64,000 nt of DNA from Shinella kummerowiae. Lineage in GTDB: Bacteria > Pseudomonadota > Alphaproteobacteria > Rhizobiales > Rhizobiaceae. The notes under the pieces are model-generated. The model searched no databases, was not told the origin of the DNA, and saw only the letters and a program-made list of their open reading frames with translations. The number at the start of each line of letters is the position of its first letter. The first letter of the stretch is position 1. Below are positions 1 to 64,000 of the stretch, piece after piece. The stretch is taken from the NCBI RefSeq assembly GCF_009827055.1, contig NZ_WUMK01000003.1, positions 186,001 through 250,000 of the forward strand, read 5' to 3'. A program made the translations under genes and the position numbers.

Positions 1-778
1 CGCCGCCACCGGAGATGCTGACGAAGGCGCCCGGATCCTGGTTCTTGAAGTAGTGCAGCGCCACGTTGTTGCTGTTTTCACCGGTCTTTGCCTGATCCCC
101 GAACCAATAGTAGTGGTAGATCACCGCCCCTTCGATTTCCCCGGCATTGACCGCCTTCATCGCAACGCTGTTGCCCCTGTAGGGTGTCGCGTTTTCCTTC
201 ATCGCCGTCAGCCAGGAAGATGTTACCTCCTCGCCCTTGAGCTGCAGGAGCGCGCCAACGATCGCTTGAAAATCCGCACCGGCCGGCGATGCCCCCCAAC
301 GGCCCTTCCAGGCCGGATCGGCGAGATCGAGCATCGACTTCGGTAGCGTTTCTTCGGTGAGCTTCGTCTTGTCATAGGCAAACACCGTCGATCGCGCTGC
401 GATCCCGGTCCACATGCCGTCTGCCGGGCGATACGCCGGCGGCACCTGATCGAGCGTTTCCTTGTCGACTGGCGCAAAGCGTCCCGCCGTGTCGAGCAGC
501 GCCATGGCCGGCGAGTTTTCCGTCAGGAACACATCGGCCGGCGTCAGGTCACCCTCCTGGAGGATCAGGTTGGCGAACTCCATGTCGCTGCCCTTGCGGA
601 CCACCACCTTGATGCCCGTCTCCTTCGTGAAGGCATCGATCCAGGCCTTTCCGAGCCCTTCATGCTGGGCATTGTAGATGACGAGTTCGCCCGCGTCCTG
701 CGCGCGAGCGCCGGACGTCAGCGACGCCGCTGCAAAGAGCGACAACGCCGCCACCGTCATTCGGATCGACATGTTCAT
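1..778 (-). CDS. Fe(3+)-type ABC transporter substrate-binding protein, C-terminus cut by the window edge
   Basis: Open frame on the minus strand starting at ATG 778 and running off the left edge; about 259 residues are visible, against about 330-340 for the family. An N-terminal signal peptide ends near ARAQDA. The mature start (ELVIYNAQHE) and the YHYYWFG segment match the FbpA/AfuA/SfuA class, in which a paired tyrosine binds ferric iron; sugar-phosphate binders share the fold. It should deliver ligand in the periplasm to the permease and ATPase encoded divergently at 981-3607. The divergent placement of binding protein and membrane genes is less usual than one operon. A second ATG lies at 772. 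The family call is secure; iron as the ligand is inferred. Confidence 0.9.
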   Translation of the reverse strand, partial: MNMSIRMTVAALSLFAAASLTSGARAQDAGELVIYNAQHEGLGKAWIDAFTKETGIKVVVRKGSDMEFANLILQEGDLTPADVFLTENSPAMALLDTAGRFAPVDKETLDQVPPAYRPADGMWTGIAARSTVFAYDKTKLTEETLPKSMLDLADPAWKGRWGASPAGADFQAIVGALLQLKGEEVTSSWLTAMKENATPYRGNSVAMKAVNAGEIEGAVIYHYYWFGDQAKTGENSNNVALHYFKNQDPGAFVSISGGG

Positions 779-980
779 GGTGTTCTCCTGCTCGAAATCC
801 CGGGTGCCGGCGCAAAACTGGCCAACAAAACTCTACTTATAACGGGATTGCGGTCGATGCCAGAAGCGATGTGTCGCGCCGACCGCCACACGACAAACCA
901 TTGCCTTTTACTCAAGAAATCCTTACGGCAAGGCCGGATGGCCGCTGAATGTTGCAACGGCCTCCCCTTGTTCGCGTGAC
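779..980. promoter_or_regulatory. divergent promoter region of the iron-type importer
   Basis: A 202-bp gap separates the divergent binding-protein and permease genes, so promoters for both must lie here or slightly inside the permease frame. I looked for Fur, Irr or RirA-type dyads and saw none that I would defend. Confidence 0.4.
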
Positions 981-2576
981 ATGAAGGCATGGGCCGTGTT
1001 GCAGGATAGCACAGCAGAAGCATTCACCGAGGCATGGCCAGCGCGCAGGCGCATGGGCGCGTCCCGTCCGCATGTTCCGGTGATCGTGTTTGCCGCGTTG
1101 GTGGCCATGTTCAGTCTCGTGCCGCTCGGCTTCATCGGCTGGGTGACCTATGATGTCGGCTGGGAAACGGTAAAGACGCTGGTCTTTCGCCCGCGCGTCG
1201 GCGAACTCATCCTCGGCACCCTCTACCTCGAACTGCTGACCATTCCGCTGTCGATCGCGGTCGCTGTTGGCCTTGCCTGGCTGACGGAACGCACCGACAT
1301 TCCCGGCGCGCGCCTCTGGGCGTGGCTGGCGATAACGCCGCTCGCCGTGCCGGCTTTCGTGCACAGCTACGCCTGGGTCAGCCTCGTTCCGGGCATACGG
1401 GGCCTCGCCGGTGGCGTGTTCGTCGCGGTTCTCGCCTATTTTCCGTTTCTTTATCTGCCGGTGGCCGCGGCTCTCCGCCGGCTGGATCCTGCGGTGGAGG
1501 ACGCTGCCGCCTCGCTCGGCCTTGCGCCCGTCGCCGTGTTCTTCCGCGTGGTCCTGCCACAACTGCGCCTTGCCATCTGCGGCGGCTCGCTGCTGATCGG
1601 CCTGCATCTCCTGTCTGAATACGGGCTGTTCGCGATGATCCGTTTCGACACGCTGGCCACGGCCATCGTCGACCAGTTCCAGTCCTCCTACAACAGCCCG
1701 GCCGCCAGCATGATCGGCGGCGTCCTGGTTACCTGCTGCCTATTCCTGCTCGGCCTCGAAGTGCTGCTGCGCGGCAACGAGCGGTATGCACGCATCGGTG
1801 CCGGCGCGGCGCGGCCAGCCAATCTGCAACGACTGGGGCGCTTCGCTCTGCCCGTCCTGCTTCTGCCGGCAACGCTCGCGATGCTGACGCTCGGCGTACC
1901 GCTGCTGACGCTCGGCCGCTGGCTCTGGCTTGGCGGTGCCGCCATCTGGGACAATGAGGTCACCGGTGCGGTGGGGCAGACCATCGTGCTGGCCCTGGCC
2001 GGCGGCATCCTCGCGACCATGGCTGCGGCCCCCATGGCCTGGCTGTCCGTGCGCGCGCCCGGCCGGCTGCAACGGTTTCTCGAGGCCTGCCACTACTATG
2101 TCGGCTCGCTGCCGGGCGTCGTGGTGGCGCTTGCGCTTGTGTCCGTCACGGTGCGCTTCCTGCTGCCGTTGTACCAGACCTTCGCCCTGCTGCTCGCCGG
2201 CTATGTGCTGCTCTTCCTGCCGCGCGCCATGGTGGGCCTGCGTGCCAGCATCGCGCAGGCGCCGGTGGAGCTTGAGCGCGCGGCCGTGGCGCTCGGTCGC
2301 ACGCCTGGCCAGGCCGTGCGTCAGATCACGCTCAGGCTCGCCGCGCCCGGTGCCGCCGCCAGCGTTGCCCTGGTCTCGCTCGGCATCACCAACGAACTGA
2401 CCGCCACGCTGATGCTCGCTCCGACCGGTGTCGATACGCTCGCCACCCGTTTCTGGGCGCTCACCAGCGAGATCGACTATGTCGCGGCCGCACCCTACGC
2501 GGTGATGATGGTGGTGCTGTCGTTGCCGCTCACCCTCTTCCTTCATGCGCAATCGAAACGGACGGCCGGCCAATGA
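981..2576 (+). CDS. Fe(3+)-type ABC transporter permease, fused two-domain
   Basis: A 531-residue inner-membrane protein with two similar halves, each with about six hydrophobic segments and a cytoplasmic EAA-like loop (around [20 protein letters not shown] in the first half and [20 protein letters not shown] in the second). This doubled layout is typical of FbpB/SfuB/AfuB permeases. The downstream ATPase overlaps by 4 bp (ATGA), and the binding protein is divergent. The start is uncertain: ATG 981 has no clear ribosome site, and ATG 1053 would remove 24 polar residues. The substrate is inferred from the family. Confidence 0.88.
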
Positions 2577-3607
2577 CGCTGCTGCATCTTGAGACCATCA
2601 GCAAGCGGTACGGCCCGGTGGCGGCGCTGGATGGCGTCAGCCTTTCCGTCGAGCCCGACAGCCGGACTGCGGTGGTCGGCCCCTCCGGCTCGGGCAAGTC
2701 GACGCTCCTGCGCATCATCGCCGGCTTCGAATTCCCCGACAGGGGCATCGTGCGTTTCGATGGAAAGCAGTTTGCCGAAGGACCGGCGGGTGTACCGGCG
2801 CACAAACGTGGCATCGGCATCGTCTCGCAGGACGGCGCGCTGTTTCCCCACCTGAGCGTCGCCGACAACATCGCCTTCGGTTTCGCGCGTGGTGCACCGG
2901 ATCGGGCACGTCGCATTGCCGACCTGCTGGACATGGTCGAACTCGACGGCGCCATGGCGACACGCCGACCACATCAGCTTTCCGGCGGACAGCAACAGCG
3001 CGTGGCACTGGCCCGGGCGCTCGGCCGACGGCCGCAGCTCATGTTGTTGGACGAACCGTTCTCTGCCCTCGACACGGGCCTGCGCGAAACCATGCGCAAG
3101 GCGGTCGTGCGTGTTCTGCAGACGGCCGGCATCACCGCCATCCTCGTCACCCACGACCAGACGGAAGCCCTCTCCTTCGCCGATCAGGTTGCCGTGCTGC
3201 GGGAGGGGCGCCTGGTCCAGGCGGGTTCGCCCCAGACGCTCTACCAGCACCCGCGCGACCCGGAAACCGCGCGGTTTCTCGGAGATGCCGTGCTGCTGCC
3301 GGCGACGGTGACGAACGGTTTCGCCGACTGCGCCCTGGGGCGCGTGCCTGTCGAAAGCGGCCATGCGGGCAAGGCGGAAATCATGCTGCGACCGGAACAG
3401 ATCAGTATCGTCGTCGATGGTGCCACACCGCAGGAAGGCGGGCGCGTGGTCGACGTGCAGTTCGGCGGCGCCGTGTGCACCGTCGCCGTCGCCCTTCCCG
3501 ATATCGCACTGCCGCCAATCCTGATCAAGACGTCCAGCATCGCCCTCCCTGCCCTTGGCGCCCTCGTCCACCTCGGTGTGACGGGCAAGGCCCACGTCTT
3601 CGCATGA
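2573..3607 (+). CDS. Fe(3+)-type ABC transporter ATP-binding protein
   Basis: A 344-residue cytoplasmic ATPase that powers the preceding permease. Walker [10 protein letters not shown] is at residues 36-44, the signature LSGGQQQR near 137, Walker B LMLLDEPF next, and the switch VTHDQTEA after it. A C-terminal extension of about 110 residues resembles the regulatory TOBE domain of the FbpC/PotA/MalK class. ATG overlaps the permease stop by 4 bp, indicating translational coupling. Confidence 0.9.
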
Positions 3608-3632
3608 TCAGGCGCCTCTCCAGGCGTCGATC

Positions 3633-4829
3633 CTAGGCCACACGGGTGCCGGCGACTGTCCCTCCGGCAAGAACCACCATGTTTCGACCCTTGCGTTTGG
3701 CTTCGTAGAGCGCGCTGTCGGCATCCCGCAGAAGCCCTTCAAGCGTTACCTGTGACGGCGCCGCGAACGCTACCCCCAGACTGACGGTCACGCAGCCCTC
3801 TTCGAGCCCGCGATGGCGCATGGCGAGGCTCTCGATGGCAACCCGGATACGCTCCGCCGCTGCCAACGCCGTCAGGGGTTCGCGAATGGGCGAGAGCACG
3901 AGCATCTCCTCCCCGCCGAAACGGAACACGAACGACGCCTCGTCCGCCGTATCGCGAATGCACTGCGAGATCGCGCGAAGGCAGGCGTCGCCTTCGATAT
4001 GGCCATGGACGTCGTTGAACCGCTTGAAATGATCGATGTCGAGCAGGATGGCGGCGACGGCGGATTGGGGAGTGCCGCTCCACAGCCGCGCGCAAATCCG
4101 TGCAAGCGACCGCCGGTTCAGCAATCCCGTCAGTTCATCGCGCTCGGAATTGTATTCGAGCTGCGCATAAAGCAGGCTGCCCCGCAGTTGATTGAGAAAA
4201 TTCTGTCGATCCATCCGCTCGAGGAAATAGGCGCTGACCGCCAGGAAGATCGAGAGCGTCACATAAAAGGTGATGATGCCGGAATAGGTGACGGCGTCGA
4301 AGGCGCCCGTCAGTTGCGTGGTGATGAAATGCGAGGTGCACATCAACACAAGCCCCACCAGCACGGCGGGAAAGCGCGGCCGCAACGCGATGACGAAGAA
4401 CAGGAAGGCCGCGGAATTACCGTTCTGGTAGACGAACAGGTAAGGGCTTGCGCTCTGCGTGGCGACAGCCATGGGCAAGGTGACGCCCAGCACGGCAATC
4501 GCAATGGAAAGAACGTCGTAGAGCAGCGCATCCGGCCAGCGGCGAACAGCAAGGATGCACCCGATCACGAACGGCGTGAACACCAGGAAGCGAACGATGA
4601 CCAGCTCGGTGAAGACGTCCACCATCATGGTACGGTCGCCGAAATAGACCAGGTCGTAGATCAGCGTGCCGATCACGCCCCAGATCGCCGCCAGCCGCAC
4701 CCGCTCCGCCGCATAGTCTTTTCGGAACGCAGCCTCGATATCCGGGGCAAAGCGCAGAAGGCGAAACCCGCGCGCTATCTGGCGCTCCACCTGGTCCAGC
4801 GTCACCACGCCCATCCGAGATCCCCGCAT
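3633..4829 (-). CDS. membrane-bound GGDEF diguanylate cyclase
   Basis: A 398-residue protein. After about 45 soluble residues come five or six hydrophobic segments (residues 50-205), then a GGDEF domain (residues 220-385) starting at DELTGLLNRRSL. The active-site loop is FRFGGEEML, so the A-site is GGEEM, with the usual final Phe replaced by Met. Predicted to make cyclic di-GMP from two GTP. The RxxD inhibitory site normally just before the A-site is absent (DEAS in its place), which suggests no product inhibition there. The start may instead be ATG 4814, which has GGGGA upstream. Nothing nearby names its pathway. Confidence 0.85.
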   Translation of the reverse strand: MRGSRMGVVTLDQVERQIARGFRLLRFAPDIEAAFRKDYAAERVRLAAIWGVIGTLIYDLVYFGDRTMMVDVFTELVIVRFLVFTPFVIGCILAVRRWPDALLYDVLSIAIAVLGVTLPMAVATQSASPYLFVYQNGNSAAFLFFVIALRPRFPAVLVGLVLMCTSHFITTQLTGAFDAVTYSGIITFYVTLSIFLAVSAYFLERMDRQNFLNQLRGSLLYAQLEYNSERDELTGLLNRRSLARICARLWSGTPQSAVAAILLDIDHFKRFNDVHGHIEGDACLRAISQCIRDTADEASFVFRFGGEEMLVLSPIREPLTALAAAERIRVAIESLAMRHRGLEEGCVTVSLGVAFAAPSQVTLEGLLRDADSALYEAKRKGRNMVVLAGGTVAGTRVA

Positions 4830-4958
4830 GCAATTGCCTGACGTTAGGGCAGAAAGCTGAACAACGACCTAAAGCTGCAGCGCGTTGGCCGTTACTCTGT
4901 GCCGTAGCGTGACATATTTCCCAACTGAAGCAAGCATAGGCGGCGGATACCGGACTAC

Positions 4959-5609
4959 TCAGCCCTTGAGGTATTGAATAACCGCGTCAGCGATCAGACC
5001 CTTGTGCCGTGTCATCGTTTCCGGCTCTGACAGGTCTCGCCGGAAAATCGTTCCGAAGGTGTAGCGGTTCGAGACGCGGAAGAAGCAGAAGGCGCTGATC
5101 AGCATGTGGACGTCGATCGGGTCGGCCTGGCGCTTGAAAGCGCCCTCCGCGATCCCGCGCTCCAGGATGCCGGCGATCGTTTCGATGACCGAGACGTTGA
5201 GATCGCGGATCGCCTCCGAACGCAGCATATGCGCTGCATGGTGGATGTTCTCGATGCTGACCAGCCGCACGAAATCCGGATTGGCCTCGTCATGATCGAA
5301 GGTGCTGGCGATAAGCGTTCGCAGCGCTTCTTCGGGCGCCAGACTGGCGAGCTTGAGGTCCTCTTCCAGCGTGCGGATCTTGCGATAGGCGCGCTCCAGC
5401 ACGGAGAGGTAGAGCCCCTCCTTGCCGCCGAAATAGTAGTAGATCATGCGCTTGGACGTGCGCGTACGCTCCGCGATGGCATCGACACGCGCGCCGGCGA
5501 GACCATGGGTCGCGAATTCCTCCGTGGCGACGACGAGGATATCTTCCTTCGTCCGCTCCGGATCATTTTTTCGACTCGCCTCGGCCCGCGCTGCCATCTT
5601 CCTCGCCAC
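4959..5609 (-). CDS. TetR family regulator, probable controller of the quinate/shikimate operon
   Basis: A 216-residue protein with an N-terminal helix-turn-helix at residues 20-65 (KEDILVVATEEFATHGLAGARVDAIAERTRTSKRMIYYYFGGKEGL) followed by a ligand-binding helical domain. It is divergent from the TRAP transporter and dehydroshikimate genes, with a 16-bp near-palindrome between them at 5739-5754. TetR proteins of this position are usually repressors released by the pathway substrate, here perhaps shikimate, quinate or dehydroshikimate. The start is GTG 5609 or ATG 5597. Ligand and target are inferred from context. Confidence 0.85.
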   Translation of the reverse strand: MARKMAARAEASRKNDPERTKEDILVVATEEFATHGLAGARVDAIAERTRTSKRMIYYYFGGKEGLYLSVLERAYRKIRTLEEDLKLASLAPEEALRTLIASTFDHDEANPDFVRLVSIENIHHAAHMLRSEAIRDLNVSVIETIAGILERGIAEGAFKRQADPIDVHMLISAFCFFRVSNRYTFGTIFRRDLSEPETMTRHKGLIADAVIQYLKG

Positions 5610-5732
5610 TTCCCGCGATCAACTTGATTTCCATCACGAAAACGCCGCCAAACAGGTCGGCGAACCAGCCTTCCCATCTTGCCCCCGATGAAAGTCATAT
5701 TGAGCTTACCGGGGTCTTTCAAGAGACTCCAC

Positions 5733-5754
5733 TTGACATACGTACTAGTTCGTA
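5733..5754 (+). promoter_or_regulatory. candidate TetR operator next to a -35 box, quinate/shikimate operon
   Basis: TTGACA at 5733-5738 looks like a -35 hexamer. Immediately after it lies TACGTACTAGTTCGTA (5739-5754), symmetric at 7 of 8 base pairs about CTAG. A repressor bound here would sit in the promoter spacer. It lies in the 273-bp divergent gap between the tetR gene and the TRAP operon. Function is inferred. Confidence 0.55.
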
Positions 5755-5882
5755 CATTTTGTAGATACACCGGCGGCCTGGAGGAGGACGCCGCTGCACC
5801 ATAGCGCTAATGCGCCACACCGGACCTGCGCTAGGAACGGAGACAGGCCGCGCCAGCGGCAAATCGCTTTGGGAGGAGCGTT

Positions 5883-6446
5883 ATGGTTCGCATCATCGAT
5901 TTCTGCTTTCGGCTGCTGAAGGTCGCGATCGCCGCCCTGCTCGCCGGCATGGTCGTGCTCGTCTTCGGCAACGTCGTCCTGCGCTACGCCTTCAATACCG
6001 GCATCACCTATTCGGAAGAATTGTCACGCATGTTCTTCGTCTGGCTGACCTTTCTCGGTGCGGTCGTCGCCATGCGTGAACACGGCCATCTGGGTGTGGA
6101 TTCCCTTCTGCGCCGTTTGCCGCCCACCGCGGCTAAGGTTGCGGTCCTTGCCGGGCAGGCGCTGATGCTCTGGGCGACATGGCTGATGATCAGCGGAAGC
6201 TGGACACAGACCGTGATCAACCTGCACGTCTCGGCGCCCGCAACGGGGATTTCCATGGGCGTCTTCTACGGCGCCGGCCTCGCGTTCGGCGTGCCCGCCC
6301 TGCTGCTCATTCTCGCCGACATGATCGGCGTTATCACCGGCCGCATCGACGTCACCACCGCCGAATTCGTCAAGGACAGCGAGGACGAGGTGGCGCTGGA
6401 GCACCAGCCGGAGCCGTCCCTCGCCACGCCTTCCGTCAAACATTGA
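5883..6446 (+). CDS. TRAP transporter small permease subunit (DctQ type)
   Basis: A 187-residue membrane protein with four hydrophobic segments (about 15-37, 48-70, 88-108 and 125-150), the DctQ layout. The segment EELSRMFFVWLTFLGA is characteristic of the family. It pairs with DctM, encoded 10 bp downstream, in a sodium-driven importer fed by the periplasmic DctP. GGGAGG lies about 7 bp upstream of ATG. The dehydroshikimate enzymes downstream point to quinate, shikimate or a related hydroaromatic acid as substrate. Confidence 0.9.
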   Translation: MVRIIDFCFRLLKVAIAALLAGMVVLVFGNVVLRYAFNTGITYSEELSRMFFVWLTFLGAVVAMREHGHLGVDSLLRRLPPTAAKVAVLAGQALMLWATWLMISGSWTQTVINLHVSAPATGISMGVFYGAGLAFGVPALLLILADMIGVITGRIDVTTAEFVKDSEDEVALEHQPEPSLATPSVKH

Positions 6447-6456
6447 GGCTGCACCG

Positions 6457-7737
6457 ATGACCGTCACAATCTTCCTCGGCGCCCTTCTTGTTCCCATGGC
6501 GCTCGGCGTGCCGATCGCCTTCGCGCTGATCATCAGCGGTGTCGCGCTGATGATGTATCTCGGCCTGTTCGATGCGCAGATCGTCGCCCAGAACGTGCTC
6601 AATGGCGCCGACAGTTTCCCCCTGATGGCCGTGCCCTTCTTCCTGCTTGCCGGCGAAGTGATGAACACCGGCGGCCTGTCGCGCCGCATCGTCAACCTCG
6701 CCATGGCGCTGGTCGGACATATCCGCGGCGGGCTCGGTTTCGTCGCCATCTTCGCGGCCTGCATCCTGTCAAGCCTCTCCGGTTCAGCGGTCGCCGATGC
6801 TGCAGCCCTTGGCGCCTTGCTCTACCCGATGATGGTGAAATCCGGCCACGATCCGGCGCGCACCGGCGGCCTGCTGGCCTCCGCTTCGGTCATCGGCCCG
6901 ATCATCCCGCCGTCGATCGGCTTCATCCTCTACGGTGTCATCGGCGGCGTCTCGATCACCAAGCTGTTTCTTGCCGGCATCTTTCCCGGCCTGATGATCG
7001 CAGTCGCGCTCTGCATCACCTGGCTGCTCGTCGCGCGCAAGGAGCAGTTCGCGCTGCCGCCACGCCAGAGCGGTGCGGTGCGCCTGAAAGCCTTCGTCGA
7101 CAGCATCTGGGCCTTGATGCTGCCTGTCATCATCATTGTCGGGCTGAAGTTCGGCGTATTCACGCCGACGGAGGCGGGCGTGGTTGCGGCAGTCTATTCG
7201 CTGTTCGTCGCAATGGTCGTCTATCGCGAGTTGCCGCCGGCAAAACTCTTCGGCGTCTTCGTCGCGGCCGCCAAGATCACCTCCGTCGTCATGTTCCTCG
7301 TCGCCTGCGCGGCCGTCTCCGCCTGGCTCGTCACCGTCGCTGACGTGCCCGGCGAACTCGTGTCCCTGCTCGAACCCCTTATGGACAACCAGACGCTGCT
7401 GCTGCTCGCCATCATGGCCCTCGTCGTCGTGGTCGGCACCGCCATGGACATGACACCGACCATTCTCATCATGACGCCGGTGCTGATGCCCGTCATCAAG
7501 GAGGCGGGTATCGATCCGGTCTATTTCGGCGTGCTGTTCATCATCAACAATTCCATCGGCCTGATCACGCCGCCGGTGGGCACCGTGCTCAACGTCATCT
7601 GTGGTGTTTCCAAGCTCAACATGGAGCAATTGATGAAGGGCGTGATGCCCTTCCTCATCGCCGAAATCATCGTGCTTCTGCTGCTCGTCCTGTTCCCGCA
7701 ACTCGTCACGTTTCCCGTGGCACTGATGGGGCACTGA
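6457..7737 (+). CDS. TRAP transporter large permease subunit (DctM type)
   Basis: A 426-residue protein of normal DctM length with about 12 hydrophobic segments. Recognisable motifs include FPLMAVPFFLLAGEVMNTGG, LSGSAVADAAALG, IIPPSIGFILYG and NNSIGLITPPVGTVLNV. It forms the translocation channel with the DctQ subunit. It is the second gene of a five-gene operon ending with the dehydroshikimate dehydratase. The substrate is inferred from the downstream enzymes. Confidence 0.93.
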   Translation: MTVTIFLGALLVPMALGVPIAFALIISGVALMMYLGLFDAQIVAQNVLNGADSFPLMAVPFFLLAGEVMNTGGLSRRIVNLAMALVGHIRGGLGFVAIFAACILSSLSGSAVADAAALGALLYPMMVKSGHDPARTGGLLASASVIGPIIPPSIGFILYGVIGGVSITKLFLAGIFPGLMIAVALCITWLLVARKEQFALPPRQSGAVRLKAFVDSIWALMLPVIIIVGLKFGVFTPTEAGVVAAVYSLFVAMVVYRELPPAKLFGVFVAAAKITSVVMFLVACAAVSAWLVTVADVPGELVSLLEPLMDNQTLLLLAIMALVVVVGTAMDMTPTILIMTPVLMPVIKEAGIDPVYFGVLFIINNSIGLITPPVGTVLNVICGVSKLNMEQLMKGVMPFLIAEIIVLLLLVLFPQLVTFPVALMGH

Positions 7738-7790
7738 GCAGTCGATCAACCGGCCGAACGCAAAAGCGCGGCCAAACCTGGGAGGAAAAC

Positions 7791-8807
7791 ATGCTCAACA
7801 CACTGAAGAAACTGGCGCTTGGGGCAATCGTGCCACTCGCCGTGCTGGCCGCACTTCCAGCCTCGGCAGAAATCCGCGAGCACCAGCTGAAATTCGCCTC
7901 GGCGAACAACAAGGGTCACCCGCAGGTGACCGGCATGGAGAAGTTCGTTGAACTGATCAAGGAGAAGAGCGGCGGCAAGATCGATGTGAAGCTGTTCCCC
8001 GGCGGCGTGCTTGGCGGCGACGTGCAGACCGTTTCTGCGCTGCAGGGCGGCGTGATCGAGATGACCGTGCTGAATGCCGGCATTCTCGCAAGCAACGTCA
8101 AGCAGTTCGGTGCCGTCGACCTGCCCTTCCTGTTCAACAGCGGCGAGGAAGCCGACAAGGTGATGGACGGCGCCTTCGGCACGGGCCTGATGGACCTCCT
8201 GCCCGACGCCGGTCTCGTCGGCCTTGGTTACTGGGAGCTCGGCTTCCGCAACCTCACGAACAACCGTCATCCGGTCACCAAGCTGGAAGACATCAGCGGG
8301 CTGAAGATCCGCACGATCCAGTCGCCGATCCCGATCGAGCTGTTCAACAGCCTCGGCGCCAATGCCGTGCCGCTGCCCTATACCGAACTCTATACGGCGC
8401 TCGAAACCGGCACTGTCGACGGCCAGGAAAACCCCGCCGCCAACATCCTGAACGCCAAGTTCTACGAAGTGCAGAAATACATGACGGTGACCCGTCACCA
8501 GTACAATCCGCAGATCGTGCTGATCAGCAAGAAGGTCTGGGACGGGCTGAACGACGAGGAAAAGGCTGTCTTCCAGTCCGCTGCCACGGAGGCACGCGAC
8601 TACCAGCGCAAGGTATCGCGTGAAGTGGACGCCAAGGCCATCGAGGACATCAAGGCGACCGGCATGGAGGTCAACGAGCTCTCGCCGGAGGAAACCCAGA
8701 AGCTGCGCGACGCCGTCAAGCCGCTGATCGACAAGTTCGCTGCGGAGATCGGCCCGGAGACGGTTACCGCACTCTTCAAGGAACTCGAGACGATCCGCGG
8801 CAAATAA
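7791..8807 (+). CDS. TRAP transporter substrate-binding protein (DctP type)
   Basis: A 338-residue periplasmic protein with a cleavable signal (cleavage near ALPASAEI). The conserved SGLKIRTIQSP segment carries the arginine that usually pairs with a substrate carboxylate, followed by TVDGQENPAANI. GGGAGG precedes ATG 7791. A stem-loop after the stop may raise the level of this subunit. Predicted to capture a carboxylic acid, probably quinate or shikimate, for DctQM. Confidence 0.9.
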   Translation: MLNTLKKLALGAIVPLAVLAALPASAEIREHQLKFASANNKGHPQVTGMEKFVELIKEKSGGKIDVKLFPGGVLGGDVQTVSALQGGVIEMTVLNAGILASNVKQFGAVDLPFLFNSGEEADKVMDGAFGTGLMDLLPDAGLVGLGYWELGFRNLTNNRHPVTKLEDISGLKIRTIQSPIPIELFNSLGANAVPLPYTELYTALETGTVDGQENPAANILNAKFYEVQKYMTVTRHQYNPQIVLISKKVWDGLNDEEKAVFQSAATEARDYQRKVSREVDAKAIEDIKATGMEVNELSPEETQKLRDAVKPLIDKFAAEIGPETVTALFKELETIRGK

Positions 8808-8817
8808 GGCCAGCGAA

Positions 8818-8843
8818 CCGGCCCGCCGGAACAGGTGGGCCGG
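8818..8843 (+). other. stem-loop between dctP-like and aroE-like genes
   Basis: CCGGCCCGCC (8818-8827) pairs with GGTGGGCCGG (8834-8843), one mismatch, six-base loop, no following T run. Likely protects the 3' end of the binding-protein message or dampens read-through. Confidence 0.55.
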
Positions 8844-8868
8844 ATGTCACCTCAATGGACTGCGAGAG

Positions 8869-9729
8869 ATGAGCGAGATCCTGTTGAAACCCTTGAAGGC
8901 CGGACTGATCGGCGCCGGCATTCAGGCATCGCTGACCCCGGCCATGCATATGCGCGAAGGCGAGGCACAAGGCTTCTCCTATGACTATGAGCTGATCGAT
9001 CTCAGCCAGATCGGCGCGACACCGGCGGATCTTCCGCGCCTGCTCGACGAGGCGGGAGCCCGTGGGCTCGCCGGCCTCAACATTACCCATCCGTGCAAGC
9101 AGAGTGTCATTGCCCATCTCGATGAACTCTCTCCGCAGGCCCGGGACCTTGGGGCGGTCAACACCGTGGTGTTTCGCAACGGCAAGCGCTCCGGCCACAA
9201 CACGGATTGGTGGGGGTTTGCCGAAAGTTTTCGACGGGGCCTGCCGCAAGCGGATTTATCGTCGGCCTTGCAGCTTGGCGCTGGCGGCGCCGGAGCCGCC
9301 ACCGCCTATGCCCTCCTGTCACTTGGGTTGGAGAAGCTTCTTGTTTTCGACCGGGAGAACGAGCGTGCGGTGGCGCTCGCCGATACCATGGCCGCCCTCT
9401 TCCCGAAGGCCGTCGTCGATGCTGCCGATGACCTGGCGCATGCCACGCAGGCCGTTGCCGGCCTCGTGCACGCAACGCCGACCGGCATGGCGAAATATCC
9501 CGGCCTCCCCCTGCCGGCCGATCTCCTCGACCGCCGGCACTGGGTTGCCGAGGTCGTCTATTTTCCGCTTGAAACCGGGCTTTTGCGCGCGGCGCGGGAC
9601 CTTGGCTGCCGGACGCTCGATGGCGGCGGCATGGCAGTGTTCCAGGCGGTCGATGCATTCCGGCTGTTTACCGGCCGCGAGCCGGACGCCGACCGCATGC
9701 TCGCGCATTTCAACAGGCTCGCACGCTGA
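8869..9729 (+). CDS. shikimate/quinate dehydrogenase, catabolic AroE family
   Basis: A 286-residue protein. The substrate domain holds NITHPCK with catalytic Lys77 and the GHNTDWWG motif with Asp113. The nucleotide domain has GAGGAG (137-142). Asp161 at the end of the second strand (LLVFDRE) favours NAD over NADP, as in catabolic quinate/shikimate dehydrogenases rather than biosynthetic AroE. It would oxidise shikimate to 3-dehydroshikimate, or quinate to 3-dehydroquinate, in the cytoplasm, for the dehydratase encoded 11 bp downstream. The cofactor preference is inferred. Confidence 0.85.
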   Translation: MSEILLKPLKAGLIGAGIQASLTPAMHMREGEAQGFSYDYELIDLSQIGATPADLPRLLDEAGARGLAGLNITHPCKQSVIAHLDELSPQARDLGAVNTVVFRNGKRSGHNTDWWGFAESFRRGLPQADLSSALQLGAGGAGAATAYALLSLGLEKLLVFDRENERAVALADTMAALFPKAVVDAADDLAHATQAVAGLVHATPTGMAKYPGLPLPADLLDRRHWVAEVVYFPLETGLLRAARDLGCRTLDGGGMAVFQAVDAFRLFTGREPDADRMLAHFNRLAR

Positions 9730-9740
9730 AGGAGGACGCC

Positions 9741-11630
9741 ATGAAGACCTCGATCGCCACCGTCTCGCTCAGTGGCGACCTGCGTGACAAACTCGGAGCC
9801 ATCGCCAAGGCAGGTTTTGACGGTGTCGAGATCTTCGAAAACGACTTCCTCGTCTTTGACGAGAGCCCGAAACAGCTCGGCCGCATGGTGCGCGATTTCG
9901 GCCTGGAGATCACCCTCTTCCAGCCATTCCGTGATTTCGAGGGCATGCCGGAACCGCTGCGTAGCCGCACCTTCGATCGGGCCGAACGCAAATTCGACCT
10001 CATGCAGGACATGGGCACGGACCTCGTGCTCGTCTGTTCGAACGTTTCCAGCGCCGCCCTCGGTGGCCTGGACCGCGCGGCAGCCGACTTCCACGAACTC
10101 GGCGAGCGCGCGGCAAAACGCGGCCTGCGGGTCGGGTATGAAGCGCTCGCCTGGGGGCGCCATATCCATGATCACCGGGATGCCTGGGAAATCGTGCGGC
10201 GGGCCGATCACGCCAATATCGGGCTGATCCTCGACAGCTTTCACACGCTCGCGCGCAAGATCGATGTCAATTCGATCCGCTCGATCCCGAAAGAGAAGAT
10301 TTTCATCATCCAACTCGCCGATGCGCCGAAGATCGGCATGGACCTTCTCTACTGGAGCCGACACTTCCGCAACATGCCGGGTGAAGGCGAGTTACCGGTC
10401 GAGGCCTTCATGGCGGCCGTCGCGGAGACCGGCTACGATGGTTACCTGTCGCTCGAAATCTTCAACGACCAGTTCCGCGGTGGCTCGCCCGCCGCCATCG
10501 CAGCCGACGGATACCGCTCGCTGGTCTATCTCGGCGACCGGGTCCGCCGCGCCAATCCCGGTCTTTCGGTGAACGTCCCGGACATGCCGGATCGCAGCCG
10601 TGTCGATGGCGTCGCCTTCGTCGAATTCGCGGTAGACGAGACGGAGGCGCCGGCCCTCGAAACGATGATCAGCACCCTCGGCTTTCACCGGGATGCGCGC
10701 CACAAGACCAAGAAAGTCACCGTGTTCCGGCAAGGTGACGTCCGGTTGGTCGTCAATGCGGATGACCGAGGCTTTGCCAGCTCTTCCTATCTGGTGCACG
10801 GCACATCCGCCTATGCGATGGGTCTTCTCGTCGAAGACGCCTGGGCAGCAAGAGCGCGTGCCATCGCCCTCGGCGCCGAAGCCTTCAAACAGCCGCTCGA
10901 CCGCGGCGAGATCGAAATGCCGGCGGTACGCGGCGTCGGCGGCGGCATCATCTACCTTCTGGACCGAAGCACCGACCTCGCCCGCATCTGGGACATCGAG
11001 TTCGATCCGATCGAAGACGGGGCGGGCACGCGCGACGCAGGCCTCCAAACCATCGATCACCTCGCGCAGACGATGCCCTATGACGAGCTTCTCACCTGGC
11101 TGCTGTTCTACACCGCGATCTTCGACGCCGGGAAAACACCCATGGTCGATATCGTCGATCCGTCCGGCCTCGTGCGCAGCCAGGCGATCGAAAACAGCGA
11201 AGGGTCGTTGCGCATCACCATGAACGGCGCGGAAAACCGCAACACTGTCGCCGGGCGCTTCATCACGGAAACCTTCGGTTCCGGTATCCAGCACCTCGCC
11301 TTCACCACCGACGACATCTTCGCCACGGCCGGCGCGCTGGCCGCCAACGGTTTTGCCGCACTTGAGATTTCACCCAACTATTACGACGATCTGGAAGCGC
11401 GCTTCGGCCTGGACCCTGCCCTCACCGAAAAACTCCAGTCCCACAACATCCTTTACGACCGCGACGAACACGGCGAGTATTTCCAGCTCTACAGCCCCAC
11501 CTACCGTGAAGGCTTCTTCTTCGAAATCGTCCAGCGCAAGGGCTATCGCGGCTATGGGGCGGCGAATGCGATTTTCCGCATCGCCGCACTGCGCCGCCAT
11601 CTTCGTCCCATGGGCATGCCGCGCGCTTGA
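9741..11630 (+). CDS. quiC: 3-dehydroshikimate dehydratase fused to a 4-hydroxyphenylpyruvate dioxygenase-like domain
   Basis: A 629-residue two-domain protein. Residues 1-280 form a xylose-isomerase-like TIM barrel with metal-site segments such as GLILDSFHTLAR and YLSLEIFND; this domain turns 3-dehydroshikimate into protocatechuate. Residues 290-629 are a VOC/HPPD-like domain that keeps the iron triad positions (His440 in IDHLA, His518 in GIQHLAF, Glu595 in FFEIVQR). This fusion is known in proteobacterial QuiC-type enzymes. AAGGAGGA precedes the ATG. It closes the TRAP-shikimate operon; the ring-cleavage genes for protocatechuate are not in the window. Confidence 0.88.
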   Translation: MKTSIATVSLSGDLRDKLGAIAKAGFDGVEIFENDFLVFDESPKQLGRMVRDFGLEITLFQPFRDFEGMPEPLRSRTFDRAERKFDLMQDMGTDLVLVCSNVSSAALGGLDRAAADFHELGERAAKRGLRVGYEALAWGRHIHDHRDAWEIVRRADHANIGLILDSFHTLARKIDVNSIRSIPKEKIFIIQLADAPKIGMDLLYWSRHFRNMPGEGELPVEAFMAAVAETGYDGYLSLEIFNDQFRGGSPAAIAADGYRSLVYLGDRVRRANPGLSVNVPDMPDRSRVDGVAFVEFAVDETEAPALETMISTLGFHRDARHKTKKVTVFRQGDVRLVVNADDRGFASSSYLVHGTSAYAMGLLVEDAWAARARAIALGAEAFKQPLDRGEIEMPAVRGVGGGIIYLLDRSTDLARIWDIEFDPIEDGAGTRDAGLQTIDHLAQTMPYDELLTWLLFYTAIFDAGKTPMVDIVDPSGLVRSQAIENSEGSLRITMNGAENRNTVAGRFITETFGSGIQHLAFTTDDIFATAGALAANGFAALEISPNYYDDLEARFGLDPALTEKLQSHNILYDRDEHGEYFQLYSPTYREGFFFEIVQRKGYRGYGAANAIFRIAALRRHLRPMGMPRA

Positions 11631-11678
11631 CGGCGCTTGCGACCGCACTCAGGCCTCGATGCCCCTCCCTTGGCTCGC

Positions 11679-12386
11679 TCAGCGAATGATGAGAAACAAT
11701 CCGCTAACGATGGCAAAGCTCAGGACGCCGATCCGCAGGCCGCGCCCGCCGATACGATGATGCGCAAGCCTTGATACGGCGCTTCCCAGCAGAACCGCCG
11801 GTGTCAGATAGAGCGCTGCCAGAAGCTGCTCCGAGCCCAGGCGCCCGGAAATCGCCAGCACGACGAGCGACATGACCTCGCCAACGAGGAAGCAGAGCGC
11901 AACGGTTGCCCGCAGGACCGGCGCCTTTGCATGCTGGTAGAGCAAGGCGAGCGGCGGGCCGCCGATACCGGTCGCGGTTTCGGTGATGCCCGTGAACAGC
12001 CCGACACCGAGCGCACTCGGCCTGTTCGGCGTGAAGGGTGGGGCGACAAGGGCGGCAGCGGCTGCAACCACCGTGAAAATGCCGACGGCCAGATCCAGCT
12101 GATCCAACGAAAGCGCGGCCAACAACCATAGGCCGGCAAACGTTCCCGCGAACCGGCCCACGGTGATCAAGCGAGCGCCCGACCAGTCGACATGTTCGCG
12201 TTCCCGCACCGCCACATGCAGATTGAGCGGCAGCATCAGCAGGAGCAGGGTGACGGGCAACAGCTCGGGTTTCAACATTCCGACGACGGGGGCGACGATG
12301 AGCGCAAAGCCGATACCGAGCGCCCCCTGAATGAATGCGGAAACGAAGGTCACCGCCGCCAAGATGAAGAAAAGGTCTAGGTTCAT
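11679..12386 (-). CDS. TauE/SafE family membrane transporter
   Basis: A 235-residue protein with about seven or eight hydrophobic segments. The glycine-rich FIQGALGIGFALIVAPVVG near the N-terminus and the repeated TGITETATGIGGPPLALL are the twin motifs of the family, which exports small organic or sulfur anions such as sulfite and sulfoacetate. Its ATG overlaps the amidohydrolase stop by 4 bp, so it is the last gene of the permease-amidohydrolase-exporter operon. It may remove a product of the hydrolase. The substrate is unknown. Confidence 0.82.
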   Translation of the reverse strand: MNLDLFFILAAVTFVSAFIQGALGIGFALIVAPVVGMLKPELLPVTLLLLMLPLNLHVAVREREHVDWSGARLITVGRFAGTFAGLWLLAALSLDQLDLAVGIFTVVAAAAALVAPPFTPNRPSALGVGLFTGITETATGIGGPPLALLYQHAKAPVLRATVALCFLVGEVMSLVVLAISGRLGSEQLLAALYLTPAVLLGSAVSRLAHHRIGGRGLRIGVLSFAIVSGLFLIIR

Positions 12387-13783
12387 GTGTAGTTTCCGAG
12401 ATGACGGTGCGCTTCGGAAAGCGGGTGAATGCGTTGGATCGGTGCCTTCGCGATGGCGGCGGCGGCATCGCCGCGAACTTCTGCCAGCAGCGCCCGCGCA
12501 TCCCAGTCGACAGGCCAGCCTTGCCAGAGCCGAAGCTGCCCATTGGTGAAAACAGCGTCGATCTGGTCGCGATTGCCGTAGCGCACGAGCTCCCAGGGGA
12601 GATCGTACGAGGGAGTGAATTCGGGTCGATCGAGATCAACGAGCAGGAAATCGGCCGCCAAACCCTCGGCAATCGAACCAGTGACGCCCGCCAGGCCCGC
12701 GACATTGGCGGCGCCCGATGTCGCCCGGTCGAGCCAGAGCCAGCCCCCGCCACAGGATGAATCCCCTGTCGCCAGGCCGAAACCTGCGCGTTGCAAACCT
12801 TCGGCCGCGTCCATCAGCCGGAACCCGTCCGCGCGCGTTCCGTCCGTGCCGAGCCCGAAACGGACGCCGAGCGCTGCCATCTGCAGGGCCGGCGCAACCG
12901 CATTTCCTTTCCAGAGGCTGGCGACCGGATTGTAGGCAACGGCGCTGTCGCTCTCACGCAGCAGATTGAGTTCATGCGGCGTGACAAGCGTGGAATGTGC
13001 AAGCAGGACCTGCGGGCCGAGCGCCCCCAGATGCGCGAGATGCTCGATCGGCCGGCGCCCCCTCGCCACGAGGCAGCGTTCGACGGCAACGAGATGTTCG
13101 TTGACATGGGTCTGGAACACCGCCCCGGCCGCTCCAGCCATGTCGCTGACCGCCTTCAGCATCCCGTCGCTGGCCACTTCCGGAATGGATATTGCCAGAG
13201 AGGGATGGATGAGCGGATCGCGTCGGTAGGTGGACAGATGCGCCTCGGCCTGGCGCAGGATCACATCCCCGTCAGGGATGTGCGCCGTGCCGCCGAGATC
13301 GTTGCAGATGAAGCCGACGACGCTGCGCAGCCCGACATCCCGCGCCGCCCGCACCAGCGCACCGATGTGGCCCTCCGACCGGGTGCCGGCATCGACGGCG
13401 GTCGTGAAGCCACCGCGCAGGCATTCCAGCGCGGCTAGTTTGGCGGAAAGATAGACCATGCGCTCGTCCAGGCTGCCTTCCAGCGGCACCCAGATCCGCC
13501 GGAAGATTTCCGACGGCTCTCCGAAGACCAGCGCCTTGCCGAGCGACTGGGTGAGGTGCGTGTGGGTATCGACGAAACCGGGCATCAGGAGATGATCCGG
13601 CAGCTCAAGCGGCACGAGGTCCGGGTAGTCTCTCGCCAAGGCCTGTGCCGTATCCACCCGGCAGAACACCCCGCCGCGCACGACAACTGCCATGCCGGTT
13701 CGCGGGCCTTCCGGCAGAAGCACCTGACCGGGGCGCAAAAGCAGATCACCGGCTCTGGACAGTTTTTCGCGGATCGCGCTCAC
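12383..13783 (-). CDS. amidohydrolase superfamily deaminase/hydrolase (TrzA/AtzA-guanine deaminase-like)
   Basis: About 466 residues from GTG 13783, which overlaps the permease stop by 4 bp (GTGA). The frame extends upstream to 13930, but that part lies in the permease gene and is not expected to be protein. The metal site is visible as PGFVDTHTHL, FQTHVNEH, LAHSTLVTP and GLGTDGTR. Such enzymes remove an amino or chloro group from heterocycles. Coupling to an NCS2 permease suggests a purine, pyrimidine or triazine-like substrate. The exact reaction cannot be read from sequence. Confidence 0.85.
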   Translation of the reverse strand: MSAIREKLSRAGDLLLRPGQVLLPEGPRTGMAVVVRGGVFCRVDTAQALARDYPDLVPLELPDHLLMPGFVDTHTHLTQSLGKALVFGEPSEIFRRIWVPLEGSLDERMVYLSAKLAALECLRGGFTTAVDAGTRSEGHIGALVRAARDVGLRSVVGFICNDLGGTAHIPDGDVILRQAEAHLSTYRRDPLIHPSLAISIPEVASDGMLKAVSDMAGAAGAVFQTHVNEHLVAVERCLVARGRRPIEHLAHLGALGPQVLLAHSTLVTPHELNLLRESDSAVAYNPVASLWKGNAVAPALQMAALGVRFGLGTDGTRADGFRLMDAAEGLQRAGFGLATGDSSCGGGWLWLDRATSGAANVAGLAGVTGSIAEGLAADFLLVDLDRPEFTPSYDLPWELVRYGNRDQIDAVFTNGQLRLWQGWPVDWDARALLAEVRGDAAAAIAKAPIQRIHPLSEAHRHLGNYT

Positions 13784-15147
13784 TCGTTTGCTCCTTGGGG
13801 CGTGGATTGTATCGAAGGCGCCGGGTCCGCCGGATGTCTTGCCGCGCCCTGATGGGAAAAGAGGGCATTGACCAGCACGGCGGTGATGGTGCCCGCGGCA
13901 AGCCCGTTGCCGAGGATCATCTGGGTCCATTGCGGAAACTGGCTGTAGACGCCGGGCACCAGGATCGGCAGCAGCCCGATCGACAGGGCCGAGGCCAGGG
14001 TGAACATCGCACCGTGCTCCCTCAGGTCGACACGGCGCAGCAGGTCGATGCCGATGACGCCGATGATGGAGAACACGATAACCGCCGTGCCGCCGACAAC
14101 GGCGCCCGGCAACGCCGTCGCTATCCGGCCGATCGGCGCGAACAATGCGATCACGACGAGAATGGCGCCGGCCATGGCGGTCACATAGCGCGACTTCACG
14201 TTGGTCGCCCGCACGATGCCGACATTTTCGCCGCTGGTGATGATCAGCGACGTGCCGAACAGACCGCCGACAAGGGACATCAGGGCATCGCCCCGGATGG
14301 TCGCCGGAACGATGGCATGGGCGTCGCCCCGGCGACCGACGATTTCGGCGGTCGCGATGGTCTGGCCGGTCGCCTCGGCCATCGAGATGATCGAGAACAC
14401 GATGAGTGGGATGGCGGCAACGAGATCGAATTTCGGCATGCCGAAGGGGAAGAGTTGCGGCACGGCGATGACCGGCCCGGACAGCACGCCGGAGAAATCC
14501 ATATGGCCGAGGGCGAACGCGACGAGCGAGCCGCCCACCAGGCCGAGCATGACGGCAAGGCGCTGGAGCGTGCCGCTGAAGACGCGGGCGGCGATGATCG
14601 TCAGAACAATGGTGATCAGCGCCAATCCGACCTCGATGGGTGCGGCAAAGCCCTCCGTCCCGGGCTTGCCGGTGATCGTCACGCCGTAGATCCGCACGAG
14701 ATTGACGGAAACCAGCAGCAGCATGGTTCCGACGACGATCGGCGGGAAATAACGGAGCAGCCGGCGAAAGACCGGCAGTGCCAGAAAATAGAAGAGGGCG
14801 GTGATGATGACGGCGCCGACCGCGGTCTGCACATCCGTCTGCTGGGCAATCGCCAGGAAGATGGCAATGGGTGCGCCGCCCGGCACCATGACGAAGGGCA
14901 GACGCGCGCCGAACCCTTTTGGCCCGAAGCTTTGAAGCATCGAGCCGAGACCGCAGACAAAGAAGGTGGCGCTGATCAGCGAGACCGTCACCGTATCGGA
15001 AAAACCGAGCGCCTTGCTCACGAGAAAGACGGCGGTGATCGGCGAGGCCGCCATCACCAGCACATGTTGCAGGCCGAACAGGAAAAGACCGCGCAGCGGC
15101 AGTCTTTCGTCGGCCGGATCGACCACCGAATTCATTTCATATTGCAT
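13780..15147 (-). CDS. NCS2 family nucleobase:cation symporter (xanthine/uracil permease type)
   Basis: A 455-residue inner-membrane protein with about 14 hydrophobic segments. It carries the N-terminal QH motif (GLQHVLVM) and the family signature around GENVGIVRATN. NCS2 members import uracil, xanthine, urate or ascorbate with protons. It is the first gene of a three-gene operon with the amidohydrolase and the TauE-like exporter. Two copies of a LacI-type operator sit upstream. Confidence 0.9.
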   Translation of the reverse strand: MQYEMNSVVDPADERLPLRGLFLFGLQHVLVMAASPITAVFLVSKALGFSDTVTVSLISATFFVCGLGSMLQSFGPKGFGARLPFVMVPGGAPIAIFLAIAQQTDVQTAVGAVIITALFYFLALPVFRRLLRYFPPIVVGTMLLLVSVNLVRIYGVTITGKPGTEGFAAPIEVGLALITIVLTIIAARVFSGTLQRLAVMLGLVGGSLVAFALGHMDFSGVLSGPVIAVPQLFPFGMPKFDLVAAIPLIVFSIISMAEATGQTIATAEIVGRRGDAHAIVPATIRGDALMSLVGGLFGTSLIITSGENVGIVRATNVKSRYVTAMAGAILVVIALFAPIGRIATALPGAVVGGTAVIVFSIIGVIGIDLLRRVDLREHGAMFTLASALSIGLLPILVPGVYSQFPQWTQMILGNGLAAGTITAVLVNALFSHQGAARHPADPAPSIQSTPQGANE

Positions 15148-15179
15148 AGTTTCCTCCTCCCGGCCTCCTCAAGCCGTCA

Positions 15180-15195
15180 TGCAAATCGTTTTGCA
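15180..15195. promoter_or_regulatory. LacI-type operator, copy 1
   Basis: TGCAAATCGTTTTGCA, symmetric at 14 of 16 positions around a central CG, as LacI-family operators often are. It lies 33 bp upstream of the NCS2 permease start and is identical to copy 2, offset by 47 bp. Confidence 0.75.
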
Positions 15196-15226
15196 CGGCG
15201 CGACCACTATCACAAATTCTACCGCT

Positions 15227-15242
15227 TGCAAATCGTTTTGCA
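15227..15242. promoter_or_regulatory. LacI-type operator, copy 2
   Basis: A second exact copy of TGCAAATCGTTTTGCA, 42 bp before the lacI start. With copy 1 it could let one dimer pair repress both divergent genes, or each gene separately. Confidence 0.75.
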
Positions 15243-15283
15243 TACGGCCGGCGCCGTGTTAAGACGTCTCAACAGGAGGGACC

Positions 15284-16288
15284 ATGGGCAAACCGACTAT
15301 CGCCGACCTGGCAAAAGCGGCGGGCGTATCCGCCACGACGGTATCGCACGCATTCAGCGGCCGTCGTTACGTGGACCCCGAAACGCGCAAACGCATCGAG
15401 GCGCTCGCCGAGGCGATAGGTTACCGACCGAATCATCGGGCGCGGCGCCTGCGAACAGGCGGAGCCGGGTCGATCGCTCTCGTCTCATCCATGCCGTTCG
15501 CCGTTGCCGCAGGCCCGTCCAGGCTGGGCTTCCTGATGGAAATTGCCGCGGCCGCCGCCGTCACCGCCTTTTCGCGCGGCATCTCGCTTTGCCTCGTGCC
15601 ACCGCTTGGCCCGCGCGACAGTCTCGACGCCCTCGAAGTGGATGGCGCCATCGTCGTCGAGCCGGAACTCGACGATCCGGTCCTGGACTTCTTCTTCGAC
15701 CGGGGCGTCGAAGTCGTCTCGATCGGACGCGCGCCCGGGCGCGACAGCCTGCCCTTCGTGGATCTTCAAAGCGGCGCGACGGCGCACCTGCTGCTTGATC
15801 ACCTGCTCGAAGGCGGTGGGCGTGTCGGCCTGATAACCGGCCTGCAAAGACGCAATTCCTATATTGAAATGGAAGCCGTCTATGCGGAGCGCGTCGCACA
15901 GGCCGGCTTATCGGCCATCGCCATTCGCGTCGACGAACGCGGCGGCGAGCAAGCCGCAGCCGCGGCCGCCGAACGCCTCCTGCGGGACGATCCGACGATC
16001 TCGGCCCTCTGCGTGCCGGTCGACGCCTTCGCGACCGGCGTTTTGGATGCGGCAGGCATCGTCGGGCGCACTGTCCCGCACGACCTTCGGCTCGCGACGC
16101 GGTATGATGGTATGCGCGCCAGGTTGGCCACGCCTCCCCTCACCGCGGTCGATCTTCATCTCGATCAGGTCGCGGCCGCGGCCGTCGATCTGCTCCTGGC
16201 CCGCCTCGGCCAACTTGATCCCGCACCAACCATCGTCTCGCCGCCATCCCTCGTGCTGCGCGCTTCGTCCGTGTTGCCGTCAAGGTAG
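15284..16288 (+). CDS. LacI family regulator of the permease-amidohydrolase operon
   Basis: A 334-residue protein with an N-terminal LacI helix-turn-helix (TIADLAKAAGVSATTVSHAFSG, then the hinge NHRARRLRTG) and a periplasmic-binding-like effector domain. AGGAGG precedes the ATG. It is divergent from the NCS2 permease operon across a 136-bp gap holding two identical 16-bp operators. The effector is probably the imported heterocycle or its product. Confidence 0.9.
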   Translation: MGKPTIADLAKAAGVSATTVSHAFSGRRYVDPETRKRIEALAEAIGYRPNHRARRLRTGGAGSIALVSSMPFAVAAGPSRLGFLMEIAAAAAVTAFSRGISLCLVPPLGPRDSLDALEVDGAIVVEPELDDPVLDFFFDRGVEVVSIGRAPGRDSLPFVDLQSGATAHLLLDHLLEGGGRVGLITGLQRRNSYIEMEAVYAERVAQAGLSAIAIRVDERGGEQAAAAAAERLLRDDPTISALCVPVDAFATGVLDAAGIVGRTVPHDLRLATRYDGMRARLATPPLTAVDLHLDQVAAAAVDLLLARLGQLDPAPTIVSPPSLVLRASSVLPSR

Positions 16289-16405
16289 ACATCACCGCGA
16301 CCGTGCCGCGCGTCGCCCCGACAACGGTCCCACGGATCGTAAGGCGTAGAAATTATCGGCTGGCGGGTATATCGAGGCGGTATCGGCTTATGGGATGGAC
16401 CGGCA

Positions 16406-17302
16406 ATGAACCTGCGTTTCGTCGAAACCTTCGTTTGGGTCGCGCGGCTCGGAAGTTTTCGCGCGGCGGCCGAGCGGCTGAACGCCACGCAGGCGGCTGT
16501 TTCAAACCGCATCGCCAGCCTTGAAGCGGAGATGGGCTGCGAACTCTTCGAGCGGATGCCGGGCGGCGTGCGACTGTCGACCGTCGGGCAGCGCGCCATG
16601 CAACCGGCCGAGGAACTGCTGAAGGCCGCGACCAGTTTCAAGGTGGCGATCGGCAGTCCGCAGCATCTGCGCGCCACCGTTTCGATCGGCACCATCGATT
16701 CCATCGTGCATGCCTGGCTGCCCAATTTCATCGAGCGCGTGAAGGAGCGCTTCCCCTCGCTCGGGCTCGACCTCAATGTCGACACGTCGCTGGCGATCGG
16801 CCGCGAGGTGAGCGAGCGGCGGCTGGATCTCGCGCTTCTGATGGGCCCGGTCCTCAGTCCGGGCCTCAAGAACATCGACCTCGGCACGATGGAGTGCGCC
16901 TGGGTCGCCGCCCCGTCCTTCGGTCTTGGCGGCCGCGAACTGCGTCTGCAGGACCTTTCCAGCTATCCGGTGCTCACCTTTTCGCGCAACAGCGTGCCGC
17001 ATATCTGGCTGCTCCGGCAGTTCGAGGAACTCGGCGTGCAGCCACCGGTGATTTCCAATTCCAACTCGCTGTCCGCCATGCTGCGGCTTGCCCGCGACGG
17101 CATTGGCGTCGCGCTGTTGCCCGTGCCCATGGTGGTGCCGATGATCGCGGAAGGTGTTGTGGAACGGCTGTCGATCACGCCGCACTTTCCCGCCCTGAAG
17201 CTGCACGCCGTCTATGCGGATGACCCGGAAAACCTAATTCCGTCAATGCTTTCGGTGATTGCCCGCGAAGCCTCACTCGATACGACAGGCATCACGGCAT
17301 AA
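16406..17302 (+). CDS. LysR family regulator
   Basis: A 298-residue LysR protein with a winged helix (NLRFVETFVWVARLGSFRAAAERLNATQAAVSNRI, residues 2-36) and a LysR substrate-binding domain. It is 104 bp upstream of, and on the same strand as, the nitrilase-RraA-ABC importer genes, and probably controls them. The gap contains the weak half-sites TATCGT (near 17345) and ACGATA (near 17374), too little to name an operator. Confidence 0.88.
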   Translation: MNLRFVETFVWVARLGSFRAAAERLNATQAAVSNRIASLEAEMGCELFERMPGGVRLSTVGQRAMQPAEELLKAATSFKVAIGSPQHLRATVSIGTIDSIVHAWLPNFIERVKERFPSLGLDLNVDTSLAIGREVSERRLDLALLMGPVLSPGLKNIDLGTMECAWVAAPSFGLGGRELRLQDLSSYPVLTFSRNSVPHIWLLRQFEELGVQPPVISNSNSLSAMLRLARDGIGVALLPVPMVVPMIAEGVVERLSITPHFPALKLHAVYADDPENLIPSMLSVIAREASLDTTGITA

Positions 17303-17406
17303 GGCAATCTGCACAAGTTTTTTCTATCAGTCCCGACAATTCTTTATCGTTTGTCATTCCAATCACGAGGCCTGACGATACCCCAACTGAGACTTGGAGG
17401 ACTTCG

Positions 17407-18210
17407 ATGAAGATCAGTGTTGTGCAAATGAATTCCGGTTCCGACAAAGCGAAAAACCTCGATGACGCCGAGCGCATGGTGCGTGACGTGGTCGAGGCAG
17501 ATAAGCCGGATCTGGTGGTGCTGCCGGAATATTTCGCCTTTCTCGGAGAGGGACGCGATGCGGTCCACGGCAGTGGCGAAAGCTTTCCGGACGGCCCGAC
17601 CTACAAGCGCTTCGCGGCCCTTGCCAAGGAACTCGGCGTGACGCTGCATTGCGGTTCGATGGTCGAGAAGGCTGGCAACAACCACTACAATGCCACCGTC
17701 GTCTTCGGCCCTGAAGGCACGGAAATCGCCAAATACCGCAAGATCCACCTGTTCGACGTCGACACGCCCGGCGGCGTCTCCTACCGCGAGTCCGACACGA
17801 TCGGCCGTGGCGAGGACGTGGTGACCTACAAGGTCGGCGACACCACCGTCGGCTGCGCCATCTGCTATGACATCCGATTCCCCGAACTCTTCCGGGCGCT
17901 GCGCGACAAGGGCGCGGACGTCATCGTGCTGCCCGCTGCCTTCACCCTGATGACCGGCAAGGACCATTGGGAAGTGCTCGCCCGGGCCCGCGCCATTGAG
18001 ACCCAGACCTATTTCGCCGCTGTCGGCCAGGCCGGCGCCCATGCAGACGGCAAGAAGTGGTGCTGGGGTCACTCCATGGTCATCGATCCCTGGGGCCACA
18101 TGGTCGCCCAGTGCTCGGACGGCGTCGGCACCGCCACGGCCCGTCTCGACCTCGATCGCATCGGTGCGGTGCGCCGCGACGTGCCCGTCGCCCGGCATCA
18201 CGTTTTGTAA
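17407..18210 (+). CDS. nitrilase-superfamily carbon-nitrogen hydrolase
   Basis: A 267-residue protein with the full catalytic triad: Glu41 (LPEYF), Lys112 (YRKIHLFD) and Cys153 (CAICYD). The length and YRKIHLFDVDTPGG segment resemble the Nit1/Nit2 omega-amidase branch more than true nitrilases. It should hydrolyse an amide or N-carbamoyl compound in the cytoplasm. TTGGAGGA precedes the ATG. It heads a likely operon with an RraA-like protein (12 bp downstream) and a polyamine-type importer, whose substrate is probably an amine or amide. Confidence 0.87.
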   Translation: MKISVVQMNSGSDKAKNLDDAERMVRDVVEADKPDLVVLPEYFAFLGEGRDAVHGSGESFPDGPTYKRFAALAKELGVTLHCGSMVEKAGNNHYNATVVFGPEGTEIAKYRKIHLFDVDTPGGVSYRESDTIGRGEDVVTYKVGDTTVGCAICYDIRFPELFRALRDKGADVIVLPAAFTLMTGKDHWEVLARARAIETQTYFAAVGQAGAHADGKKWCWGHSMVIDPWGHMVAQCSDGVGTATARLDLDRIGAVRRDVPVARHHVL

Positions 18211-18222
18211 GGAAGTCTCATC

Positions 18223-18885
18223 ATGTTCATCGTCAATGCCATGCCGCAGCAGATCGCGCCGGCACTCATCAAGAAGATGGAACAGGTCGAGACCGCGACG
18301 GTCGGCCACTTCCTGCATTCAGGCTTCCTCAACCGGGAGTTGCGCGCCGTGCTGCCGGAAAAGCGCATCGCCGGCACAGCGGTCACCGTGCGCCTGCCGC
18401 ACGCCGACTCGACCATCCTGCACTACCTCACCAAGCTGGTACGGCCGGGTGACTTCATCGTCGTCGACCGCTGCGGCGATGACAAACACGCCTGCTGGGG
18501 CGGCGTTGTCACCCATTCGATGAAGCTCGGCGGCATTGTCGGCGCGGTCATCGATGGCCCGGCGACCGATTTCTCCGAGATCCGCCGCGTCGACCTGCCG
18601 ATGTGGTGCCGCGGCCCGTCGCCGATCACCACCAAGATCCTCGGCCTCGAAGGCGCGATCAATGTGCCGGTCTCGGTCGGCGGCCAGACGGTGAACCCCG
18701 GCGACGCCATCATTGCCGATGAAAGCGGTGTGCTGGTGCTCGACCCCTCGAAGGCCGAATGGGCCGTCGACAAGGCGCTCGGTATGCAGGAAAGCGAACT
18801 CGTCCTGCTCGAGCGGCTGCGCAAGGGCGAAAAGCTGCCCGACATTTCCGGCGCCACGAAAATCGTGGAAGCCTCGGCCGCCTGA
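18223..18885 (+). CDS. RraA family protein (HMG/CHA aldolase or oxaloacetate decarboxylase fold)
   Basis: A 220-residue protein with the family core VVDRCGDDKHACWGGVVTHSMKLGGIVGAVIDGPATDF, which holds the glycine-rich site and the acidic metal ligands. Members include the RNase E inhibitor RraA and aldolases that split 4-hydroxy-4-methyl-2-oxoglutarate. Position between an amidase and an importer argues for a metabolic lyase or decarboxylase. The substrate is not predictable. Confidence 0.82.
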   Translation: MFIVNAMPQQIAPALIKKMEQVETATVGHFLHSGFLNRELRAVLPEKRIAGTAVTVRLPHADSTILHYLTKLVRPGDFIVVDRCGDDKHACWGGVVTHSMKLGGIVGAVIDGPATDFSEIRRVDLPMWCRGPSPITTKILGLEGAINVPVSVGGQTVNPGDAIIADESGVLVLDPSKAEWAVDKALGMQESELVLLERLRKGEKLPDISGATKIVEASAA

Positions 18886-18943
18886 GGCGGCCCAATACGA
18901 TAAACATAATGGGAACAATCGGTTCAAGAGGAGAGGAAATCTC

Positions 18944-19999
18944 ATGACCGCAATGAAGAACGCAACCCGCGCAGGCCTTGCCGCGCTTGCCATGGCCCTC
19001 GCCACCTCGGTGGCGATGGCTGATACCGTGGTGCTGACGGCCTATTCCGGCATCTTCCAGGAAAACTATGTGAAGGCCGTCGTCGAGCCCTTCATGAAGG
19101 CCAATCCCGACATCACCGTTGAATTCTACGGCATGCCCAACTCCGCCCAAATGCTGGGCACGCTGCGGGCGCAGGCCAGCGCGCCGCAGATCGACATCGC
19201 CATCATGGACGTCTCGGTGGCGAAGGCGGCGACCGATGAGGGCATTTTCGCCCCGATGGACGACACGGTCACGAAACACATCGCCGACCTCTATCCACAG
19301 GCAAAGGTCGAGGGCGTCAATGCCGTCGGCGTCACATTCGACAACCTCGTGCTGCTCTACAACACCGACAAGGTGAAACAGGCGCCGACCTCGTGGAATG
19401 CGCTCTGGGACGAGCAATATGCCAAGCAGGTCTCCATTCCCGCCGTACCGGACATCCAGGGTACGACATTCACCATCATCACCGACAAGATGGCGGGCGG
19501 CACGAACTATATCGAAAGCGTCGAGGCCGGCATCACGCGGCTCGAGGCGCTGGCACCCCTCGTCCAGACCTGGGAGCCGCGGCCGGACGTCTACCAGCCG
19601 ATCTCCAGCGGCACGGCGGCGATCGGCATCGGCTGGAACGCCCGCGCACAGGTCTATGCCGATCTCTCCGACGGCAAGCTCGGCGTCGTGCTGCCGCAGG
19701 AAGGCAGTGGCTTCCAGATCAATGTGATCGGCCTCATCAAAGGCGGACCCGCCAGCGACAGCGCCAAGAAGTTCATCGACTACGCGCTGAGCCCGGAGGC
19801 GCAGGCGGCCTTCACCGAGCAGATGTTCTACGCGCCGACCAATTCCAAGGCCGCGGCACTGATCTCGGAAAAGGCGATCGAACGCACCGCCGCCGGTGCG
19901 ATGGACAAGATGATCGACATCAACTGGCTCGAGGTCGCCAAGATCCGCGAAGCCATCACCGAGCAATGGCGCCGCCGCGTCATTCCGCTCAGCCGCTGA
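18944..19999 (+). CDS. polyamine-type ABC transporter substrate-binding protein
   Basis: A 351-residue PotD/PotF-like periplasmic protein with a signal peptide ending near SVAMADT. ATG 18944 follows GAGGAGAGGAA; the frame stays open upstream into the RraA gene but is not used there. The mature start VVLTAYSGIFQENYVKAVVEP is typical of family 1 binding proteins. It works with the ATPase and two permeases at 20122-22871. A 13-bp stem-loop follows the stop. The ligand may be an amide or amine rather than a classical polyamine. Confidence 0.88.
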   Translation: MTAMKNATRAGLAALAMALATSVAMADTVVLTAYSGIFQENYVKAVVEPFMKANPDITVEFYGMPNSAQMLGTLRAQASAPQIDIAIMDVSVAKAATDEGIFAPMDDTVTKHIADLYPQAKVEGVNAVGVTFDNLVLLYNTDKVKQAPTSWNALWDEQYAKQVSIPAVPDIQGTTFTIITDKMAGGTNYIESVEAGITRLEALAPLVQTWEPRPDVYQPISSGTAAIGIGWNARAQVYADLSDGKLGVVLPQEGSGFQINVIGLIKGGPASDSAKKFIDYALSPEAQAAFTEQMFYAPTNSKAAALISEKAIERTAAGAMDKMIDINWLEVAKIREAITEQWRRRVIPLSR

Positions 20000-20008
20000 T
20001 CCCGGTCC

Positions 20009-20047
20009 AGAGCGTTTTCGCTTTTCCCAGAATCGCGAAAACGCTCT
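20009..20047. repeat. rhizobial-type intergenic palindrome (stem-loop)
   Basis: AGAGCGTTTTCGC (20009-20021) is perfectly inverted at 20035-20047, with a 13-base loop. It is followed by a T-rich stretch and TTTTTCCGCAATTCC. I recall very similar AGAGCGTTTTCG / CGAAAACGCTCT blocks as abundant intergenic repeats in rhizobia. It sits between the binding-protein and ATPase genes, so it may also process or attenuate the message. I saw no second copy in the window. Confidence 0.65.
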
Positions 20048-20121
20048 ATCTCTTTGTTTTTCCGCAATTCCACCCGTAGAACTGCTGCGCCTTTTGCTGG
20101 AATTGCCCCAGGAGTTGCCCC

Positions 20122-21195
20122 ATGCCCATGACTTCCGCTCCCGAGGAGCATCTCAGACTGGAAGGGATCGGCGTCAGCTTCGGCGCCGTCAACGTGATCC
20201 CTTCGCTCGATCTGTCCGTCCGCAAGGGCGAGATGGTCGCCTTTCTCGGCCCGTCGGGATGTGGAAAGACCACGACACTGCGCATCATCGCCGGCCTCAA
20301 CAAACCCTCCCGCGGCCAGATCAAGGTGGGCGGGCGCGACATCACCCAGCTTCCCATCCATGATCGCGACATGGGCATGGTGTTCCAGAGCTATGCACTG
20401 TTTCCGCATATGAACGTCGCGCGCAACGTCGCGTTCGGCCTGCAGATGCGCAACGTTCCGGCCCGCGAAGCGGAGACCCGCGCAACGCAGGCGCTGGAAA
20501 TGGTCCAGCTCGGACATCTCGCCCACCGCAAGCCGAAGGAACTGTCCGGCGGCCAGCAGCAGCGCGTGGCGCTTGCCCGCGCGCTCGTCATCGAGCCGTC
20601 GATCCTGCTTCTCGACGAGCCGCTGTCCAACCTCGACGCCAAGCTGCGCGACGAGATGCGCGTGCAGATCCGCGCCCTCCAGCAGCAGAGCGGCATCACC
20701 GCCGTCTTCGTCACGCATGACCAGGTCGAGGCGCTTTCGATGTGCGACCGCGTCGTGGTGATGCGGGGCGGTCAGGTGGAGCAGTTCGGCACGCCGACCG
20801 AAGTTTATGAACGGCCGGCGACGGCCTTCGTCGCCAATTTCGTCGGCCGCACGAACCGTCTCAAGGGAACGGTGACATCCGAGGGCACGCTGACCGCCGC
20901 GGGCCAGCAGCTGCGTTCCGCAACGACACTGGCACCGGGTGCCGTCGATATCCTCGTGCGCCCGCACCGTATCCGCTTGCAGGAGACGGGCGAGGCGGCG
21001 AACAAGGTGGAGGGCACCGTGTCGAGCATCACCTTCATCGGCGACCTCGTGCAATATGCGGTGCGCGTCGGCGGCGGCGAGATCGTTGTCGAAGAGGCGA
21101 CGCGGCGCGATCGCAGCCCGCTTGCCGTCGGCGACGGCGTCACGCTCGGCTGGTCGGCGGAAGACACCCTCGTTTATCCGGCGGGCGAGAAATGA
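20122..21195 (+). CDS. polyamine-type ABC transporter ATP-binding protein
   Basis: A 357-residue PotA-like ATPase: Walker A GPSGCGKTT at 43-51, signature LSGGQQQR, Walker B ILLLDEPL and switch VTHDQVEA. A C-terminal TOBE-type domain is present (about 240-357). AGGAG precedes the ATG, and its stop overlaps the next permease by 4 bp. Cytoplasmic; drives the importer encoded here. Confidence 0.92.
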   Translation: MPMTSAPEEHLRLEGIGVSFGAVNVIPSLDLSVRKGEMVAFLGPSGCGKTTTLRIIAGLNKPSRGQIKVGGRDITQLPIHDRDMGMVFQSYALFPHMNVARNVAFGLQMRNVPAREAETRATQALEMVQLGHLAHRKPKELSGGQQQRVALARALVIEPSILLLDEPLSNLDAKLRDEMRVQIRALQQQSGITAVFVTHDQVEALSMCDRVVVMRGGQVEQFGTPTEVYERPATAFVANFVGRTNRLKGTVTSEGTLTAAGQQLRSATTLAPGAVDILVRPHRIRLQETGEAANKVEGTVSSITFIGDLVQYAVRVGGGEIVVEEATRRDRSPLAVGDGVTLGWSAEDTLVYPAGEK

Positions 21196-22064
21196 GCGCC
21201 GTCCCCGCCCTTCCCCGCCCCGCCCGCCAGTGGCGCGACGGCGAACTCGCCGTCCTCCTGCTCTTGCCGATCGCACTCATCAACGCGATCGGCTTCATCC
21301 TGCCGGTCCTGAATCTCGCGCGCTATTCCTTCAACAAGTCGCGTATCGGCGGCGGCATGGAGGCCGTCTTTACCTGGGAGAACTGGGCGGGCCTGCTCAG
21401 CGATCCGTTCTATCTCGAACTGGTGTTCAACTCGGTCTGGATCAGCCTGGCGATCACGCTGACGACGCTCGTCGTCTCCTATCCGATCGCGCTCTACCTG
21501 CACCGCGCATCGGGTTCCTGGCGGACCTTCCTCACGGTGCTGGTCATCTCGCCGCTGCTGACATCAGCGGTGGTGCGCACCTATGGCTGGATCGCTATCC
21601 TCACCGATGACGGCCCGGTGGTCAGCGCCATCAAGGCGGTCGGCCTGCCGGCGCCGAGCCTGATGTTCAACATCAAGGGTGTCTTCATCGGCCTCACCGA
21701 AATCCTGATGCCCTACATGATCCTCGCGCTGATGGCGGGCTTCGGCCGGCTCGATCCGCGGGTGGAGGAGGCTGCGCGTACACTTGGTGCTACGCCCGCG
21801 CGCACGTTCACCAAGGTCATCCTGCCCCTGACGCTACCCGGCATCGCGCTCGGCTGCCTGCTCTGTTTCGTTCTGGCGGTCTCGTCCTTTATCACGCCGA
21901 AGCTGATGGGCGGCGGACGGGTCTTCCTGCTCGCAACCGAGATTTACGACCAGGCGATCGTCACGCTCAACTGGCCGCTTGCCTCGACACTGTCGATCCT
22001 CGTGCTCATCGTCTTCGGCGCAGCGCTGTGGGCTTATTCCGCCGTGCTGCGGCGCCTGGACTAG
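21192..22064 (+). CDS. polyamine-type ABC transporter permease (PotB-like)
   Basis: A 290-residue membrane protein with six hydrophobic segments and the EAA loop EEAARTLGATPARTFTKVILPL facing the ATPase. It overlaps the ATPase gene by 4 bp and is followed 12 bp later by the PotC-like partner. Confidence 0.9.
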   Translation: MSAVPALPRPARQWRDGELAVLLLLPIALINAIGFILPVLNLARYSFNKSRIGGGMEAVFTWENWAGLLSDPFYLELVFNSVWISLAITLTTLVVSYPIALYLHRASGSWRTFLTVLVISPLLTSAVVRTYGWIAILTDDGPVVSAIKAVGLPAPSLMFNIKGVFIGLTEILMPYMILALMAGFGRLDPRVEEAARTLGATPARTFTKVILPLTLPGIALGCLLCFVLAVSSFITPKLMGGGRVFLLATEIYDQAIVTLNWPLASTLSILVLIVFGAALWAYSAVLRRLD

Positions 22065-22076
22065 GAGGAAAATCCA

Positions 22077-22871
22077 ATGGAAATCCACAAGACCTCCTGG
22101 CCGATGCGCATCATCGTGTTCCTGCTCTTCGTCTATCTGCTGGCGCCGGTGCTGCTCGTCTTCCCGCTGTCGTTTTCCGGCGACCAGGTGCTGCGCTTTC
22201 CGCCATCCTTTTGGTCGACGCGCTGGTATTCGGCGCTGTTTGCCAACAGCCAGATGCTGAAGGCATTCTGGACGAGCCTGTCGCTGGCAGCGGTCGTCAC
22301 CGTGCTGTCCATCGTCATCGCCGTGCCGGCCGCCTGGGTGATGACGCGGCTGCGCTTCGCGGGTCGCGACCTGTTGTTCAACATCTTCACCGCGCCGCTG
22401 CTGCTGCCGACCATCGTGCTCGGCCTTGCGATCCTCATCGTCTTCGCCTCCTTCGGGCTGCTCGCGACAATGCAGGGCCTGGTTTTCGCCCATCTGGTGG
22501 TGACGCTGCCCTATGCGCTCCGCGTACTGGCCGTGTCGCTGAGCACGCAGGATCGCGCCTGCGAGGAGGCGGCGCGAACGCTCGGCGCCAAACCGCTGAC
22601 CGTGTTCTTCCGTGTCACCGTACCCATGCTGGCGCCCGGCATCGTCGCGGCGGCGGCGCTGTGTTTTCTCGTCTCCTTCGACGAGGTGGTGATCACGTTG
22701 TTCCTCACCGGCCCGCGCATCAGCACCCTGCCCGTCGAACTCTACAACTACGTCTACAACCAGGCCGACCCGCTGGTCGCCGCGGCCTCTGCGCTGCTGA
22801 TCCTGCTGACGCTCGGCGTGATCATGATCGTGGAGCGCGCCATGGGCCTCGGCAAGGCCTTCGTCAAATAG
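22077..22871 (+). CDS. polyamine-type ABC transporter permease (PotC-like)
   Basis: A 264-residue membrane protein with six hydrophobic segments and the EAA loop EEAARTLGAKPLTVFFRVTVP. AGGAGG lies upstream of the ATG. It is the last gene of the nitrilase operon; a 13-bp inverted repeat follows. Confidence 0.9.
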   Translation: MEIHKTSWPMRIIVFLLFVYLLAPVLLVFPLSFSGDQVLRFPPSFWSTRWYSALFANSQMLKAFWTSLSLAAVVTVLSIVIAVPAAWVMTRLRFAGRDLLFNIFTAPLLLPTIVLGLAILIVFASFGLLATMQGLVFAHLVVTLPYALRVLAVSLSTQDRACEEAARTLGAKPLTVFFRVTVPMLAPGIVAAAALCFLVSFDEVVITLFLTGPRISTLPVELYNYVYNQADPLVAAASALLILLTLGVIMIVERAMGLGKAFVK

Positions 22872-22883
22872 CAGGCTGCGTCA

Positions 22884-22924
22884 ATCGAGGGGGCTGGCGC
22901 TTGACCGCCTTCAGCCCCCTCGAT
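22884..22924. terminator. bidirectional terminator-like hairpin between convergent genes
   Basis: ATCGAGGGGGCTG (22884-22896) and CAGCCCCCTCGAT (22912-22924) form a perfect 13-bp stem with a 15-base loop. It lies between the convergent PotC-like and gntR genes and overlaps the last codons of gntR. There is no T run on either side, so the terminator role is inferred. Confidence 0.6.
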
Positions 22925-23660
22925 CATCTGCCCCCGAAAGAATGCGCCGCCGGCCGACACGGATGACGTTCTCCATCGCCCGGCGCGCGCCGTCCTCGTC
23001 ACGGCGGCGGATTTCCTCGACGATCCGCATGTGATTGGCCGCCACGTCACCGATCTTGCTCCGGTCGGCGGTTGGCGAACTCAACTTGAAGACCCCGGCA
23101 AGGGCCGCCTCGATGAGGCTACCCACGGTGCGCATGAACGGATTGTGCGAGGCCTCCATGACGGCAAGGTGGAAGCGCAAATCCGCGAGCGCCAGTGTTT
23201 CTGGCGTATGGTCCGGATCGCCCATGGCGACGGCGAGGCGCATCATCTGGTTGATTTCCGCCTCGCTCGCCTGGCGGGCCGCCAGCGCTGCGGCATGCGG
23301 CTCGAAACCGCCGCGGATATCGCTGAGATGCAGGAGGAAGTCCTCGTCCACGCCGACCGCGAAATGCCAGGTGAGGATGTCGCCGTCGAACAGGTTCCAC
23401 TGGTCCTTCGGGGTCACGCGCGTTCCGATGCGGGCGCGCGGCACGATGAGCCCCTTGGCTGCGAGCGTCTTCATCGCCTCGCGCAAAACGGTGCGCGATA
23501 CCCCGAAGCGGGCTGCCAGCTCGACGTCGCCGGGCAACGTCGCCCCCACCGGGAACTCGCCGGAAACGATGGCCTTGCCGAGTTCGGTGACGACCTGCGA
23601 GTGGCTGGTATGGGCCGCCGCTCCGCTCATCATCGTTTCGAGCAGGCCTTTCTTGCGCAT
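22911..23660 (-). CDS. GntR family regulator (FadR/FCD subfamily)
   Basis: About 249 residues from ATG 23660; the frame is open much further upstream, but that part lies in the permease gene. The N-terminal winged helix (SHSQVVTELGKAIVSGEF through RFGVSRTVLREAMKTLAAKG) is followed by an all-helical FCD domain with the metal/ligand signature ADLRFHLAVMEASHNP. It is the last gene of the sugar importer cluster, 50 bp after the YjfF-like permease, and probably represses it until a sugar or sugar acid binds. Confidence 0.87.
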   Translation of the reverse strand: MRKKGLLETMMSGAAAHTSHSQVVTELGKAIVSGEFPVGATLPGDVELAARFGVSRTVLREAMKTLAAKGLIVPRARIGTRVTPKDQWNLFDGDILTWHFAVGVDEDFLLHLSDIRGGFEPHAAALAARQASEAEINQMMRLAVAMGDPDHTPETLALADLRFHLAVMEASHNPFMRTVGSLIEAALAGVFKLSSPTADRSKIGDVAANHMRIVEEIRRRDEDGARRAMENVIRVGRRRILSGADDRGG

Positions 23661-23710
23661 CGGCCCACTAAGCTCGACGTCGTGCAGCAGTGAGCGGAGC
23701 GCCGGGGGAT

Positions 23711-24679
23711 TCAGGCATACCGTCTCCTTCGATCCGTTACGTGGATGAGCCCCTTTTGGAGAAGGATGAAGGCGAAGAGCAGCAGGCCGATGAGGATTTT
23801 CGTCCACCAGCTCGACAGCGAACCATCGAAGGTGATGTAGGTCTGGATGAGCCCCTGGATGAGGATGCCGACCAGCGTGCCGGCGATGAAGCCGGAGCCG
23901 CCCGTCAGAAGCGTGCCGCCGATGACCACGGCGGCGATGGCGTCCAGTTCCACGCCGACCGTCGCCAGCGAATAACCCGCAGACGTGTAGAGCGAGAAGA
24001 CGATGCCGGAGAGGCCGGCGAGGAAGCCGGAGAGCGCGTAGATCAGGATCGTCGTGCGGCCGATCGGCACGCCCATCAACCGCGCTGTCGCAGCACCGCC
24101 GCCGAGCGCATAGACATTCGCGCCGAAGCGGGTGCGGTGGGCAATCAGCATGCCCGCCAGGAAGACCAGAAGCATCAGGCCGCCGATCAGCGTGATGCGC
24201 CCTCCGCCGGGCAGTTTGTAGTAGACGCCCTTCAGCGTGGCATAGAACGGATGTTTGATCGGGATCGAATCGATCGACAGCACAAAGGCCATGCCGCGCG
24301 CCAGGAACATGCCCGCCAGCGTGACGATGAAAGGCGGCATTTCGAGATGGTGGATGATCACCCCCATCAGCGCCCCGAAGGCCGTGGTGACGGCGAGGGC
24401 CAGCACAAAGGCGGCCAGCGGATGGATTGCGGTCTGTTCGAGCAGAACCGCGAGCAACACGCCCGTGAAGGCGATGACCGCGCCGATCGACAGGTCGATG
24501 CCGCCTGAGAGGATGACAAAGGTCATGCCAACGGCGGCGATACCGAGGAAGGCATTGTCGGTCAGCAGGTTGCCGATCACCCGCGTCGACAGCATGTTCG
24601 GGTACTGCGCAAAGCAGATGGCATAGGCGATCAGGAAGATCGCGACCGTGGCGGCCAGGGGAAGATAACGCGGGTTCAT
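23711..24679 (-). CDS. yjfF: sugar ABC transporter permease (YjfF-like)
   Basis: A 322-residue RbsC-class permease with 8-10 hydrophobic segments and the core IAAVGMTFVILSGGIDLSIGA. The start is ATG 24679, overlapping the previous permease stop by 4 bp; upstream open frame to 25837 is not used. With the YtfT-like protein it forms a heterodimeric channel, as in the E. coli galactofuranose importer. The sugar specificity is by homology only. Confidence 0.85.
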   Translation of the reverse strand: MNPRYLPLAATVAIFLIAYAICFAQYPNMLSTRVIGNLLTDNAFLGIAAVGMTFVILSGGIDLSIGAVIAFTGVLLAVLLEQTAIHPLAAFVLALAVTTAFGALMGVIIHHLEMPPFIVTLAGMFLARGMAFVLSIDSIPIKHPFYATLKGVYYKLPGGGRITLIGGLMLLVFLAGMLIAHRTRFGANVYALGGGAATARLMGVPIGRTTILIYALSGFLAGLSGIVFSLYTSAGYSLATVGVELDAIAAVVIGGTLLTGGSGFIAGTLVGILIQGLIQTYITFDGSLSSWWTKILIGLLLFAFILLQKGLIHVTDRRRRYA

Positions 24680-25701
24680 TTCGCCTCCTGCTCCGCCTTC
24701 TTGTCCTGTGCTTGCGGGCGGGACAGGAAGACGAAGGCCGATTGCGCACGCGGCGACTGGATGACCAGGATCAGCACGATGATCGCGGCCTTGATGATGA
24801 GGTTGAATTCGGGTGGGAAACCGGACAGCAGGATGCCCGTATTGATCGACTGGATGATGAGGGCTCCGAGCAAGGAGGCGGCGATGGAGAACCGCCCGCC
24901 GAGCAGCGACGTGCCCCCGACGACCACCGCGAGGATCGCGTCGAGTTCCAGCCAGAGACCGGCATTGTTGGCGTCCGCGCCGCGGATATCGGCCGTGACG
25001 ATGATGCCGGCGATGGCCGCGCAAAGGCCGCAGAGCACGTAGGCGGCCATCAGCAGCACGCGGGTCGAGACGCCCGAAAGCGTGGAGGCGCGGCGATTGA
25101 CGCCGAGCGCCTCGATCAGCATGCCAAGCGCTGTCCGGCGCACGAGGAGCGCGACGACGAGGCCGAAACCGAGCCAGATGACCACCGGCATGGGCAGACC
25201 GAGAAGGGAGCCGCTGCCGATGAAAATCAGGCCAGCATCGTTGAACGTGAGGATCGCGCCCTCGGTGATGAACTGTGCGATGCCGCGCCCGGCGACCATG
25301 AGCACCAGCGTCGCGATGATCGGCTGGATATCGAGCACGGCGACGAGAAAACCGTTCCACAGGCCGCAGAGGATGCCGGTGCCAAGGGTGATGAGCAGCG
25401 TCACGACCAGCCCATGGCCGGACGTGATGCTGGCGGCGGCAACGGCACCGCAGATCGCCATGACGGCCCCGACGGACAGGTCTATGCCTTTGGTGGCGAT
25501 GACCACCGTCATACCGATGGCGAGCAGCGCCACCGGGGCACCGCGGTTGAGAATGTCGATCACGCTGCCGTAGAGCCGACCGTTCTGTATTTCGAGCTTG
25601 AAGAAACCGGGAAAGGCAATCGATACCATCAGCAGGATGAGGGCGAGTGCCACGATCTGCGGAAGAAGGCGGATGGCATAGGCCTTGAGGGTCGAGGTCA
25701 T
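24676..25701 (-). CDS. ytfT: sugar ABC transporter permease (YtfT-like)
   Basis: A 341-residue RbsC-class permease with the core LLAIGMTVVIATKGIDLSVGAVMA and NRRASTLSGVSTRVLLMAAYVL near the middle. It overlaps the ATPase stop by 4 bp and the next permease start by 4 bp. Membrane partner of the YjfF-like protein. Confidence 0.86.
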   Translation of the reverse strand: MTSTLKAYAIRLLPQIVALALILLMVSIAFPGFFKLEIQNGRLYGSVIDILNRGAPVALLAIGMTVVIATKGIDLSVGAVMAICGAVAAASITSGHGLVVTLLITLGTGILCGLWNGFLVAVLDIQPIIATLVLMVAGRGIAQFITEGAILTFNDAGLIFIGSGSLLGLPMPVVIWLGFGLVVALLVRRTALGMLIEALGVNRRASTLSGVSTRVLLMAAYVLCGLCAAIAGIIVTADIRGADANNAGLWLELDAILAVVVGGTSLLGGRFSIAASLLGALIIQSINTGILLSGFPPEFNLIIKAAIIVLILVIQSPRAQSAFVFLSRPQAQDKKAEQEAK

Positions 25702-27218
25702 GCGTCCGCCCTCCCGGTCGACGACGCGATGGCCTCGACGATACCGGCCGTCGTGACCTGATCGCCTGCCAGTTCGGCGACATGCGCCCTGTCGCGCAGC
25801 ACGATGACACGGCTGGAATAGGCGACGAGTTCTTCAAGTTCTGACGAGATCACGATCAGCGACATGCCCTTTTCACACAGAGATTCGATGAGGCGGATGA
25901 TCTCCGCATGCGCGCCGACATCGATGCCGCGCGTCGGTTCGTCGAGGATCAGGAAATCCGGATTGGTCGCCAGCCAGCGGGCGAGGATCGCCTTCTGCTG
26001 GTTACCGCCGGAGAGGAGCTTGATCGGCTTTTCCCGGTCCGTCGTGCGGATGTCGAGCGCCTTGATGTACTGATCCGCCAGGCGGTCCTGCTCGCTTCGG
26101 CTGATCGGCCGCGTCCAGCCGCGCCGGGCCTGCAGGGCAAGCGCGATGTTCTCGCGCACCGAAAGGTCGCCGACAATGCCATCGATCTTGCGGTCTTCCG
26201 GGCAGAACCCGAATTTTTCGCGGATTGCCGCACGCGGCGAGGACAGGTCGAGCACACGGCCATCCGCCTCCGCCGCGCCGCTATCGGCACGCTCGGCGCC
26301 AAACAGGATTTCCGCAGTCTCCGTGCGGCCGGAGCCGAGCAGGCCGGCAATACCGACCACCTCGCCGGTACGCACATCGAGGTCGAAGGGCTGAATGTGG
26401 CCCTTGCGGCCGAAATTGCGGAAGCGAAAGCGCACATCACCGCCCTCGCCCTTCGGCCCGTGCTGTGCCGTGACCTCCTGCACCAGTTCTCGGCCAAGCA
26501 TCATGGCGATGAGGTCTCGACGCGGCAGGTCGGCCGTCTCCCGCGTGCCAACAAGCTGCCCGTTGCGCAGCACGGTGATGCGGTCGGAGATTTCATAGAC
26601 CTGCTCGAGGAAGTGGGTGATGAAGACGATGCCGAGCCCGCGTTCCTTGAGGCGCCGCACAATGCGGAAGAGCATCGCGACTTCATGCGCGTCAAGGCTT
26701 GCCGTCGGTTCGTCGAGGATCAGCACCTTGCCGGAAAGATCGACCGCGCGCGCGATCGCGACGACCTGCTGGACGGCCACGGAATAGGCGGCAAGCTCGG
26801 CGGTGACATCGATGTCGAGTTCGTATTCGGCAAGCAGCGCCCGGGCGCGCCGGTTCATCTCACGGGCATTCACCAGGCCGAAGCGCTTCGGCTGGCGGCC
26901 GAGAAAGAGATTTTCGGCGACCGTCAGGTTGGATAGCAGGTTCACCTCCTGGTAGACCGTGCCGATGCCAAGGTTCTGCGCCTCCAGCGTATTGCGTGGA
27001 TCGACCTCTGCGCCGTCGACGAGGATATGCCCGCCGTCGCGGCGATAGGCGCCTGTCAGGCATTTGACGAGCGTCGATTTGCCCGCCCCGTTTTCGCCGA
27101 GCAACGCGTGCACCTCTCCGCGCCTCAGCGAGAAGTCGACGCGGTTCAGCGCCTTGGCACCGGGAAAGATCTTGTCGATCGCCGTCGCCGAGAGAACATA
27201 GGGATTGACCGGCTGCAT
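25698..27218 (-). CDS. ytfR: sugar ABC transporter ATP-binding protein, double ATPase domain (YtfR-like)
   Basis: A 506-residue protein with two ABC domains, as in RbsA/AraG/YtfR. Domain 1 has Walker A GENGAGKST at 41-49 and VLILDEPTASLDAHE. Domain 2 has the looser GLLGSGRTE, signature LSGGNQQK and LDEPTRGIDVGA. It sits 110 bp after the binding-protein gene; a stem-loop fills that gap. Confidence 0.92.
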   Translation of the reverse strand: MQPVNPYVLSATAIDKIFPGAKALNRVDFSLRRGEVHALLGENGAGKSTLVKCLTGAYRRDGGHILVDGAEVDPRNTLEAQNLGIGTVYQEVNLLSNLTVAENLFLGRQPKRFGLVNAREMNRRARALLAEYELDIDVTAELAAYSVAVQQVVAIARAVDLSGKVLILDEPTASLDAHEVAMLFRIVRRLKERGLGIVFITHFLEQVYEISDRITVLRNGQLVGTRETADLPRRDLIAMMLGRELVQEVTAQHGPKGEGGDVRFRFRNFGRKGHIQPFDLDVRTGEVVGIAGLLGSGRTETAEILFGAERADSGAAEADGRVLDLSSPRAAIREKFGFCPEDRKIDGIVGDLSVRENIALALQARRGWTRPISRSEQDRLADQYIKALDIRTTDREKPIKLLSGGNQQKAILARWLATNPDFLILDEPTRGIDVGAHAEIIRLIESLCEKGMSLIVISSELEELVAYSSRVIVLRDRAHVAELAGDQVTTAGIVEAIASSTGRADA

Positions 27219-27283
27219 GATGCCACCCGTAGGAACGTCGCCGACCGCCGCCTCCCGAAAGGGAAGCGACGGGAAAGGCAGAT

Positions 27284-27316
27284 GCCCCGCGTCGCGTTAG
27301 GAGCTGGACGCGGGGC
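27284..27316. other. stem-loop between ytfQ-like and ytfR-like genes
   Basis: GCCCCGCGTC (27284-27293) and GACGCGGGGC (27307-27316) form a perfect 10-bp stem with a 13-base loop, just after the binding-protein stop on the minus strand. Probably sets unequal expression of binding protein and ATPase. Confidence 0.6.
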
Positions 27317-27328
27317 GCTGGGGAGAAA

Positions 27329-28291
27329 TCAGTAGCCGAGGCCCTTCTTCTCCTCGTAGACCTTCGCCGGATCGTCGGCCTGGGTGTAGAGCTTGGATTC
27401 CGTCTGGATCCACTTCGGCGGTGCCTTGCCATCCTTGAGGAAGGCGTCAAGCGCGTCAAAGGCGGGGCCGGCCATGTTCGGCGTCAGCTCGACGGTGGCA
27501 TTCGCCTCACCCGCTGCCATCGCCTGGAAGATATCCGGAACGGCGTCAATCGACACGACGAGGATATCCGTGCCCGGCTTCAGGCCGGCTTCCTTGATCG
27601 CCTGGATGGCGCCGACGGCCATGTCGTCATTGTGGGCGTAGAGCGCGCAGATGTTCTTGCCGCCATCTTCCGCCTTCAGGAAGCTTTCCATCACTTCCTT
27701 GCCCTTGGTGCGGGTGAAGTCGCCGGTCTGGCTGCGGACGATCTTCAGGTTTTCCTTGCCGGCAAGCGCTTCTTCAAAGCCCTTCTTCCGGTCGATGGCC
27801 GGCGAGGAACCGGTCGTGCCCTGAAGCTCGACGACATTGCAGGGCTTTCCGGCGACCGTATCGACCAGCCACTGGCCGGCGACCTTGCCTTCATGCACCA
27901 GATCCGATGTGACGGCGGTCATGTAGAGATCCTGTGACGCATCGACCGTGCGGTCGAGCAGGATGACCGGGATTTCCGCGTCCTTGGCTTCCTGCAGCAC
28001 TTCGTCCCAGCCGGTGGCGACGACCGGTGCGACGAGAATGGCGTCGACGTCCTGCGCGATGAAGGAGCGCAGCGCCTTGATCTGGTTTTCCTGCTTTTGC
28101 TGGGCATCGGCGAACTTGAGGTCGATGCCGCGCTGTTCGGCCTGCTGCTTGGTCAGCGTCGTTTCAGCGGCACGCCAGCCAGACTCGGATCCGATCTGCG
28201 AAAAACCGACCGTCAGGTCGGCAGCGGACGCAGCGCCGAACATCGAGACGGCAAGGATCGTGGCACTCGCGAGTGCGATTTTGAATGTCAT
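27329..28291 (-). CDS. ytfQ: sugar ABC transporter substrate-binding protein (galactofuranose-type, YtfQ-like)
   Basis: A 320-residue periplasmic protein with signal cleavage near GAASAAD. The stretch VGFSQIGSESGWRAAETTL and the following KQQAEQRGIDLKFADAQQ are hallmark YtfQ sequence; E. coli YtfQ binds galactofuranose. GGGAGGAAAT precedes ATG 28291, and ATGs or other starts upstream are not needed. It is the first gene of its operon. Rhizobial homologues may bind other aldoses. Confidence 0.88.
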   Translation of the reverse strand: MTFKIALASATILAVSMFGAASAADLTVGFSQIGSESGWRAAETTLTKQQAEQRGIDLKFADAQQKQENQIKALRSFIAQDVDAILVAPVVATGWDEVLQEAKDAEIPVILLDRTVDASQDLYMTAVTSDLVHEGKVAGQWLVDTVAGKPCNVVELQGTTGSSPAIDRKKGFEEALAGKENLKIVRSQTGDFTRTKGKEVMESFLKAEDGGKNICALYAHNDDMAVGAIQAIKEAGLKPGTDILVVSIDAVPDIFQAMAAGEANATVELTPNMAGPAFDALDAFLKDGKAPPKWIQTESKLYTQADDPAKVYEEKKGLGY

Positions 28292-28341
28292 GATTTCCTC
28301 CCAAAGAAAGCTGCCGCTCGGCAGCATGCTTAAAACATCAT

Positions 28342-28359
28342 ATTGTATTACTATTGTAA
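28342..28359. promoter_or_regulatory. AT-rich direct repeat upstream of the sugar importer operon
   Basis: TATTGTA occurs at 28342-28348 and 28353-28359, 11 bp apart (one helical turn), about 55 bp upstream of the ytfQ-like start. It is a possible site for the GntR protein of this cluster or part of the promoter. Weak evidence. Confidence 0.3.
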
Positions 28360-28472
28360 ACCATCAAAATTGGCCTGCGCCTTTAAAGGCTCAACGACCG
28401 TGGGTCACTTGGAATGTCTGCAATGAAGCGAAGGCTTTTTCGCGCTACCGCACGATGCGCCCATCGCGGCGT

Positions 28473-29897
28473 CTAGCGACGCTGATGTCCGGAAACCTCC
28501 GCGCCGGCACCGGCCGGAAGCGCGAGAAAACGCAACGCGGAGACAAAGCCGATGACCGCGACACAGAGGAAGGCCGCACGAATGTCCATCAGCATGCCGC
28601 CGTCCGCGGCGGGCGGAGCAAAGTAGGACGACAGGCGCATGACGGCCGCCGCCACGGCCACACCAAGCAACTGGGCGAGCTGCTGCAACATCGCCGAAAT
28701 TGTCGCTGCCGCACTCCGCTGCGCCGGCGTGACATCGGCGAAGGCGATCGTCGTCAGCGCGGTGAACTGCATGGAGCGTGAAAGGCCGCAGGCAATGAGC
28801 AGCGCGAAAAGGAGAAGACGCGGCGTTTGCCCGTCGATAAAGGCGAAGGCACCAATCGTCAGGGCCGCGACGAGGCCGTTGGCGACCAGCACGGTACGGA
28901 AGCCCAAGTAGCGCAACGCAGGCGTCGTCACACTCTTCATCAGCAGGTTGCCCAGGAAATAGACGAGGATGAGCGAGCCTGTCTCCACTGCGTCAAGGCC
29001 AAGGCCGACCTGGAAGAGCAGCGGCAACAGAAATGGTGTGGCATTGACGGCCAGCCGCCCTGCGGTACCCGCCGAAAGCGTGGCAAAGGCGAAGGTCGGG
29101 ACCTTCAGCACTGCCAGATCGAGAAGCGGATGCGTCGTGCGTTTAAGGTGAAAGATCGCGACGAAGCCTATCAGCACGCCCAGGGCCAGAACGGCGAGTG
29201 AACCGGCTCCACCCGTCGAAGCGCTGGACAATTCGAGCCCTGCGAGCGTTAAAGCAAGGGCGCTGCCAGTCAGAAGAAAGCCGACGAGATCAAAGGGCCG
29301 CCGGCCCTCCGCCGGCGCGTGCGGCACGAAGAAGGCAACCAGCACCACGCCCAGAAGGCCGAGCGGCAGGTTGATGAAGAAATTCCACTGCCATCCGGCA
29401 TGGGTGGTGATCCACGCACCGATCAGCGGACCGATGACCGGCGCGATCAGCGCCGGCCAGGTGATGGTGGCGATCGCCCGGACGAGTTCCGCCTTCGGCG
29501 CACCACGCAGCACGAGCTGGCGTCCCACAGGCGTCATCAGCGCCGCTGACGCCCCTTGAAAAAGCCGCGCGGCCGTGAATTCCCAAAGCGAACCGGAATA
29601 GCCGCAGGCGATGGACGCCAGCGTGAACAGCACGATGGCGGACAGGAAAACCTCGCGCGCGCCAAAACGATCGGCGAGCCAGCCGGCCGGCGGAATGAAC
29701 ACCGCCATGGCGAGCAGATAGGCGGTGAATCCGACATTGAGCGTCACCACGTCCGTCGCGAAAGCCTGCGCCATGGCCGGCAGCGACGTCGCGATGATCG
29801 TGCTGTCGAGCATCTGCATGAAGAAGGCCACGGCGACGACGGCCGGGACAATGCGGGTGCGGTGAAACGGGAGCGGCGAAGAGGGAATGGAAGACAT
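28473..29897 (-). CDS. MFS drug/metabolite exporter, DHA2 (EmrB/QacA) type
   Basis: A 474-residue protein from ATG 29897 with about 14 hydrophobic segments, QMLDSTIIATSLPAMA in segment 1 and the motif-A loop GWLADRFGAREVFLSA. DHA2 members export toxic compounds with protons. It lies 54 bp after the sulfonate-type binding-protein gene, separated by a stem-loop, so it could be the last gene of that operon and might export a product or toxic analogue. Function beyond family is open. Confidence 0.87.
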   Translation of the reverse strand: MSSIPSSPLPFHRTRIVPAVVAVAFFMQMLDSTIIATSLPAMAQAFATDVVTLNVGFTAYLLAMAVFIPPAGWLADRFGAREVFLSAIVLFTLASIACGYSGSLWEFTAARLFQGASAALMTPVGRQLVLRGAPKAELVRAIATITWPALIAPVIGPLIGAWITTHAGWQWNFFINLPLGLLGVVLVAFFVPHAPAEGRRPFDLVGFLLTGSALALTLAGLELSSASTGGAGSLAVLALGVLIGFVAIFHLKRTTHPLLDLAVLKVPTFAFATLSAGTAGRLAVNATPFLLPLLFQVGLGLDAVETGSLILVYFLGNLLMKSVTTPALRYLGFRTVLVANGLVAALTIGAFAFIDGQTPRLLLFALLIACGLSRSMQFTALTTIAFADVTPAQRSAAATISAMLQQLAQLLGVAVAAAVMRLSSYFAPPAADGGMLMDIRAAFLCVAVIGFVSALRFLALPAGAGAEVSGHQRR

Positions 29898-29915
29898 CAC
29901 GACAACAAACAATGG

Positions 29916-29935
29916 GCCGGCGCTTCTGCGCCGGC
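29916..29935. other. stem-loop between sulfonate-type binding-protein gene and MFS gene
   Basis: GCCGGCGC (29916-29923), loop TTCT, GCGCCGGC (29928-29935): a perfect 8-bp GC-rich stem. It could end the importer transcript or separate it from the MFS gene. Confidence 0.55.
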
Positions 29936-29951
29936 GCCCAAGCCTATAGGG

Positions 29952-30977
29952 TCAGTTGCTGGCGGCAACCCTTTTAAAGGCGGCGTCATAGAAGGAACGG
30001 TCGATCCAGGTTTCGTAATTGACCTTGCCCTTTAGAAGCCCGGCATCCGCCATGAAGGTTTCCTCGCCTTGAAGCGCGCGCACAGCCTCTTCTGTGATCT
30101 CGGGATCCTGGAAGAATTTGCCATCCGGATAGGTCGCCCGCACCGCCTTGTCGCTGTTGCCGGTTTCCTTGACGAAGATCGCAATCGTCTCTTCCGGGTT
30201 CGCATCCGCCCAGCGCGCCGTCGCGATATCGACCGCGAGCAGACGCGTCACGATCTCGGGATATTTGCGGGCGAAATCGCCATTGACGCTGATGAGGTGC
30301 GGAACGGCCCATTCCGGGCTGCCGGAAACGCCGGCATCGAAGATCACCCGGGCACCACCTTTTTCAACGAGCGCCTGGACCGGTCCCGTACTCTCCACGA
30401 TGGCATCGATATCGCCACGGGCAAGCGCCGGGCCGGAGCTTTCGATCCCGAGATTGAGGCTTTCCACGTCCTTGAGGGAAAGACCGGCGGCATTCAGCGC
30501 CTTGGCGAAGGTCGAATGGCGCACCGTGCCCGAAAGATAGGCAACCTTCTTGCCTTTCAGGTCCTCAATCTTCTGGATCGGCGAATCCGGTTTGACGACG
30601 ATCTGCGTCTCGTTGGAGCGGTTCCAGCTCGAGAGGCCGACGAGCTTCACATCCGCGCCAGCGGCAGCCAGGCGCAGCGATGGATTGTTGCCGATATAGG
30701 TGAAGTCGATCGCGCCGGAACCGAGGGCAACGGTCGCGGCCGAGCCGCCATCGAAGGTCGTCAGCTCGATCTTGATGCCGTCCTTGGCGAATTCGTCCTC
30801 CAGCAGCTTCTTGTTGCGATAGAGGATGAATTTCAGGTGGCCGGGTGCCGTCGAGCCGATGCGGATAACATCAGGCTTGGCCTCGTCGGCAAAGGCCGGG
30901 GCAGCAGCCGTAACAGGCAGGAAGGAAAGCGCGAGCGCCAGTTTCAAAAGCGTCCGGCGGAGCGGATGGGACGTCAT
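29952..30977 (-). CDS. aliphatic sulfonate-type ABC transporter substrate-binding protein (SsuA-like)
   Basis: A 341-residue periplasmic protein from ATG 30977 with a signal peptide ending near APAFADE. The layout VIRIGSTAPGHLKFILYRNKKLLEDEF, then GAIDFTYIGNNPSLRLAAAG, is the SsuA/TauA/NrtA class. Other members bind nitrate, taurine or thiamine precursors, so the ligand is not certain. The permease, ATPase, ferredoxin and flavoprotein genes precede it on the same strand. Confidence 0.85.
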   Translation of the reverse strand: MTSHPLRRTLLKLALALSFLPVTAAAPAFADEAKPDVIRIGSTAPGHLKFILYRNKKLLEDEFAKDGIKIELTTFDGGSAATVALGSGAIDFTYIGNNPSLRLAAAGADVKLVGLSSWNRSNETQIVVKPDSPIQKIEDLKGKKVAYLSGTVRHSTFAKALNAAGLSLKDVESLNLGIESSGPALARGDIDAIVESTGPVQALVEKGGARVIFDAGVSGSPEWAVPHLISVNGDFARKYPEIVTRLLAVDIATARWADANPEETIAIFVKETGNSDKAVRATYPDGKFFQDPEITEEAVRALQGEETFMADAGLLKGKVNYETWIDRSFYDAAFKRVAASN

Positions 30978-31024
30978 GGATGGATCCTTTCGAGATCGAT
31001 GGGTCGTCAAGGGAATGGGGAGGC

Positions 31025-31888
31025 TCAGTTGGGGCCGCTTTCGCCGCTGCCGTGCCAATGCGTGGCGCGCTTTTCACCGGCAACGAGCAGGTAGTTGAGC
31101 ACAAGACCGACGATGGTCAGCGTCAGGATCCCGGCATACATGCGGTCGGTTTCCAGCATCAGCGAGGAATTCTGGATGAGGTAACCGATGCCGGACTGGG
31201 CGGCGAGCATCTCCGCCGCGATCACCGAGAAGAGCGATGTCTTCACGCCGAGCCGGGCACCCGCGACGATCGAGGGAATGGCCGAGGGGAAAATCACTTT
31301 CTTGAAAAGGTCCCAATCGGAGGTGCCCATCGAGCGCGCCGCCTTGAGGAGTAGCGGGTCGACCGACTTCACGCCGACGATCGTGTTGATCAACAGGAAG
31401 AAGACGGCGGCGTAGAAGGTGATGGCGATCTTCGAGGCCTCGCCAATGCCGAGCACCAGAATGAAGACCGGTAGCAGCGCGAACTGCGATGTGTTGCGCA
31501 GAGTCTGGACGAGGAAGTCGGAGGCCCGCTCGAAAAGCGGATAACGCCCCATTAGGAAACCCAGCGGCACGGCGGTAACGACGGCAAGGGCAAAGCCGAT
31601 CGCCGCGCGTTGCAGGCTGATGCCGATATGATCGGCAAGCTGGCCGGAGACTATCATCTCCCACAGGACCGCAAGCACCTGGCTGAGCGGCGGAAAAAAC
31701 AGCGCATTGATCCATCCGGCACGCGGCGCGACCTCCCAGAGCAGTGCAAAGGCGGCAAGCGCCGGCAGGCCTATCGTGATGGTGGAGAAGATTTCGGAAA
31801 GCGCGGTCGGCGCCCTCTCCCTGGCGCGCTTGCGGCGCAGGGAAAAGGTGGTGCGAAGCGGCAGGTTGCGGTCGGCGATCAGGCTCAT
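31025..31888 (-). CDS. aliphatic sulfonate-type ABC transporter permease (SsuC-like)
   Basis: A 287-residue membrane protein from ATG 31888 (GGGAGG upstream; a TTG further up at 31903 is less likely). About six hydrophobic segments and the loop KAARSMGTSDWDLFKKVIFP that contacts the ATPase. It starts 11 bp after the ATPase stop. Confidence 0.88.
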   Translation of the reverse strand: MSLIADRNLPLRTTFSLRRKRARERAPTALSEIFSTITIGLPALAAFALLWEVAPRAGWINALFFPPLSQVLAVLWEMIVSGQLADHIGISLQRAAIGFALAVVTAVPLGFLMGRYPLFERASDFLVQTLRNTSQFALLPVFILVLGIGEASKIAITFYAAVFFLLINTIVGVKSVDPLLLKAARSMGTSDWDLFKKVIFPSAIPSIVAGARLGVKTSLFSVIAAEMLAAQSGIGYLIQNSSLMLETDRMYAGILTLTIVGLVLNYLLVAGEKRATHWHGSGESGPN

Positions 31889-31899
31889 CGGGCCCTCCC

Positions 31900-32742
31900 T
31901 CAATTGGCGTAGCTGGAAGCGAGCGCCCAGTCGCGCTGGGCCTTCACCACCTCGTCGCGCAGGCTTTCCCAGACGCGGGCGCGGTAGGCATTGAAGGCCT
32001 CGCTGTTGCGGATATCGAGATCGCGCGGACGCGGCAGGTCTATCTCGACGATCTCCTTGACGCTCGCCGGGCGGGCGGTCATCACGACGACGCGGTCGGC
32101 GAGATAGATCGCCTCGTCGATCGAATGGGTCACGAAGACGACGGTGGTCTTGATCTGCTCCCAGATACGCAAAAGCTCGCTTTGCAGGATGTCGCGGGTC
32201 TGGGCGTCGAGGGCTGCGAACGGCTCGTCCATCAACAGAACCTGCGGATCGGTGGAAAGCGCACGCGCGATCGCCACACGTTGCTGCATGCCGCCGGAAA
32301 GCTGCGAGGGATAGCGGTCCTCGAAGCCGTTGAGGCCGAAGAGATGCAGGAAGTAGCGTGCCTTCTCGCGACGTTCGGCGGCTGGCGTGCCGCGCACCTC
32401 CAGCGCATATTCGACGTTCTGCAAAGCGGTGCGCCAGGGAAAGAGCGCATATTGCTGGAAGACATAGGCCGTGCTGGCATGTGGCTTCGACACCGCGATG
32501 CCGTCGATACGCGCACCGCCCGAGGTCGCCTCGGTCAGTCCCGCGATGACATCGAGCAGCACCGACTTGCCGCTGCCCGAGGGACCGACAACGGTGACGA
32601 ACTCGCCCCGGTTGATGGTGAGGTCGACGCCATCCAGCACCGCGATCCGGTTGGATAGCACGCCGTCGACCGTCATCGTCTGGCCGGGCTTTAGCGTAAA
32701 GGTTTTGCGTAGCGCGCTGACGGCTATGCGTTCCATGGTCAT
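31900..32742 (-). CDS. aliphatic sulfonate-type ABC transporter ATP-binding protein (SsuB-like)
   Basis: A 280-residue ATPase: Walker A GPSGSGKS from residue 53, signature LSGGMQQR, Walker B LLMDEPFAALD and switch VTHSIDEA. This is the SsuB/TauB/NrtD pattern without the TOBE domain. It sits 6 bp after the ferredoxin gene in a tightly packed operon. Confidence 0.9.
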   Translation of the reverse strand: MTMERIAVSALRKTFTLKPGQTMTVDGVLSNRIAVLDGVDLTINRGEFVTVVGPSGSGKSVLLDVIAGLTEATSGGARIDGIAVSKPHASTAYVFQQYALFPWRTALQNVEYALEVRGTPAAERREKARYFLHLFGLNGFEDRYPSQLSGGMQQRVAIARALSTDPQVLLMDEPFAALDAQTRDILQSELLRIWEQIKTTVVFVTHSIDEAIYLADRVVVMTARPASVKEIVEIDLPRPRDLDIRNSEAFNAYRARVWESLRDEVVKAQRDWALASSYAN

Positions 32743-32748
32743 TCTCCT

Positions 32749-33078
32749 TCAGACCTGCGCCACGCGGATGTGACGGGTCGGGTCATTCTGTGCGCCGCCG
32801 GCGCGACCGCGGCTCCAGCCGAGCGAACGGGCATAGGTGCCGAAAAGGCCGCGTTCCACGACCTCGGCCTCGCTGATTCCGGTCGGCCCGTGTGCGTCTT
32901 CGGCAACGTAGAGCGCGTCCGTCGGGCAATAGATTTCGCAGAGAAAACAGGTCTGGCAGTCGTCCTGCCGGGCGATGACGGGCAGGCCCGTCTCGTCCCG
33001 GTCGAAGACGAAGGCCGGGCAGATGCGCTCGCAGATGTCGCAGCGGATGCAGCGGTCGGTCGATATGACTTCGATCAT
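32749..33078 (-). CDS. two-cluster [4Fe-4S] ferredoxin, AprB-like
   Basis: A 109-residue protein with two complete 4Fe-4S motifs: Cys10-13-16-20 and Cys41-44-47-51 (both CxxCxxCxxxCP). After them comes a tail of about 50 residues. Its gene is 3 bp after the flavoprotein stop, so the two very likely form an electron-transfer pair, as AprA and AprB do in adenylylsulfate reductase. Linkage to a sulfonate-type importer hints at sulfur acquisition. Confidence 0.85.
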   Translation of the reverse strand: MIEVISTDRCIRCDICERICPAFVFDRDETGLPVIARQDDCQTCFLCEIYCPTDALYVAEDAHGPTGISEAEVVERGLFGTYARSLGWSRGRAGGAQNDPTRHIRVAQV

Positions 33079-33081
33079 CGT

Positions 33082-34710
33082 TCAGCCCTCCCGTGCGGTT
33101 TCAAGGGCGAGGATTTCGCGTGCGGCCGTCACCTTGCCAAGGCCGGAAACGGTGATGCGGCTCGCCTGCGCGTCATCCTCGCCCGGAAAATCGCGCCGAC
33201 GGTGCACGCCGCGGCTTTCGGTGCGCAAAAGGGCTGCGGCAACCGTCCAGCGGGCATTTGCGGTGACCGAGGCCAACTCGCGGGCGCGAAGACGCTCAAT
33301 GCCGGTGGCGGGGCCGGTCTGGCCAAGCCGTGACCAGATATCGTCCAGCGTCCGTCGGCTGGACTCCAGCGCCGCGGCCGTCCGCCAGTAGCTTTTGTCG
33401 AGCGGGACAATTTCGTCATGCACTGCCTGCGCCGTGGCGGCGAGATCGACATCATCGCGCTTGCCGCTGCCACGCAGGCCCGCCGTGCCGAGCGGCTGCA
33501 ACCGCGCAGCGTCGCGGCTCTGCCGGCGGCGCGCGTGGTGCGCCGCGCCATGACCGGCCCACCAGCCGCTGGCAATCGCCCAGGAGGCATTGATCGCACC
33601 GCCGCCGGAAATTCCGCCGGTCACGTTCTCACGGCTGGCCGCGTCTCCCGCAACGTAGAGGCCGGCGACACCGGTGCCGCAATCGGAGGAAACGATGCGG
33701 ATGCCGCCGGTGCCGCGCACCGTGCCCTCGTATTTGAGCTCCACGCGGAAACGCTGTTCGAAGGGATTGATCCCCATGCGGTCATAGGGCTGGAAACAGT
33801 TTGGCTGGCCGCGGCGCAACCAGTCCTGCATCGCGGGTTCGGCAAGATCGAGCCGGGCATAGACGGGGCCGGTCAGCAAGGCCTCGGCCACCTGCCGCTC
33901 CCCGCCACCAATGCCGTTCGTCACGGGATCGCCATGAGCATTGCGCAGCACCTCGCCGTTCTCGCGGTAGAAGGTCGCCCAACGGAATGGCAGGCCCTTG
34001 TTCAGTGACGAGCCATGGGGGGAGAGTGTGTATTTGCCGGTAAATTCCATGCCGGAAAGTGAAGCGCCAGCCTCCGCCGCAAAGAGGCTGCCATCGCCCG
34101 TCAGGCCCGTGCCGCCGAGTATGCGCTCGAAGAAGGCGCAGCCGCCGGTCGCCAGAACGACGGCGCCGGCCGATACCCGAAAACTCGCACCGCTGCGTCG
34201 CACCAGACCCGCCGCACCGCCGATATGGTTGTCGTCGCCGAGCAGTTCCAGGATCGGATGGTGATCGAGAATGGTGACGCCGGCCTTCTGCACGCGCTGG
34301 CGCACGAAGCGCATGTAGTCCGGCCCGCGCAGGTTGGCGATGTAGAGGCTGCCGTCCTCCTCGCTCGGAAAGGGGTAGCCCCACTCGACCAGCTTCAGGA
34401 GGTTTTCATAGGCCTGGTCGGCCGCGCGCAGCATCCAGCGACGATCGGCCAGTCCGGCCGTGCGCTTGAAGCGCTGCTCGACGGACGCTGCACGCCCCTC
34501 GCCGGGCGGCACGCACCAGGTTCCCGTATTGGACGGCGCCGTCGCGCCACTGGTGCCGTGGTAGCCCTTGTCGACCAGCACGACGCGCACGCCGGTCTCT
34601 GCGGCCGATAGCGCGGCCCACGCGGCGGACGGTCCGCCGCCAACGACGAGGACGTCCGTTTCGATGAGGCGCCCATCTTTCTCGGGCTGTGCTTTGCGAC
34701 GCGATGCCAT
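33082..34710 (-). CDS. FAD-dependent oxidoreductase, fumarate reductase/AprA-like flavoprotein
   Basis: A 542-residue protein from ATG 34710. The N-terminal dinucleotide fold (TDVLVVGGGPSAAWAALSAA, then VVLVDKG) binds FAD; GAVVLATGG and GLYVAGDAA close the FAD site. The fold matches succinate dehydrogenase, fumarate reductase, aspartate oxidase and AprA. It is encoded with a two-cluster ferredoxin and a sulfonate-type importer, so a role in reducing or oxidising an imported sulfur compound is plausible. The substrate is unknown. An upstream open extension to 34821 overlaps the thioredoxin-fold gene and is not used. Confidence 0.8.
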   Translation of the reverse strand: MASRRKAQPEKDGRLIETDVLVVGGGPSAAWAALSAAETGVRVVLVDKGYHGTSGATAPSNTGTWCVPPGEGRAASVEQRFKRTAGLADRRWMLRAADQAYENLLKLVEWGYPFPSEEDGSLYIANLRGPDYMRFVRQRVQKAGVTILDHHPILELLGDDNHIGGAAGLVRRSGASFRVSAGAVVLATGGCAFFERILGGTGLTGDGSLFAAEAGASLSGMEFTGKYTLSPHGSSLNKGLPFRWATFYRENGEVLRNAHGDPVTNGIGGGERQVAEALLTGPVYARLDLAEPAMQDWLRRGQPNCFQPYDRMGINPFEQRFRVELKYEGTVRGTGGIRIVSSDCGTGVAGLYVAGDAASRENVTGGISGGGAINASWAIASGWWAGHGAAHHARRRQSRDAARLQPLGTAGLRGSGKRDDVDLAATAQAVHDEIVPLDKSYWRTAAALESSRRTLDDIWSRLGQTGPATGIERLRARELASVTANARWTVAAALLRTESRGVHRRRDFPGEDDAQASRITVSGLGKVTAAREILALETAREG

Positions 34711-34775
34711 GGTGTTCCGGTCTGTGAAGGAGAAAACGCGGCCAGCCCCTGCGAGCCGGCCGGCTTCGCTGGTGA

Positions 34776-35363
34776 TCAGGCGGCGGTGGAGAACCAGGAC
34801 GGTTCGTTGCCGGTTGCCCATTTGATATTGCAGCCGATCGAAGGAACCTGTCTTGTGCCGGCAGTTTCGCCCTTCAGCACCGCATCGACGGCAGCGCGCA
34901 GATCGGCACCCGTCACATCCTTACCGTTGCCCGGGCGGGCGTCGTCGAACTGGCCGTGATAGGTCAGCTTGCGCTCCCGGTCATAGAGGAAGAAGTCCGG
35001 CGTACAGGCCGCGCCGTAGGCCTTGGCGACGCTCTGCGATGCGTCCTTGAGATAAGGGAAGTCGTAGCCATAGGTCTTCACCTCGGCACCGACCCGTTCC
35101 AGTGTTTCTTCCGGATGGGCCTGCGCGTCGTTGCTGTTGATGGCGACGACGGTGAGCCCCTGCCCGGCATAGTCCTTGGCGAATTGCGCCAGCGCTTCGC
35201 GGATCAGCACGACAAAGGGGCAGCGGTTGGAAATGAAAGCGACCAGCAAAGCCGGGCTCTCCTTGAAATCCGCCAACGTATAGAGATTGCCGTCCGCATC
35301 GGGCAGGACGAAGTCCGCCGCGCGGGTTCCGAGCGTGATGGGATTGGATTCGGTTTTGGGCAT
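34776..35363 (-). CDS. thioredoxin-fold protein (AhpC/TSA-redoxin type) with a single active-site cysteine
   Basis: A 195-residue protein from ATG 35363 (AGGAGG upstream). Typical members read CNHCPFV at the redox site; here it is Ser45-Asn-Arg-Cys48, so the first cysteine is lost while Cys48 stays. Later cysteines occur in GAACTPDFFLYD and PSIGCNIKW, the latter a family-typical tail. It heads the flavoprotein-ferredoxin-importer operon. It may act as a monothiol peroxidase or carrier rather than a disulfide exchanger. Confidence 0.82.
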   Translation of the reverse strand: MPKTESNPITLGTRAADFVLPDADGNLYTLADFKESPALLVAFISNRCPFVVLIREALAQFAKDYAGQGLTVVAINSNDAQAHPEETLERVGAEVKTYGYDFPYLKDASQSVAKAYGAACTPDFFLYDRERKLTYHGQFDDARPGNGKDVTGADLRAAVDAVLKGETAGTRQVPSIGCNIKWATGNEPSWFSTAA

Positions 35364-35727
35364 GGTATCCTCCTGGGCAGCCAACGAAGGATATTAAGAT
35401 ATAAAATACATAGATTTTATAGATAAAAGAATCCCGCATACCGCGCGACGGTAGATATTGTGGCGCGCGATAATCCCGTTTCGAGGGTTTTTTTCGCGTG
35501 GCCGCCACGTCCCCCATCGCCACGTCCCTAATGAGGGCGTCGAAGCGGGATGCCGACAGGTCTGCGAATGCGTGGCTGAAAGGCATGGCATTCCAGTACC
35601 GACGGCTTAGATTCTTGGGACGTTTTATTTCGCTCAATGGCACTGCATGCGCCAAATCGGCGGCGAAATGTCGAGAAAGAGCCGCCTTTGGGGAAAACAA
35701 GCGGCAATATATGGCCATCTAACCTTA

Positions 35728-35741
35728 TGCACAGCCTTGCA
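35728..35741. promoter_or_regulatory. candidate operator of the organophosphate LacI regulator, site 1
   Basis: TGCACAGCCTTGCA. It differs by one base from TGCACAGCCGTGCA at 45193-45206 upstream of the importer-phosphatase operon. Confidence 0.6.
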
Positions 35742-35831
35742 AAGCTGCTTAAGTCCTTTCCGAGAAGGTTATTTCGCCATGCCTTCAGCCTTGCGGAACC
35801 TTCCGTTTTCAGCAGAAACTGCTCGCCGTCT

Positions 35832-35845
35832 TGCACATTCCTGCA
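35832..35845. promoter_or_regulatory. candidate operator of the organophosphate LacI regulator, site 2
   Basis: TGCACATTCCTGCA, sharing the outer TGCACA and TGCA blocks with site 1. It lies 48 bp upstream of the chosen lacI start. Confidence 0.5.
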
Positions 35846-35852
35846 AAAATGG

Positions 35853-35866
35853 TTCAAACCTGTGCA
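35853..35866. promoter_or_regulatory. candidate operator of the organophosphate LacI regulator, site 3
   Basis: TTCAAACCTGTGCA, which on the minus strand reads TGCACAGGTTTGAA. It is spaced 21 bp (two turns) from site 2 and directly upstream of the lacI ribosome site. Confidence 0.4.
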
Positions 35867-35893
35867 AGCGGGAACAGCGAAGGAAAGAGGAAC

Positions 35894-36910
35894 GTGGCGA
35901 TAGTGAAGGCCAAACCAAAAAAATCCTCGGTCAGCGCCATCCGGGTGGCGGAGCTTGCCGGTGTTTCGCGTTCGGCGGTATCACGCACCTTCACAGATGG
36001 GGCGAGCGTCTCGCCGGCGACGCGCACCAAGGTGCTCGCGGCGGCCGAAAAGCTCGGCTACCACGTCAACCATCTGGCGCGCGGACTGATCCACCATCGC
36101 TCGGGCATCGTCTGCCTGATCGTCGCCGAGATGCAGGCGCCGTTCCAGGCCAATGTGGTCGAGACCACGACGCGCAAGCTTCAGGCGATCGGCAAGGTCG
36201 TGATGGTGCTGAACACAGCCGGGCAGCCGGAAAATGTTGAGGCGGCGCTGCGCCAGACGTTGAACTACCGCGCCGAGGCAACCGTCGTCGTGTCCGGCGC
36301 GCCGCCGCTCTCGCTGATCGAGACCTGCATCGAAAACGGCCAGCGCGTCATCCTCATCAACCGCGACGATGCCATCACCGGCCCGGAATTCGTGCTGGTC
36401 GAGAATGAAAACGCGGCGCGCGAGGCCTGCCTGTTGCTGCACCGGGCCGGCTGCCGCAACCTCGCCGTGGTCAGTTCCACCGCCGGCACGTCCAGCATCA
36501 TGGCGCGCGAGCAATCCTTCGTCGCCGCCGCTGCAGAACTGGGCCTGACGGCACAGGTCAGTCGCGCCGGACCGACCGGCTATGCGACGGGTGCGGAAGG
36601 TGCGCGCCAGTTGCTCGGTGCCTCGAACCGGCCGGACGGCGTGTTTTGCGTCACGGACCTCCTGGCGCTTGGCTTCATGGATGTGGCGCGGCAGGAATTC
36701 CGTCTCGCCATTCCGGACGACCTCTGCGTCGTCGGCTTCGATGACATTCCGGAGGCCGGTTGGCTCGCCTACAACCTAACAACCTTCCGCCAGCCGATCG
36801 GCGCCATCGCCGATCATATCGCCAGCATAATCGAAAAGGACGAGCCCGAGCCGGCCCCGCCGAAGCGCCTGCCGACGCAGGTCGCGTGGCGCAAGAGCGT
36901 CCGCCCTTAA
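35894..36910 (+). CDS. LacI family regulator, probable controller of the importer-phosphatase operon
   Basis: About 338 residues from GTG 35894, which has GGAAAGAGG upstream; the frame is open back to TTG 35831, but that start would fall in candidate operators. The helix-turn-helix reads SAIRVAELAGVSRSAVSRTF and the hinge VNHLARGLIHHRSG; the effector domain follows. Its stop shares TTAA with the convergent metallophosphoesterase stop. Matching dyads before this gene and before the operon's first gene at 45017 link the two. Confidence 0.86.
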   Translation: MAIVKAKPKKSSVSAIRVAELAGVSRSAVSRTFTDGASVSPATRTKVLAAAEKLGYHVNHLARGLIHHRSGIVCLIVAEMQAPFQANVVETTTRKLQAIGKVVMVLNTAGQPENVEAALRQTLNYRAEATVVVSGAPPLSLIETCIENGQRVILINRDDAITGPEFVLVENENAAREACLLLHRAGCRNLAVVSSTAGTSSIMAREQSFVAAAAELGLTAQVSRAGPTGYATGAEGARQLLGASNRPDGVFCVTDLLALGFMDVARQEFRLAIPDDLCVVGFDDIPEAGWLAYNLTTFRQPIGAIADHIASIIEKDEPEPAPPKRLPTQVAWRKSVRP

Positions 36911-38496
36911 AGCGGTGTGATCACCATATCCGGGCGGCTGAGGGAGAAATCGCGGTTCGGATGGCGATGGAGATATGCCCCCATCATCCGCAAGAGCGTG
37001 GCGAAGCGCGCCGCAAGGCTGTCACCGTTAAGCAACGGCGCCTGCACCGAAAGGCGGCGGTAGAATGCGAGCCGATCGGGCGCGATGTCCTCGTGACTGA
37101 GTTCGCCGGCCTTGCGCAGCCTGTACCAATCCTCGACGAGCGCCGTCAGCGGCATAGCCGGCGCATCATCGGCGTCGAGGTCGAGATGCCGCATCAGATC
37201 CGCCACCGACGCCTCGGCCACGAAGTCCACCATGTCCTGTGGCCATTCGCGCGCCAGATAACGCCCATGCACAAGGTCGACCAGATGACGACTGAGGAAC
37301 TGGCCGTGATCAGGCGCGAAACTTGCCGAAGGCTCGGCCGTGCCCGCCTTTCGCGCCTCGGCCCGGTAGGCTGCAAAGGCCGCGTCGTGGCCCGGCACCT
37401 GCCGCAAGGGCTGCGTACGGATTTCGGTCCGATCGGCATGAAGGTCGACGATCTTGAGGCCCGGTCCATAGCCGACCGGCGACGGAACGGCGATATTGGC
37501 GAAACATCCGCGCGCCGTTTCGTGGCGGGCGGTATCGTTGACATGCAGATGGCCGGAAAAATGGAGGGGAACACCCGTCGCGGCAAATGCATCGGCAACA
37601 GCGATGGTGGGCGCGCGCCGTGCGAGGCCGGTCGCGCCGAACAGCGCAACCTCCTCCCTTGACGCGCCACCCAGTGGATCGAGCGCCGGATAATGCGAGA
37701 AGGCAACGAGATGTTTGCCCCCTGCCCTCGCCTGTGCCGCCACGTCCGCCATCCAGGCAAACAGATGCGCGCGATGTTGCAGCACGGCTCGCCAGCCGCC
37801 ATCGGTCGGGTCGTGGAACTGCGCGGGATCGGCAAAGTCGCTGGCGCCATCGCGCGGAACGCAGACATTGGCATCGATGGCGAGCACCCACAGCCCTTCT
37901 ATGGGCTCGACGAGATAGGAGGCGTCGATCATCCGGCACGGCGTGCTGCCGTCCTGGCTCAGCACCGTGTAGCTGCGTGCCGACCAGTCGGGATTGGTGC
38001 CGAAAGGACTTTCCCAGTGCAGATCGCCTTCTTCCGGCTCGAAACCGAAGCTGGAAAGCATGGCGAGTGCTTCGCCCGTGCCGAGCGTCGCGGCCTCGGC
38101 GCAGTCGGCGCTTCTCACCATGATCGGCGTGCCGTCCGGCGCAAGGAAACTCTTGTCCTGCGGCCGGCCGGCGAGCGCGTAGAAATCGTGGTTGCCGGGT
38201 GTCATCAGCACGCGGATACCGTGGCGCTCGCGGTATGCCTCGACGATCGACAGCGCCGCCAGGATGTTCGGCCGCTGGCCATCGTCGGTGAGGTCGCCGA
38301 CAAGCAGCACGACGGGCGCGCCAGCCTCTACCGCGCAATCAAGCGCGGCGCGAAAGGCCGGCACGCTTTCGTTGAAGATACGGGTCGAGGCGGCGGTTTC
38401 GGCGAAGCTGCGCACGGCACCTTCCAGGCCAAAACCCTCCGGCACCCAGGTGCAATCATGCACATGGGGGTCGGCAATCACGGCGATGCGGATCAT
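36907..38496 (-). CDS. calcineurin-like metallophosphoesterase
   Basis: A 529-residue protein from ATG 38496, overlapping the phosphatase stop by 4 bp. All five metal-site motifs are visible: VIADPHVHD, VGDLTDDG, TPGNHDF, FSHYPALDP and FSGHLHVND. These bind two metal ions and hydrolyse phosphomono- or diesters. The C-terminal 150 residues (after RTQPLRQVPG) form a helical extension I do not recognise. No signal peptide is seen, so it acts in the cytoplasm. It is the last gene of the seven-gene operon. Confidence 0.88.
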   Translation of the reverse strand: MIRIAVIADPHVHDCTWVPEGFGLEGAVRSFAETAASTRIFNESVPAFRAALDCAVEAGAPVVLLVGDLTDDGQRPNILAALSIVEAYRERHGIRVLMTPGNHDFYALAGRPQDKSFLAPDGTPIMVRSADCAEAATLGTGEALAMLSSFGFEPEEGDLHWESPFGTNPDWSARSYTVLSQDGSTPCRMIDASYLVEPIEGLWVLAIDANVCVPRDGASDFADPAQFHDPTDGGWRAVLQHRAHLFAWMADVAAQARAGGKHLVAFSHYPALDPLGGASREEVALFGATGLARRAPTIAVADAFAATGVPLHFSGHLHVNDTARHETARGCFANIAVPSPVGYGPGLKIVDLHADRTEIRTQPLRQVPGHDAAFAAYRAEARKAGTAEPSASFAPDHGQFLSRHLVDLVHGRYLAREWPQDMVDFVAEASVADLMRHLDLDADDAPAMPLTALVEDWYRLRKAGELSHEDIAPDRLAFYRRLSVQAPLLNGDSLAARFATLLRMMGAYLHRHPNRDFSLSRPDMVITPL

Positions 38497-39134
38497 GCGG
38501 AAACCTTCACCACAGCGCCGGAGCGCGCGCGATCCGCCTCGACGATCCGCACCCAGCCGGCAGCACTCTCGGCGGCGGCAATCAGCATCGGCTTCGGTGT
38601 CTCGTGCCACTCGTCGGGGCGCAGTTCGCGTTTTTCACGAACATGATCGACGGCAGAGGCGAGCGTCGGGAATTCCTTGGGGATTTGCAGATGCAGCAGC
38701 AGGGCGGCGAGGATGACAGAACGCGAGCGCCCGGCGCGGCAATTCACCAGCACGTTACCGCGCTCGCGCATCGGATAGCTCGGCTTCTCCGGCAGCACCT
38801 GTTGCAACGCGCCGAGCAGTTGGTAGTACCCGGCGAGGAACATGGTGTCGGGATTGCCCGGACCATCGACGATACCGAGCTTGTAGTAACGGATCGGTGC
38901 CGGGCCGTAGCCGACGCGGCTGTCGTGAGAGACCTCGTCGGGTGCCGCGACATAGTTGAAGTCGAGATTGACTGCACAGTTCAGCACCGTGGAAATGCCG
39001 CTCGCGCGCAGAAGCGGCACGTCCGACGCACCCTCACGACCGCCGACGAAGAGATCGACGCCGAAGCCCGGCAGGTTTTCATAAACGCGGCTGATCAGCG
39101 GGCGGTCATAGTGGCGGCTGGGTTTTTCGGTCAT
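38493..39134 (-). CDS. dual-specificity/tyrosine-type phosphatase (CX5R)
   Basis: A 213-residue protein with the active-site loop NCRAGRSRS: Cys132 nucleophile and Arg138, with Asp90 (GIVDGPG) a candidate general acid. This is the dual-specificity phosphatase fold, whose bacterial members can also act on phosphoinositides or phosphosugars. It overlaps both neighbours by 4 bp within the importer-phosphatase operon. In this setting a small-molecule substrate is more likely than a protein. Confidence 0.85.
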   Translation of the reverse strand: MTEKPSRHYDRPLISRVYENLPGFGVDLFVGGREGASDVPLLRASGISTVLNCAVNLDFNYVAAPDEVSHDSRVGYGPAPIRYYKLGIVDGPGNPDTMFLAGYYQLLGALQQVLPEKPSYPMRERGNVLVNCRAGRSRSVILAALLLHLQIPKEFPTLASAVDHVREKRELRPDEWHETPKPMLIAAAESAAGWVRIVEADRARSGAVVKVSA

Positions 39135-39976
39135 GCGGTTCTCCGATGCTCTTCATCCGCCGGGACAAGCAGGTCCGGCCCGGACAGAAGGGGAATGCCG
39201 GTCGCGTCCGACAGGGTATTGGCAACGCCCGGCGCCGCGGCCAGCACCGGCGCCCCCTCGGTCAGGCCTCCGAGCGACAGGAACGGTCCGGTGACGCCAC
39301 CGGCCTCATGAACGAGAAGCAGGCCGGCCAGGCAATCCCAGGAATTCATGTGCAGCTCCGCATAACCATCGCTGCGCCCATCGGCAACATAGGCGAGGCC
39401 GAGCGCCCCGCAGGCGCCGCGCCGCACATTGCTGCCGGCCTCGAACAACGCATTGACGGCGCTGATATAACGGGCGAGCGGCCGGCGGTTCGACCAGCCC
39501 ATCTCGAAGGAGGTGGCGGCGATGTCCGTGGTGGCGGACACGCGGATCGGCTTGCCATTGAGGCTCGCCCCTCGACCACGGCGTGCGAGATAGACCTCAT
39601 CGAGCACCGGATTGACGATGGCGCCAAGCTGCACCTCGCCATTAGCGACGAAGGCGATGGCGACGCAGAAATGCGGGATCGCACGGGCGAAATTGGCGGT
39701 GCCGTCGATTGGATCGACCACCCAAGCCTGAACGCCCGGCTCGCCGCCCCCCTCCTCGCCGAGGAACCCGTCTTCGGGGAAGACGTCGGCAATGCGGGCG
39801 CGGACATGGTTTTCCACCTGCCCGTCGGTCTCTGTCAGGTAATCCTGCGGCCCCTTCATGCTGACCGACTGCCCCGTCTGCCGCGCGAAACCGGCGCGGG
39901 CGAGCTCTGCCGCCTCGCAAACCAGTTCCGCAAGGAGGGCCTCCCGGCGAGCGAGCGCCTCATCGCCAATCGTCAT
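39131..39976 (-). CDS. inositol monophosphatase family protein (second copy in operon)
   Basis: A 281-residue protein with the full lithium-sensitive phosphatase set: LTETDGQVE, FLGEEGG, VDPIDGTANF and NSWDCLAG. These bind magnesium and remove phosphate from inositol or sugar phosphates. Overlaps of 4 bp on both sides tie it to its paralogue and the CX5R phosphatase. The two paralogues share fold and motifs but are diverged, so they probably differ in substrate. Confidence 0.88.
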   Translation of the reverse strand: MTIGDEALARREALLAELVCEAAELARAGFARQTGQSVSMKGPQDYLTETDGQVENHVRARIADVFPEDGFLGEEGGGEPGVQAWVVDPIDGTANFARAIPHFCVAIAFVANGEVQLGAIVNPVLDEVYLARRGRGASLNGKPIRVSATTDIAATSFEMGWSNRRPLARYISAVNALFEAGSNVRRGACGALGLAYVADGRSDGYAELHMNSWDCLAGLLLVHEAGGVTGPFLSLGGLTEGAPVLAAAPGVANTLSDATGIPLLSGPDLLVPADEEHRRTA

Positions 39977-40830
39977 GCACGCAGTCCTTCCGTTTTAAAA
40001 ATCCTGTTCATTCTCTGGCTTCGCCCGACGGAGATTTCTTCGGCAATGCCAACCACCTTCGGGTAGTCCGCGCCGCGCCGCAGGGCGATGTAACCGGGGT
40101 GCCTGTGCGCCGGCGCATCCGCCGCACATTTCCCGAGCGACAGCGGCAGGTAACGCCCGCCCGCCTGTCGCAGGATGAGGCTTGCCGCCGCCACATCCCA
40201 GGGATTGACGCTGAAGCCGAGTGCGGCATCCGCCCACCCCGCCGCGACATGGGCGATGGAGAGCGCAGCGCTGCCGGGCCGGCGCACCGTCGCGACGGTT
40301 TCGACCAGCCGGCCGAAGCGGTCGAGTGCCGCGTCCCGGCCGTCCAGCGCAAAATCCCGCGCCACGGGATAACCGGTGATCAGCGTCGCGTGTGGCTCGG
40401 CAGCGGCATTCGCCGGCGCCAGTGGCTGGTCGTTCAGCCAGGCGCCGGCGCTGGAGGCGGAGAAGATCGCCCCCGAAACCGGGTCATGGATTGCCGCCGC
40501 AACAACCGTGTCGTCGACGACCGCTCCGACCGAGGTGCACCAGAACGCGATACCCGCGGCAAAATTCGACGTGCCGTCGATCGGATCGACGAACCATTGA
40601 ACCCTGCCCGTGCCGGTCGTGCCGCCCTCTTCCCCCATGAAGGTGGAATCGGGCACTTCGTGGAAGATCAGCGCGCGGATTGCGGCTTCCGCCCGCCGGT
40701 CGTGTTCCGTAACGGGATCGTGGCGGTCGCGCTTGTAGTCCACCGCCATCTGCTGCCGGAACGCCGCCAAAAGGGCGGGCGCGGGCAGAAGGGCAGCGGC
40801 GATGGCAGTACGAAGCAGCGGATCGGTCAT
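39973..40830 (-). CDS. inositol monophosphatase family protein (first copy in operon)
   Basis: A 285-residue protein with DPVTEHDRRAE, FMGEEGG, VDPIDGTSNF and NPWDVAAASL, the conserved metal-binding motifs. Predicted cytoplasmic phosphatase of a sugar or inositol phosphate. It begins 53 bp after the binding-protein gene, with a 9-bp stem-loop in the gap. An analogy is AccG of agrocinopine catabolism, an enzyme of this family that dephosphorylates an imported sugar phosphate. Confidence 0.88.
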   Translation of the reverse strand: MTDPLLRTAIAAALLPAPALLAAFRQQMAVDYKRDRHDPVTEHDRRAEAAIRALIFHEVPDSTFMGEEGGTTGTGRVQWFVDPIDGTSNFAAGIAFWCTSVGAVVDDTVVAAAIHDPVSGAIFSASSAGAWLNDQPLAPANAAAEPHATLITGYPVARDFALDGRDAALDRFGRLVETVATVRRPGSAALSIAHVAAGWADAALGFSVNPWDVAAASLILRQAGGRYLPLSLGKCAADAPAHRHPGYIALRRGADYPKVVGIAEEISVGRSQRMNRIFKTEGLRA

Positions 40831-40850
40831 TAGAAAACTCGTGTCATGGA

Positions 40851-40875
40851 GGGCGGGCCGTTTGCCGGCCCGCCC
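40851..40875. other. stem-loop between binding-protein and phosphatase genes
   Basis: GGGCGGGCC (40851-40859), loop GTTTGCC, GGCCCGCCC (40867-40875): a perfect 9-bp stem just after the binding-protein stop (minus strand). Likely stabilises the importer message and lowers expression of the phosphatase genes. Confidence 0.6.
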
Positions 40876-40883
40876 GGTCTTGC

Positions 40884-41990
40884 TCAGCGCTTGTAGTGAA
40901 CGCGCCAGAAATCCTGCCAGTCCTGCCGGCTGTCCCAGTCTTCCAGGCCAGTGGCAGGGTTGTAGGTGAGCATCGCGTCGAGATGTTTGCCGATGCCGGA
41001 CGGCTCATCGGCCGGAAGGCCGACGGTGCTGTTGGAGGAAAGCTTGCCGTCGTCGGCCTGCGGCGCGATGCCCTCGGCGGTCATCGCATAGTGCACGAAG
41101 AGCTTGGCGGTGTTCGGGCTGTCGCTGCCCTTGACGATGACGCCAACCGTCGGATTGGAGAAGCCGATGATCGGATCCACGCCAGCGCAGAGGCCGAGCG
41201 TGAAGCCTTTTCCTGCATTGTCGCGGAACTTGGCGGAAGAGACGAGACCGATGAAAGGTTCGCTCTGGCCGGGGGCGGCAACCGCTTCCGCGGCGGCTGA
41301 GTCGGAATCCGTCAGGAGCGGGCCGTTGGCGGCAAGCGCGGCGACGAAGGCCTGCGTTGCGCTACCGAGGTCGGTCTCCAGCTTCTTGCCGTACTGCTTC
41401 TCATAGGCGGCGGCGATCTTGTCGTCGATACGGCTGCGCATCTGGTTGAACCAGTCGGTATAGGACGGCTTGCCGAGCGGGTCCTGCATCGAGACCTTGC
41501 CCTTCCACTCCGCCTCGGTGAGCTGCCAGATATTGGTGATCGGGCACTTGTCGTAGAGCTTGGTGTTGTAGGCGAGGATGTTCGGGCTTGAGACGATCAG
41601 CAACGGGTTCTGCGCCTCCGACGAGATGTCCTTGGCCAGATCCGGCGGCACCCAGTTCTCGACGAAACCGGCCGGCATGAGCTGGCCGATCACGGCGGAC
41701 GGATCCGAGATGAAGGAGACATCCGTCTGGATGTTGCCGGACTGCGATTCGCGAATGATCGTTTCGAGCTGCGCGGTCGCCTTGGACTTCGAGCCCTCAG
41801 CCTTCAGGCCGTATTTGGCATTGAAGGCCTCGACCATGTCGACGATCTTGCCGGTGCTGTCATAGACCGACAGCGGCGGCTCCTTCTTCGCCGCCTCGAT
41901 GAGCGAGTCGAGGTTGAAATCCTCCGCCAGCGCCCCGCCGCCCATCGCGGCGGCCAGCACCACGCCTGCCAATAAACCGTATGTCCTCAT
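40884..41990 (-). CDS. AfuA/FbpA-like ABC transporter substrate-binding protein
   Basis: A 368-residue periplasmic protein from ATG 41990 (GGAGGAGAAC upstream), signal cleavage near GALAEDF. Frame sequence upstream to 42413 overlaps the ATPase gene and is not used. It is of the iron/sugar-phosphate/phosphonate binding class. The paired tyrosines of true ferric binders are not evident, and the linked phosphatases argue for a phosphorylated organic ligand, as for AfuA of Actinobacillus, which binds sugar phosphates. The ligand is inferred. Confidence 0.85.
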   Translation of the reverse strand: MRTYGLLAGVVLAAAMGGGALAEDFNLDSLIEAAKKEPPLSVYDSTGKIVDMVEAFNAKYGLKAEGSKSKATAQLETIIRESQSGNIQTDVSFISDPSAVIGQLMPAGFVENWVPPDLAKDISSEAQNPLLIVSSPNILAYNTKLYDKCPITNIWQLTEAEWKGKVSMQDPLGKPSYTDWFNQMRSRIDDKIAAAYEKQYGKKLETDLGSATQAFVAALAANGPLLTDSDSAAAEAVAAPGQSEPFIGLVSSAKFRDNAGKGFTLGLCAGVDPIIGFSNPTVGVIVKGSDSPNTAKLFVHYAMTAEGIAPQADDGKLSSNSTVGLPADEPSGIGKHLDAMLTYNPATGLEDWDSRQDWQDFWRVHYKR

Positions 41991-42069
41991 GTTCTCCTCC
42001 TTCGTAATTGCGTCACATCCGTCTCTTCCCATCGGATGCGACGAGGGTTCAGTTTCATTTGCCTCATGT

Positions 42070-43191
42070 TCAGGCGGCACGCGCCAGCACGTCGTCCGCC
42101 TCGGCAAGCCGGAGGCCTGCCGCGTCGAAGACGTGCACAGCCGTTGGGCGCACATGCACCCACACCCGCTCCCCGCCGCGCAGCGCAGGGCTTTCCGTGG
42201 TGGTGGCGAACAGCGCGCGTCCATCGACCTTGAGTTCGATGATCCAGCTGCCGCCGGTTGGCAGGATGCCCGTGACCTCGGCCGCATGGCGGAAGCTGCC
42301 GCCGGGAACGGCAGCCTCCGAACGCGCGATCTGGAGAGCTTCCGGACGGAAGCCCACCGAGCCGACCCCTGCGCTCTCGCCGAGACGACCAGCGAGCCAA
42401 TGCGATGCGGCACGATCCAGCGCGTGGGTGGTGGCCGCTTCGAGGATGTTGATCGGCGGGCTGCCGACGAATTCGGCGACGAAGCGGTTGGCCGGCCGGT
42501 CGTAGATATCGTTCGGCGTGCCCAATTGCTGGAGGCGGCCTTCGCTCATCACGGCAATTGAGGTGGCGAGCGTCATCGCCTCCCATTGATCATGGGTGAC
42601 GAAGACGATGGTCGTGCGGAATTCCGCGTGGATGCGCTTCAGCTCGGCCCGCATTTCGAGGCGCAGACGCGCATCAAGATTGGAGAGCGGCTCGTCGAGC
42701 AGCAGCACGCCTGGATTGACCGCCAGCATGCGGGCGAGCGCCACGCGCTGCTGCTGGCCACCGGAGAGCTGCGAGGGATAACGATGGCGGTATTTCTCGA
42801 TGTCAAGCGCCTTCATCACCTTCTCCACCCGCGCCTCGCGCTCGGCCTTCGGCACCTTGCGCAGGCGCAGGCCGAAATCGGTGTTGCGCTCGATGGTGAG
42901 GTGCGGCCAGAGCGCATAGGACTGGAAGACCAGGCCCATGCCGCGTTTTTCCGGACCGACGAAGGCGCCGCGTGCTGGACTGTCGATCACCCTCTCGCCG
43001 ACGTGGATTTCGCCGTCCGTCAGGTTTTCGAGACCGGCGATCATGCGCAACGTCGTCGTCTTGCCGCAGCCGGAAGGGCCAAGCAGGCACATGAATTCGC
43101 CGTCATGGATGTGAAGATCGAGGTCACTGACGGCATTGGGCGAACCGCCGCCATAGGACTTCTGGACATTGCTGAGAACGATATCGGGCAT
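42070..43191 (-). CDS. AfuC/PotA-like ABC transporter ATP-binding protein
   Basis: A 373-residue ATPase from ATG 43191, overlapping the permease stop by 1 bp (TGATG). Walker A GPSGCGKTT at 38-46, signature LSGGQQQR, Walker B VLLLDEPL, switch VTHDQWEA, and a C-terminal TOBE-like region from about residue 240. Energises the fused permease. Confidence 0.9.
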   Translation of the reverse strand: MPDIVLSNVQKSYGGGSPNAVSDLDLHIHDGEFMCLLGPSGCGKTTTLRMIAGLENLTDGEIHVGERVIDSPARGAFVGPEKRGMGLVFQSYALWPHLTIERNTDFGLRLRKVPKAEREARVEKVMKALDIEKYRHRYPSQLSGGQQQRVALARMLAVNPGVLLLDEPLSNLDARLRLEMRAELKRIHAEFRTTIVFVTHDQWEAMTLATSIAVMSEGRLQQLGTPNDIYDRPANRFVAEFVGSPPINILEAATTHALDRAASHWLAGRLGESAGVGSVGFRPEALQIARSEAAVPGGSFRHAAEVTGILPTGGSWIIELKVDGRALFATTTESPALRGGERVWVHVRPTAVHVFDAAGLRLAEADDVLARAA

Positions 43192-45017
43192 CAGGTTCCA
43201 AGTCCCTCGGCAAGGTTTGTGCGGGTCAGCCGCTGGGCGAGCACCGTGCCGCCATAGGCAAGACCGGCGATGATCAGCACCACGGCGTTTGCGGCCTGGG
43301 TGTAATTGTAGTCGACGAGGCGCAGCGAGAAGGTCGTCAGCACATCCGTGGCGGGCACGGCGAGGATGACGAAAAGGCTGAGCCCCTTGATGCCCGAAAT
43401 GAAGGGCAGAAGAATACCGGTGACGAGCGAACCCTTCTGGATCGGGATGACGATGGACGTCATACGCCGAAACCAGCCCGCCCCGACGATCTGCGCCGCC
43501 TCTTCCGGATCCTTGCCGAGCTGCATCATCGCGGAGATGCCGGCGCGGGATGCATAGGGCATCTGATCTGCCATCAACGCGAGCACGAGAATCAGTGTTG
43601 TGCCGTAGAGACCGGGGATCGGCCCGCGCTGCACGGCGAAGAGCGAGAGATAGGCGGCGGCAAAGGCGATGCCCGGCACGAGATAGGGCATGAACGTCAC
43701 CTGCCGCAGGAAGATCGCCAGCGGACGGATGGTCGTGCGCACCACGACATAACCGGTGAGCACACCGAGAATGCCCGAGCAGATGGAGGCGATGCCGACG
43801 ATCGTGATCGTATTGAACGCCGCCTGCCAGAGATCGGGACTGAACAGAATTCCGGTGCGCATGGCGACCGTTGGCAAGTCCTGACCGATCCAGTAGTCGA
43901 GCGTGAAGTTGGAGAGCGCAAAACTGCCCGGCTGATGCATGACGGTCGACAGCGCAAGCGTCAGCAGCGGCATGCCGACCGACAGCATGAAGACGACCCC
44001 GGCAAAGCCCGTCGCGGGCCAGCGCAGGCCCTTCAGACGCGACAGCCGGTTCATCGAGCCCTTCGAGCCGACGGTGACGAAACGGCGCGCTTCGCGGGCA
44101 AGATAGGCATCGACCATGATGGCAAGCACGCCGATCAGCATGATCGCGCCGGCCAGCACACCCGCCACGCCCGTCTGGCGCGAACCGATGGAGCGATAGA
44201 GCGAGGTCGCCAGCACATCGAATTTCACCGGCAGGCCGAGCACATAGGGCACGCCGAACTCGCCAAGGCATTTTGCGAAGATGAGCAGCACGGCCGAAAG
44301 CAGCGCCGGACGCATCAATGGCAGGATGACCTGCGCGGCGACGACCCAGCCGGATGCACCAAGAATGCGCGCGGAATCCTCCAGCTGGCTGTCGAAACGG
44401 CGCAGCGCCGAGCCAAAGAGCAGGATGACAAAGGGCGTGTAATGCAACGCGAGAATGATGGTGATCGGCACCTGGCCATAGGCGAGCCAGTCCGGCGGCG
44501 TCAGTCCGATCGCCTCGAACCAGCCCGGCTGGCCGCCGACGGTCCGGTTCTTGAAAAGCGTGTTCCAGGCAAGCGCAAAGGTCCAGGCCGGCAGCATATA
44601 GGGCACGATGAGCGCGGTGGCGAACCAGCGGCGGCCGAACATGTCGGTGCGCGCGATCAGCCAGGCCAGCACGCCGCCGACGGCAAGCGAAATGGTGATC
44701 GCACCGAAGGCCACTTTCAGCGTGTTGAGCAGTGGCTCCCAGAAGAGGTCGTATGCGACCGGTGACACGAAGGCGCGGTAGAGATAGTAGGACGTGAAGC
44801 CGCCCGTCCCGCCGCCGGTGCGCCGCTCGTCGCCGAATTGCACAGTCGCCGCATCCGCAAGGATAGACAGGATCGGCAAGACAATGAGATAGGCGAAGAG
44901 TGCCGCCATCAGGATGGCGATCACCGTTGTCGGCTCGCGCAAGGCCAGCCGCAACCGGTAACGCCAGCGCGCACCGCCAACGGGCGCCGGCGTCAAAAGC
45001 GCATCAGACGAGGCCAT
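43191..45017 (-). CDS. AfuB-like ABC transporter permease, fused two-domain
   Basis: A 608-residue membrane protein from ATG 45017; the open frame to 45491 includes an operator region and is not used. Two halves with about six hydrophobic segments each, EAA-type loops at EDSARILGASGWVVAAQVIL and EEAAQIVGAGWFRRMTSIVI. This is the first gene of the operon permease-ATPase-binding protein-four phosphatases. Candidate LacI sites lie 31 and 175 bp upstream. Confidence 0.88.
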   Translation of the reverse strand: MASSDALLTPAPVGGARWRYRLRLALREPTTVIAILMAALFAYLIVLPILSILADAATVQFGDERRTGGGTGGFTSYYLYRAFVSPVAYDLFWEPLLNTLKVAFGAITISLAVGGVLAWLIARTDMFGRRWFATALIVPYMLPAWTFALAWNTLFKNRTVGGQPGWFEAIGLTPPDWLAYGQVPITIILALHYTPFVILLFGSALRRFDSQLEDSARILGASGWVVAAQVILPLMRPALLSAVLLIFAKCLGEFGVPYVLGLPVKFDVLATSLYRSIGSRQTGVAGVLAGAIMLIGVLAIMVDAYLAREARRFVTVGSKGSMNRLSRLKGLRWPATGFAGVVFMLSVGMPLLTLALSTVMHQPGSFALSNFTLDYWIGQDLPTVAMRTGILFSPDLWQAAFNTITIVGIASICSGILGVLTGYVVVRTTIRPLAIFLRQVTFMPYLVPGIAFAAAYLSLFAVQRGPIPGLYGTTLILVLALMADQMPYASRAGISAMMQLGKDPEEAAQIVGAGWFRRMTSIVIPIQKGSLVTGILLPFISGIKGLSLFVILAVPATDVLTTFSLRLVDYNYTQAANAVVLIIAGLAYGGTVLAQRLTRTNLAEGLGT

Positions 45018-45047
45018 GATGGCCACCTCGTTTGCTTTCGCATATTT

Positions 45048-45064
45048 TCGCAAAGCCGTGCAAT
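45048..45064. promoter_or_regulatory. candidate LacI operator upstream of importer-phosphatase operon, proximal
   Basis: TCGCAAAGCCGTGCAAT, matching the distal site at 14 of 17 positions and sharing the core AGCCGTGCA. It begins 31 bp before the permease start, where a repressor would block initiation. Confidence 0.55.
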
Positions 45065-45180
45065 TGGCCCTCCCCTTGCCGATCTTTGCCGGCAACCGCA
45101 CAGTTCGTGCCGAAACTGCGAAAGTTTCCTCCCGTTCGCAATTGGCAACATGTGCAATCAACCATTCACAATCGGTCCTG

Positions 45181-45216
45181 TCAACATGATATTGCACAGC
45201 CGTGCATTCATGTTGA
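45181..45216. promoter_or_regulatory. nested dyad with LacI-type core upstream of importer-phosphatase operon, distal
   Basis: The core TTGCACAGCCGTGCATT (45192-45208) holds TGCACAGCCGTGCA, nearly identical to the site before lacI. It is framed by a perfect 9-bp inverted repeat, TCAACATGA (45181-45189) and TCATGTTGA (45208-45216), whose centre is 1 bp from the core centre. Confidence 0.6.
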
Positions 45217-45372
45217 ACACAGCGCCTGATGCCGCCGCCATGCCCGTCATTTACGCAAGACGAAAAGGTGGAAACTAGGAGGCTGGCCCGCTGGCGAGCC
45301 CTTTCCGCTTCGTCAGGCGTGCATACCGGCGGGCAGTCTGTTCGCCTCCACCATCCAACGAAGAGGCAAGCA

Positions 45373-45558
45373 ATGAACGTCAATATCAACAGCCGGCGGA
45401 ACATTCCGGGCCGGGGTGAGTTCATGTTGCGTCGCAAAATAAATTCGATGGCAATGTTCGCTCCCGATACGCCCCTCCTTCCTGCCGGCATTCTGCCTGC
45501 CTCTCTCGTGAAGGTTTTCCGCTGCGTGATCGAAGTACCCGTCAGTCTGGTGTTGTAA
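45373..45558 (+). CDS. possible 61-residue small protein or leader upstream of otsA
   Basis: ATG 45373 follows AGAGG; the 61 codons end 4 bp before the otsA ATG. The N-terminus is polar and basic (NVNINSRRN, LRRKINS) and the C-terminus hydrophobic (VFRCVIEVPVSLVL). otsA itself lacks a clear ribosome site, so translational coupling through this frame is possible. I do not recognise the protein, and it may not be real. Confidence 0.3.
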   Translation: MNVNINSRRNIPGRGEFMLRRKINSMAMFAPDTPLLPAGILPASLVKVFRCVIEVPVSLVL

Positions 45559-45562
45559 AATC

Positions 45563-46993
45563 ATGAGTCGTCTCATCGTTGTTTCCAATCGCGTTCCCGT
45601 TCCTGACAAACGCGGCACGGCACCTGCCGGTGGCCTGGCCGTCGCCCTCCAGTCGGCGCTCAAGACACGCGGCGGTCTATGGCTCGGCTGGTCCGGCCAA
45701 TCCTGCGCCGAGGACGCCGTCGGGCCGCTGAGAACCGTGAAGGACGGCAATATCGAATACGCGCTGACGGACCTGACCGAGCGCGATGTCGAAGAATACT
45801 ATCAGGGCTTTGCCAACCGCGTGCTTTGGCCGATCTGCCACTACCGGCTGGATCTAGCCGAATATGGCAGGCGCGAAATGACCGGCTATTTCCGCGTGAA
45901 CCGTTTTTTCGCCAGCCGTCTTTTGCCCTTGATCCAGGACGACGACCTCATCTGGATTCACGACTATCATCTCATTCCTCTCGCCGCGGAACTGCGTCGG
46001 CTGGGCGTGAAGAACCGCATCGGCTTCTTCCTGCACATCCCCTGGCCCTCGCCGGATGTGTTTCTCACCATGCCGGTGCACGACGAGTTGCTGAAAGGCC
46101 TCACCGCCTATGATGTGATCGGCTTCCAGACCGATCATGACCGGAACAATTTTGCCGATTGCCTCGCGCGCCAGGACATGGGACATCGGCTGGACATGAC
46201 CCGTTTTGTCGTCGGCGAACGGGCCTTCACCACCAAGTCCTACCCGATCGGCATCGAGACCACCGAATTTGCCGGCCTCGCGAAACGGGCGGCGGAAACC
46301 ACGCTGCACAAGCGCATGCTGCAGAGCCTCGACGGCAAGGAGCTGATCATCGGCGTCGACCGGCTCGACTATTCCAAAGGCATCACGCAGCGCATCGATG
46401 CCTTCGAGACCTTCCTCACCCGTCATGAGGAAAGCCAGCGCAAGGTCACGCTGCTGCAGATCACGCCGAAATCGCGCTCCGAAGTGCCTGAATACGAGGC
46501 CATGCAGCGCGCCGTGGCGGAACAGGCCGGCCGGGTGAACGGCGCGCTCGGAACCGTGGACTGGGTGCCGATCCGCTACGTCAATCGATCGCTGCGACGC
46601 CCCGCTCTGGCGGGCCTCTATCGCATGGCCAGGCTTGCGCTGGTCACACCCCTGCGCGACGGCATGAACCTCGTCGCCAAGGAATATGTCGCGGCGCAGA
46701 ACGAGGACGACCCCGGCGTCCTCCTGTTGTCGCGTTTTGCGGGCGCCGCGCGCGAACTGAAGGATGCCGTGCTCGTCAATCCCTACGACGTCGAGGGCAC
46801 GGCCGAGGCCATCGCCCGCAGCCTCGTCATGCCGCTGGAGGAGCGTCGCGAACGCTGGAAAAGCATGATGACCGTGCTGTGCACCAACGACGTGTTCGCC
46901 TGGTGCGACACGTTTCTTGAGGATCTTGCCGGAGGCAAGGCGGAAGAGAGCGGTTCCCATTCGGTAGAGGCGCGCAGCAGGAACATCGCCTGA
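45563..46993 (+). CDS. otsA: trehalose-6-phosphate synthase
   Basis: A 476-residue GT20 glycosyltransferase of normal length. Visible motifs include the N-terminal VVSNRVPVP with the glycine loop [39 protein letters not shown], the sugar-nucleotide site [11 protein letters not shown] and [14 protein letters not shown] near the C-terminus. It makes trehalose-6-phosphate from UDP-glucose and glucose-6-phosphate for osmotic and drought protection. No otsB is adjacent. The nearby organophosphate operon is on the opposite strand and not evidently linked. Confidence 0.95.
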
Positions 46994-47030
46994 CGGCGAC
47001 AGGACGCTGGGTCGCCTACGCTGTTTGATG

Positions 47031-47939
47031 CTACCCCTCCGCGTCTCGCATGAGCGGATCGCTACGAACCGCATCGATCAGGAACTCCACCACCGTCCTT
47101 ATCCGTAGCGGCATGTTGCGGCGCGAGGAATAAACCACGTTGATCGGCAGCCGGGTCGGCCGAAAATCCGGCATCGCATCGACAAGCGCGCCGCTTTCGA
47201 TGTCCGGCACAGCAAGGATATGGGAGAGGACCGAAAGCCCGCTGCCCGCGCGCGTCGCCCGATGCACGGCAACAGCGTTGTTGGCAGTCAGGCGTGGTGT
47301 GATGCGTACAGGAATCTCCCCCGCGCCGTCGGAGAACGACCAGATGTGACTGTGAGCGGCGCGCTGATAACAGATGCAGTCGTGGACAGCGAGATCCTCG
47401 GGACGGGAGGGCAAGCCGCATCGCTCCCGATAAGACGGGGCAGCGACGAGGAAGGCGGTCGTCCAGCCGATCCGGCGACAGATCAAGCCATTGTCCGCGA
47501 CAGGCCCAAGGCGTACTTCAAGGTCGATCCCCTCCTGGATAAGGTCGGATGCCTCCTCCCTGAACAGGAGTTCGACGAAAAGCCCGGGATAGAGTGAGAG
47601 CAGCCCCTCGAGGCGGTCGCTGAGGAAAAGGCCGAGCGGCGCGGGAACACTCAACCGTACCCTGCCCGCGGCGGCCCCGACATTATGGCCAAGGCTGTCG
47701 CCAAGGTCATCGACGGCCTCCAGCACACGCAATGCCATGGGAATGATGCGCTCACCCTCCGCCGTCAGAGCCAGCGCACTGGTCGTGCGGTGGAGGAGGC
47801 GCACGTTGAGGTGAGCCTCGAGGGCGGAAACCTGCCGCGAGACCGCAGGCTGCGTCAGGTTGAGATCCTGCGCCGCAGCCGAGAACGACGTCGTTTCCAC
47901 GACACGCAGGAACGTCCGCAGCGCCGATACGATATCCAT
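47031..47939 (-). CDS. LysR family regulator, CrgA/YafC type
   Basis: About 302 residues from ATG 47939 (in-frame ATGs also at 47945 and 47957). Winged helix MDIVSALRTFLRVVETTSFSAAAQDLNLTQPAVSRQV, then linker helix and effector domain with DLEVRLG and ICRRIG, typical of the group that often controls a divergent oxidoreductase operon. Divergent from the AhpD-NmrA-cupin genes, with a CGCCA-N6-TGGCG dyad in the gap. Confidence 0.9.
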   Translation of the reverse strand: MDIVSALRTFLRVVETTSFSAAAQDLNLTQPAVSRQVSALEAHLNVRLLHRTTSALALTAEGERIIPMALRVLEAVDDLGDSLGHNVGAAAGRVRLSVPAPLGLFLSDRLEGLLSLYPGLFVELLFREEASDLIQEGIDLEVRLGPVADNGLICRRIGWTTAFLVAAPSYRERCGLPSRPEDLAVHDCICYQRAAHSHIWSFSDGAGEIPVRITPRLTANNAVAVHRATRAGSGLSVLSHILAVPDIESGALVDAMPDFRPTRLPINVVYSSRRNMPLRIRTVVEFLIDAVRSDPLMRDAEG

Positions 47940-47967
47940 CGCCATACTCCCCGACATAAGCCTTATG

Positions 47968-47983
47968 CGCCAAGTTTATGGCG
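47968..47983. promoter_or_regulatory. candidate LysR operator
   Basis: CGCCAAGTTTATGGCG: 5-bp inverted arms around six bases, 29 bp upstream of the LysR start and between it and the Rrf2-type sites. LysR binding is inferred from position and symmetry. Confidence 0.4.
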
Positions 47984-48009
47984 TTTCGACTTTACAGTCC
48001 AGAAATTAA

Positions 48010-48043
48010 GGATATTAAATATCCATAAGGATAAATGATATCC
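48010..48043. promoter_or_regulatory. tandem Rrf2-type operators upstream of the AhpD-like operon
   Basis: Two palindromes, GGATATTAAATATCC (48010-48024) and GGATAAATGATATCC (48029-48043), start 19 bp apart. The second extends to TAAGGATA-N5-TATCCTTA. The same GGATA-N5-TATCC form occurs once upstream of the rrf2 gene at 50395-50409. Confidence 0.75.
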
Positions 48044-48061
48044 TTAATTAAGGAGAGCAGC

Positions 48062-48541
48062 ATGACCCAACGTCTGAACTACGCCCAGCAATCCCCTGAA
48101 TTCTTCAAGAAAATCTCCGAACTGAGCATGGCGCTGCAGAGTAGCGTCATTGAGCAGAAGATCCGCGACCTCGTGAACATCCGCGCCTCCCAGCTCAACG
48201 GCTGCGCTTTCTGCCTCGACATGCATGTGAAGGAAGCCAAGATCCATGGCGAAAGCGAATTGCGCGTTCACCACATCGCCATCTGGCGCGAATCGGCGCT
48301 GTTCATTCCCCGCGAACGCGCAGCGCTCGCTTGGACCGAAGCGCTGACGAAACTGCCCGAAGGCGGCATTCCGGACGAGCTTTACGAGCGCGTGCGCGGA
48401 CAGCTCTCCGAGAAGGAAATCTCCGACCTCACATTCTCGGTCATGACCATCAACGCCTGGAACCGGGTCGCGATCGCCTTCAAGTCCGTGCCGGGTTCGG
48501 CCGACAAGCTCTACGGCCTCGACAAGGCCGGCCTGAACTGA
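48062..48541 (+). CDS. AhpD-like carboxymuconolactone decarboxylase family protein
   Basis: A 159-residue protein from ATG 48062 (AAGGAGAG upstream). The redox motif Cys48-x-x-Cys51 with His55 (NGCAFCLDMH) marks the peroxidase branch of the family. It probably reduces peroxides or another electrophile in the cytoplasm. First gene of a three-gene operon under likely Rrf2 and LysR control, which suggests an oxidative or electrophile stress response. Confidence 0.9.
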   Translation: MTQRLNYAQQSPEFFKKISELSMALQSSVIEQKIRDLVNIRASQLNGCAFCLDMHVKEAKIHGESELRVHHIAIWRESALFIPRERAALAWTEALTKLPEGGIPDELYERVRGQLSEKEISDLTFSVMTINAWNRVAIAFKSVPGSADKLYGLDKAGLN

Positions 48542-48602
48542 GCCGCTGCCATCATCGTCAACAAGCGCGTGGCGCGATGGGCGCTGCGACGGGAGAGCCA
48601 AC

Positions 48603-49355
48603 TTGAAAATCGTCATCATCGGCGGAACCGGCCTCATCGGGTCGAAAACCGTGGAACGCTTGCGACAAAAGGGGCATGAAGTCATCGCCGCATCGCCCAA
48701 TACCGGCGTCAACACGATCACCGGCGAAGGCCTTGCTGACGCCCTTACCGGCACCGACGTCGTCCTCGACCTGGCAAACTCCCCCTCCTTTGCCGACAAG
48801 GACGTCATGGCATTCTTTGAGACCTCGGGGCATAACCTGCTTGCCGCCGAAAAGGCCGCGGGCGTGAAACATCATTTCGCGTTGTCGGTGGTCGGCACGG
48901 AGCGCTTGCAGGAAAGCGGCTACTTTCGTGCCAAGCTTGTGCAGGAAAAACTCATCCGCGCCTCCGGCATTGCCTACACGATCGTCCACTCGACACAGTT
49001 CATGGAGTTTCTGGGCGGTATCGTCCAAGCCGGAACCGTGGGCGACACCGTTCATCTGTCGCCCGCCTATGTTCAACCGATCGCCTCGGACGACGTGGCG
49101 GATGCAATGGCCGACGTGGCGCTCGCAACGCCAGTGAATAGCACTATCGAGATTGCCGGCCCGCAACGCTTCCGGCTCAACGAACTCGCTGGCCGCTATC
49201 TCCAGGCCATGAACGACGACCGCAAGGTCACTGCCGATCCGGAGGCCCGTTATTTTGGCGCTCGGCTCGACGATGGGTCGCTCGTTCCCAACGGGGACGC
49301 GCGTCTCGGCCGGATCACCTTCGATGACTGGTTCAGCACGTCCGCCCGCCGATAG
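48603..49355 (+). CDS. NmrA/SDR-like NAD(P)-binding protein
   Basis: A 250-residue atypical short-chain reductase with the N-terminal nucleotide loop IIGGTGLIGSKTV (GxxGxxG) and a family-typical YTIVHSTQFMEF segment. No YxxxK catalytic pair is obvious, so it may sense or bind NAD(P) or reduce quinones like QOR2. It lies 61 bp after the AhpD-like gene. Confidence 0.85.
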   Translation: MKIVIIGGTGLIGSKTVERLRQKGHEVIAASPNTGVNTITGEGLADALTGTDVVLDLANSPSFADKDVMAFFETSGHNLLAAEKAAGVKHHFALSVVGTERLQESGYFRAKLVQEKLIRASGIAYTIVHSTQFMEFLGGIVQAGTVGDTVHLSPAYVQPIASDDVADAMADVALATPVNSTIEIAGPQRFRLNELAGRYLQAMNDDRKVTADPEARYFGARLDDGSLVPNGDARLGRITFDDWFSTSARR

Positions 49356-49398
49356 CGCGGGCGACACCTTCACTCATCTCATTCAATGGAGCACTGAC

Positions 49399-49806
49399 AT
49401 GATCAGGATATCTATCGCCGCCGCCCTCGCCGCAGTCGTCTTCACCGCCAATGCCGCCTCCGCCAGCGAGGCCGCGAAGGTGACGCAGGTCTATGAACAC
49501 GAACTGCCGAACGTACCCGGCAAGAGCATTCGCGGTGTGCTTGTCGAATATGGCCCCGGCGGCTTCTCCGAAGGCCATACACATCCTACCTCTGCCTTCA
49601 TTTACGCGACGGTGCTTGAGGGTGCGATCCGCAGCCAGGTCAACGACGGCCCGGTCAAAGTCTACCAAGCGGGCGAGAATTTTTCTGAAATGCCGGGCGA
49701 CCGGCACGCCGTCAGCGCGAACGACAGCCAGACGGCGCCGGCCAAGCTGCTCGCAGTTTTCATCGTCGATACCGCCGAGACGCAACTCGTTCACCCGCTA
49801 AAATAA
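49399..49806 (+). CDS. secreted cupin-domain protein
   Basis: A 135-residue protein from ATG 49399 with a signal peptide (cleavage near NAASASEA). The single cupin barrel shows GHTHPTSAFIYATVLEG (metal histidines) and PGDRHAVSAND. Such proteins bind a metal and may act as small periplasmic dioxygenases or isomerases. Third gene of the AhpD-NmrA operon; function unknown. Confidence 0.87.
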   Translation: MIRISIAAALAAVVFTANAASASEAAKVTQVYEHELPNVPGKSIRGVLVEYGPGGFSEGHTHPTSAFIYATVLEGAIRSQVNDGPVKVYQAGENFSEMPGDRHAVSANDSQTAPAKLLAVFIVDTAETQLVHPLK

Positions 49807-49813
49807 CGTGCTT

Positions 49814-49842
49814 TGGCCGGGCTCCATCGTGGAGCCCGGCCA
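49814..49842. terminator. strong bidirectional terminator-like hairpin
   Basis: TGGCCGGGCTCCA (49814-49826), loop TCG, TGGAGCCCGGCCA (49830-49842): a perfect 13-bp stem between the convergent cupin and rrf2 genes. Confidence 0.8.
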
Positions 49843-49885
49843 TTACCAGAGATTTTCAAGCATGACTTAATCTCACGACTGCGGC

Positions 49886-50374
49886 TCAGCCGGCGCGGTT
49901 CAGCACCCATTCGGAGCTGCTTTGCCAGAGCGTGACAGGAATCTCCTTTTCAAGTGTCTGGATGAGTGCCGCGAGCGTGACGCTGCGAAGGCTTGCCCGC
50001 CAGGCCTCATCCGCTTCCCACATGATACGCGCGATCGCACAAGGGCCTGCTTCGCAATAGCTCTTCGGCCGGCAGGGATTGTTGGTGCGGATATTGTTGC
50101 AGACGAAGGTCCGCTCCTTGCCCTCCACCGCTTCCACTACGTCCAGAAAACTGATTTCGGCCGCTGGACGGGAAAGTCGGTAACCACCGCTCGGTCCGAG
50201 TGTCGAATCGACCAGTTTTGCCTGGGAAAGGCTCTGCAGCGCCTTGGAGAGATACTCCTTCGGCACCCCATGGAACTCGGCAAGCGCCTTTGTGGAGAGA
50301 TAACGGCCGTTCGGAAGTCCGGCGAGAATGGTGCAACAGTGCAGCGCCCATTCGACTTGGCTCTTGAGGATCAT
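49886..50374 (-). CDS. Rrf2 family regulator with four conserved-position cysteines
   Basis: A 162-residue Rrf2 protein: winged helix (residues 1-80, with STKALAEFHGVPKEYLSKAL and GPSGGYRLSR) and dimer helix. The loop carries Cys92, Cys101, Cys107 and Cys112, near the positions where IscR, NsrR and RirA hold an Fe-S cluster, so cluster-based or thiol-based sensing is likely. GGATA-N5-TATCC sites before this gene and before the AhpD-like operon suggest it controls both. ATG 50374 is chosen over TTG 50377. Confidence 0.9.
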   Translation of the reverse strand: MILKSQVEWALHCCTILAGLPNGRYLSTKALAEFHGVPKEYLSKALQSLSQAKLVDSTLGPSGGYRLSRPAAEISFLDVVEAVEGKERTFVCNNIRTNNPCRPKSYCEAGPCAIARIMWEADEAWRASLRSVTLAALIQTLEKEIPVTLWQSSSEWVLNRAG

Positions 50375-50394
50375 CAAACCTACCCATCAAATAA

Positions 50395-50409
50395 GGATAA
50401 ATAATATCC
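50395..50409. promoter_or_regulatory. Rrf2-type autoregulatory operator
   Basis: GGATAAATAATATCC, 20 bp before the rrf2 start, differing at one base from the site at 48029-48043. A further TATCC half-site lies at 50419-50423. Confidence 0.72.
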
Positions 50410-50466
50410 GTATTGGGGTATCCTGTAAATGGATGCCAAGGACGCCCGTTTCGCAGCGAATGGTCG

Positions 50467-50505
50467 CGGAGCGGCAGGGCGTTCAATGATTGCCCTGCCG
50501 CTCCG
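50467..50505. terminator. terminator-like hairpin downstream of the flavoenzyme gene
   Basis: CGGAGCGGCAGGGC (50467-50480) and GCCCTGCCGCTCCG (50492-50505) form a perfect 14-bp stem with an 11-base loop. On the minus strand it follows the flavoenzyme gene by 76 bp and precedes the rrf2 promoter. Confidence 0.65.
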
Positions 50506-50581
50506 GCTTTCGTCAGGCATGTGAAACGGCGAAGATCAACGGCCTGGAATTGGCCGGCAGCGTAGTCGCTTCACACTATCC

Positions 50582-52618
50582 TCAAAGATCCTTGGCAAGG
50601 CGCAGCGCATCGTAGATGGCCGCATGCGTGTTGCGCGCCGCGACGGCATCGCCGATCCTGAAGAGCTGGTACGTGCCGTCCGGGTTGCGCGCGACGGTCT
50701 GCGGCGCGCCGGAAAGCAGTTCGTCATAGGAGACCTCGCCGAGGTTTTTCGAGCCCGGCTTGAGCTCGAAATAGAGGTCGTCCAGCGGGATGGTGCCGTG
50801 GTTGACGACGATCTGGTCGACAACGCGCTGCTTGGAAACCCCGCCGTAATCGCTGCCGACATGGGCGATGATCTGGTTGCCGCTCTTCTCCGCCGCTTCC
50901 AGCTTGTAGGTGACGGTAAAGGTCGTATCGAGTTTCTGCAGCGAACGCATATAGGGCACGAGGTTCATTGCCATGACTTCCGGCGCAAAAGCGCGGTCCG
51001 GCGTCATGATCTCGACCTTGCCGCCGGCCTTGGCAATGAATTCGGCAGCCTGCAAGCCGGCATGGTCGCCGGCATCGTCGTAGATGAGCACATTGGTGCC
51101 CGGCTTCACGTCACCCGAAATGATATCCCAGGAGGACACGACCAGCTCGTTGCCCTTTGTCAGCACCTCGGTATGCGGCAGGCCGCCCGTCGCGATGATG
51201 ACCACATCAGGCTTTTCCGCCGCAATCGTATCGACATCCGCCCAGGTATTGAAGCGGAACGTGACGCCCAGCTTCTCGCACTGGCTCATGCGCCAGTCGA
51301 TGATGCCGATCATCTCGCGGCGGCGCTCGCTCTGCGCCGTCAGGCGAATCTGGCCACCGGGATTGTTCGCGGCCTCGAAGACCACGACCTCATGCCCACG
51401 CTCGGCGGACACACGCGCCGCCTCCAGACCGGCCGGCCCTGCACCGACAATGACGATTTTCCGGCGCACACCCGCCTTCGGGATGCTTTGCGGCATGGTC
51501 TCCTCGCGGCCGGTCGCCGCATTGTGAATGCAGAAGGCAAGGCCGCCCTGGTAGATGCGATCAAGACAGTAATTCGCGCCGACGCAGGGGCGGATATCGT
51601 CCTCGCGCTTTTCGATGATCTTGCGCAGGATATGCGGGTCGGTCATGTGGGCGCGGGTCATGCCGATCATGTCGACCTTGCCGGCGGCGATCGCATGACG
51701 CGCGGTGGCGACATCCTGAATTTTCGCCGCGTGAAACGTCGGAAACCTGGTGGCGGCGCGAATGTCGCCGGCGAAATCGAGATGGGGAGCGCTGGCCATC
51801 CCCTGGATCGGAATGACATCCGTCAGGCCGGGGTCCGTATCGATATGGCCGCGGATGACATTCAGGTAGTCGATCAGCCCGCTTTCCTTGAGCCGGCGGG
51901 AGATTTCAAGGCCTTCGGCCTTTCCAGTCCCGCCCGGAAGACATTCATCGGCCGTGTAACGTACGCCGAGGATGAAGTCGTCACCCACCCGTTTGCGGAT
52001 CGCCCTGAACACGTCAAGACAGAAGCGCATGCGATTGTCGAGCGAGCCGCCATAGGGGTCGTCGAGTTCGTTAGTGAGCGGCGAGGTGAACTGGTCGATG
52101 AGGTGGCCATAGGCCTCCAGCTCGACGCCGTCCATGCCGCCCGCCTTCATGCGTTCGGCCGCGTCGGCAAAATCCTTGATGATGCGCTCGATGTCCCAGT
52201 CTTCCAGCTTCTTCGGGAACGCCCGGTGCGCCGCCTCGCGATGATGCGAGGGTGCGAGGACGGGCAACCAGTCGCCCTTGTCCCAGCGCGTGCGACGGCC
52301 GAGATGCGTGAGCTGGATCATGATCGCCGCCCCCTCTTCGTGCACGGCGTCGGTCATCTCCCGGATCCACGGAACGATCTCGTCCTTGTAGGCCAGCAGG
52401 TTGTTGAAGACCGGCGGACTGTCCTTCGAAACCGCGGCTGAACCGGCCGTCATCGTCAGCGCCACACCGCCCCTCGCCCGCTCCACCGTGTAGGCGCGGT
52501 ACCGCCCCTTCGGCATGCCGTCTTCCGGATAGGCCGGTTCGTGCGACGTGACGATGATACGGTTGCGGAGGGTCAAATGCTTGAGTTGGTAGGGCTGAAG
52601 CAGGGGATCGTTCGACAT
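50582..52618 (-). CDS. NADH:flavin oxidoreductase, probable N-methylproline demethylase (StcD-like)
   Basis: A 678-residue flavoenzyme from ATG 52618. The N-terminal old-yellow-enzyme TIM barrel (1-340, FMN) is followed by a cluster region and a two-dinucleotide C-terminal half starting KIVIVGAGPAGLEAARVSAERG. This is the trimethylamine dehydrogenase/DgcA/StcD layout. The cluster segment has Cys345, Cys351 and Cys363, but the usual fourth ligand is Ala348. Length and segment RPCVGANYCLDRIYQGG resemble the rhizobial stachydrine enzymes. It should oxidatively demethylate a secondary or tertiary amine; the exact amine is inferred. A divergent TetR regulates it. Confidence 0.8.
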   Translation of the reverse strand: MSNDPLLQPYQLKHLTLRNRIIVTSHEPAYPEDGMPKGRYRAYTVERARGGVALTMTAGSAAVSKDSPPVFNNLLAYKDEIVPWIREMTDAVHEEGAAIMIQLTHLGRRTRWDKGDWLPVLAPSHHREAAHRAFPKKLEDWDIERIIKDFADAAERMKAGGMDGVELEAYGHLIDQFTSPLTNELDDPYGGSLDNRMRFCLDVFRAIRKRVGDDFILGVRYTADECLPGGTGKAEGLEISRRLKESGLIDYLNVIRGHIDTDPGLTDVIPIQGMASAPHLDFAGDIRAATRFPTFHAAKIQDVATARHAIAAGKVDMIGMTRAHMTDPHILRKIIEKREDDIRPCVGANYCLDRIYQGGLAFCIHNAATGREETMPQSIPKAGVRRKIVIVGAGPAGLEAARVSAERGHEVVVFEAANNPGGQIRLTAQSERRREMIGIIDWRMSQCEKLGVTFRFNTWADVDTIAAEKPDVVIIATGGLPHTEVLTKGNELVVSSWDIISGDVKPGTNVLIYDDAGDHAGLQAAEFIAKAGGKVEIMTPDRAFAPEVMAMNLVPYMRSLQKLDTTFTVTYKLEAAEKSGNQIIAHVGSDYGGVSKQRVVDQIVVNHGTIPLDDLYFELKPGSKNLGEVSYDELLSGAPQTVARNPDGTYQLFRIGDAVAARNTHAAIYDALRLAKDL

Positions 52619-52659
52619 GCGCCGGCTCCGGTTTGAAGGACTTTGTCGTGACGGTAAGC

Positions 52660-52728
52660 GGGAATGTACATATGTGTCAACAATCAAAAACAACAGCGTC
52701 CGAAATATGGACACATATGTACATTCCC
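52660..52728. promoter_or_regulatory. mirrored TetR operators in the flavoenzyme-tetR divergent promoter
   Basis: GGGAATGTACATATGTGTC (52660-52678) is perfectly inverted at 52710-52728, 31 bases apart. Each 19-bp arm holds ACATATGT (52668-52675 and 52713-52720), itself symmetric, so each arm is a full operator. Centre spacing is 45 bp. Each arm faces one of the two divergent genes. Confidence 0.8.
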
Positions 52729-52764
52729 CTTGCGAGGGCATGCGGGATTTGTTAGGAAACCATC

Positions 52765-53400
52765 ATGGAACAGGCAACGAGTGATAGCGGCTGGCGAGGC
52801 TCTCAAGAGGCATGGCTGGACGCCGCCTACGACGCCCTGCTCGAATCCGGCGTGGGTTCAGTCAAGATCCTGCCGCTCGCAAAGCGGCTCAATCTCTCGC
52901 GCACCAGCTTCTACTGGTTCTTCAAGGACCGGGAGGAACTGTTGAGCGCATTGATTTCGCGCTGGCGGGAAAAGAACACTGGCAACCTTGTGAAGCAGAC
53001 CGGAGCCTATGCGGAATCGCTGGGCGAAGCGATGCTGAATGTCTTCGACTGCTGGCTGGACAAGGAGCTGTTCGACTCCCAGCTCGAGTTTGCGGTCCGC
53101 AGTTGGGCGCTGCAATCGGCGGAAATCCAGGCGGATGTCCATGCGGCTGACCAGGCGAGAATGGAGGCCATCGGCCGCATGTTCATGCGGTTCGGTTATG
53201 ACGAGGCGGCGGCGGACGTTCGTGCGCGGACGACCTATCTGGTCCAGATCGGATACATCTCGATGCAGTCGAAGGAAGATATTGCGCTTCGCATGAGACG
53301 CATCCCGGAATATATCGCGATCTACACCGGCCAGGCGCCCCAGCAGCGTGAGCTCGACCGCTTCTTTGCCCGGCACGGTTTTACGCCGGAGCGGGCTTGA
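52765..53400 (+). CDS. TetR family regulator of the flavoenzyme gene
   Basis: A 211-residue protein with the helix-turn-helix WLDAAYDALLESGVGSVKILPLAKRLNLSRTSFYWFFKDREELL (residues 17-61) and a helical ligand domain. Divergent from the StcD-like gene across a 146-bp gap with two mirrored operators. Probably repressor or activator responding to the methylated amine substrate. Confidence 0.9.
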   Translation: MEQATSDSGWRGSQEAWLDAAYDALLESGVGSVKILPLAKRLNLSRTSFYWFFKDREELLSALISRWREKNTGNLVKQTGAYAESLGEAMLNVFDCWLDKELFDSQLEFAVRSWALQSAEIQADVHAADQARMEAIGRMFMRFGYDEAAADVRARTTYLVQIGYISMQSKEDIALRMRRIPEYIAIYTGQAPQQRELDRFFARHGFTPERA

Positions 53401-53461
53401 GGACCGGCGACGCTCAACGCCCGCCGCATCTATTGGATCGTTGGCGAGGTCGTCACAGGCC

Positions 53462-54208
53462 TCAACCGGCGAAGACCGGCCGCAGAACCATTTCACATCC
53501 AAGCAGCAGCAGGCAGATCAGGAACCCACGCCGGAAGGCCGAAGGACTGATCCGCTGGCGGATCGCCTGCCCGGCCGCCATGCCGATCAGCGCGGGGACG
53601 ACGGCGAGAAGCGAGGGAACCAGATTTCCGGCAGGCAGCGCGCCTTGAAATCCGAGGGCAAGGGCAAGAGCGATGGTGGAGACGGTGAAGGACAGCCCGA
53701 GCGCCTGGACCAATTCCTCCTTGTCCAGGTCGAGCGCCTGAAGGTAGGGCACGGCGGGAATGACGAAGACGCCGGTGGCGCCCGTCACCAGCCCCGTCGC
53801 GAAGCCAACCAGTGGTGTAGCAACGGGCTGCCAGGATGACGGTATGCGCCTTGGGACGGCGCAAAGCGTGTAGGCGGCATAGGCGATGAGGGTAAGGCCA
53901 AGCGCGCTGGTGGTGCGGCCGGCAGCACCGCCCGCAAGCAAGCTCGAACCGACGAACGTGCCGACAACCACCGCAGCCATCATCGGCCATAGTCGCCGCA
54001 GGAGCGGCTTGAAACCGGGACCGGTCAGCAACTGCCAGACATTGGTGACGAAGGAGGGCACGAGCAGCAGCGTCGCGGCCGTCAGCGGCGACAGCACCGC
54101 GCCCAGCACACCCATGGCAACTGTCGGCAGGCCCATGCCGGTAACGCCCTTGACGATGCCGGCGAGAAAGAAGGTTGCGGTGATGATGACGATGTCGTTC
54201 TGATCCAT
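53462..54208 (-). CDS. TauE/SafE family membrane transporter
   Basis: A 248-residue protein from ATG 54208 with about eight hydrophobic segments and the twin motifs FLAGIVKGVTGMGLPTVAMGV and GFATGLVTGATGVFVIPAVP. Family members export sulfite, sulfoacetate or similar anions. Paired with a divergent LysR gene and an intervening perfect dyad. The substrate is unknown. Confidence 0.85.
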   Translation of the reverse strand: MDQNDIVIITATFFLAGIVKGVTGMGLPTVAMGVLGAVLSPLTAATLLLVPSFVTNVWQLLTGPGFKPLLRRLWPMMAAVVVGTFVGSSLLAGGAAGRTTSALGLTLIAYAAYTLCAVPRRIPSSWQPVATPLVGFATGLVTGATGVFVIPAVPYLQALDLDKEELVQALGLSFTVSTIALALALGFQGALPAGNLVPSLLAVVPALIGMAAGQAIRQRISPSAFRRGFLICLLLLGCEMVLRPVFAG

Positions 54209-54260
54209 TGCCCGAACTAACGGCCTGCCTGTTCCTGCCACAAGCGGGAAGATCCGGCAT

Positions 54261-54285
54261 CAGCCTTCGGTTTATCCGAAGGCTG
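54261..54285. promoter_or_regulatory. perfect dyad, LysR operator (or terminator-like hairpin)
   Basis: CAGCCTTCGG (54261-54270), loop TTTAT, CCGAAGGCTG (54276-54285), followed by TTTT. It contains T-N11-A (TCGGTTTATCCGA), the LysR binding form, and lies 20 bp before the lysR start opposite the TauE-like gene. The stem plus T run would also fold as a terminator. Confidence 0.6.
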
Positions 54286-54305
54286 TTTTGTGTTACGTCC
54301 TGAAA

Positions 54306-55187
54306 ATGCGCTTCGACCTTGCCGATCTGCGTCTCTTCCTGGCCATCGTGGAGGCCGGCAGTATCACGCATGGCGCCCAGACTACGAACCTGTCCGTAGC
54401 CGCGGCAAGTGAGCGGCTGCGCGACATGGAGGCGTCCGGCGGCGTACAGCTTCTCGAACGCGGACGTCGCGGCGTGATGCCCACCCGCGCCGGCGATACG
54501 CTTGCGCATCATGCCCGCCTTGTCCTGCACCAGGTCGGCGCCATGCATGCGGAAATGTCCGAACACGCGCGCGGTCTGCGGTCGTCGATCCGCGTTCTGG
54601 CCAATACGGCCGCCATCACCGAATTCCTGCCGGAACGGCTCGCGCCATGGCTTGCCGACCACCGACAGGTCGATGTTGATCTTGCCGAACGACCGAGCCG
54701 TGAGACAGTTGCCGCGGTCGCGCGCGGGACAGCGGCGTTCGGTATCGTTTCCGACGCCGTTGACACCACCCCGCTTGCCACCCTGCCCTTTGCCGTGGAC
54801 CGTCTCGTCGTCGTGCTGCCACGAGACCATCCGATGGCGATGCAAAAGCAGATCGCGTTCCCGGACATATTAAGCGAAGACTATGTCGGCTTCGCGGGCG
54901 CGTTGCAGGACCATATCGACCAGCAAGCGCTGCGCGTCGGGCAGAAGCTGCACTCCCGTGTGCGTCTGCGCACCTTCGAGGGGATCTGCCGACAGGTGGC
55001 AGTGGGCGTCGGTCTCGGCATCGTTCCGGAAGTCGCCGCCCGGCGGTGCCGCCGCGGCCTGCCGATCGCCAGCGTGCGGCTGAGCGATCCCTGGGCGACC
55101 CGCCGGCTTCTGTTGTGTTTTCAGGAAACGCAGCCACTTGATCCGGCCGCCGAGAAACTCCTTGCGCATCTGGCGGTGAGTGGATGA
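54306..55187 (+). CDS. LysR family regulator of the TauE-like exporter
   Basis: A 293-residue LysR protein from ATG 54306 (TTG 54288 upstream would fall just past the dyad). Winged helix RFDLADLRLFLAIVEAGSITHGAQ with ERLRDMEASGGVQLLERGRRGVMPT; effector domain follows. Position suggests control of the divergent TauE-like gene. Confidence 0.9.
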   Translation: MRFDLADLRLFLAIVEAGSITHGAQTTNLSVAAASERLRDMEASGGVQLLERGRRGVMPTRAGDTLAHHARLVLHQVGAMHAEMSEHARGLRSSIRVLANTAAITEFLPERLAPWLADHRQVDVDLAERPSRETVAAVARGTAAFGIVSDAVDTTPLATLPFAVDRLVVVLPRDHPMAMQKQIAFPDILSEDYVGFAGALQDHIDQQALRVGQKLHSRVRLRTFEGICRQVAVGVGLGIVPEVAARRCRRGLPIASVRLSDPWATRRLLLCFQETQPLDPAAEKLLAHLAVSG

Positions 55188-55226
55188 TCCGACTTGGATG
55201 CGCAGCGTGAGCCCGTCAAGTCGGTC

Positions 55227-56084
55227 TCAAGCTTCAGACCCGCTCGACCGCCGTCTTCGGGCAAGCTCATAGGCGATGGCGGCGAGGATCGTCGCGGCGA
55301 TGAGCACGAGCCCGAGAGCGTTGACGGCGGGGGAGAGCCCTGTGCGCACCTTCGTCGCGATATAGACCGTCAACGGCGTCTCGGTGCCGCGCACGAAGAG
55401 CGTGGTGTTGTAATTCTCGAAGGATTGCAGGAAGGCGATGCACGTCGCGGCCAGAAGCGACGGTTTGAGATAGGGCAACAATATGCGGCGGAAAACCACA
55501 ATGCGGGACGCGCCGAGGTCCACAGCCGCGTCCTCCAGCGTGCGATCGAAACGCTGCATGCGGGCGGCGACCATCAGCATCACATAGGCGGAGATAAAAC
55601 TCGATTGCGCGAGGATGATCAGCGCCGTGCCGCCACCGACCCCGACCTGGCGCCACAGCACCAGGGTGGCGATGCCGATGGCGACACCGGGGGTCAGAAG
55701 CGGCGAGACCATCACCGCATAGAAGAGGCTCCGCGAGCGATCCTGAAGGCTGTTGAGGAAAAGAGCCGCCGCGGTTCCGACGGGCAGGGAAATCGCAATC
55801 ACGCCCAGGCTGATGAGAATGGACAGCCGGAGCGCCTGCCACATGGCGCTATCCGCCCACAGCGCCGAGAACCAGTCGAGCGTCGTTCCGAGCCAGGGTG
55901 TGACAGTTGGGAATTTGCTGGTGTTGAACGTCGCCGCCGCCATCACCAGAAGCGGCAGGAACAGGTAGGCGAAGAACAGCACCATGTAGATGGCGAAGAT
56001 CACCTTCGGCAGGACGCTTGCGAGGGTCGTGAGCCCCTGCGCGGAGGGCGCTGCGCCCGCAGTGGCCTTATAGGAAACCGTCAT
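55227..56084 (-). CDS. polyamine-type ABC transporter permease (PotC/PotI-like)
   Basis: A 285-residue membrane protein from ATG 56084, overlapping the previous permease by 4 bp. Six hydrophobic segments and the EAA loop EDAAVDLGASRIVVFRRILLP. Last gene of the four-gene importer operon. Confidence 0.9.
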   Translation of the reverse strand: MTVSYKATAGAAPSAQGLTTLASVLPKVIFAIYMVLFFAYLFLPLLVMAAATFNTSKFPTVTPWLGTTLDWFSALWADSAMWQALRLSILISLGVIAISLPVGTAAALFLNSLQDRSRSLFYAVMVSPLLTPGVAIGIATLVLWRQVGVGGGTALIILAQSSFISAYVMLMVAARMQRFDRTLEDAAVDLGASRIVVFRRILLPYLKPSLLAATCIAFLQSFENYNTTLFVRGTETPLTVYIATKVRTGLSPAVNALGLVLIAATILAAIAYELARRRRSSGSEA

Positions 56085-56962
56085 TTTGCCACATCCGCGA
56101 GGTTGACCCGGAAAATCCTGAGCGCCGCCATCACGAAAGCCATGCACAACGCGAGCAGAACCAGCGCATAGGCGGCGCCGCGGTTCCAGTTCCCGCCTTC
56201 GAAGAACCAGTTATAGATGATCTCGGTGAACCAGCGACTGCCCGGCGCACCGAGAAGGGCCGGCGCCACATAACTTCCGGCCGCCAGCATGAAGGTGAAG
56301 ACGCAGCCTGTCGCGATGCCGGCCTTGGCATGCGGGATGACGATCCGGCGATGGATCTGAAGTGTCGAGGCGCCGAGATTGCGGGCCGCCTCGACCTGCG
56401 CCGAATCCAGTGTGCTGATGGAATTGTAGACCGGGAAGAGCATGAACAGGATATAGGCATAGACCATGCCCGCCAGCACACCGATGTCGCTGAACCAACG
56501 CACTGGCGCGTCGATCACGCCGAGCGACGTGAGCACGACATTGAGCGGACCGTTGAAGGCGAGAAGGATGTACCAGGCCAGCGTCCGCAGCACCTCGTTG
56601 ATCCAGAACGGGATGATCAGCGCGACCGTCACGAAGGCGACGGCCTTGCGCCGGGCAACCTTGGCCAGCCAGTAGGCCATTGGATAGGTGACGACGAAGG
56701 TCGTCGCCATGACGAGCGCGCTCGCCCAGATGGTCTTGAGGAAGATGCCCCGGTGAACCGGATCGGAGAACAGTGCGGTAAAATTGACCAGCGTGTAGCG
56801 ATCGTCTGGACCGCCGATCTGCGCCGGCATCAGGTTGGGCCTGAGCGAGAAATCCAGCATCATCAGGTTGGGCGCCAGAACCATCCCCAGCAGCCACGTC
56901 GCGACACAGATAAGGATCACGCTGCCGAGGCCGACGCCAAATCGCTGAAACAGGCTATGCAT
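56081..56962 (-). CDS. polyamine-type ABC transporter permease (PotB/PotH-like)
   Basis: A 293-residue membrane protein from ATG 56962, overlapping the ATPase end by 8 bp; open frame upstream to 57394 belongs to the ATPase gene. Six hydrophobic segments and the EAA loop EAARNLGASTLQIHRRIVIP. The N-terminal periplasmic stretch (SLRPNLMPAQIGGPDDRY) is usual for PotB-type proteins. Confidence 0.9.
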   Translation of the reverse strand: MHSLFQRFGVGLGSVILICVATWLLGMVLAPNLMMLDFSLRPNLMPAQIGGPDDRYTLVNFTALFSDPVHRGIFLKTIWASALVMATTFVVTYPMAYWLAKVARRKAVAFVTVALIIPFWINEVLRTLAWYILLAFNGPLNVVLTSLGVIDAPVRWFSDIGVLAGMVYAYILFMLFPVYNSISTLDSAQVEAARNLGASTLQIHRRIVIPHAKAGIATGCVFTFMLAAGSYVAPALLGAPGSRWFTEIIYNWFFEGGNWNRGAAYALVLLALCMAFVMAALRIFRVNLADVAK

Positions 56963-58025
56963 GGGCCAGAACCAGCGCCTGCGAAGCGGCAAAGGACAGC
57001 CGCACATTCGTTCCGGCTGTCGGCGCCTCGGCGAGCCGGTGGTGCGGCAACGCGGCCGACAGACGATATCCACCGTCGGTCTTTGCGTGCAGCATGGCGG
57101 TCGCGCCTTCGAATTCGAGTTGCTCGGCAACGGCGTGCAGGCCATTGGCATCGGCGCCCGCCGCAAGCGAGATCGCCTCGGGCCGAACGTAGACGATCGC
57201 CTGATCGCCGACCTTGAGATTGGCGCCGCTCCGCCCGGTGAAAAGACCGTGCGCCGTCTCGATTGCCGCCATGCCATCAGCGACACGTTCCACGCGGCCG
57301 GGGAACTCATTCGTTTCCCCGACGAACCGCGCAACAAAGGGTGTCGCCGGATTGGAATAGAGTTCCAGCGGTGGCGCGACCTGTTGCAGGACACCCGCGC
57401 TCATCACCGCGACACGATCCGACATGGCAAGCGCCTCGGACTGGTCATGGGTGATATAGATGAAGGTGACGCCGGTGCGCTTTTGCAGGCTGCGCAATTC
57501 CGCGCGCATGTGCTGGCGCAGTTTCAGGTCGAGTGCCGAAAGCGGTTCGTCGAGAAGCAGCACCTGGGGCTCGACGGCCAGCGCGCGGGCAATCGCGACG
57601 CGCTGTTTCTGCCCGCCGGAGAGTTCATGCACCATGCGGTCGCCATAACCCGGCAGGGCAATGAGTTCGAGCAGTTCCTCCGCACGCTTTCGCCGATCGG
57701 CCTTGCGCACACCGCGCACTTCCAACCCGAAAGCGATGTTTTCCCACACCGGCATAAGGGGAAAGAGGGCCAGCGACTGGAAGATCATCGAAGTCGGCCG
57801 CTGGTCGGCGCCGATGCCCACCATGTCGCGCCCACCGATCAGGATCCGGCCGCCCGTCGGCTGCATGAAGCCGGCGATCAAGCGCAGGATGGTCGTCTTG
57901 CCACAGCCGGAAGGACCAAGGATCGAAAAGAACTCGCCCCCCTCTATGGCAACGGACAATTTCTCGACCGCGCGGGCCTTGCCGAAGGTCATTTCGACAT
58001 CGATCAGTTCGACGGAACGGGACAT
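56955..58025 (-). CDS. polyamine-type ABC transporter ATP-binding protein (PotA/PotG-like)
   Basis: A 356-residue ATPase from ATG 58025: Walker A GPSGCGKTT at 37-45, signature LSGGQKQR, Walker B VLLLDEPLSALD, switch ITHDQSEA, and a C-terminal TOBE-like domain. It lies 66 bp after the binding-protein gene with a 10-bp stem-loop in the gap. Confidence 0.92.
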   Translation of the reverse strand: MSRSVELIDVEMTFGKARAVEKLSVAIEGGEFFSILGPSGCGKTTILRLIAGFMQPTGGRILIGGRDMVGIGADQRPTSMIFQSLALFPLMPVWENIAFGLEVRGVRKADRRKRAEELLELIALPGYGDRMVHELSGGQKQRVAIARALAVEPQVLLLDEPLSALDLKLRQHMRAELRSLQKRTGVTFIYITHDQSEALAMSDRVAVMSAGVLQQVAPPLELYSNPATPFVARFVGETNEFPGRVERVADGMAAIETAHGLFTGRSGANLKVGDQAIVYVRPEAISLAAGADANGLHAVAEQLEFEGATAMLHAKTDGGYRLSAALPHHRLAEAPTAGTNVRLSFAASQALVLAHA

Positions 58026-58048
58026 GCAGGCCTTCCTTGAAAAAGAGC

Positions 58049-58073
58049 GGCGGCGGGATCCTGTCCCGCCGCC
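58049..58073. other. stem-loop between binding-protein and ATPase genes
   Basis: GGCGGCGGGA (58049-58058), loop TCCTG, TCCCGCCGCC (58064-58073): a perfect 10-bp stem after the binding-protein stop on the minus strand. Confidence 0.6.
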
Positions 58074-58091
58074 CAATGTCCGCAGACGGAT

Positions 58092-59219
58092 TTAAGCCGA
58101 GAGGAACTTGTCCTGGTACTCGTTGCGCAGGGCAACGAACCAGTTTTCCTGAACCGGCCACCACCACAGCTTTTCGAGAGCATCGCCCGGATAGGCGGCT
58201 GCGAAGAACTTTTGCGACGCTTCGGACAGGAATTTTTCCGCACCGACGGCGGTCGTGTTGATCGAGGTGTGGTTGGCGTAGAGCGCGCCGGCTTCCGGCG
58301 TCAGCACCCAGTTCAGGAAGGCATAGGCCTGTTCGACATTGGCGGCGCCAACGGGAATGGAAACACCTTCCATCCAGGTCAGCGCGCCTTCCTTCGGCGC
58401 CACGAAGCCAACCGGCAGGCCTTCCTTGGCGAGACCGGCGGCGGACGAATCCCAGGTCTGGCCGATCGTCACGCCGTTTGCGCGAAACGCGCCCTGCGCT
58501 TCGTTTTCGTTCGACCAGAACTGCGCGATATTGCCCTTGTTCTTGATCGCTTCGACGAGGATGGCGTCGTAGTTCACCCGCATCGTCGCCTCGTCCTTGA
58601 AGCTGTCGCGCATCGGCTTCGGTAGCGTACCCTGCGCCTCCATCCACAGGCCGAGGCCGACGAGGCCGGAATGGCCGCGAACGGTAGCCTTGCCAGCCAT
58701 TTCCGGCTTCCAGATATCGCCATACGAGGCGGTGCCGTATTCCAGCGGGGCGGTGTTCTTGTCGAAGGTGATCGCTTCCGTGCCCCAGTCGGTCGGCACC
58801 TGATAGCGTTTTCCGTCGATCACCGCGCCCAGCGTTTCAGACCCCTTGAGGGCGCTGGCCAGCACGCGATCCCAAAGAACCTTCTTTTCGTCGATCGGCT
58901 GGATGAGACCGAATTCGACATAGTTCGGCACGCGGTCAACTGCCGGCCAGATGACATCGTAGCCCGAGCCATTGCTGGCGCGCATCTGGTTGAGCAATTC
59001 ATCATTGGTGCCATAGGGTGTGTAGACCGGCTTGATGCCCGTATCCTTCTCGAATGCCGCCAGCATCTCGTCGGAAATATAGCCGGCCCAGGCGAAGATG
59101 TTGACCGTGCCGGACGAGCCGGCTGCAAAGCCCGTGCGGGAGACGAACGGCGCTGCCAAAGCAAGGCCGGCCGCTGCCATGGTGCCCTTCATCAGGATGC
59201 GTCGACTAACGTGGGTCAT
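58092..59219 (-). CDS. polyamine-type ABC transporter substrate-binding protein with Tat-like signal
   Basis: A 375-residue PotD-like protein from ATG 59219. The N-terminus SRRILMKGTMAAAGLALAAP looks like a twin-arginine signal, so it may be exported folded. Mature sequence VNIFAWAGYISDEMLAAFEKDTG and DVIWPAVDRVPNYVE are typical of the spermidine/putrescine class. First gene of the importer operon. The ligand could be a betaine or other amine, given the amine-related genes on either side. Confidence 0.88.
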   Translation of the reverse strand: MTHVSRRILMKGTMAAAGLALAAPFVSRTGFAAGSSGTVNIFAWAGYISDEMLAAFEKDTGIKPVYTPYGTNDELLNQMRASNGSGYDVIWPAVDRVPNYVEFGLIQPIDEKKVLWDRVLASALKGSETLGAVIDGKRYQVPTDWGTEAITFDKNTAPLEYGTASYGDIWKPEMAGKATVRGHSGLVGLGLWMEAQGTLPKPMRDSFKDEATMRVNYDAILVEAIKNKGNIAQFWSNENEAQGAFRANGVTIGQTWDSSAAGLAKEGLPVGFVAPKEGALTWMEGVSIPVGAANVEQAYAFLNWVLTPEAGALYANHTSINTTAVGAEKFLSEASQKFFAAAYPGDALEKLWWWPVQENWFVALRNEYQDKFLSA

Positions 59220-59459
59220 CGAAAGGTTCTCCTTTTTGGCGCCACCATCGGCCGCCGTCAGGGCACCGCTCTTAGGACCGGTCTGTGACAGGCACGCGAA
59301 GGATTCCGTGCCAGAAGCCGCTTCCGTCCCGCCTTGCATGGTGCGACCGCAAACTTCATCGAACGGTCATCCGCGTGTCGGCTGACTGACACATTCGCTG
59401 ACTAGCGGGAGGGGCATCCGGGCAGCTCCATGCCCAACTCATCAAGGAGGCTAGCTCTC

Positions 59460-60389
59460 ATGTTTTCCAATGGCGTCAAAGGCATCGGCATTTCCGCGCA
59501 CAAGAGGGCGCATGATCTTTCCGACTTCGGGGCGGAGCTCGACATGATCGAAGCGCTTGGCGTGGACTCAATCGAAATCCCCACCTTCGATGTCGATGTC
59601 GTCGTCGGCGGACGGGTCCGCCGACCCCAGCTCGCCGCGCTGCTCAGCGCATGCCGCGGCCGCGATGTGCTCTATTCGGTGCACGGCCCGCTCGCCATCA
59701 ACTTCATGGATGAGGCCTGGCGCCTGCCGCGCCATTTCGAGGTGCTGGAAGCGTCGCTGGAAGTCGCCGCGGAACTGGGCGCAGAGCACTATGTCCTGCA
59801 TTCCGGGCTCGCACCGCGCCAGCAGGCCGCCGGCACCGAAGCGGCCTACGACCGCCAGCGCGAGGCGCTGTCACGGGCCGGAGACATCGCGCGACAGCAC
59901 GGGCTAATCCTGTGCGTGGAAACACTGTTTGCCGACTATAAGGGAGACGGCTACGCCTCGTCGCCACGGCGCCTGGCGAGAGAGCTTTCCACCATCGCGC
60001 ATCGTCATGTCATGGCCACCATCGATTTCAGCCACGCCTACCTCAAGCTCGACTTCGACGGCGAGCGGGATCGTTTCGTGGCCGAGATCGCCGCCCTGGC
60101 GCCCCATGCCAAGCACCTGCACATCCATGACAGTTTCGGCCGTCAGGACGACATATGGATGTATACCGAGGGCGAACGCCTGGCCTATGGCCACGGCGAC
60201 CTGCACCTACCGGTCGGATGGGGCGACATTCCATGGCAAGCCTTGATGAGCGAATGCAAATTCCCCGAGGGCACGCTTTTCAACATCGAGCTCAATCAGC
60301 GCTACTGGTATGCGGCGACGGAATGCGTCGAGGCAACGCGCGGCCTGGCGCATTCGGCGCAAACCGAGCAAGCCCCCATCGCGGCCTGA
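59460..60389 (+). CDS. sugar phosphate isomerase/epimerase family TIM-barrel protein
   Basis: A 309-residue xylose-isomerase-like barrel from ATG 59460 (AAGGAGG upstream). Metal-site segments can be seen at LCVETLFADY, TIDFSHAYLKL, HLHIHDSFGR and FNIELNQRYW. Members isomerise or epimerise sugars, inositols or related ketoses. Divergent from the polyamine-type importer across a 240-bp gap. Its substrate and tie to that importer are unknown. Confidence 0.82.
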   Translation: MFSNGVKGIGISAHKRAHDLSDFGAELDMIEALGVDSIEIPTFDVDVVVGGRVRRPQLAALLSACRGRDVLYSVHGPLAINFMDEAWRLPRHFEVLEASLEVAAELGAEHYVLHSGLAPRQQAAGTEAAYDRQREALSRAGDIARQHGLILCVETLFADYKGDGYASSPRRLARELSTIAHRHVMATIDFSHAYLKLDFDGERDRFVAEIAALAPHAKHLHIHDSFGRQDDIWMYTEGERLAYGHGDLHLPVGWGDIPWQALMSECKFPEGTLFNIELNQRYWYAATECVEATRGLAHSAQTEQAPIAA

Positions 60390-60438
60390 CGTGGCCGGTC
60401 TCTCGACCAGACCGACCACGCAAGGGTAACGCTGGTTC

Positions 60439-61884
60439 CTAGCCGGCGCGGTTCTGGCCCATGCGGGCATAGGCAGCCGGGTTGGTTGCCTTGAGCCGGC
60501 TTGCCATGACAAAGCCGATCAGGCCTGCAACCGGAATCAACGCCGGCAGGATGATGCCGAGCATGCCGCCAGCGGTCTGGGTGAGATCGCCGAAGTTGAT
60601 GAAGATATAGACGAACAGTGCCGCCATGATGAGGCCCGACACGGCCGGCAGGACGAGCGTCGTCAGCGGCGGATGCCTGCCTCTCGTCTTGCGGAAGAAG
60701 ACGATGACCGACAGCGACGTGATGGTCATCATGCCGAGCACGCCGAGCGTACCGACCTGGCTGATCCAGGTGAACATATTGAGCACCGGATCGAGGCCAA
60801 GGCCGGCGAAGACCGCAAGCACGGCGAGCGCCATCACCGTTTGCACGAGCGAGCCGACATGCGGGCTCTGGTGCGCATCGTGGGTACGGCCGAAGGCGGC
60901 CGGCAGCAGACCTTCGCGGCCGGCCACGTAGCTGTAGCGGGCGATGTAGTTGTGGAAGGCGCTGATCGCGGCAAACAGGCTCGAGACAAGCAGCAGGCCG
61001 GCAATGGCCGGAACCGGTCCGCCGACATAGGTGCCGGCGAGATCGAAGAAGAACGATGTCGGGTCCGGCAGCGCACCGATCGTTGGCACGAGTTTGTCGG
61101 CGCCGACGCCGACGATCATCAGCCATGTCGTGAAGACGAAGAACAGCCCGATCATCAGCACGGACAGATAGGTGGCGCGCGGAATGGTCTTGTCCGGATC
61201 GCGCGCCTCCTCGGCATAGATCGTCGTCGCCTCGAAGCCGATGAACGAGCCCAGGCAGAACAGCACGGCAGCAGTAAGTGAGCCGGAGAACAGGGCTGTC
61301 GTATCGAAGAAATTGAAGGAGAGGCCACCTGCCCCACCCTTTGCCAGAATGGCGAAATCGACCAGCAGCACGATGAGATATTCGAGCACGACCAGCACGA
61401 TCATCACCTTGGCGGAGAGATCGACCTGACGGTAACCCAGGATGCCGACGAGGGCGACGGCGATGAGGCTCCACAGATACCATGGCAGGTTGATGCCGAA
61501 GCCGGCGAAGACGCCGCTCGCAATGCCGCCCAAGAGGCCGATCAGGCCGAACTGCATGGCGTTGTAGGCGACGAGCGCGATGATGGCGACGGCGCCCGCC
61601 ATGCGCCCGCCGAGGCCGCGTGCCGCATAGGCATAGAAGGCGCCGGCATTGGTGACATGGCGCGACATCGCCACGTAACCGGCAGAGAAGGCCAGCATGA
61701 TCAGCGTCATCAGGAGAAACGTCGCCGGAATGCCGGTGCCGTTTCCAAGCAGGAAGGAAATAGGCACGGCGCCGGCAACGCCCGTCAGCGGTGCTGCAGC
61801 CGAAATCACCATGAAGGTCACGGCGATCAGGCCCAGCGAATTTCTGCGGAGTTGGTTTGTCCCCGCCGTCGTCACGTCAGTCAT
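60439..61884 (-). CDS. APC family amino acid/amine permease
   Basis: A 481-residue inner-membrane protein from ATG 61884 with 12 hydrophobic segments. SLGLIAVTFMVISAAAPLTG and the segment FIGFEATTIYAEEARDPDKTIPRATY are strong APC motifs. Likely takes up an amino acid or amine. It lies downstream of, and on the same strand as, a glutamine-synthetase-like ligase and flavin reductase, suggesting an amine that is gamma-glutamylated. Confidence 0.9.
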   Translation of the reverse strand: MTDVTTAGTNQLRRNSLGLIAVTFMVISAAAPLTGVAGAVPISFLLGNGTGIPATFLLMTLIMLAFSAGYVAMSRHVTNAGAFYAYAARGLGGRMAGAVAIIALVAYNAMQFGLIGLLGGIASGVFAGFGINLPWYLWSLIAVALVGILGYRQVDLSAKVMIVLVVLEYLIVLLVDFAILAKGGAGGLSFNFFDTTALFSGSLTAAVLFCLGSFIGFEATTIYAEEARDPDKTIPRATYLSVLMIGLFFVFTTWLMIVGVGADKLVPTIGALPDPTSFFFDLAGTYVGGPVPAIAGLLLVSSLFAAISAFHNYIARYSYVAGREGLLPAAFGRTHDAHQSPHVGSLVQTVMALAVLAVFAGLGLDPVLNMFTWISQVGTLGVLGMMTITSLSVIVFFRKTRGRHPPLTTLVLPAVSGLIMAALFVYIFINFGDLTQTAGGMLGIILPALIPVAGLIGFVMASRLKATNPAAYARMGQNRAG

Positions 61885-61963
61885 TGCTCTCTCCAGTTTT
61901 TGTTCCCCAATTCGCCGGCTCACCCCACCGGCATCCGCAGCCCCGTTTCGTTTTTATTGCGCG

Positions 61964-62470
61964 CTACGACAGTTGAACCGCCCGGTGATAGGCGCGGTGG
62001 CCGTAGAGCAGAGAGGCCGGGTTTTCCGACAAGCGGACATCCATGACGCGTCCGATGATGATGTGATGGGTTTCCCAGAGCACCGAGGTCGCGACCTGGC
62101 ACTGGAAACTCGCGGTCGCCCCGTCGAGCGCCGGCTGGCCACGTTCGCCCGCCGACCAGGGCGTGCGCTCGAAGCGCTCCGCATGTTCGCCCGCCGTCAG
62201 CCGGCCGGCGAAGAGATCGGACACCGGATGCTGGTCCTCATGCAGGAGATTGGCGCAGAAGGCGCGGTTTCGCAGGATCGCCGCGGCGACCGGGCTCCTA
62301 TGGTGGAGGCACGCGAGCAGCGATGGATGGTCGCCATCGGCAGAAACGGAGGTCAGCGAGCTGATCGTCACGCCGAAGCGCCCCGCCTCGCCGTCCGTCG
62401 TCACGACGGCAACGAACGTCGCCGCGCGGCTCATGCCTTCGAGGAATTGCAAACGAAGTTCCGGTTTCAT
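61964..62470 (-). CDS. flavin reductase family protein (HpaC-like)
   Basis: A 168-residue protein from ATG 62470. The split-barrel FMN fold shows FVAVVTTDGEAGRFGVTISSLTSVSADGDHPSLLACL and the NLLHEDQ segment. These supply reduced flavin to a two-component monooxygenase, which is not in the window. The gene starts 4 bp after the ligase stop. Confidence 0.85.
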   Translation of the reverse strand: MKPELRLQFLEGMSRAATFVAVVTTDGEAGRFGVTISSLTSVSADGDHPSLLACLHHRSPVAAAILRNRAFCANLLHEDQHPVSDLFAGRLTAGEHAERFERTPWSAGERGQPALDGATASFQCQVATSVLWETHHIIIGRVMDVRLSENPASLLYGHRAYHRAVQLS

Positions 62471-62474
62471 GGCA

Positions 62475-63818
62475 CTACCCCAGGTCAAAGAAGCGTTGCA
62501 GTTCTACATCGGGTACTTTCTTGCAGAATTCGTCATGCTGGTTCTGGCGGCTGGCGGAAAAGGCCTCGACGAAGCGCTCGCCCAGCCAGTCCCTGGCAAA
62601 GGCGGAGGCCCGCAGCCGCTCGATGGCCTCTGGCATGGAGCGGGCGAAATCCGGCCCCTCGCCCGCCTGCACATAGCCGTTGCCGATCACTTCCGGCTCG
62701 GGCTCAATGCCCTCCATGATGCCGGCAACGCCGGCCGCGACGGTCGCGGCGACTGTCAGATAGGGATTGGTGTCAGCGCCGGGCAGCCGGTTTTCGACGC
62801 GGAGCGACCCCGCATCGTGGCCGACGACGCGGAAGCAGGTCGTGCGGTTCTCGAAACCCCAGGTCAGGCCGGGCGGAGCGAAGGTGCCGGGTGCAAAGCG
62901 GCGGTAGGAATTCACCGTCGGCTGGAAGATCAGCGTCATGTCGCCGATGTAGCGTTGCAAGCCGCCGATGAAGTGTCGAAAGGTTTTCGACATGCCGTTC
63001 TTGCCGGCAGGATCGTGGAAGACCTTCTTGCCCTCCCCGTCGGTGAGGCTGACATGGAGGTGGATCGACTGACTGTCGGCAGCCTCCGTCCAGCGTGGCA
63101 TAAAGGTGACGCATTTGCCCTGGCGCTGCGCGAGGGCGCGCACGAAATTTTTCAGGAGAACGAGCTGGTCGGCAGGCTCCAGCCCCGTGCCTGCCGCAAT
63201 GCAGGCTTCGAGGAAGCCGCCGCCGATTTCCTCATGCATCTTGGCGAGGTCGATCTTCAGCGGCGCGCAGATGTCGGCCAGCGCCTCGTACCATTCCGTC
63301 TGCTGGACCTGGTAGAGCAGGAGGTCGTGGCTCTTGTGCAGCGTCGCCGTCTTGAGATTGCGGTAGCCCTTTTCGCGTGCGCTTTCCGGCGTCTCGTCGA
63401 ACAGCGTGTATTCCAGCTCCATGCCGTAACGCGGGGCGAACCCCGCCTCGCCGACGCGGCCCAGCACGCGCTTCAGCAGCGAGCGCGGGCAAAGTTGTGC
63501 CGTGGCACCGCCATAGTTGGACAGCACCAGCAGGTCATGCCCGGGCTTGGACCAGGGCAGGCGGCGCACGGTGGTGGGGTCCAGCACCAGCGGGTCGTCG
63601 TGGAAATCCGACGTGTCGTCGGAGACGCCAGGAATGGTGAGGACGACATCGGTCGGATCGAGCGCGAAGGTGACGGGCGACATGCCCATGCCACTGCGCG
63701 CAATACCGGCCAGCGAGCGGACCGACACCATCTGGCCGCGAAGCAGACCGTTCGTATCGGTCATCGCCACGGTGGCGAAACGGCTTTCCGGGTCGGCAAT
63801 GTAGGCGTCGAGGTTCAT
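62475..63818 (-). CDS. glutamine synthetase family gamma-glutamyl-amine ligase (PuuA-like)
   Basis: About 447 residues from ATG 63818, or 449 from GTG 63824, which overlaps the upstream stop. The GS fold is clear: GMELEYTLFD, IHLHVSLTDGEGK, NSYRRFAPGTFAPPGLTWGFENRTTCFRV and the ENRLPGADTNPYL segment with the catalytic loop. It resembles PuuA and related gamma-glutamylamide synthetases rather than housekeeping GlnA. It would join glutamate to an amine with ATP. The amine is unknown. Confidence 0.85.
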   Translation of the reverse strand: MNLDAYIADPESRFATVAMTDTNGLLRGQMVSVRSLAGIARSGMGMSPVTFALDPTDVVLTIPGVSDDTSDFHDDPLVLDPTTVRRLPWSKPGHDLLVLSNYGGATAQLCPRSLLKRVLGRVGEAGFAPRYGMELEYTLFDETPESAREKGYRNLKTATLHKSHDLLLYQVQQTEWYEALADICAPLKIDLAKMHEEIGGGFLEACIAAGTGLEPADQLVLLKNFVRALAQRQGKCVTFMPRWTEAADSQSIHLHVSLTDGEGKKVFHDPAGKNGMSKTFRHFIGGLQRYIGDMTLIFQPTVNSYRRFAPGTFAPPGLTWGFENRTTCFRVVGHDAGSLRVENRLPGADTNPYLTVAATVAAGVAGIMEGIEPEPEVIGNGYVQAGEGPDFARSMPEAIERLRASAFARDWLGERFVEAFSASRQNQHDEFCKKVPDVELQRFFDLG

Positions 63819-63820
63819 GG

Positions 63821-64000
63821 TCACTCCGTTTCGGTGGCCGGCGGCGGCTTGAGGGATGAGAGGACGGCGAGGTCTTTTTCGGAAGCGGTGGAATAGGCGC
63901 GCAGGAAGACGCCGAGCCCGTTGCGGATGTAGCGTTCGATGGTCGCCCGGTCGGGCACGGCATCGGGAATGTGCAGCGCCTTGTTGCGCGGTGCCGAGAG
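63821..64000 (-). CDS. C-terminal end of a probable TetR family regulator, cut by the right edge
   Basis: An open minus-strand frame of 59 codons ends at TGA 63821-63823, overlapping the GTG of the ligase gene. RATIERYIRNGLGVFLRAYS resembles the C-terminal helices of TetR-type regulators. The rest lies beyond the window. Position just upstream of the ligase operon fits a regulator. Confidence 0.5.
   Translation of the reverse strand, partial: LSAPRNKALHIPDAVPDRATIERYIRNGLGVFLRAYSTASEKDLAVLSSLKPPPATETE

Follow-up and report, generated by a model that had tools for sequence, protein, structure and literature searches.

Introduction

What substrate would call for an ABC importer and four different phosphatases to be encoded side by side? 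This question is raised by a locus of Shinella kummerowiae (NCBI RefSeq assembly GCF_009827055.1, contig NZ_WUMK01000003.1, positions 186,001 to 250,000), the whole stretch of 64,000 nucleotides being referred to hereafter as the window. A sequence-only reading of this DNA had described a seven-gene operon joining an importer to four phosphatases, and had proposed that an intact organophosphate, with a phosphorylated cyclitol among the candidates, is imported and then dephosphorylated in the cytoplasm. The operon is confirmed by the open reading frames, the Pfam families and the gene overlaps, and the comparative evidence presented here supports the proposed uptake, which can be narrowed to inositol phosphates. 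The locus is probably a LacI-controlled operon for the uptake and cytoplasmic dephosphorylation of phosphorylated inositols, with lower inositol phosphates derived from phytate as the likeliest substrates. This ligand is proposed because phytase-like genes occur in some of the related clusters, because a common operator sequence is found among them and because the same operator is present at the phyK operon of Klebsiella.

Bacterial phytate research is, in our impression, centered on secreted phytases. Phytate is reported to represent up to 50% of soil organic phosphorus (PMC11219571, partial text). Neither a description of an intracellular route of this kind nor a named bacterial importer for lower inositol phosphates was found in the open-access PMC literature, as far as its texts were accessible.

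Organization of the locus

The seven genes are located on the minus strand between 36907 and 45017 (Table 1) and are all intact, each with an ATG start and without internal stops in the open reading frame check. Overlaps of 4 bp are present at the three enzyme-gene junctions and one of 1 bp between permease and ATPase, the remaining intergenic gaps measuring 79 bp and 53 bp. The earlier gene list was correct for these seven genes and missed both the convergent lacI, which overlaps the last enzyme gene by 4 bp, and the operator-like sites at the two ends of the locus.

Table 1. Features of the locus, in window coordinates
Feature	Position	Strand	Remarks
Two-domain ABC permease, FbpB/AfuB/PhnU2 type, 608 aa	43191..45017	-	Pfam BPD_transp_1
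ABC ATPase, 373 aa	42070..43191	-	Pfam ABC_tran + TOBE_2
Solute-binding protein with signal peptide (by eye), 368 aa	40884..41990	-	Pfam SBP_bac_11
IMPase-family phosphatase 1 (IMPase-1), 285 aa	39973..40830	-	Pfam Inositol_P
IMPase-family phosphatase 2 (IMPase-2), 281 aa	39131..39976	-	Pfam Inositol_P
CX5R dual-specificity-type phosphatase, 213 aa	38493..39134	-	Pfam DSPc, below cut-off
Calcineurin-like metallophosphoesterase, 529 aa, Lmo2642/sphingomyelinase/GpdQ-like fold	36907..38496	-	Pfam Metallophos
LacI-family repressor gene	35849..36910	+	start uncertain: ATG 35849, or GTG 35894 / 35903
Candidate operator O1	45192..45207	.	1 mismatch to TTGCACNNNNGTGCAA, upstream of permease gene
Weaker operator-like site O2	45048..45063	.	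2 mismatches; between O1 and permease start
Operator-like site	35831..35846	.	1 mismatch; just 5' of lacI
Weaker operator-like site	35727..35742	.	2 mismatches; upstream of lacI

The CX5R phosphatase is matched by DSPc with an E-value of 1.1e-5 and 25.7 bits, under the Pfam cut-off of 33.5. Its C132...R138 residues are invariant in the alignment; the IMPases are likewise invariant at their E/D residues and the metallophosphoesterase at its D/H/N residues, and we take all of these to be catalytic. CX5R phosphatase and IMPase form a single protein in Klebsiella and Erwinia, and IMPase-2 is the copy retained by the minimal gammaproteobacterial clusters. No signal peptide was seen by eye in IMPase-1.

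Conservation of the gene cluster

Related loci were collected through the CX5R phosphatase and the best 80 of 227 were analyzed; being relatives, they yield counts that are not independent. The permease is present at 50% identity or more in 74 of the 80, and all 74 of these clusters also contain an IMPase and a LacI gene (LacI identity of at least 38%). Recurring in 74 of the best 80 loci, the arrangement cannot be attributed to chance, even though the loci were found through one of its own genes. Within the same set, the module ranges over Rhizobiaceae and their relatives, Rhodobacterales and gammaproteobacteria. A Na/Pi transporter gene, the only recurrent neighbor identified outside the module, accompanies 41 of the 74 clusters within the locus stretches examined, and the metallophosphoesterase, an accessory member, accompanies 32. 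In the order of Brenneria, few genomes encode the CX5R phosphatase (3 of 394, Brenneria itself counted). A link with S. meliloti SMb20155-8 (PMC4414408, partial text) was considered but not retained.

A survey centered on the permease, performed on 297 genomes of the window's own family, yielded 17 homologues besides that of the window, nine of them at places already in the 80-locus set. IMPase and CX5R phosphatase genes accompany twelve of the 17, and a CX5R phosphatase with a phytase-like gene accompanies two. One (permease at 49%) is accompanied by an IMPase of 37% identity and by a weak HAD-like hydrolase; the remaining two have no phosphatases. The possibility that homologous clusters routinely lack the phosphatases, named earlier as fatal to the organophosphate proposal, is thus not borne out. 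The lack of phosphatases in two close permease relatives, one of them adjoining a PhnD-like gene, nevertheless counts against the inositol-phosphate reading.

The distribution of the metallophosphoesterase bears on an alternative in which the substrate is an inositol or glycerol phosphodiester (e.g. glycerophosphoinositol or inositol 1,2-cyclic phosphate), opened by this enzyme and finished by the IMPase and CX5R enzymes. In its structural model, the metallophosphoesterase is nearest to Lmo2642, followed by the sphingomyelinase and GpdQ types; a Martelella homologue adjoins ugpQ and a sugar-type ABC importer, and a Pseudoalteromonas homologue adjoins a phosphoinositide phospholipase C. A Rhizobium operon also combines an ABC importer, a glycerophosphodiesterase, a LacI and an IMPase, its two-mismatch operator site not exceeding the chance expectation for 15 kb. 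The defining step cannot, however, be that of the metallophosphoesterase, which is found in only 32 of 74 clusters within the stretches examined and in none of the 11 from gammaproteobacteria; the phytase-like neighbors described below suggest monoesters instead. We consider the phosphodiester reading unlikely.

Glycerophosphodiester uptake by UgpBAECQ combines an ABC importer with a cytoplasmic phosphodiesterase. The best NCBIfam match of the window's ATPase is UgpC, under the cut-off, but its permease matches no Ugp model. The ugp genes are PhoB-dependent according to the accessible text of PMC11389368, whereas no Pho box stands out at the window. PhoB control was dropped as a candidate, the best box having 5 mismatches like most shuffles; the lack of a box above shuffles fits carbon use rather than phosphorus scavenging.

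Importer class and binding protein

The binding protein displays K48, K68, K254, R256, K316 and R355 invariant in 53 sequences. Its fold is common to iron, citrate, opine and sugar-phosphate binders and is FbpA/MctA-like; an AlphaFold model submitted to Foldseek did not separate the ligand classes. The nearest solved sequence found with its profile is 4r72-4r75 (E 3.6e-8), which we take to be AfuA, and the PDB matches also include 8x1a, which binds glucose 6-phosphate (G6P). These matches would favor uptake of ordinary sugar phosphates by an importer like AfuABC, with broad phosphatases in the cytoplasm; enzymes of the IMPase family can be broad. Imported G6P, on the other hand, needs no phosphatase, and the phosphatases of the Klebsiella and own-family clusters fit a 3-phytase better than a glucose-1-phosphatase (see below). 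The sugar contacts of AfuA include H205, D206 and E229 (PMC4546632, partial text). The glutamate of the PCEG stretch, which would correspond to E229, is hydrophobic in the window's family, so that one sugar contact seems to be replaced; the alignment leaves out the H205/D206 region. The two analogies drawn earlier, with AfuABC and with AccG of agrocinopine catabolism, are less well supported than the uptake idea itself, AfuA being only the nearest solved sequence; ordinary sugar phosphates are regarded as an unlikely substrate.

Two described importers can be compared. AfuABC, a hexose-phosphate importer, belongs to the same ABC class, but the accessible main text of its description (PMC4546632) contains neither the word phosphatase nor the word inositol. 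The vitamin B6-phosphate importer P5PAB (PMC8427247, partial text) likewise handles a phosphorylated small molecule through an AfuA-type binding protein; P5PA is, however, only borderline against the window's binding-protein profile (E 0.26), and 'phosphatase' is absent from the accessible main text. For the 2-aminoethylphosphonate importer PhnU2/PhnT2, the scores obtained are below the NCBIfam equivalog cut-offs: 133.5 bits against 593.25 for the permease and 323.3 against 457.7 for the ATPase.

Import of ferric iron or a metal complex, the phosphatases either having no part in it or releasing the metal from an organophosphate, is highly improbable. In its favor are the FbpA/MctA-like fold and the name 'iron ABC transporter permease' given in public records. 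Against it, the tyrosine pair of Campylobacter FbpA (1y4t), which binds iron, aligns with P-F246, and F246 is conserved in 90% or more of the 53 sequences; the recurrent extra neighbor is a Na/Pi gene and the regulator is of the LacI type. The same alignment disfavors a binding protein for ferric iron only, the outcome that the sequence-only reading had set against its own proposal.

A common operator

A general inverted-repeat search upstream of the permease retrieved the common operator TTGCACNNNNGTGCAA; a search for a palindrome with a central CG in the same regions gave nothing consistent. With at most one mismatch, the operator is found no more than 400 bp ahead of the permease gene in 45 of 83 clusters, against 5 of 1,660 dinucleotide shuffles, discovery and counting having been performed on the same upstream regions. 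It also precedes IMPase-2 (18/43), lacI (17/79) and Na/Pi genes (11/41); for these per-gene counts the shuffles preserve base composition only, with 6 matches in 410 shuffles of the Na/Pi set, and lacI and Na/Pi genes may share one site. It is rare before IMPase-1 (1/60), the CX5R gene (4/82) and the binding protein (2/169), and absent before the metallophosphoesterase (0/33) and the ATPase (0/78). In Vibrio, it lies between the divergent phosphatase and importer genes.

Six sites of at most two mismatches are present in the window, a number not clearly above chance (mean of 2.7; 6 of 100 shuffles reach six); only the placement of four of the six is notable. The same O1/O2 pair is found in RAC02, with a one-mismatch site also 5' of its lacI. 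Exact cores TGCACNNNNGTGCA occur at five places in the window's genome, against one for the reversed pattern. The four other places were dropped as regulon members, all being inside mechanical ORFs, and O1 is not unique by score because C33:323334 equals it on the full pattern. The inverted repeat of O1 was also listed as terminator-like on the plus strand by the terminator scan. The only promoter-like match between 44900 and 45700 is on the plus strand, with none on that of the operon.

The phyK operon

Two Klebsiella records outside the discovery set carry TTGCACNNNNGTGCAA, with 0 and 1 mismatch, ahead of genes for an IMPase, an organophosphate antiporter and PhyK. The phytase of the one such operon tested is nearly identical to 2wnh; PhyK is the crystallised Klebsiella phytase. 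The LacI proteins of these operons are 37% identical to that of the window and have the SRSAVSR helix in common with it, and the IMPase of one (L166) is 40% identical to IMPase-2. Unlike the window, these operons encode a GlpT/UhpT-like secondary antiporter instead of an ABC importer, and their annotated genes include no CX5R phosphatase or metallophosphoesterase. With two one-mismatch sites and a related LacI, the window would appear to belong to a regulon of the phyK type, although its genome contains no phytase of the His_Phos_2 or beta-propeller classes, the two searched.

The LacI of the window is slightly closer to regulators of unrelated context (41%) than to those of the phyK operons, and no site of two or fewer mismatches was found within 15 kb of these unrelated-context relatives. 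Relatives of the phyK-operon LacI occur in 320 plasmid records; among the 40 matches listed, four contexts were examined, one being inositol-phosphate-like and three not.

Phytase-like neighbors

The nearest PDB entry of the phosphatase encoded in the Klebsiella plasmid cluster is the 3-phytase 2wnh (E 8.5e-82, against 3.9e-39 for glucose-1-phosphatase), its identity to PhyK itself being only about 37%; the gene is present in all four plasmid records containing at least 80% of the region. In another enterobacterium (G486), the cluster includes a phytase-like gene 50% identical to that of Klebsiella and a KdgM porin. The Vibrio cluster phosphatase matches a histidine acid phosphatase (E 5.1e-70) and a multiple inositol-polyphosphate phosphatase of the MINPP type (9.3e-66). 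Two own-family clusters also contain a phytase-like gene (2wnh, E 4e-61, against 2.8e-39 for glucose-1-phosphatase) together with Porin_2; IMPase, LacI and a nearby operator were not found in either. Such neighbors are infrequent, being present in only 3 of 11 distinct gammaproteobacterial clusters, 2 of 17 permease-centered loci and 1 of the best 80 (of 227) loci, as counted with two reference sequences that further phytase classes could escape. The genomes of Brenneria, V. salinus and Marinomonas each contain one His_Phos_2 gene, away from the cluster.

Plasmid relatives of the G486 phosphatase were found in nine records. Four, from Klebsiella (50-52%), are importer clusters; the other five are at 30-33% and, of the three examined, two are the phyK operon and one is an Azospirillum locus without such neighbors. 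Among eight plasmid records with MINPP relatives, two were examined: one is the Vibrio cluster and the other is from Aeromonas, with no importer match within 6 kb. A search of 385 alphaproteobacterial genomes (E<=1e-50) gave no match for the phosphatase of the L154 locus, an empty result that carries no weight. Neither the Klebsiella cluster nor the phyK operon was matched in E. coli genomes. A phytase without conserved gene neighborhood is described in PMC12838507 (partial text).

Proposed function

In the inositol-phosphate reading, the binding protein and the ABC importer would take up phosphorylated inositols, from which IMPase-1, IMPase-2 and the CX5R phosphatase would strip the phosphates in the cytoplasm, in an order that can only be conjectured. 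The metallophosphoesterase, present in the window's branch, may open diesters. Free myo-inositol would then enter the iol pathway, and surplus phosphate would leave the cell, in many relatives perhaps through the co-located Na/Pi transporter. LacI would presumably bind the operator and respond to a putative inducer. In relatives possessing a cluster phytase, this enzyme would make the first cuts outside the cell, and the window's organism, whose genome contains neither a histidine-acid nor a beta-propeller phytase, may live on phytate partly degraded by others.

We lean, by a modest degree, towards a still broader proposal: inositol (poly)phosphates would be imported whole, phytate degradation would be finished in the cytoplasm by as many as four phosphatases, which represent three folds, and the phosphate would be exported, so that bacteria without a classical phytase could use partly degraded phytate as carbon under a type of LacI regulon common with the phyK operon. 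If true, the four-phosphatase operon would be explained, the cluster would provide a gene marker for phytate-fragment feeding by rhizobia and their relatives, and the operator could be used to seek further inositol-phosphate genes.

Among 13 hand-picked genomes searched for iolE, 11 scored above the cut-off, that of the window at two places, as did 2 of 14 controls; no match was found in G719, the genome of an own-family phytase cluster. The NCBIfam name of the Na/Pi protein is sodium-dependent Pi transporter, which makes import possible. A member of this family, YjbB, is reported to promote Pi export (PMC11389368, partial text). The window's locus is devoid of a Na/Pi gene, and three are present elsewhere in its genome.

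Gene content and conservation of the module

The locus is probably a pathway for the uptake and dephosphorylation of inositol phosphates. The sequence-only reading had described an importer followed by four phosphatases, and all seven genes are indeed present in clean frames with agreeing families. Overlaps of 4 bp occur at three enzyme-gene junctions and one of 1 bp between permease and ATPase. At the 3' end of the operon lies a convergent LacI-family gene that shares 4 bp with the last enzyme gene, and the locus is therefore counted as eight genes.

One genome per species (84,980 species) was scanned with an alignment of the CX5R phosphatase. This gave 227 relatives, and the analysis continued with the best 80. 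The permease is found at 50% identity or more in 74 of these best 80 loci, and both IMPase (at least 45% identity) and LacI (at least 38%) accompany it in 74/74. Within the fetched stretches, a Na/Pi transporter gene is present in 41/74 clusters, the metallophosphoesterase in 32/74 and all four phosphatases of the window together in 21/74. The metallophosphoesterase is thus optional. One of the six other loci (L068) is a contig-end fragment with no permease match; the remaining five (L072, L080, L081, L084 and L108) show only distant permease matches (27-38%) close to the CX5R gene. In these five, the same CX5R family stands by a more distant ABC importer, as a parallel version of the system.

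Near-identical clusters are carried by Sinorhizobium sp. RAC02 (90% DNA identity) and by Shinella plasmids. The gammaproteobacterial minimal form is permease-ATPase-binding protein-IMPase-CX5R-LacI, with IMPase and CX5R enzyme fused in one protein in Klebsiella and Erwinia. As the first sampling began at the CX5R enzyme, a second was started from the permease, which matched at E<=1e-150 in 17 of 297 own-family genomes (presumably Rhizobiaceae; own genome included), at 17 places besides that of the window. All were fetched, 9 of them being already among the 80 loci. IMPase and CX5R enzyme are present at 12/17 places, and CX5R enzyme, phytase-like gene and porin at 2/17. At one further place (permease 49%) there is an IMPase of 37% identity along with a weak HAD-like hydrolase; the remaining two (permease 63% and 60%) have no phosphatases. 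The module is thus real and widely conserved.

Locations of the locus and of other features observed
Feature	Location	Strand	Remarks
LacI-family gene	window 35849-36910 (start uncertain)	+	
Seven-gene operon	window 36907-45017	-	permease, ATPase, binding protein, IMPase-1, IMPase-2, CX5R phosphatase, metallophosphoesterase
Operator-like site O1	window 45192-45207		intergenic, permease side, between operon and Glyco_transf_20 gene
Glyco_transf_20 gene	window 45563-46993		trehalose-6-phosphate-synthase family; divergent from operon
Parts of another ABC importer	window 1-2573 (edge)		SBP_bac_6 binding-protein gene and divergent permease gene
Two-domain protein	window 9741-11624		
Second metallophosphoesterase copy (40%)	G000:C37:345321-346967 (locus L014)		elsewhere in own genome
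Sister importer	L156:6683-11912		permease relative (63%) without phosphatases; PhnD-like binding-protein gene adjoining
Second importer	L015:1-5779		directly upstream of Shinella HZN7 cluster; permease and ATPase with two binding proteins; has an IMPase of its own, 40% identical to IMPase-2
Rhizobium operon	L170:1582-8769		sugar-type ABC importer, glycerophosphodiesterase, LacI, IMPase

A shared predicted operator

An inverted-repeat search upstream of the permease returned TTGCAC-N4-GTGCAA. With no more than one mismatch allowed, this predicted operator lies in the 400 bp upstream of the permease in 45/83 clusters versus 5/1,660 dinucleotide-preserving shuffles. It also precedes IMPase-2 (18/43), lacI (17/79) and the Na/Pi gene (11/41), which suggests a single regulon able to include the phosphate transporter as an option. 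Six sites in the window have two mismatches or fewer, and four of them fall in the two regulatory regions of this locus; O1 was also read as terminator-like by a terminator scan.

The strongest point of the operator argument comes from outside the discovery set. In each of the two records examined (L164 and L166), the Klebsiella 3-phytase operon, ordered LacI-IMPase-organophosphate antiporter-PhyK, carries the same site with 0 or 1 mismatch directly ahead of its IMPase gene. In L166 the phytase is a near-identical match to crystallised 2wnh (E 2.2e-263), and the LacI is 37% identical to that of the window, with the same SRSAVSR recognition helix. In L164, the GlpT/UhpT-like transporter is annotated as three pieces. 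A caution is that Rhizobium LacI proteins in unrelated contexts, 41% identical to that of the window, also have the SRSAVSR helix, and 15 kb of sequence there holds no site with two mismatches or fewer. The LacI of the Rhizobium operon L170 is 42.5% identical to that of the PhyK operon, and the two-mismatch site there is within chance; this inositol-phosphate-like operon is a candidate glycerophosphoinositol uptake system.

Phytase-like neighbours

Ahead of its importer, the Klebsiella cluster encodes a porin of the KdgM type together with a histidine acid phosphatase. The closest solved relative of this phosphatase is 3-phytase 2wnh (E 8.5e-82, against 3.9e-39 for glucose-1-phosphatase). Its identity to PhyK itself comes to about 37%, and it is present in 4/4 plasmid records holding at least 80% of the region. 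In Vibrio sp. HDW18, one divergent neighbour matches both histidine acid phosphatase 6rxd (5.1e-70) and multiple inositol-polyphosphate phosphatase 7zgf (9.3e-66), with the operator between phosphatase and importer genes. In genome G486, lacI is followed on its own strand by a KdgM porin and by a phosphatase with 50% identity to that of Klebsiella. Two own-family genomes, both from a single genus and with a local GC content of 41-42%, have the gene order phosphatase, Porin_2, permease, ATPase, binding protein, CX5R phosphatase; for L154, the best PDB match of the first of these is again 2wnh (E 4e-61). Two phytase-related phosphatase types thus adjoin one importer, the PhyK-like type in three placements, and on these similarities the cluster phosphatases are putative phytases. 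With histidine acid phytases, inositol monophosphate tends to remain as the product; it would then have to be imported and would require an IMPase.

Against this reading, among 11 distinct gammaproteobacterial clusters (L021, L022, L023, L092, L096, L097, L103, L104, L110, L122 and L123), eight have no match to either of two phytase-like references; for three of these eight, a His_Phos_2 gene is located elsewhere in the genome. Neither of the two phytase classes searched (His_Phos_2 and beta-propeller) was found in the own genome.

Predicted ligand and fate of the products

The AlphaFold model of the binding protein (pLDDT 93.7) has the fold of the MctA, FbpA, AfuA and opine binders. In the alignments, other residues stand in place of the tyrosine pair of FbpA and the PCEG glutamate of AfuA. 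Six Lys/Arg are invariant across 53 sequences, which would be compatible with a highly charged ligand. The metallophosphoesterase (529 residues; model pLDDT 94.6) is nearest to Lmo2642, then to sphingomyelinase and GpdQ types, and on this likeness may be a phosphodiesterase.

The Na/Pi protein of relatives has Na_Pi_cotrans and PhoU domains and scores above NCBIfam's cut-off for sodium-dependent Pi transporters. YjbB, a protein of the same general kind, is reported to promote export (PMC11389368). Three Na/Pi genes occur in the own genome, all of them away from this locus. iolE exceeds the cut-off in 11/13 hand-picked genomes, at two places in the own genome; of the other two genomes, one has no match and one a match below cut-off only. 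No Pho box stands out at the locus, which together with LacI control fits use of the substrate as a carbon source.

Importers of this class are already on record; what is new here is the proposed substrate. No such importer or operon was found in searches of the open-access literature, including passages of PMC11219571, PMC12838507, PMC4052901 and PMC12712290. The third, a survey of LacI regulons, lists inositol regulators (IolR); the words phytase and phytate are absent from its main text.

Elsewhere in the window (9741-11624), a single protein joins an AP_endonuc_2 TIM barrel to a Glyoxalase_5 (HPPD) domain; Shikimate_dh_N and DctP genes adjoin it.
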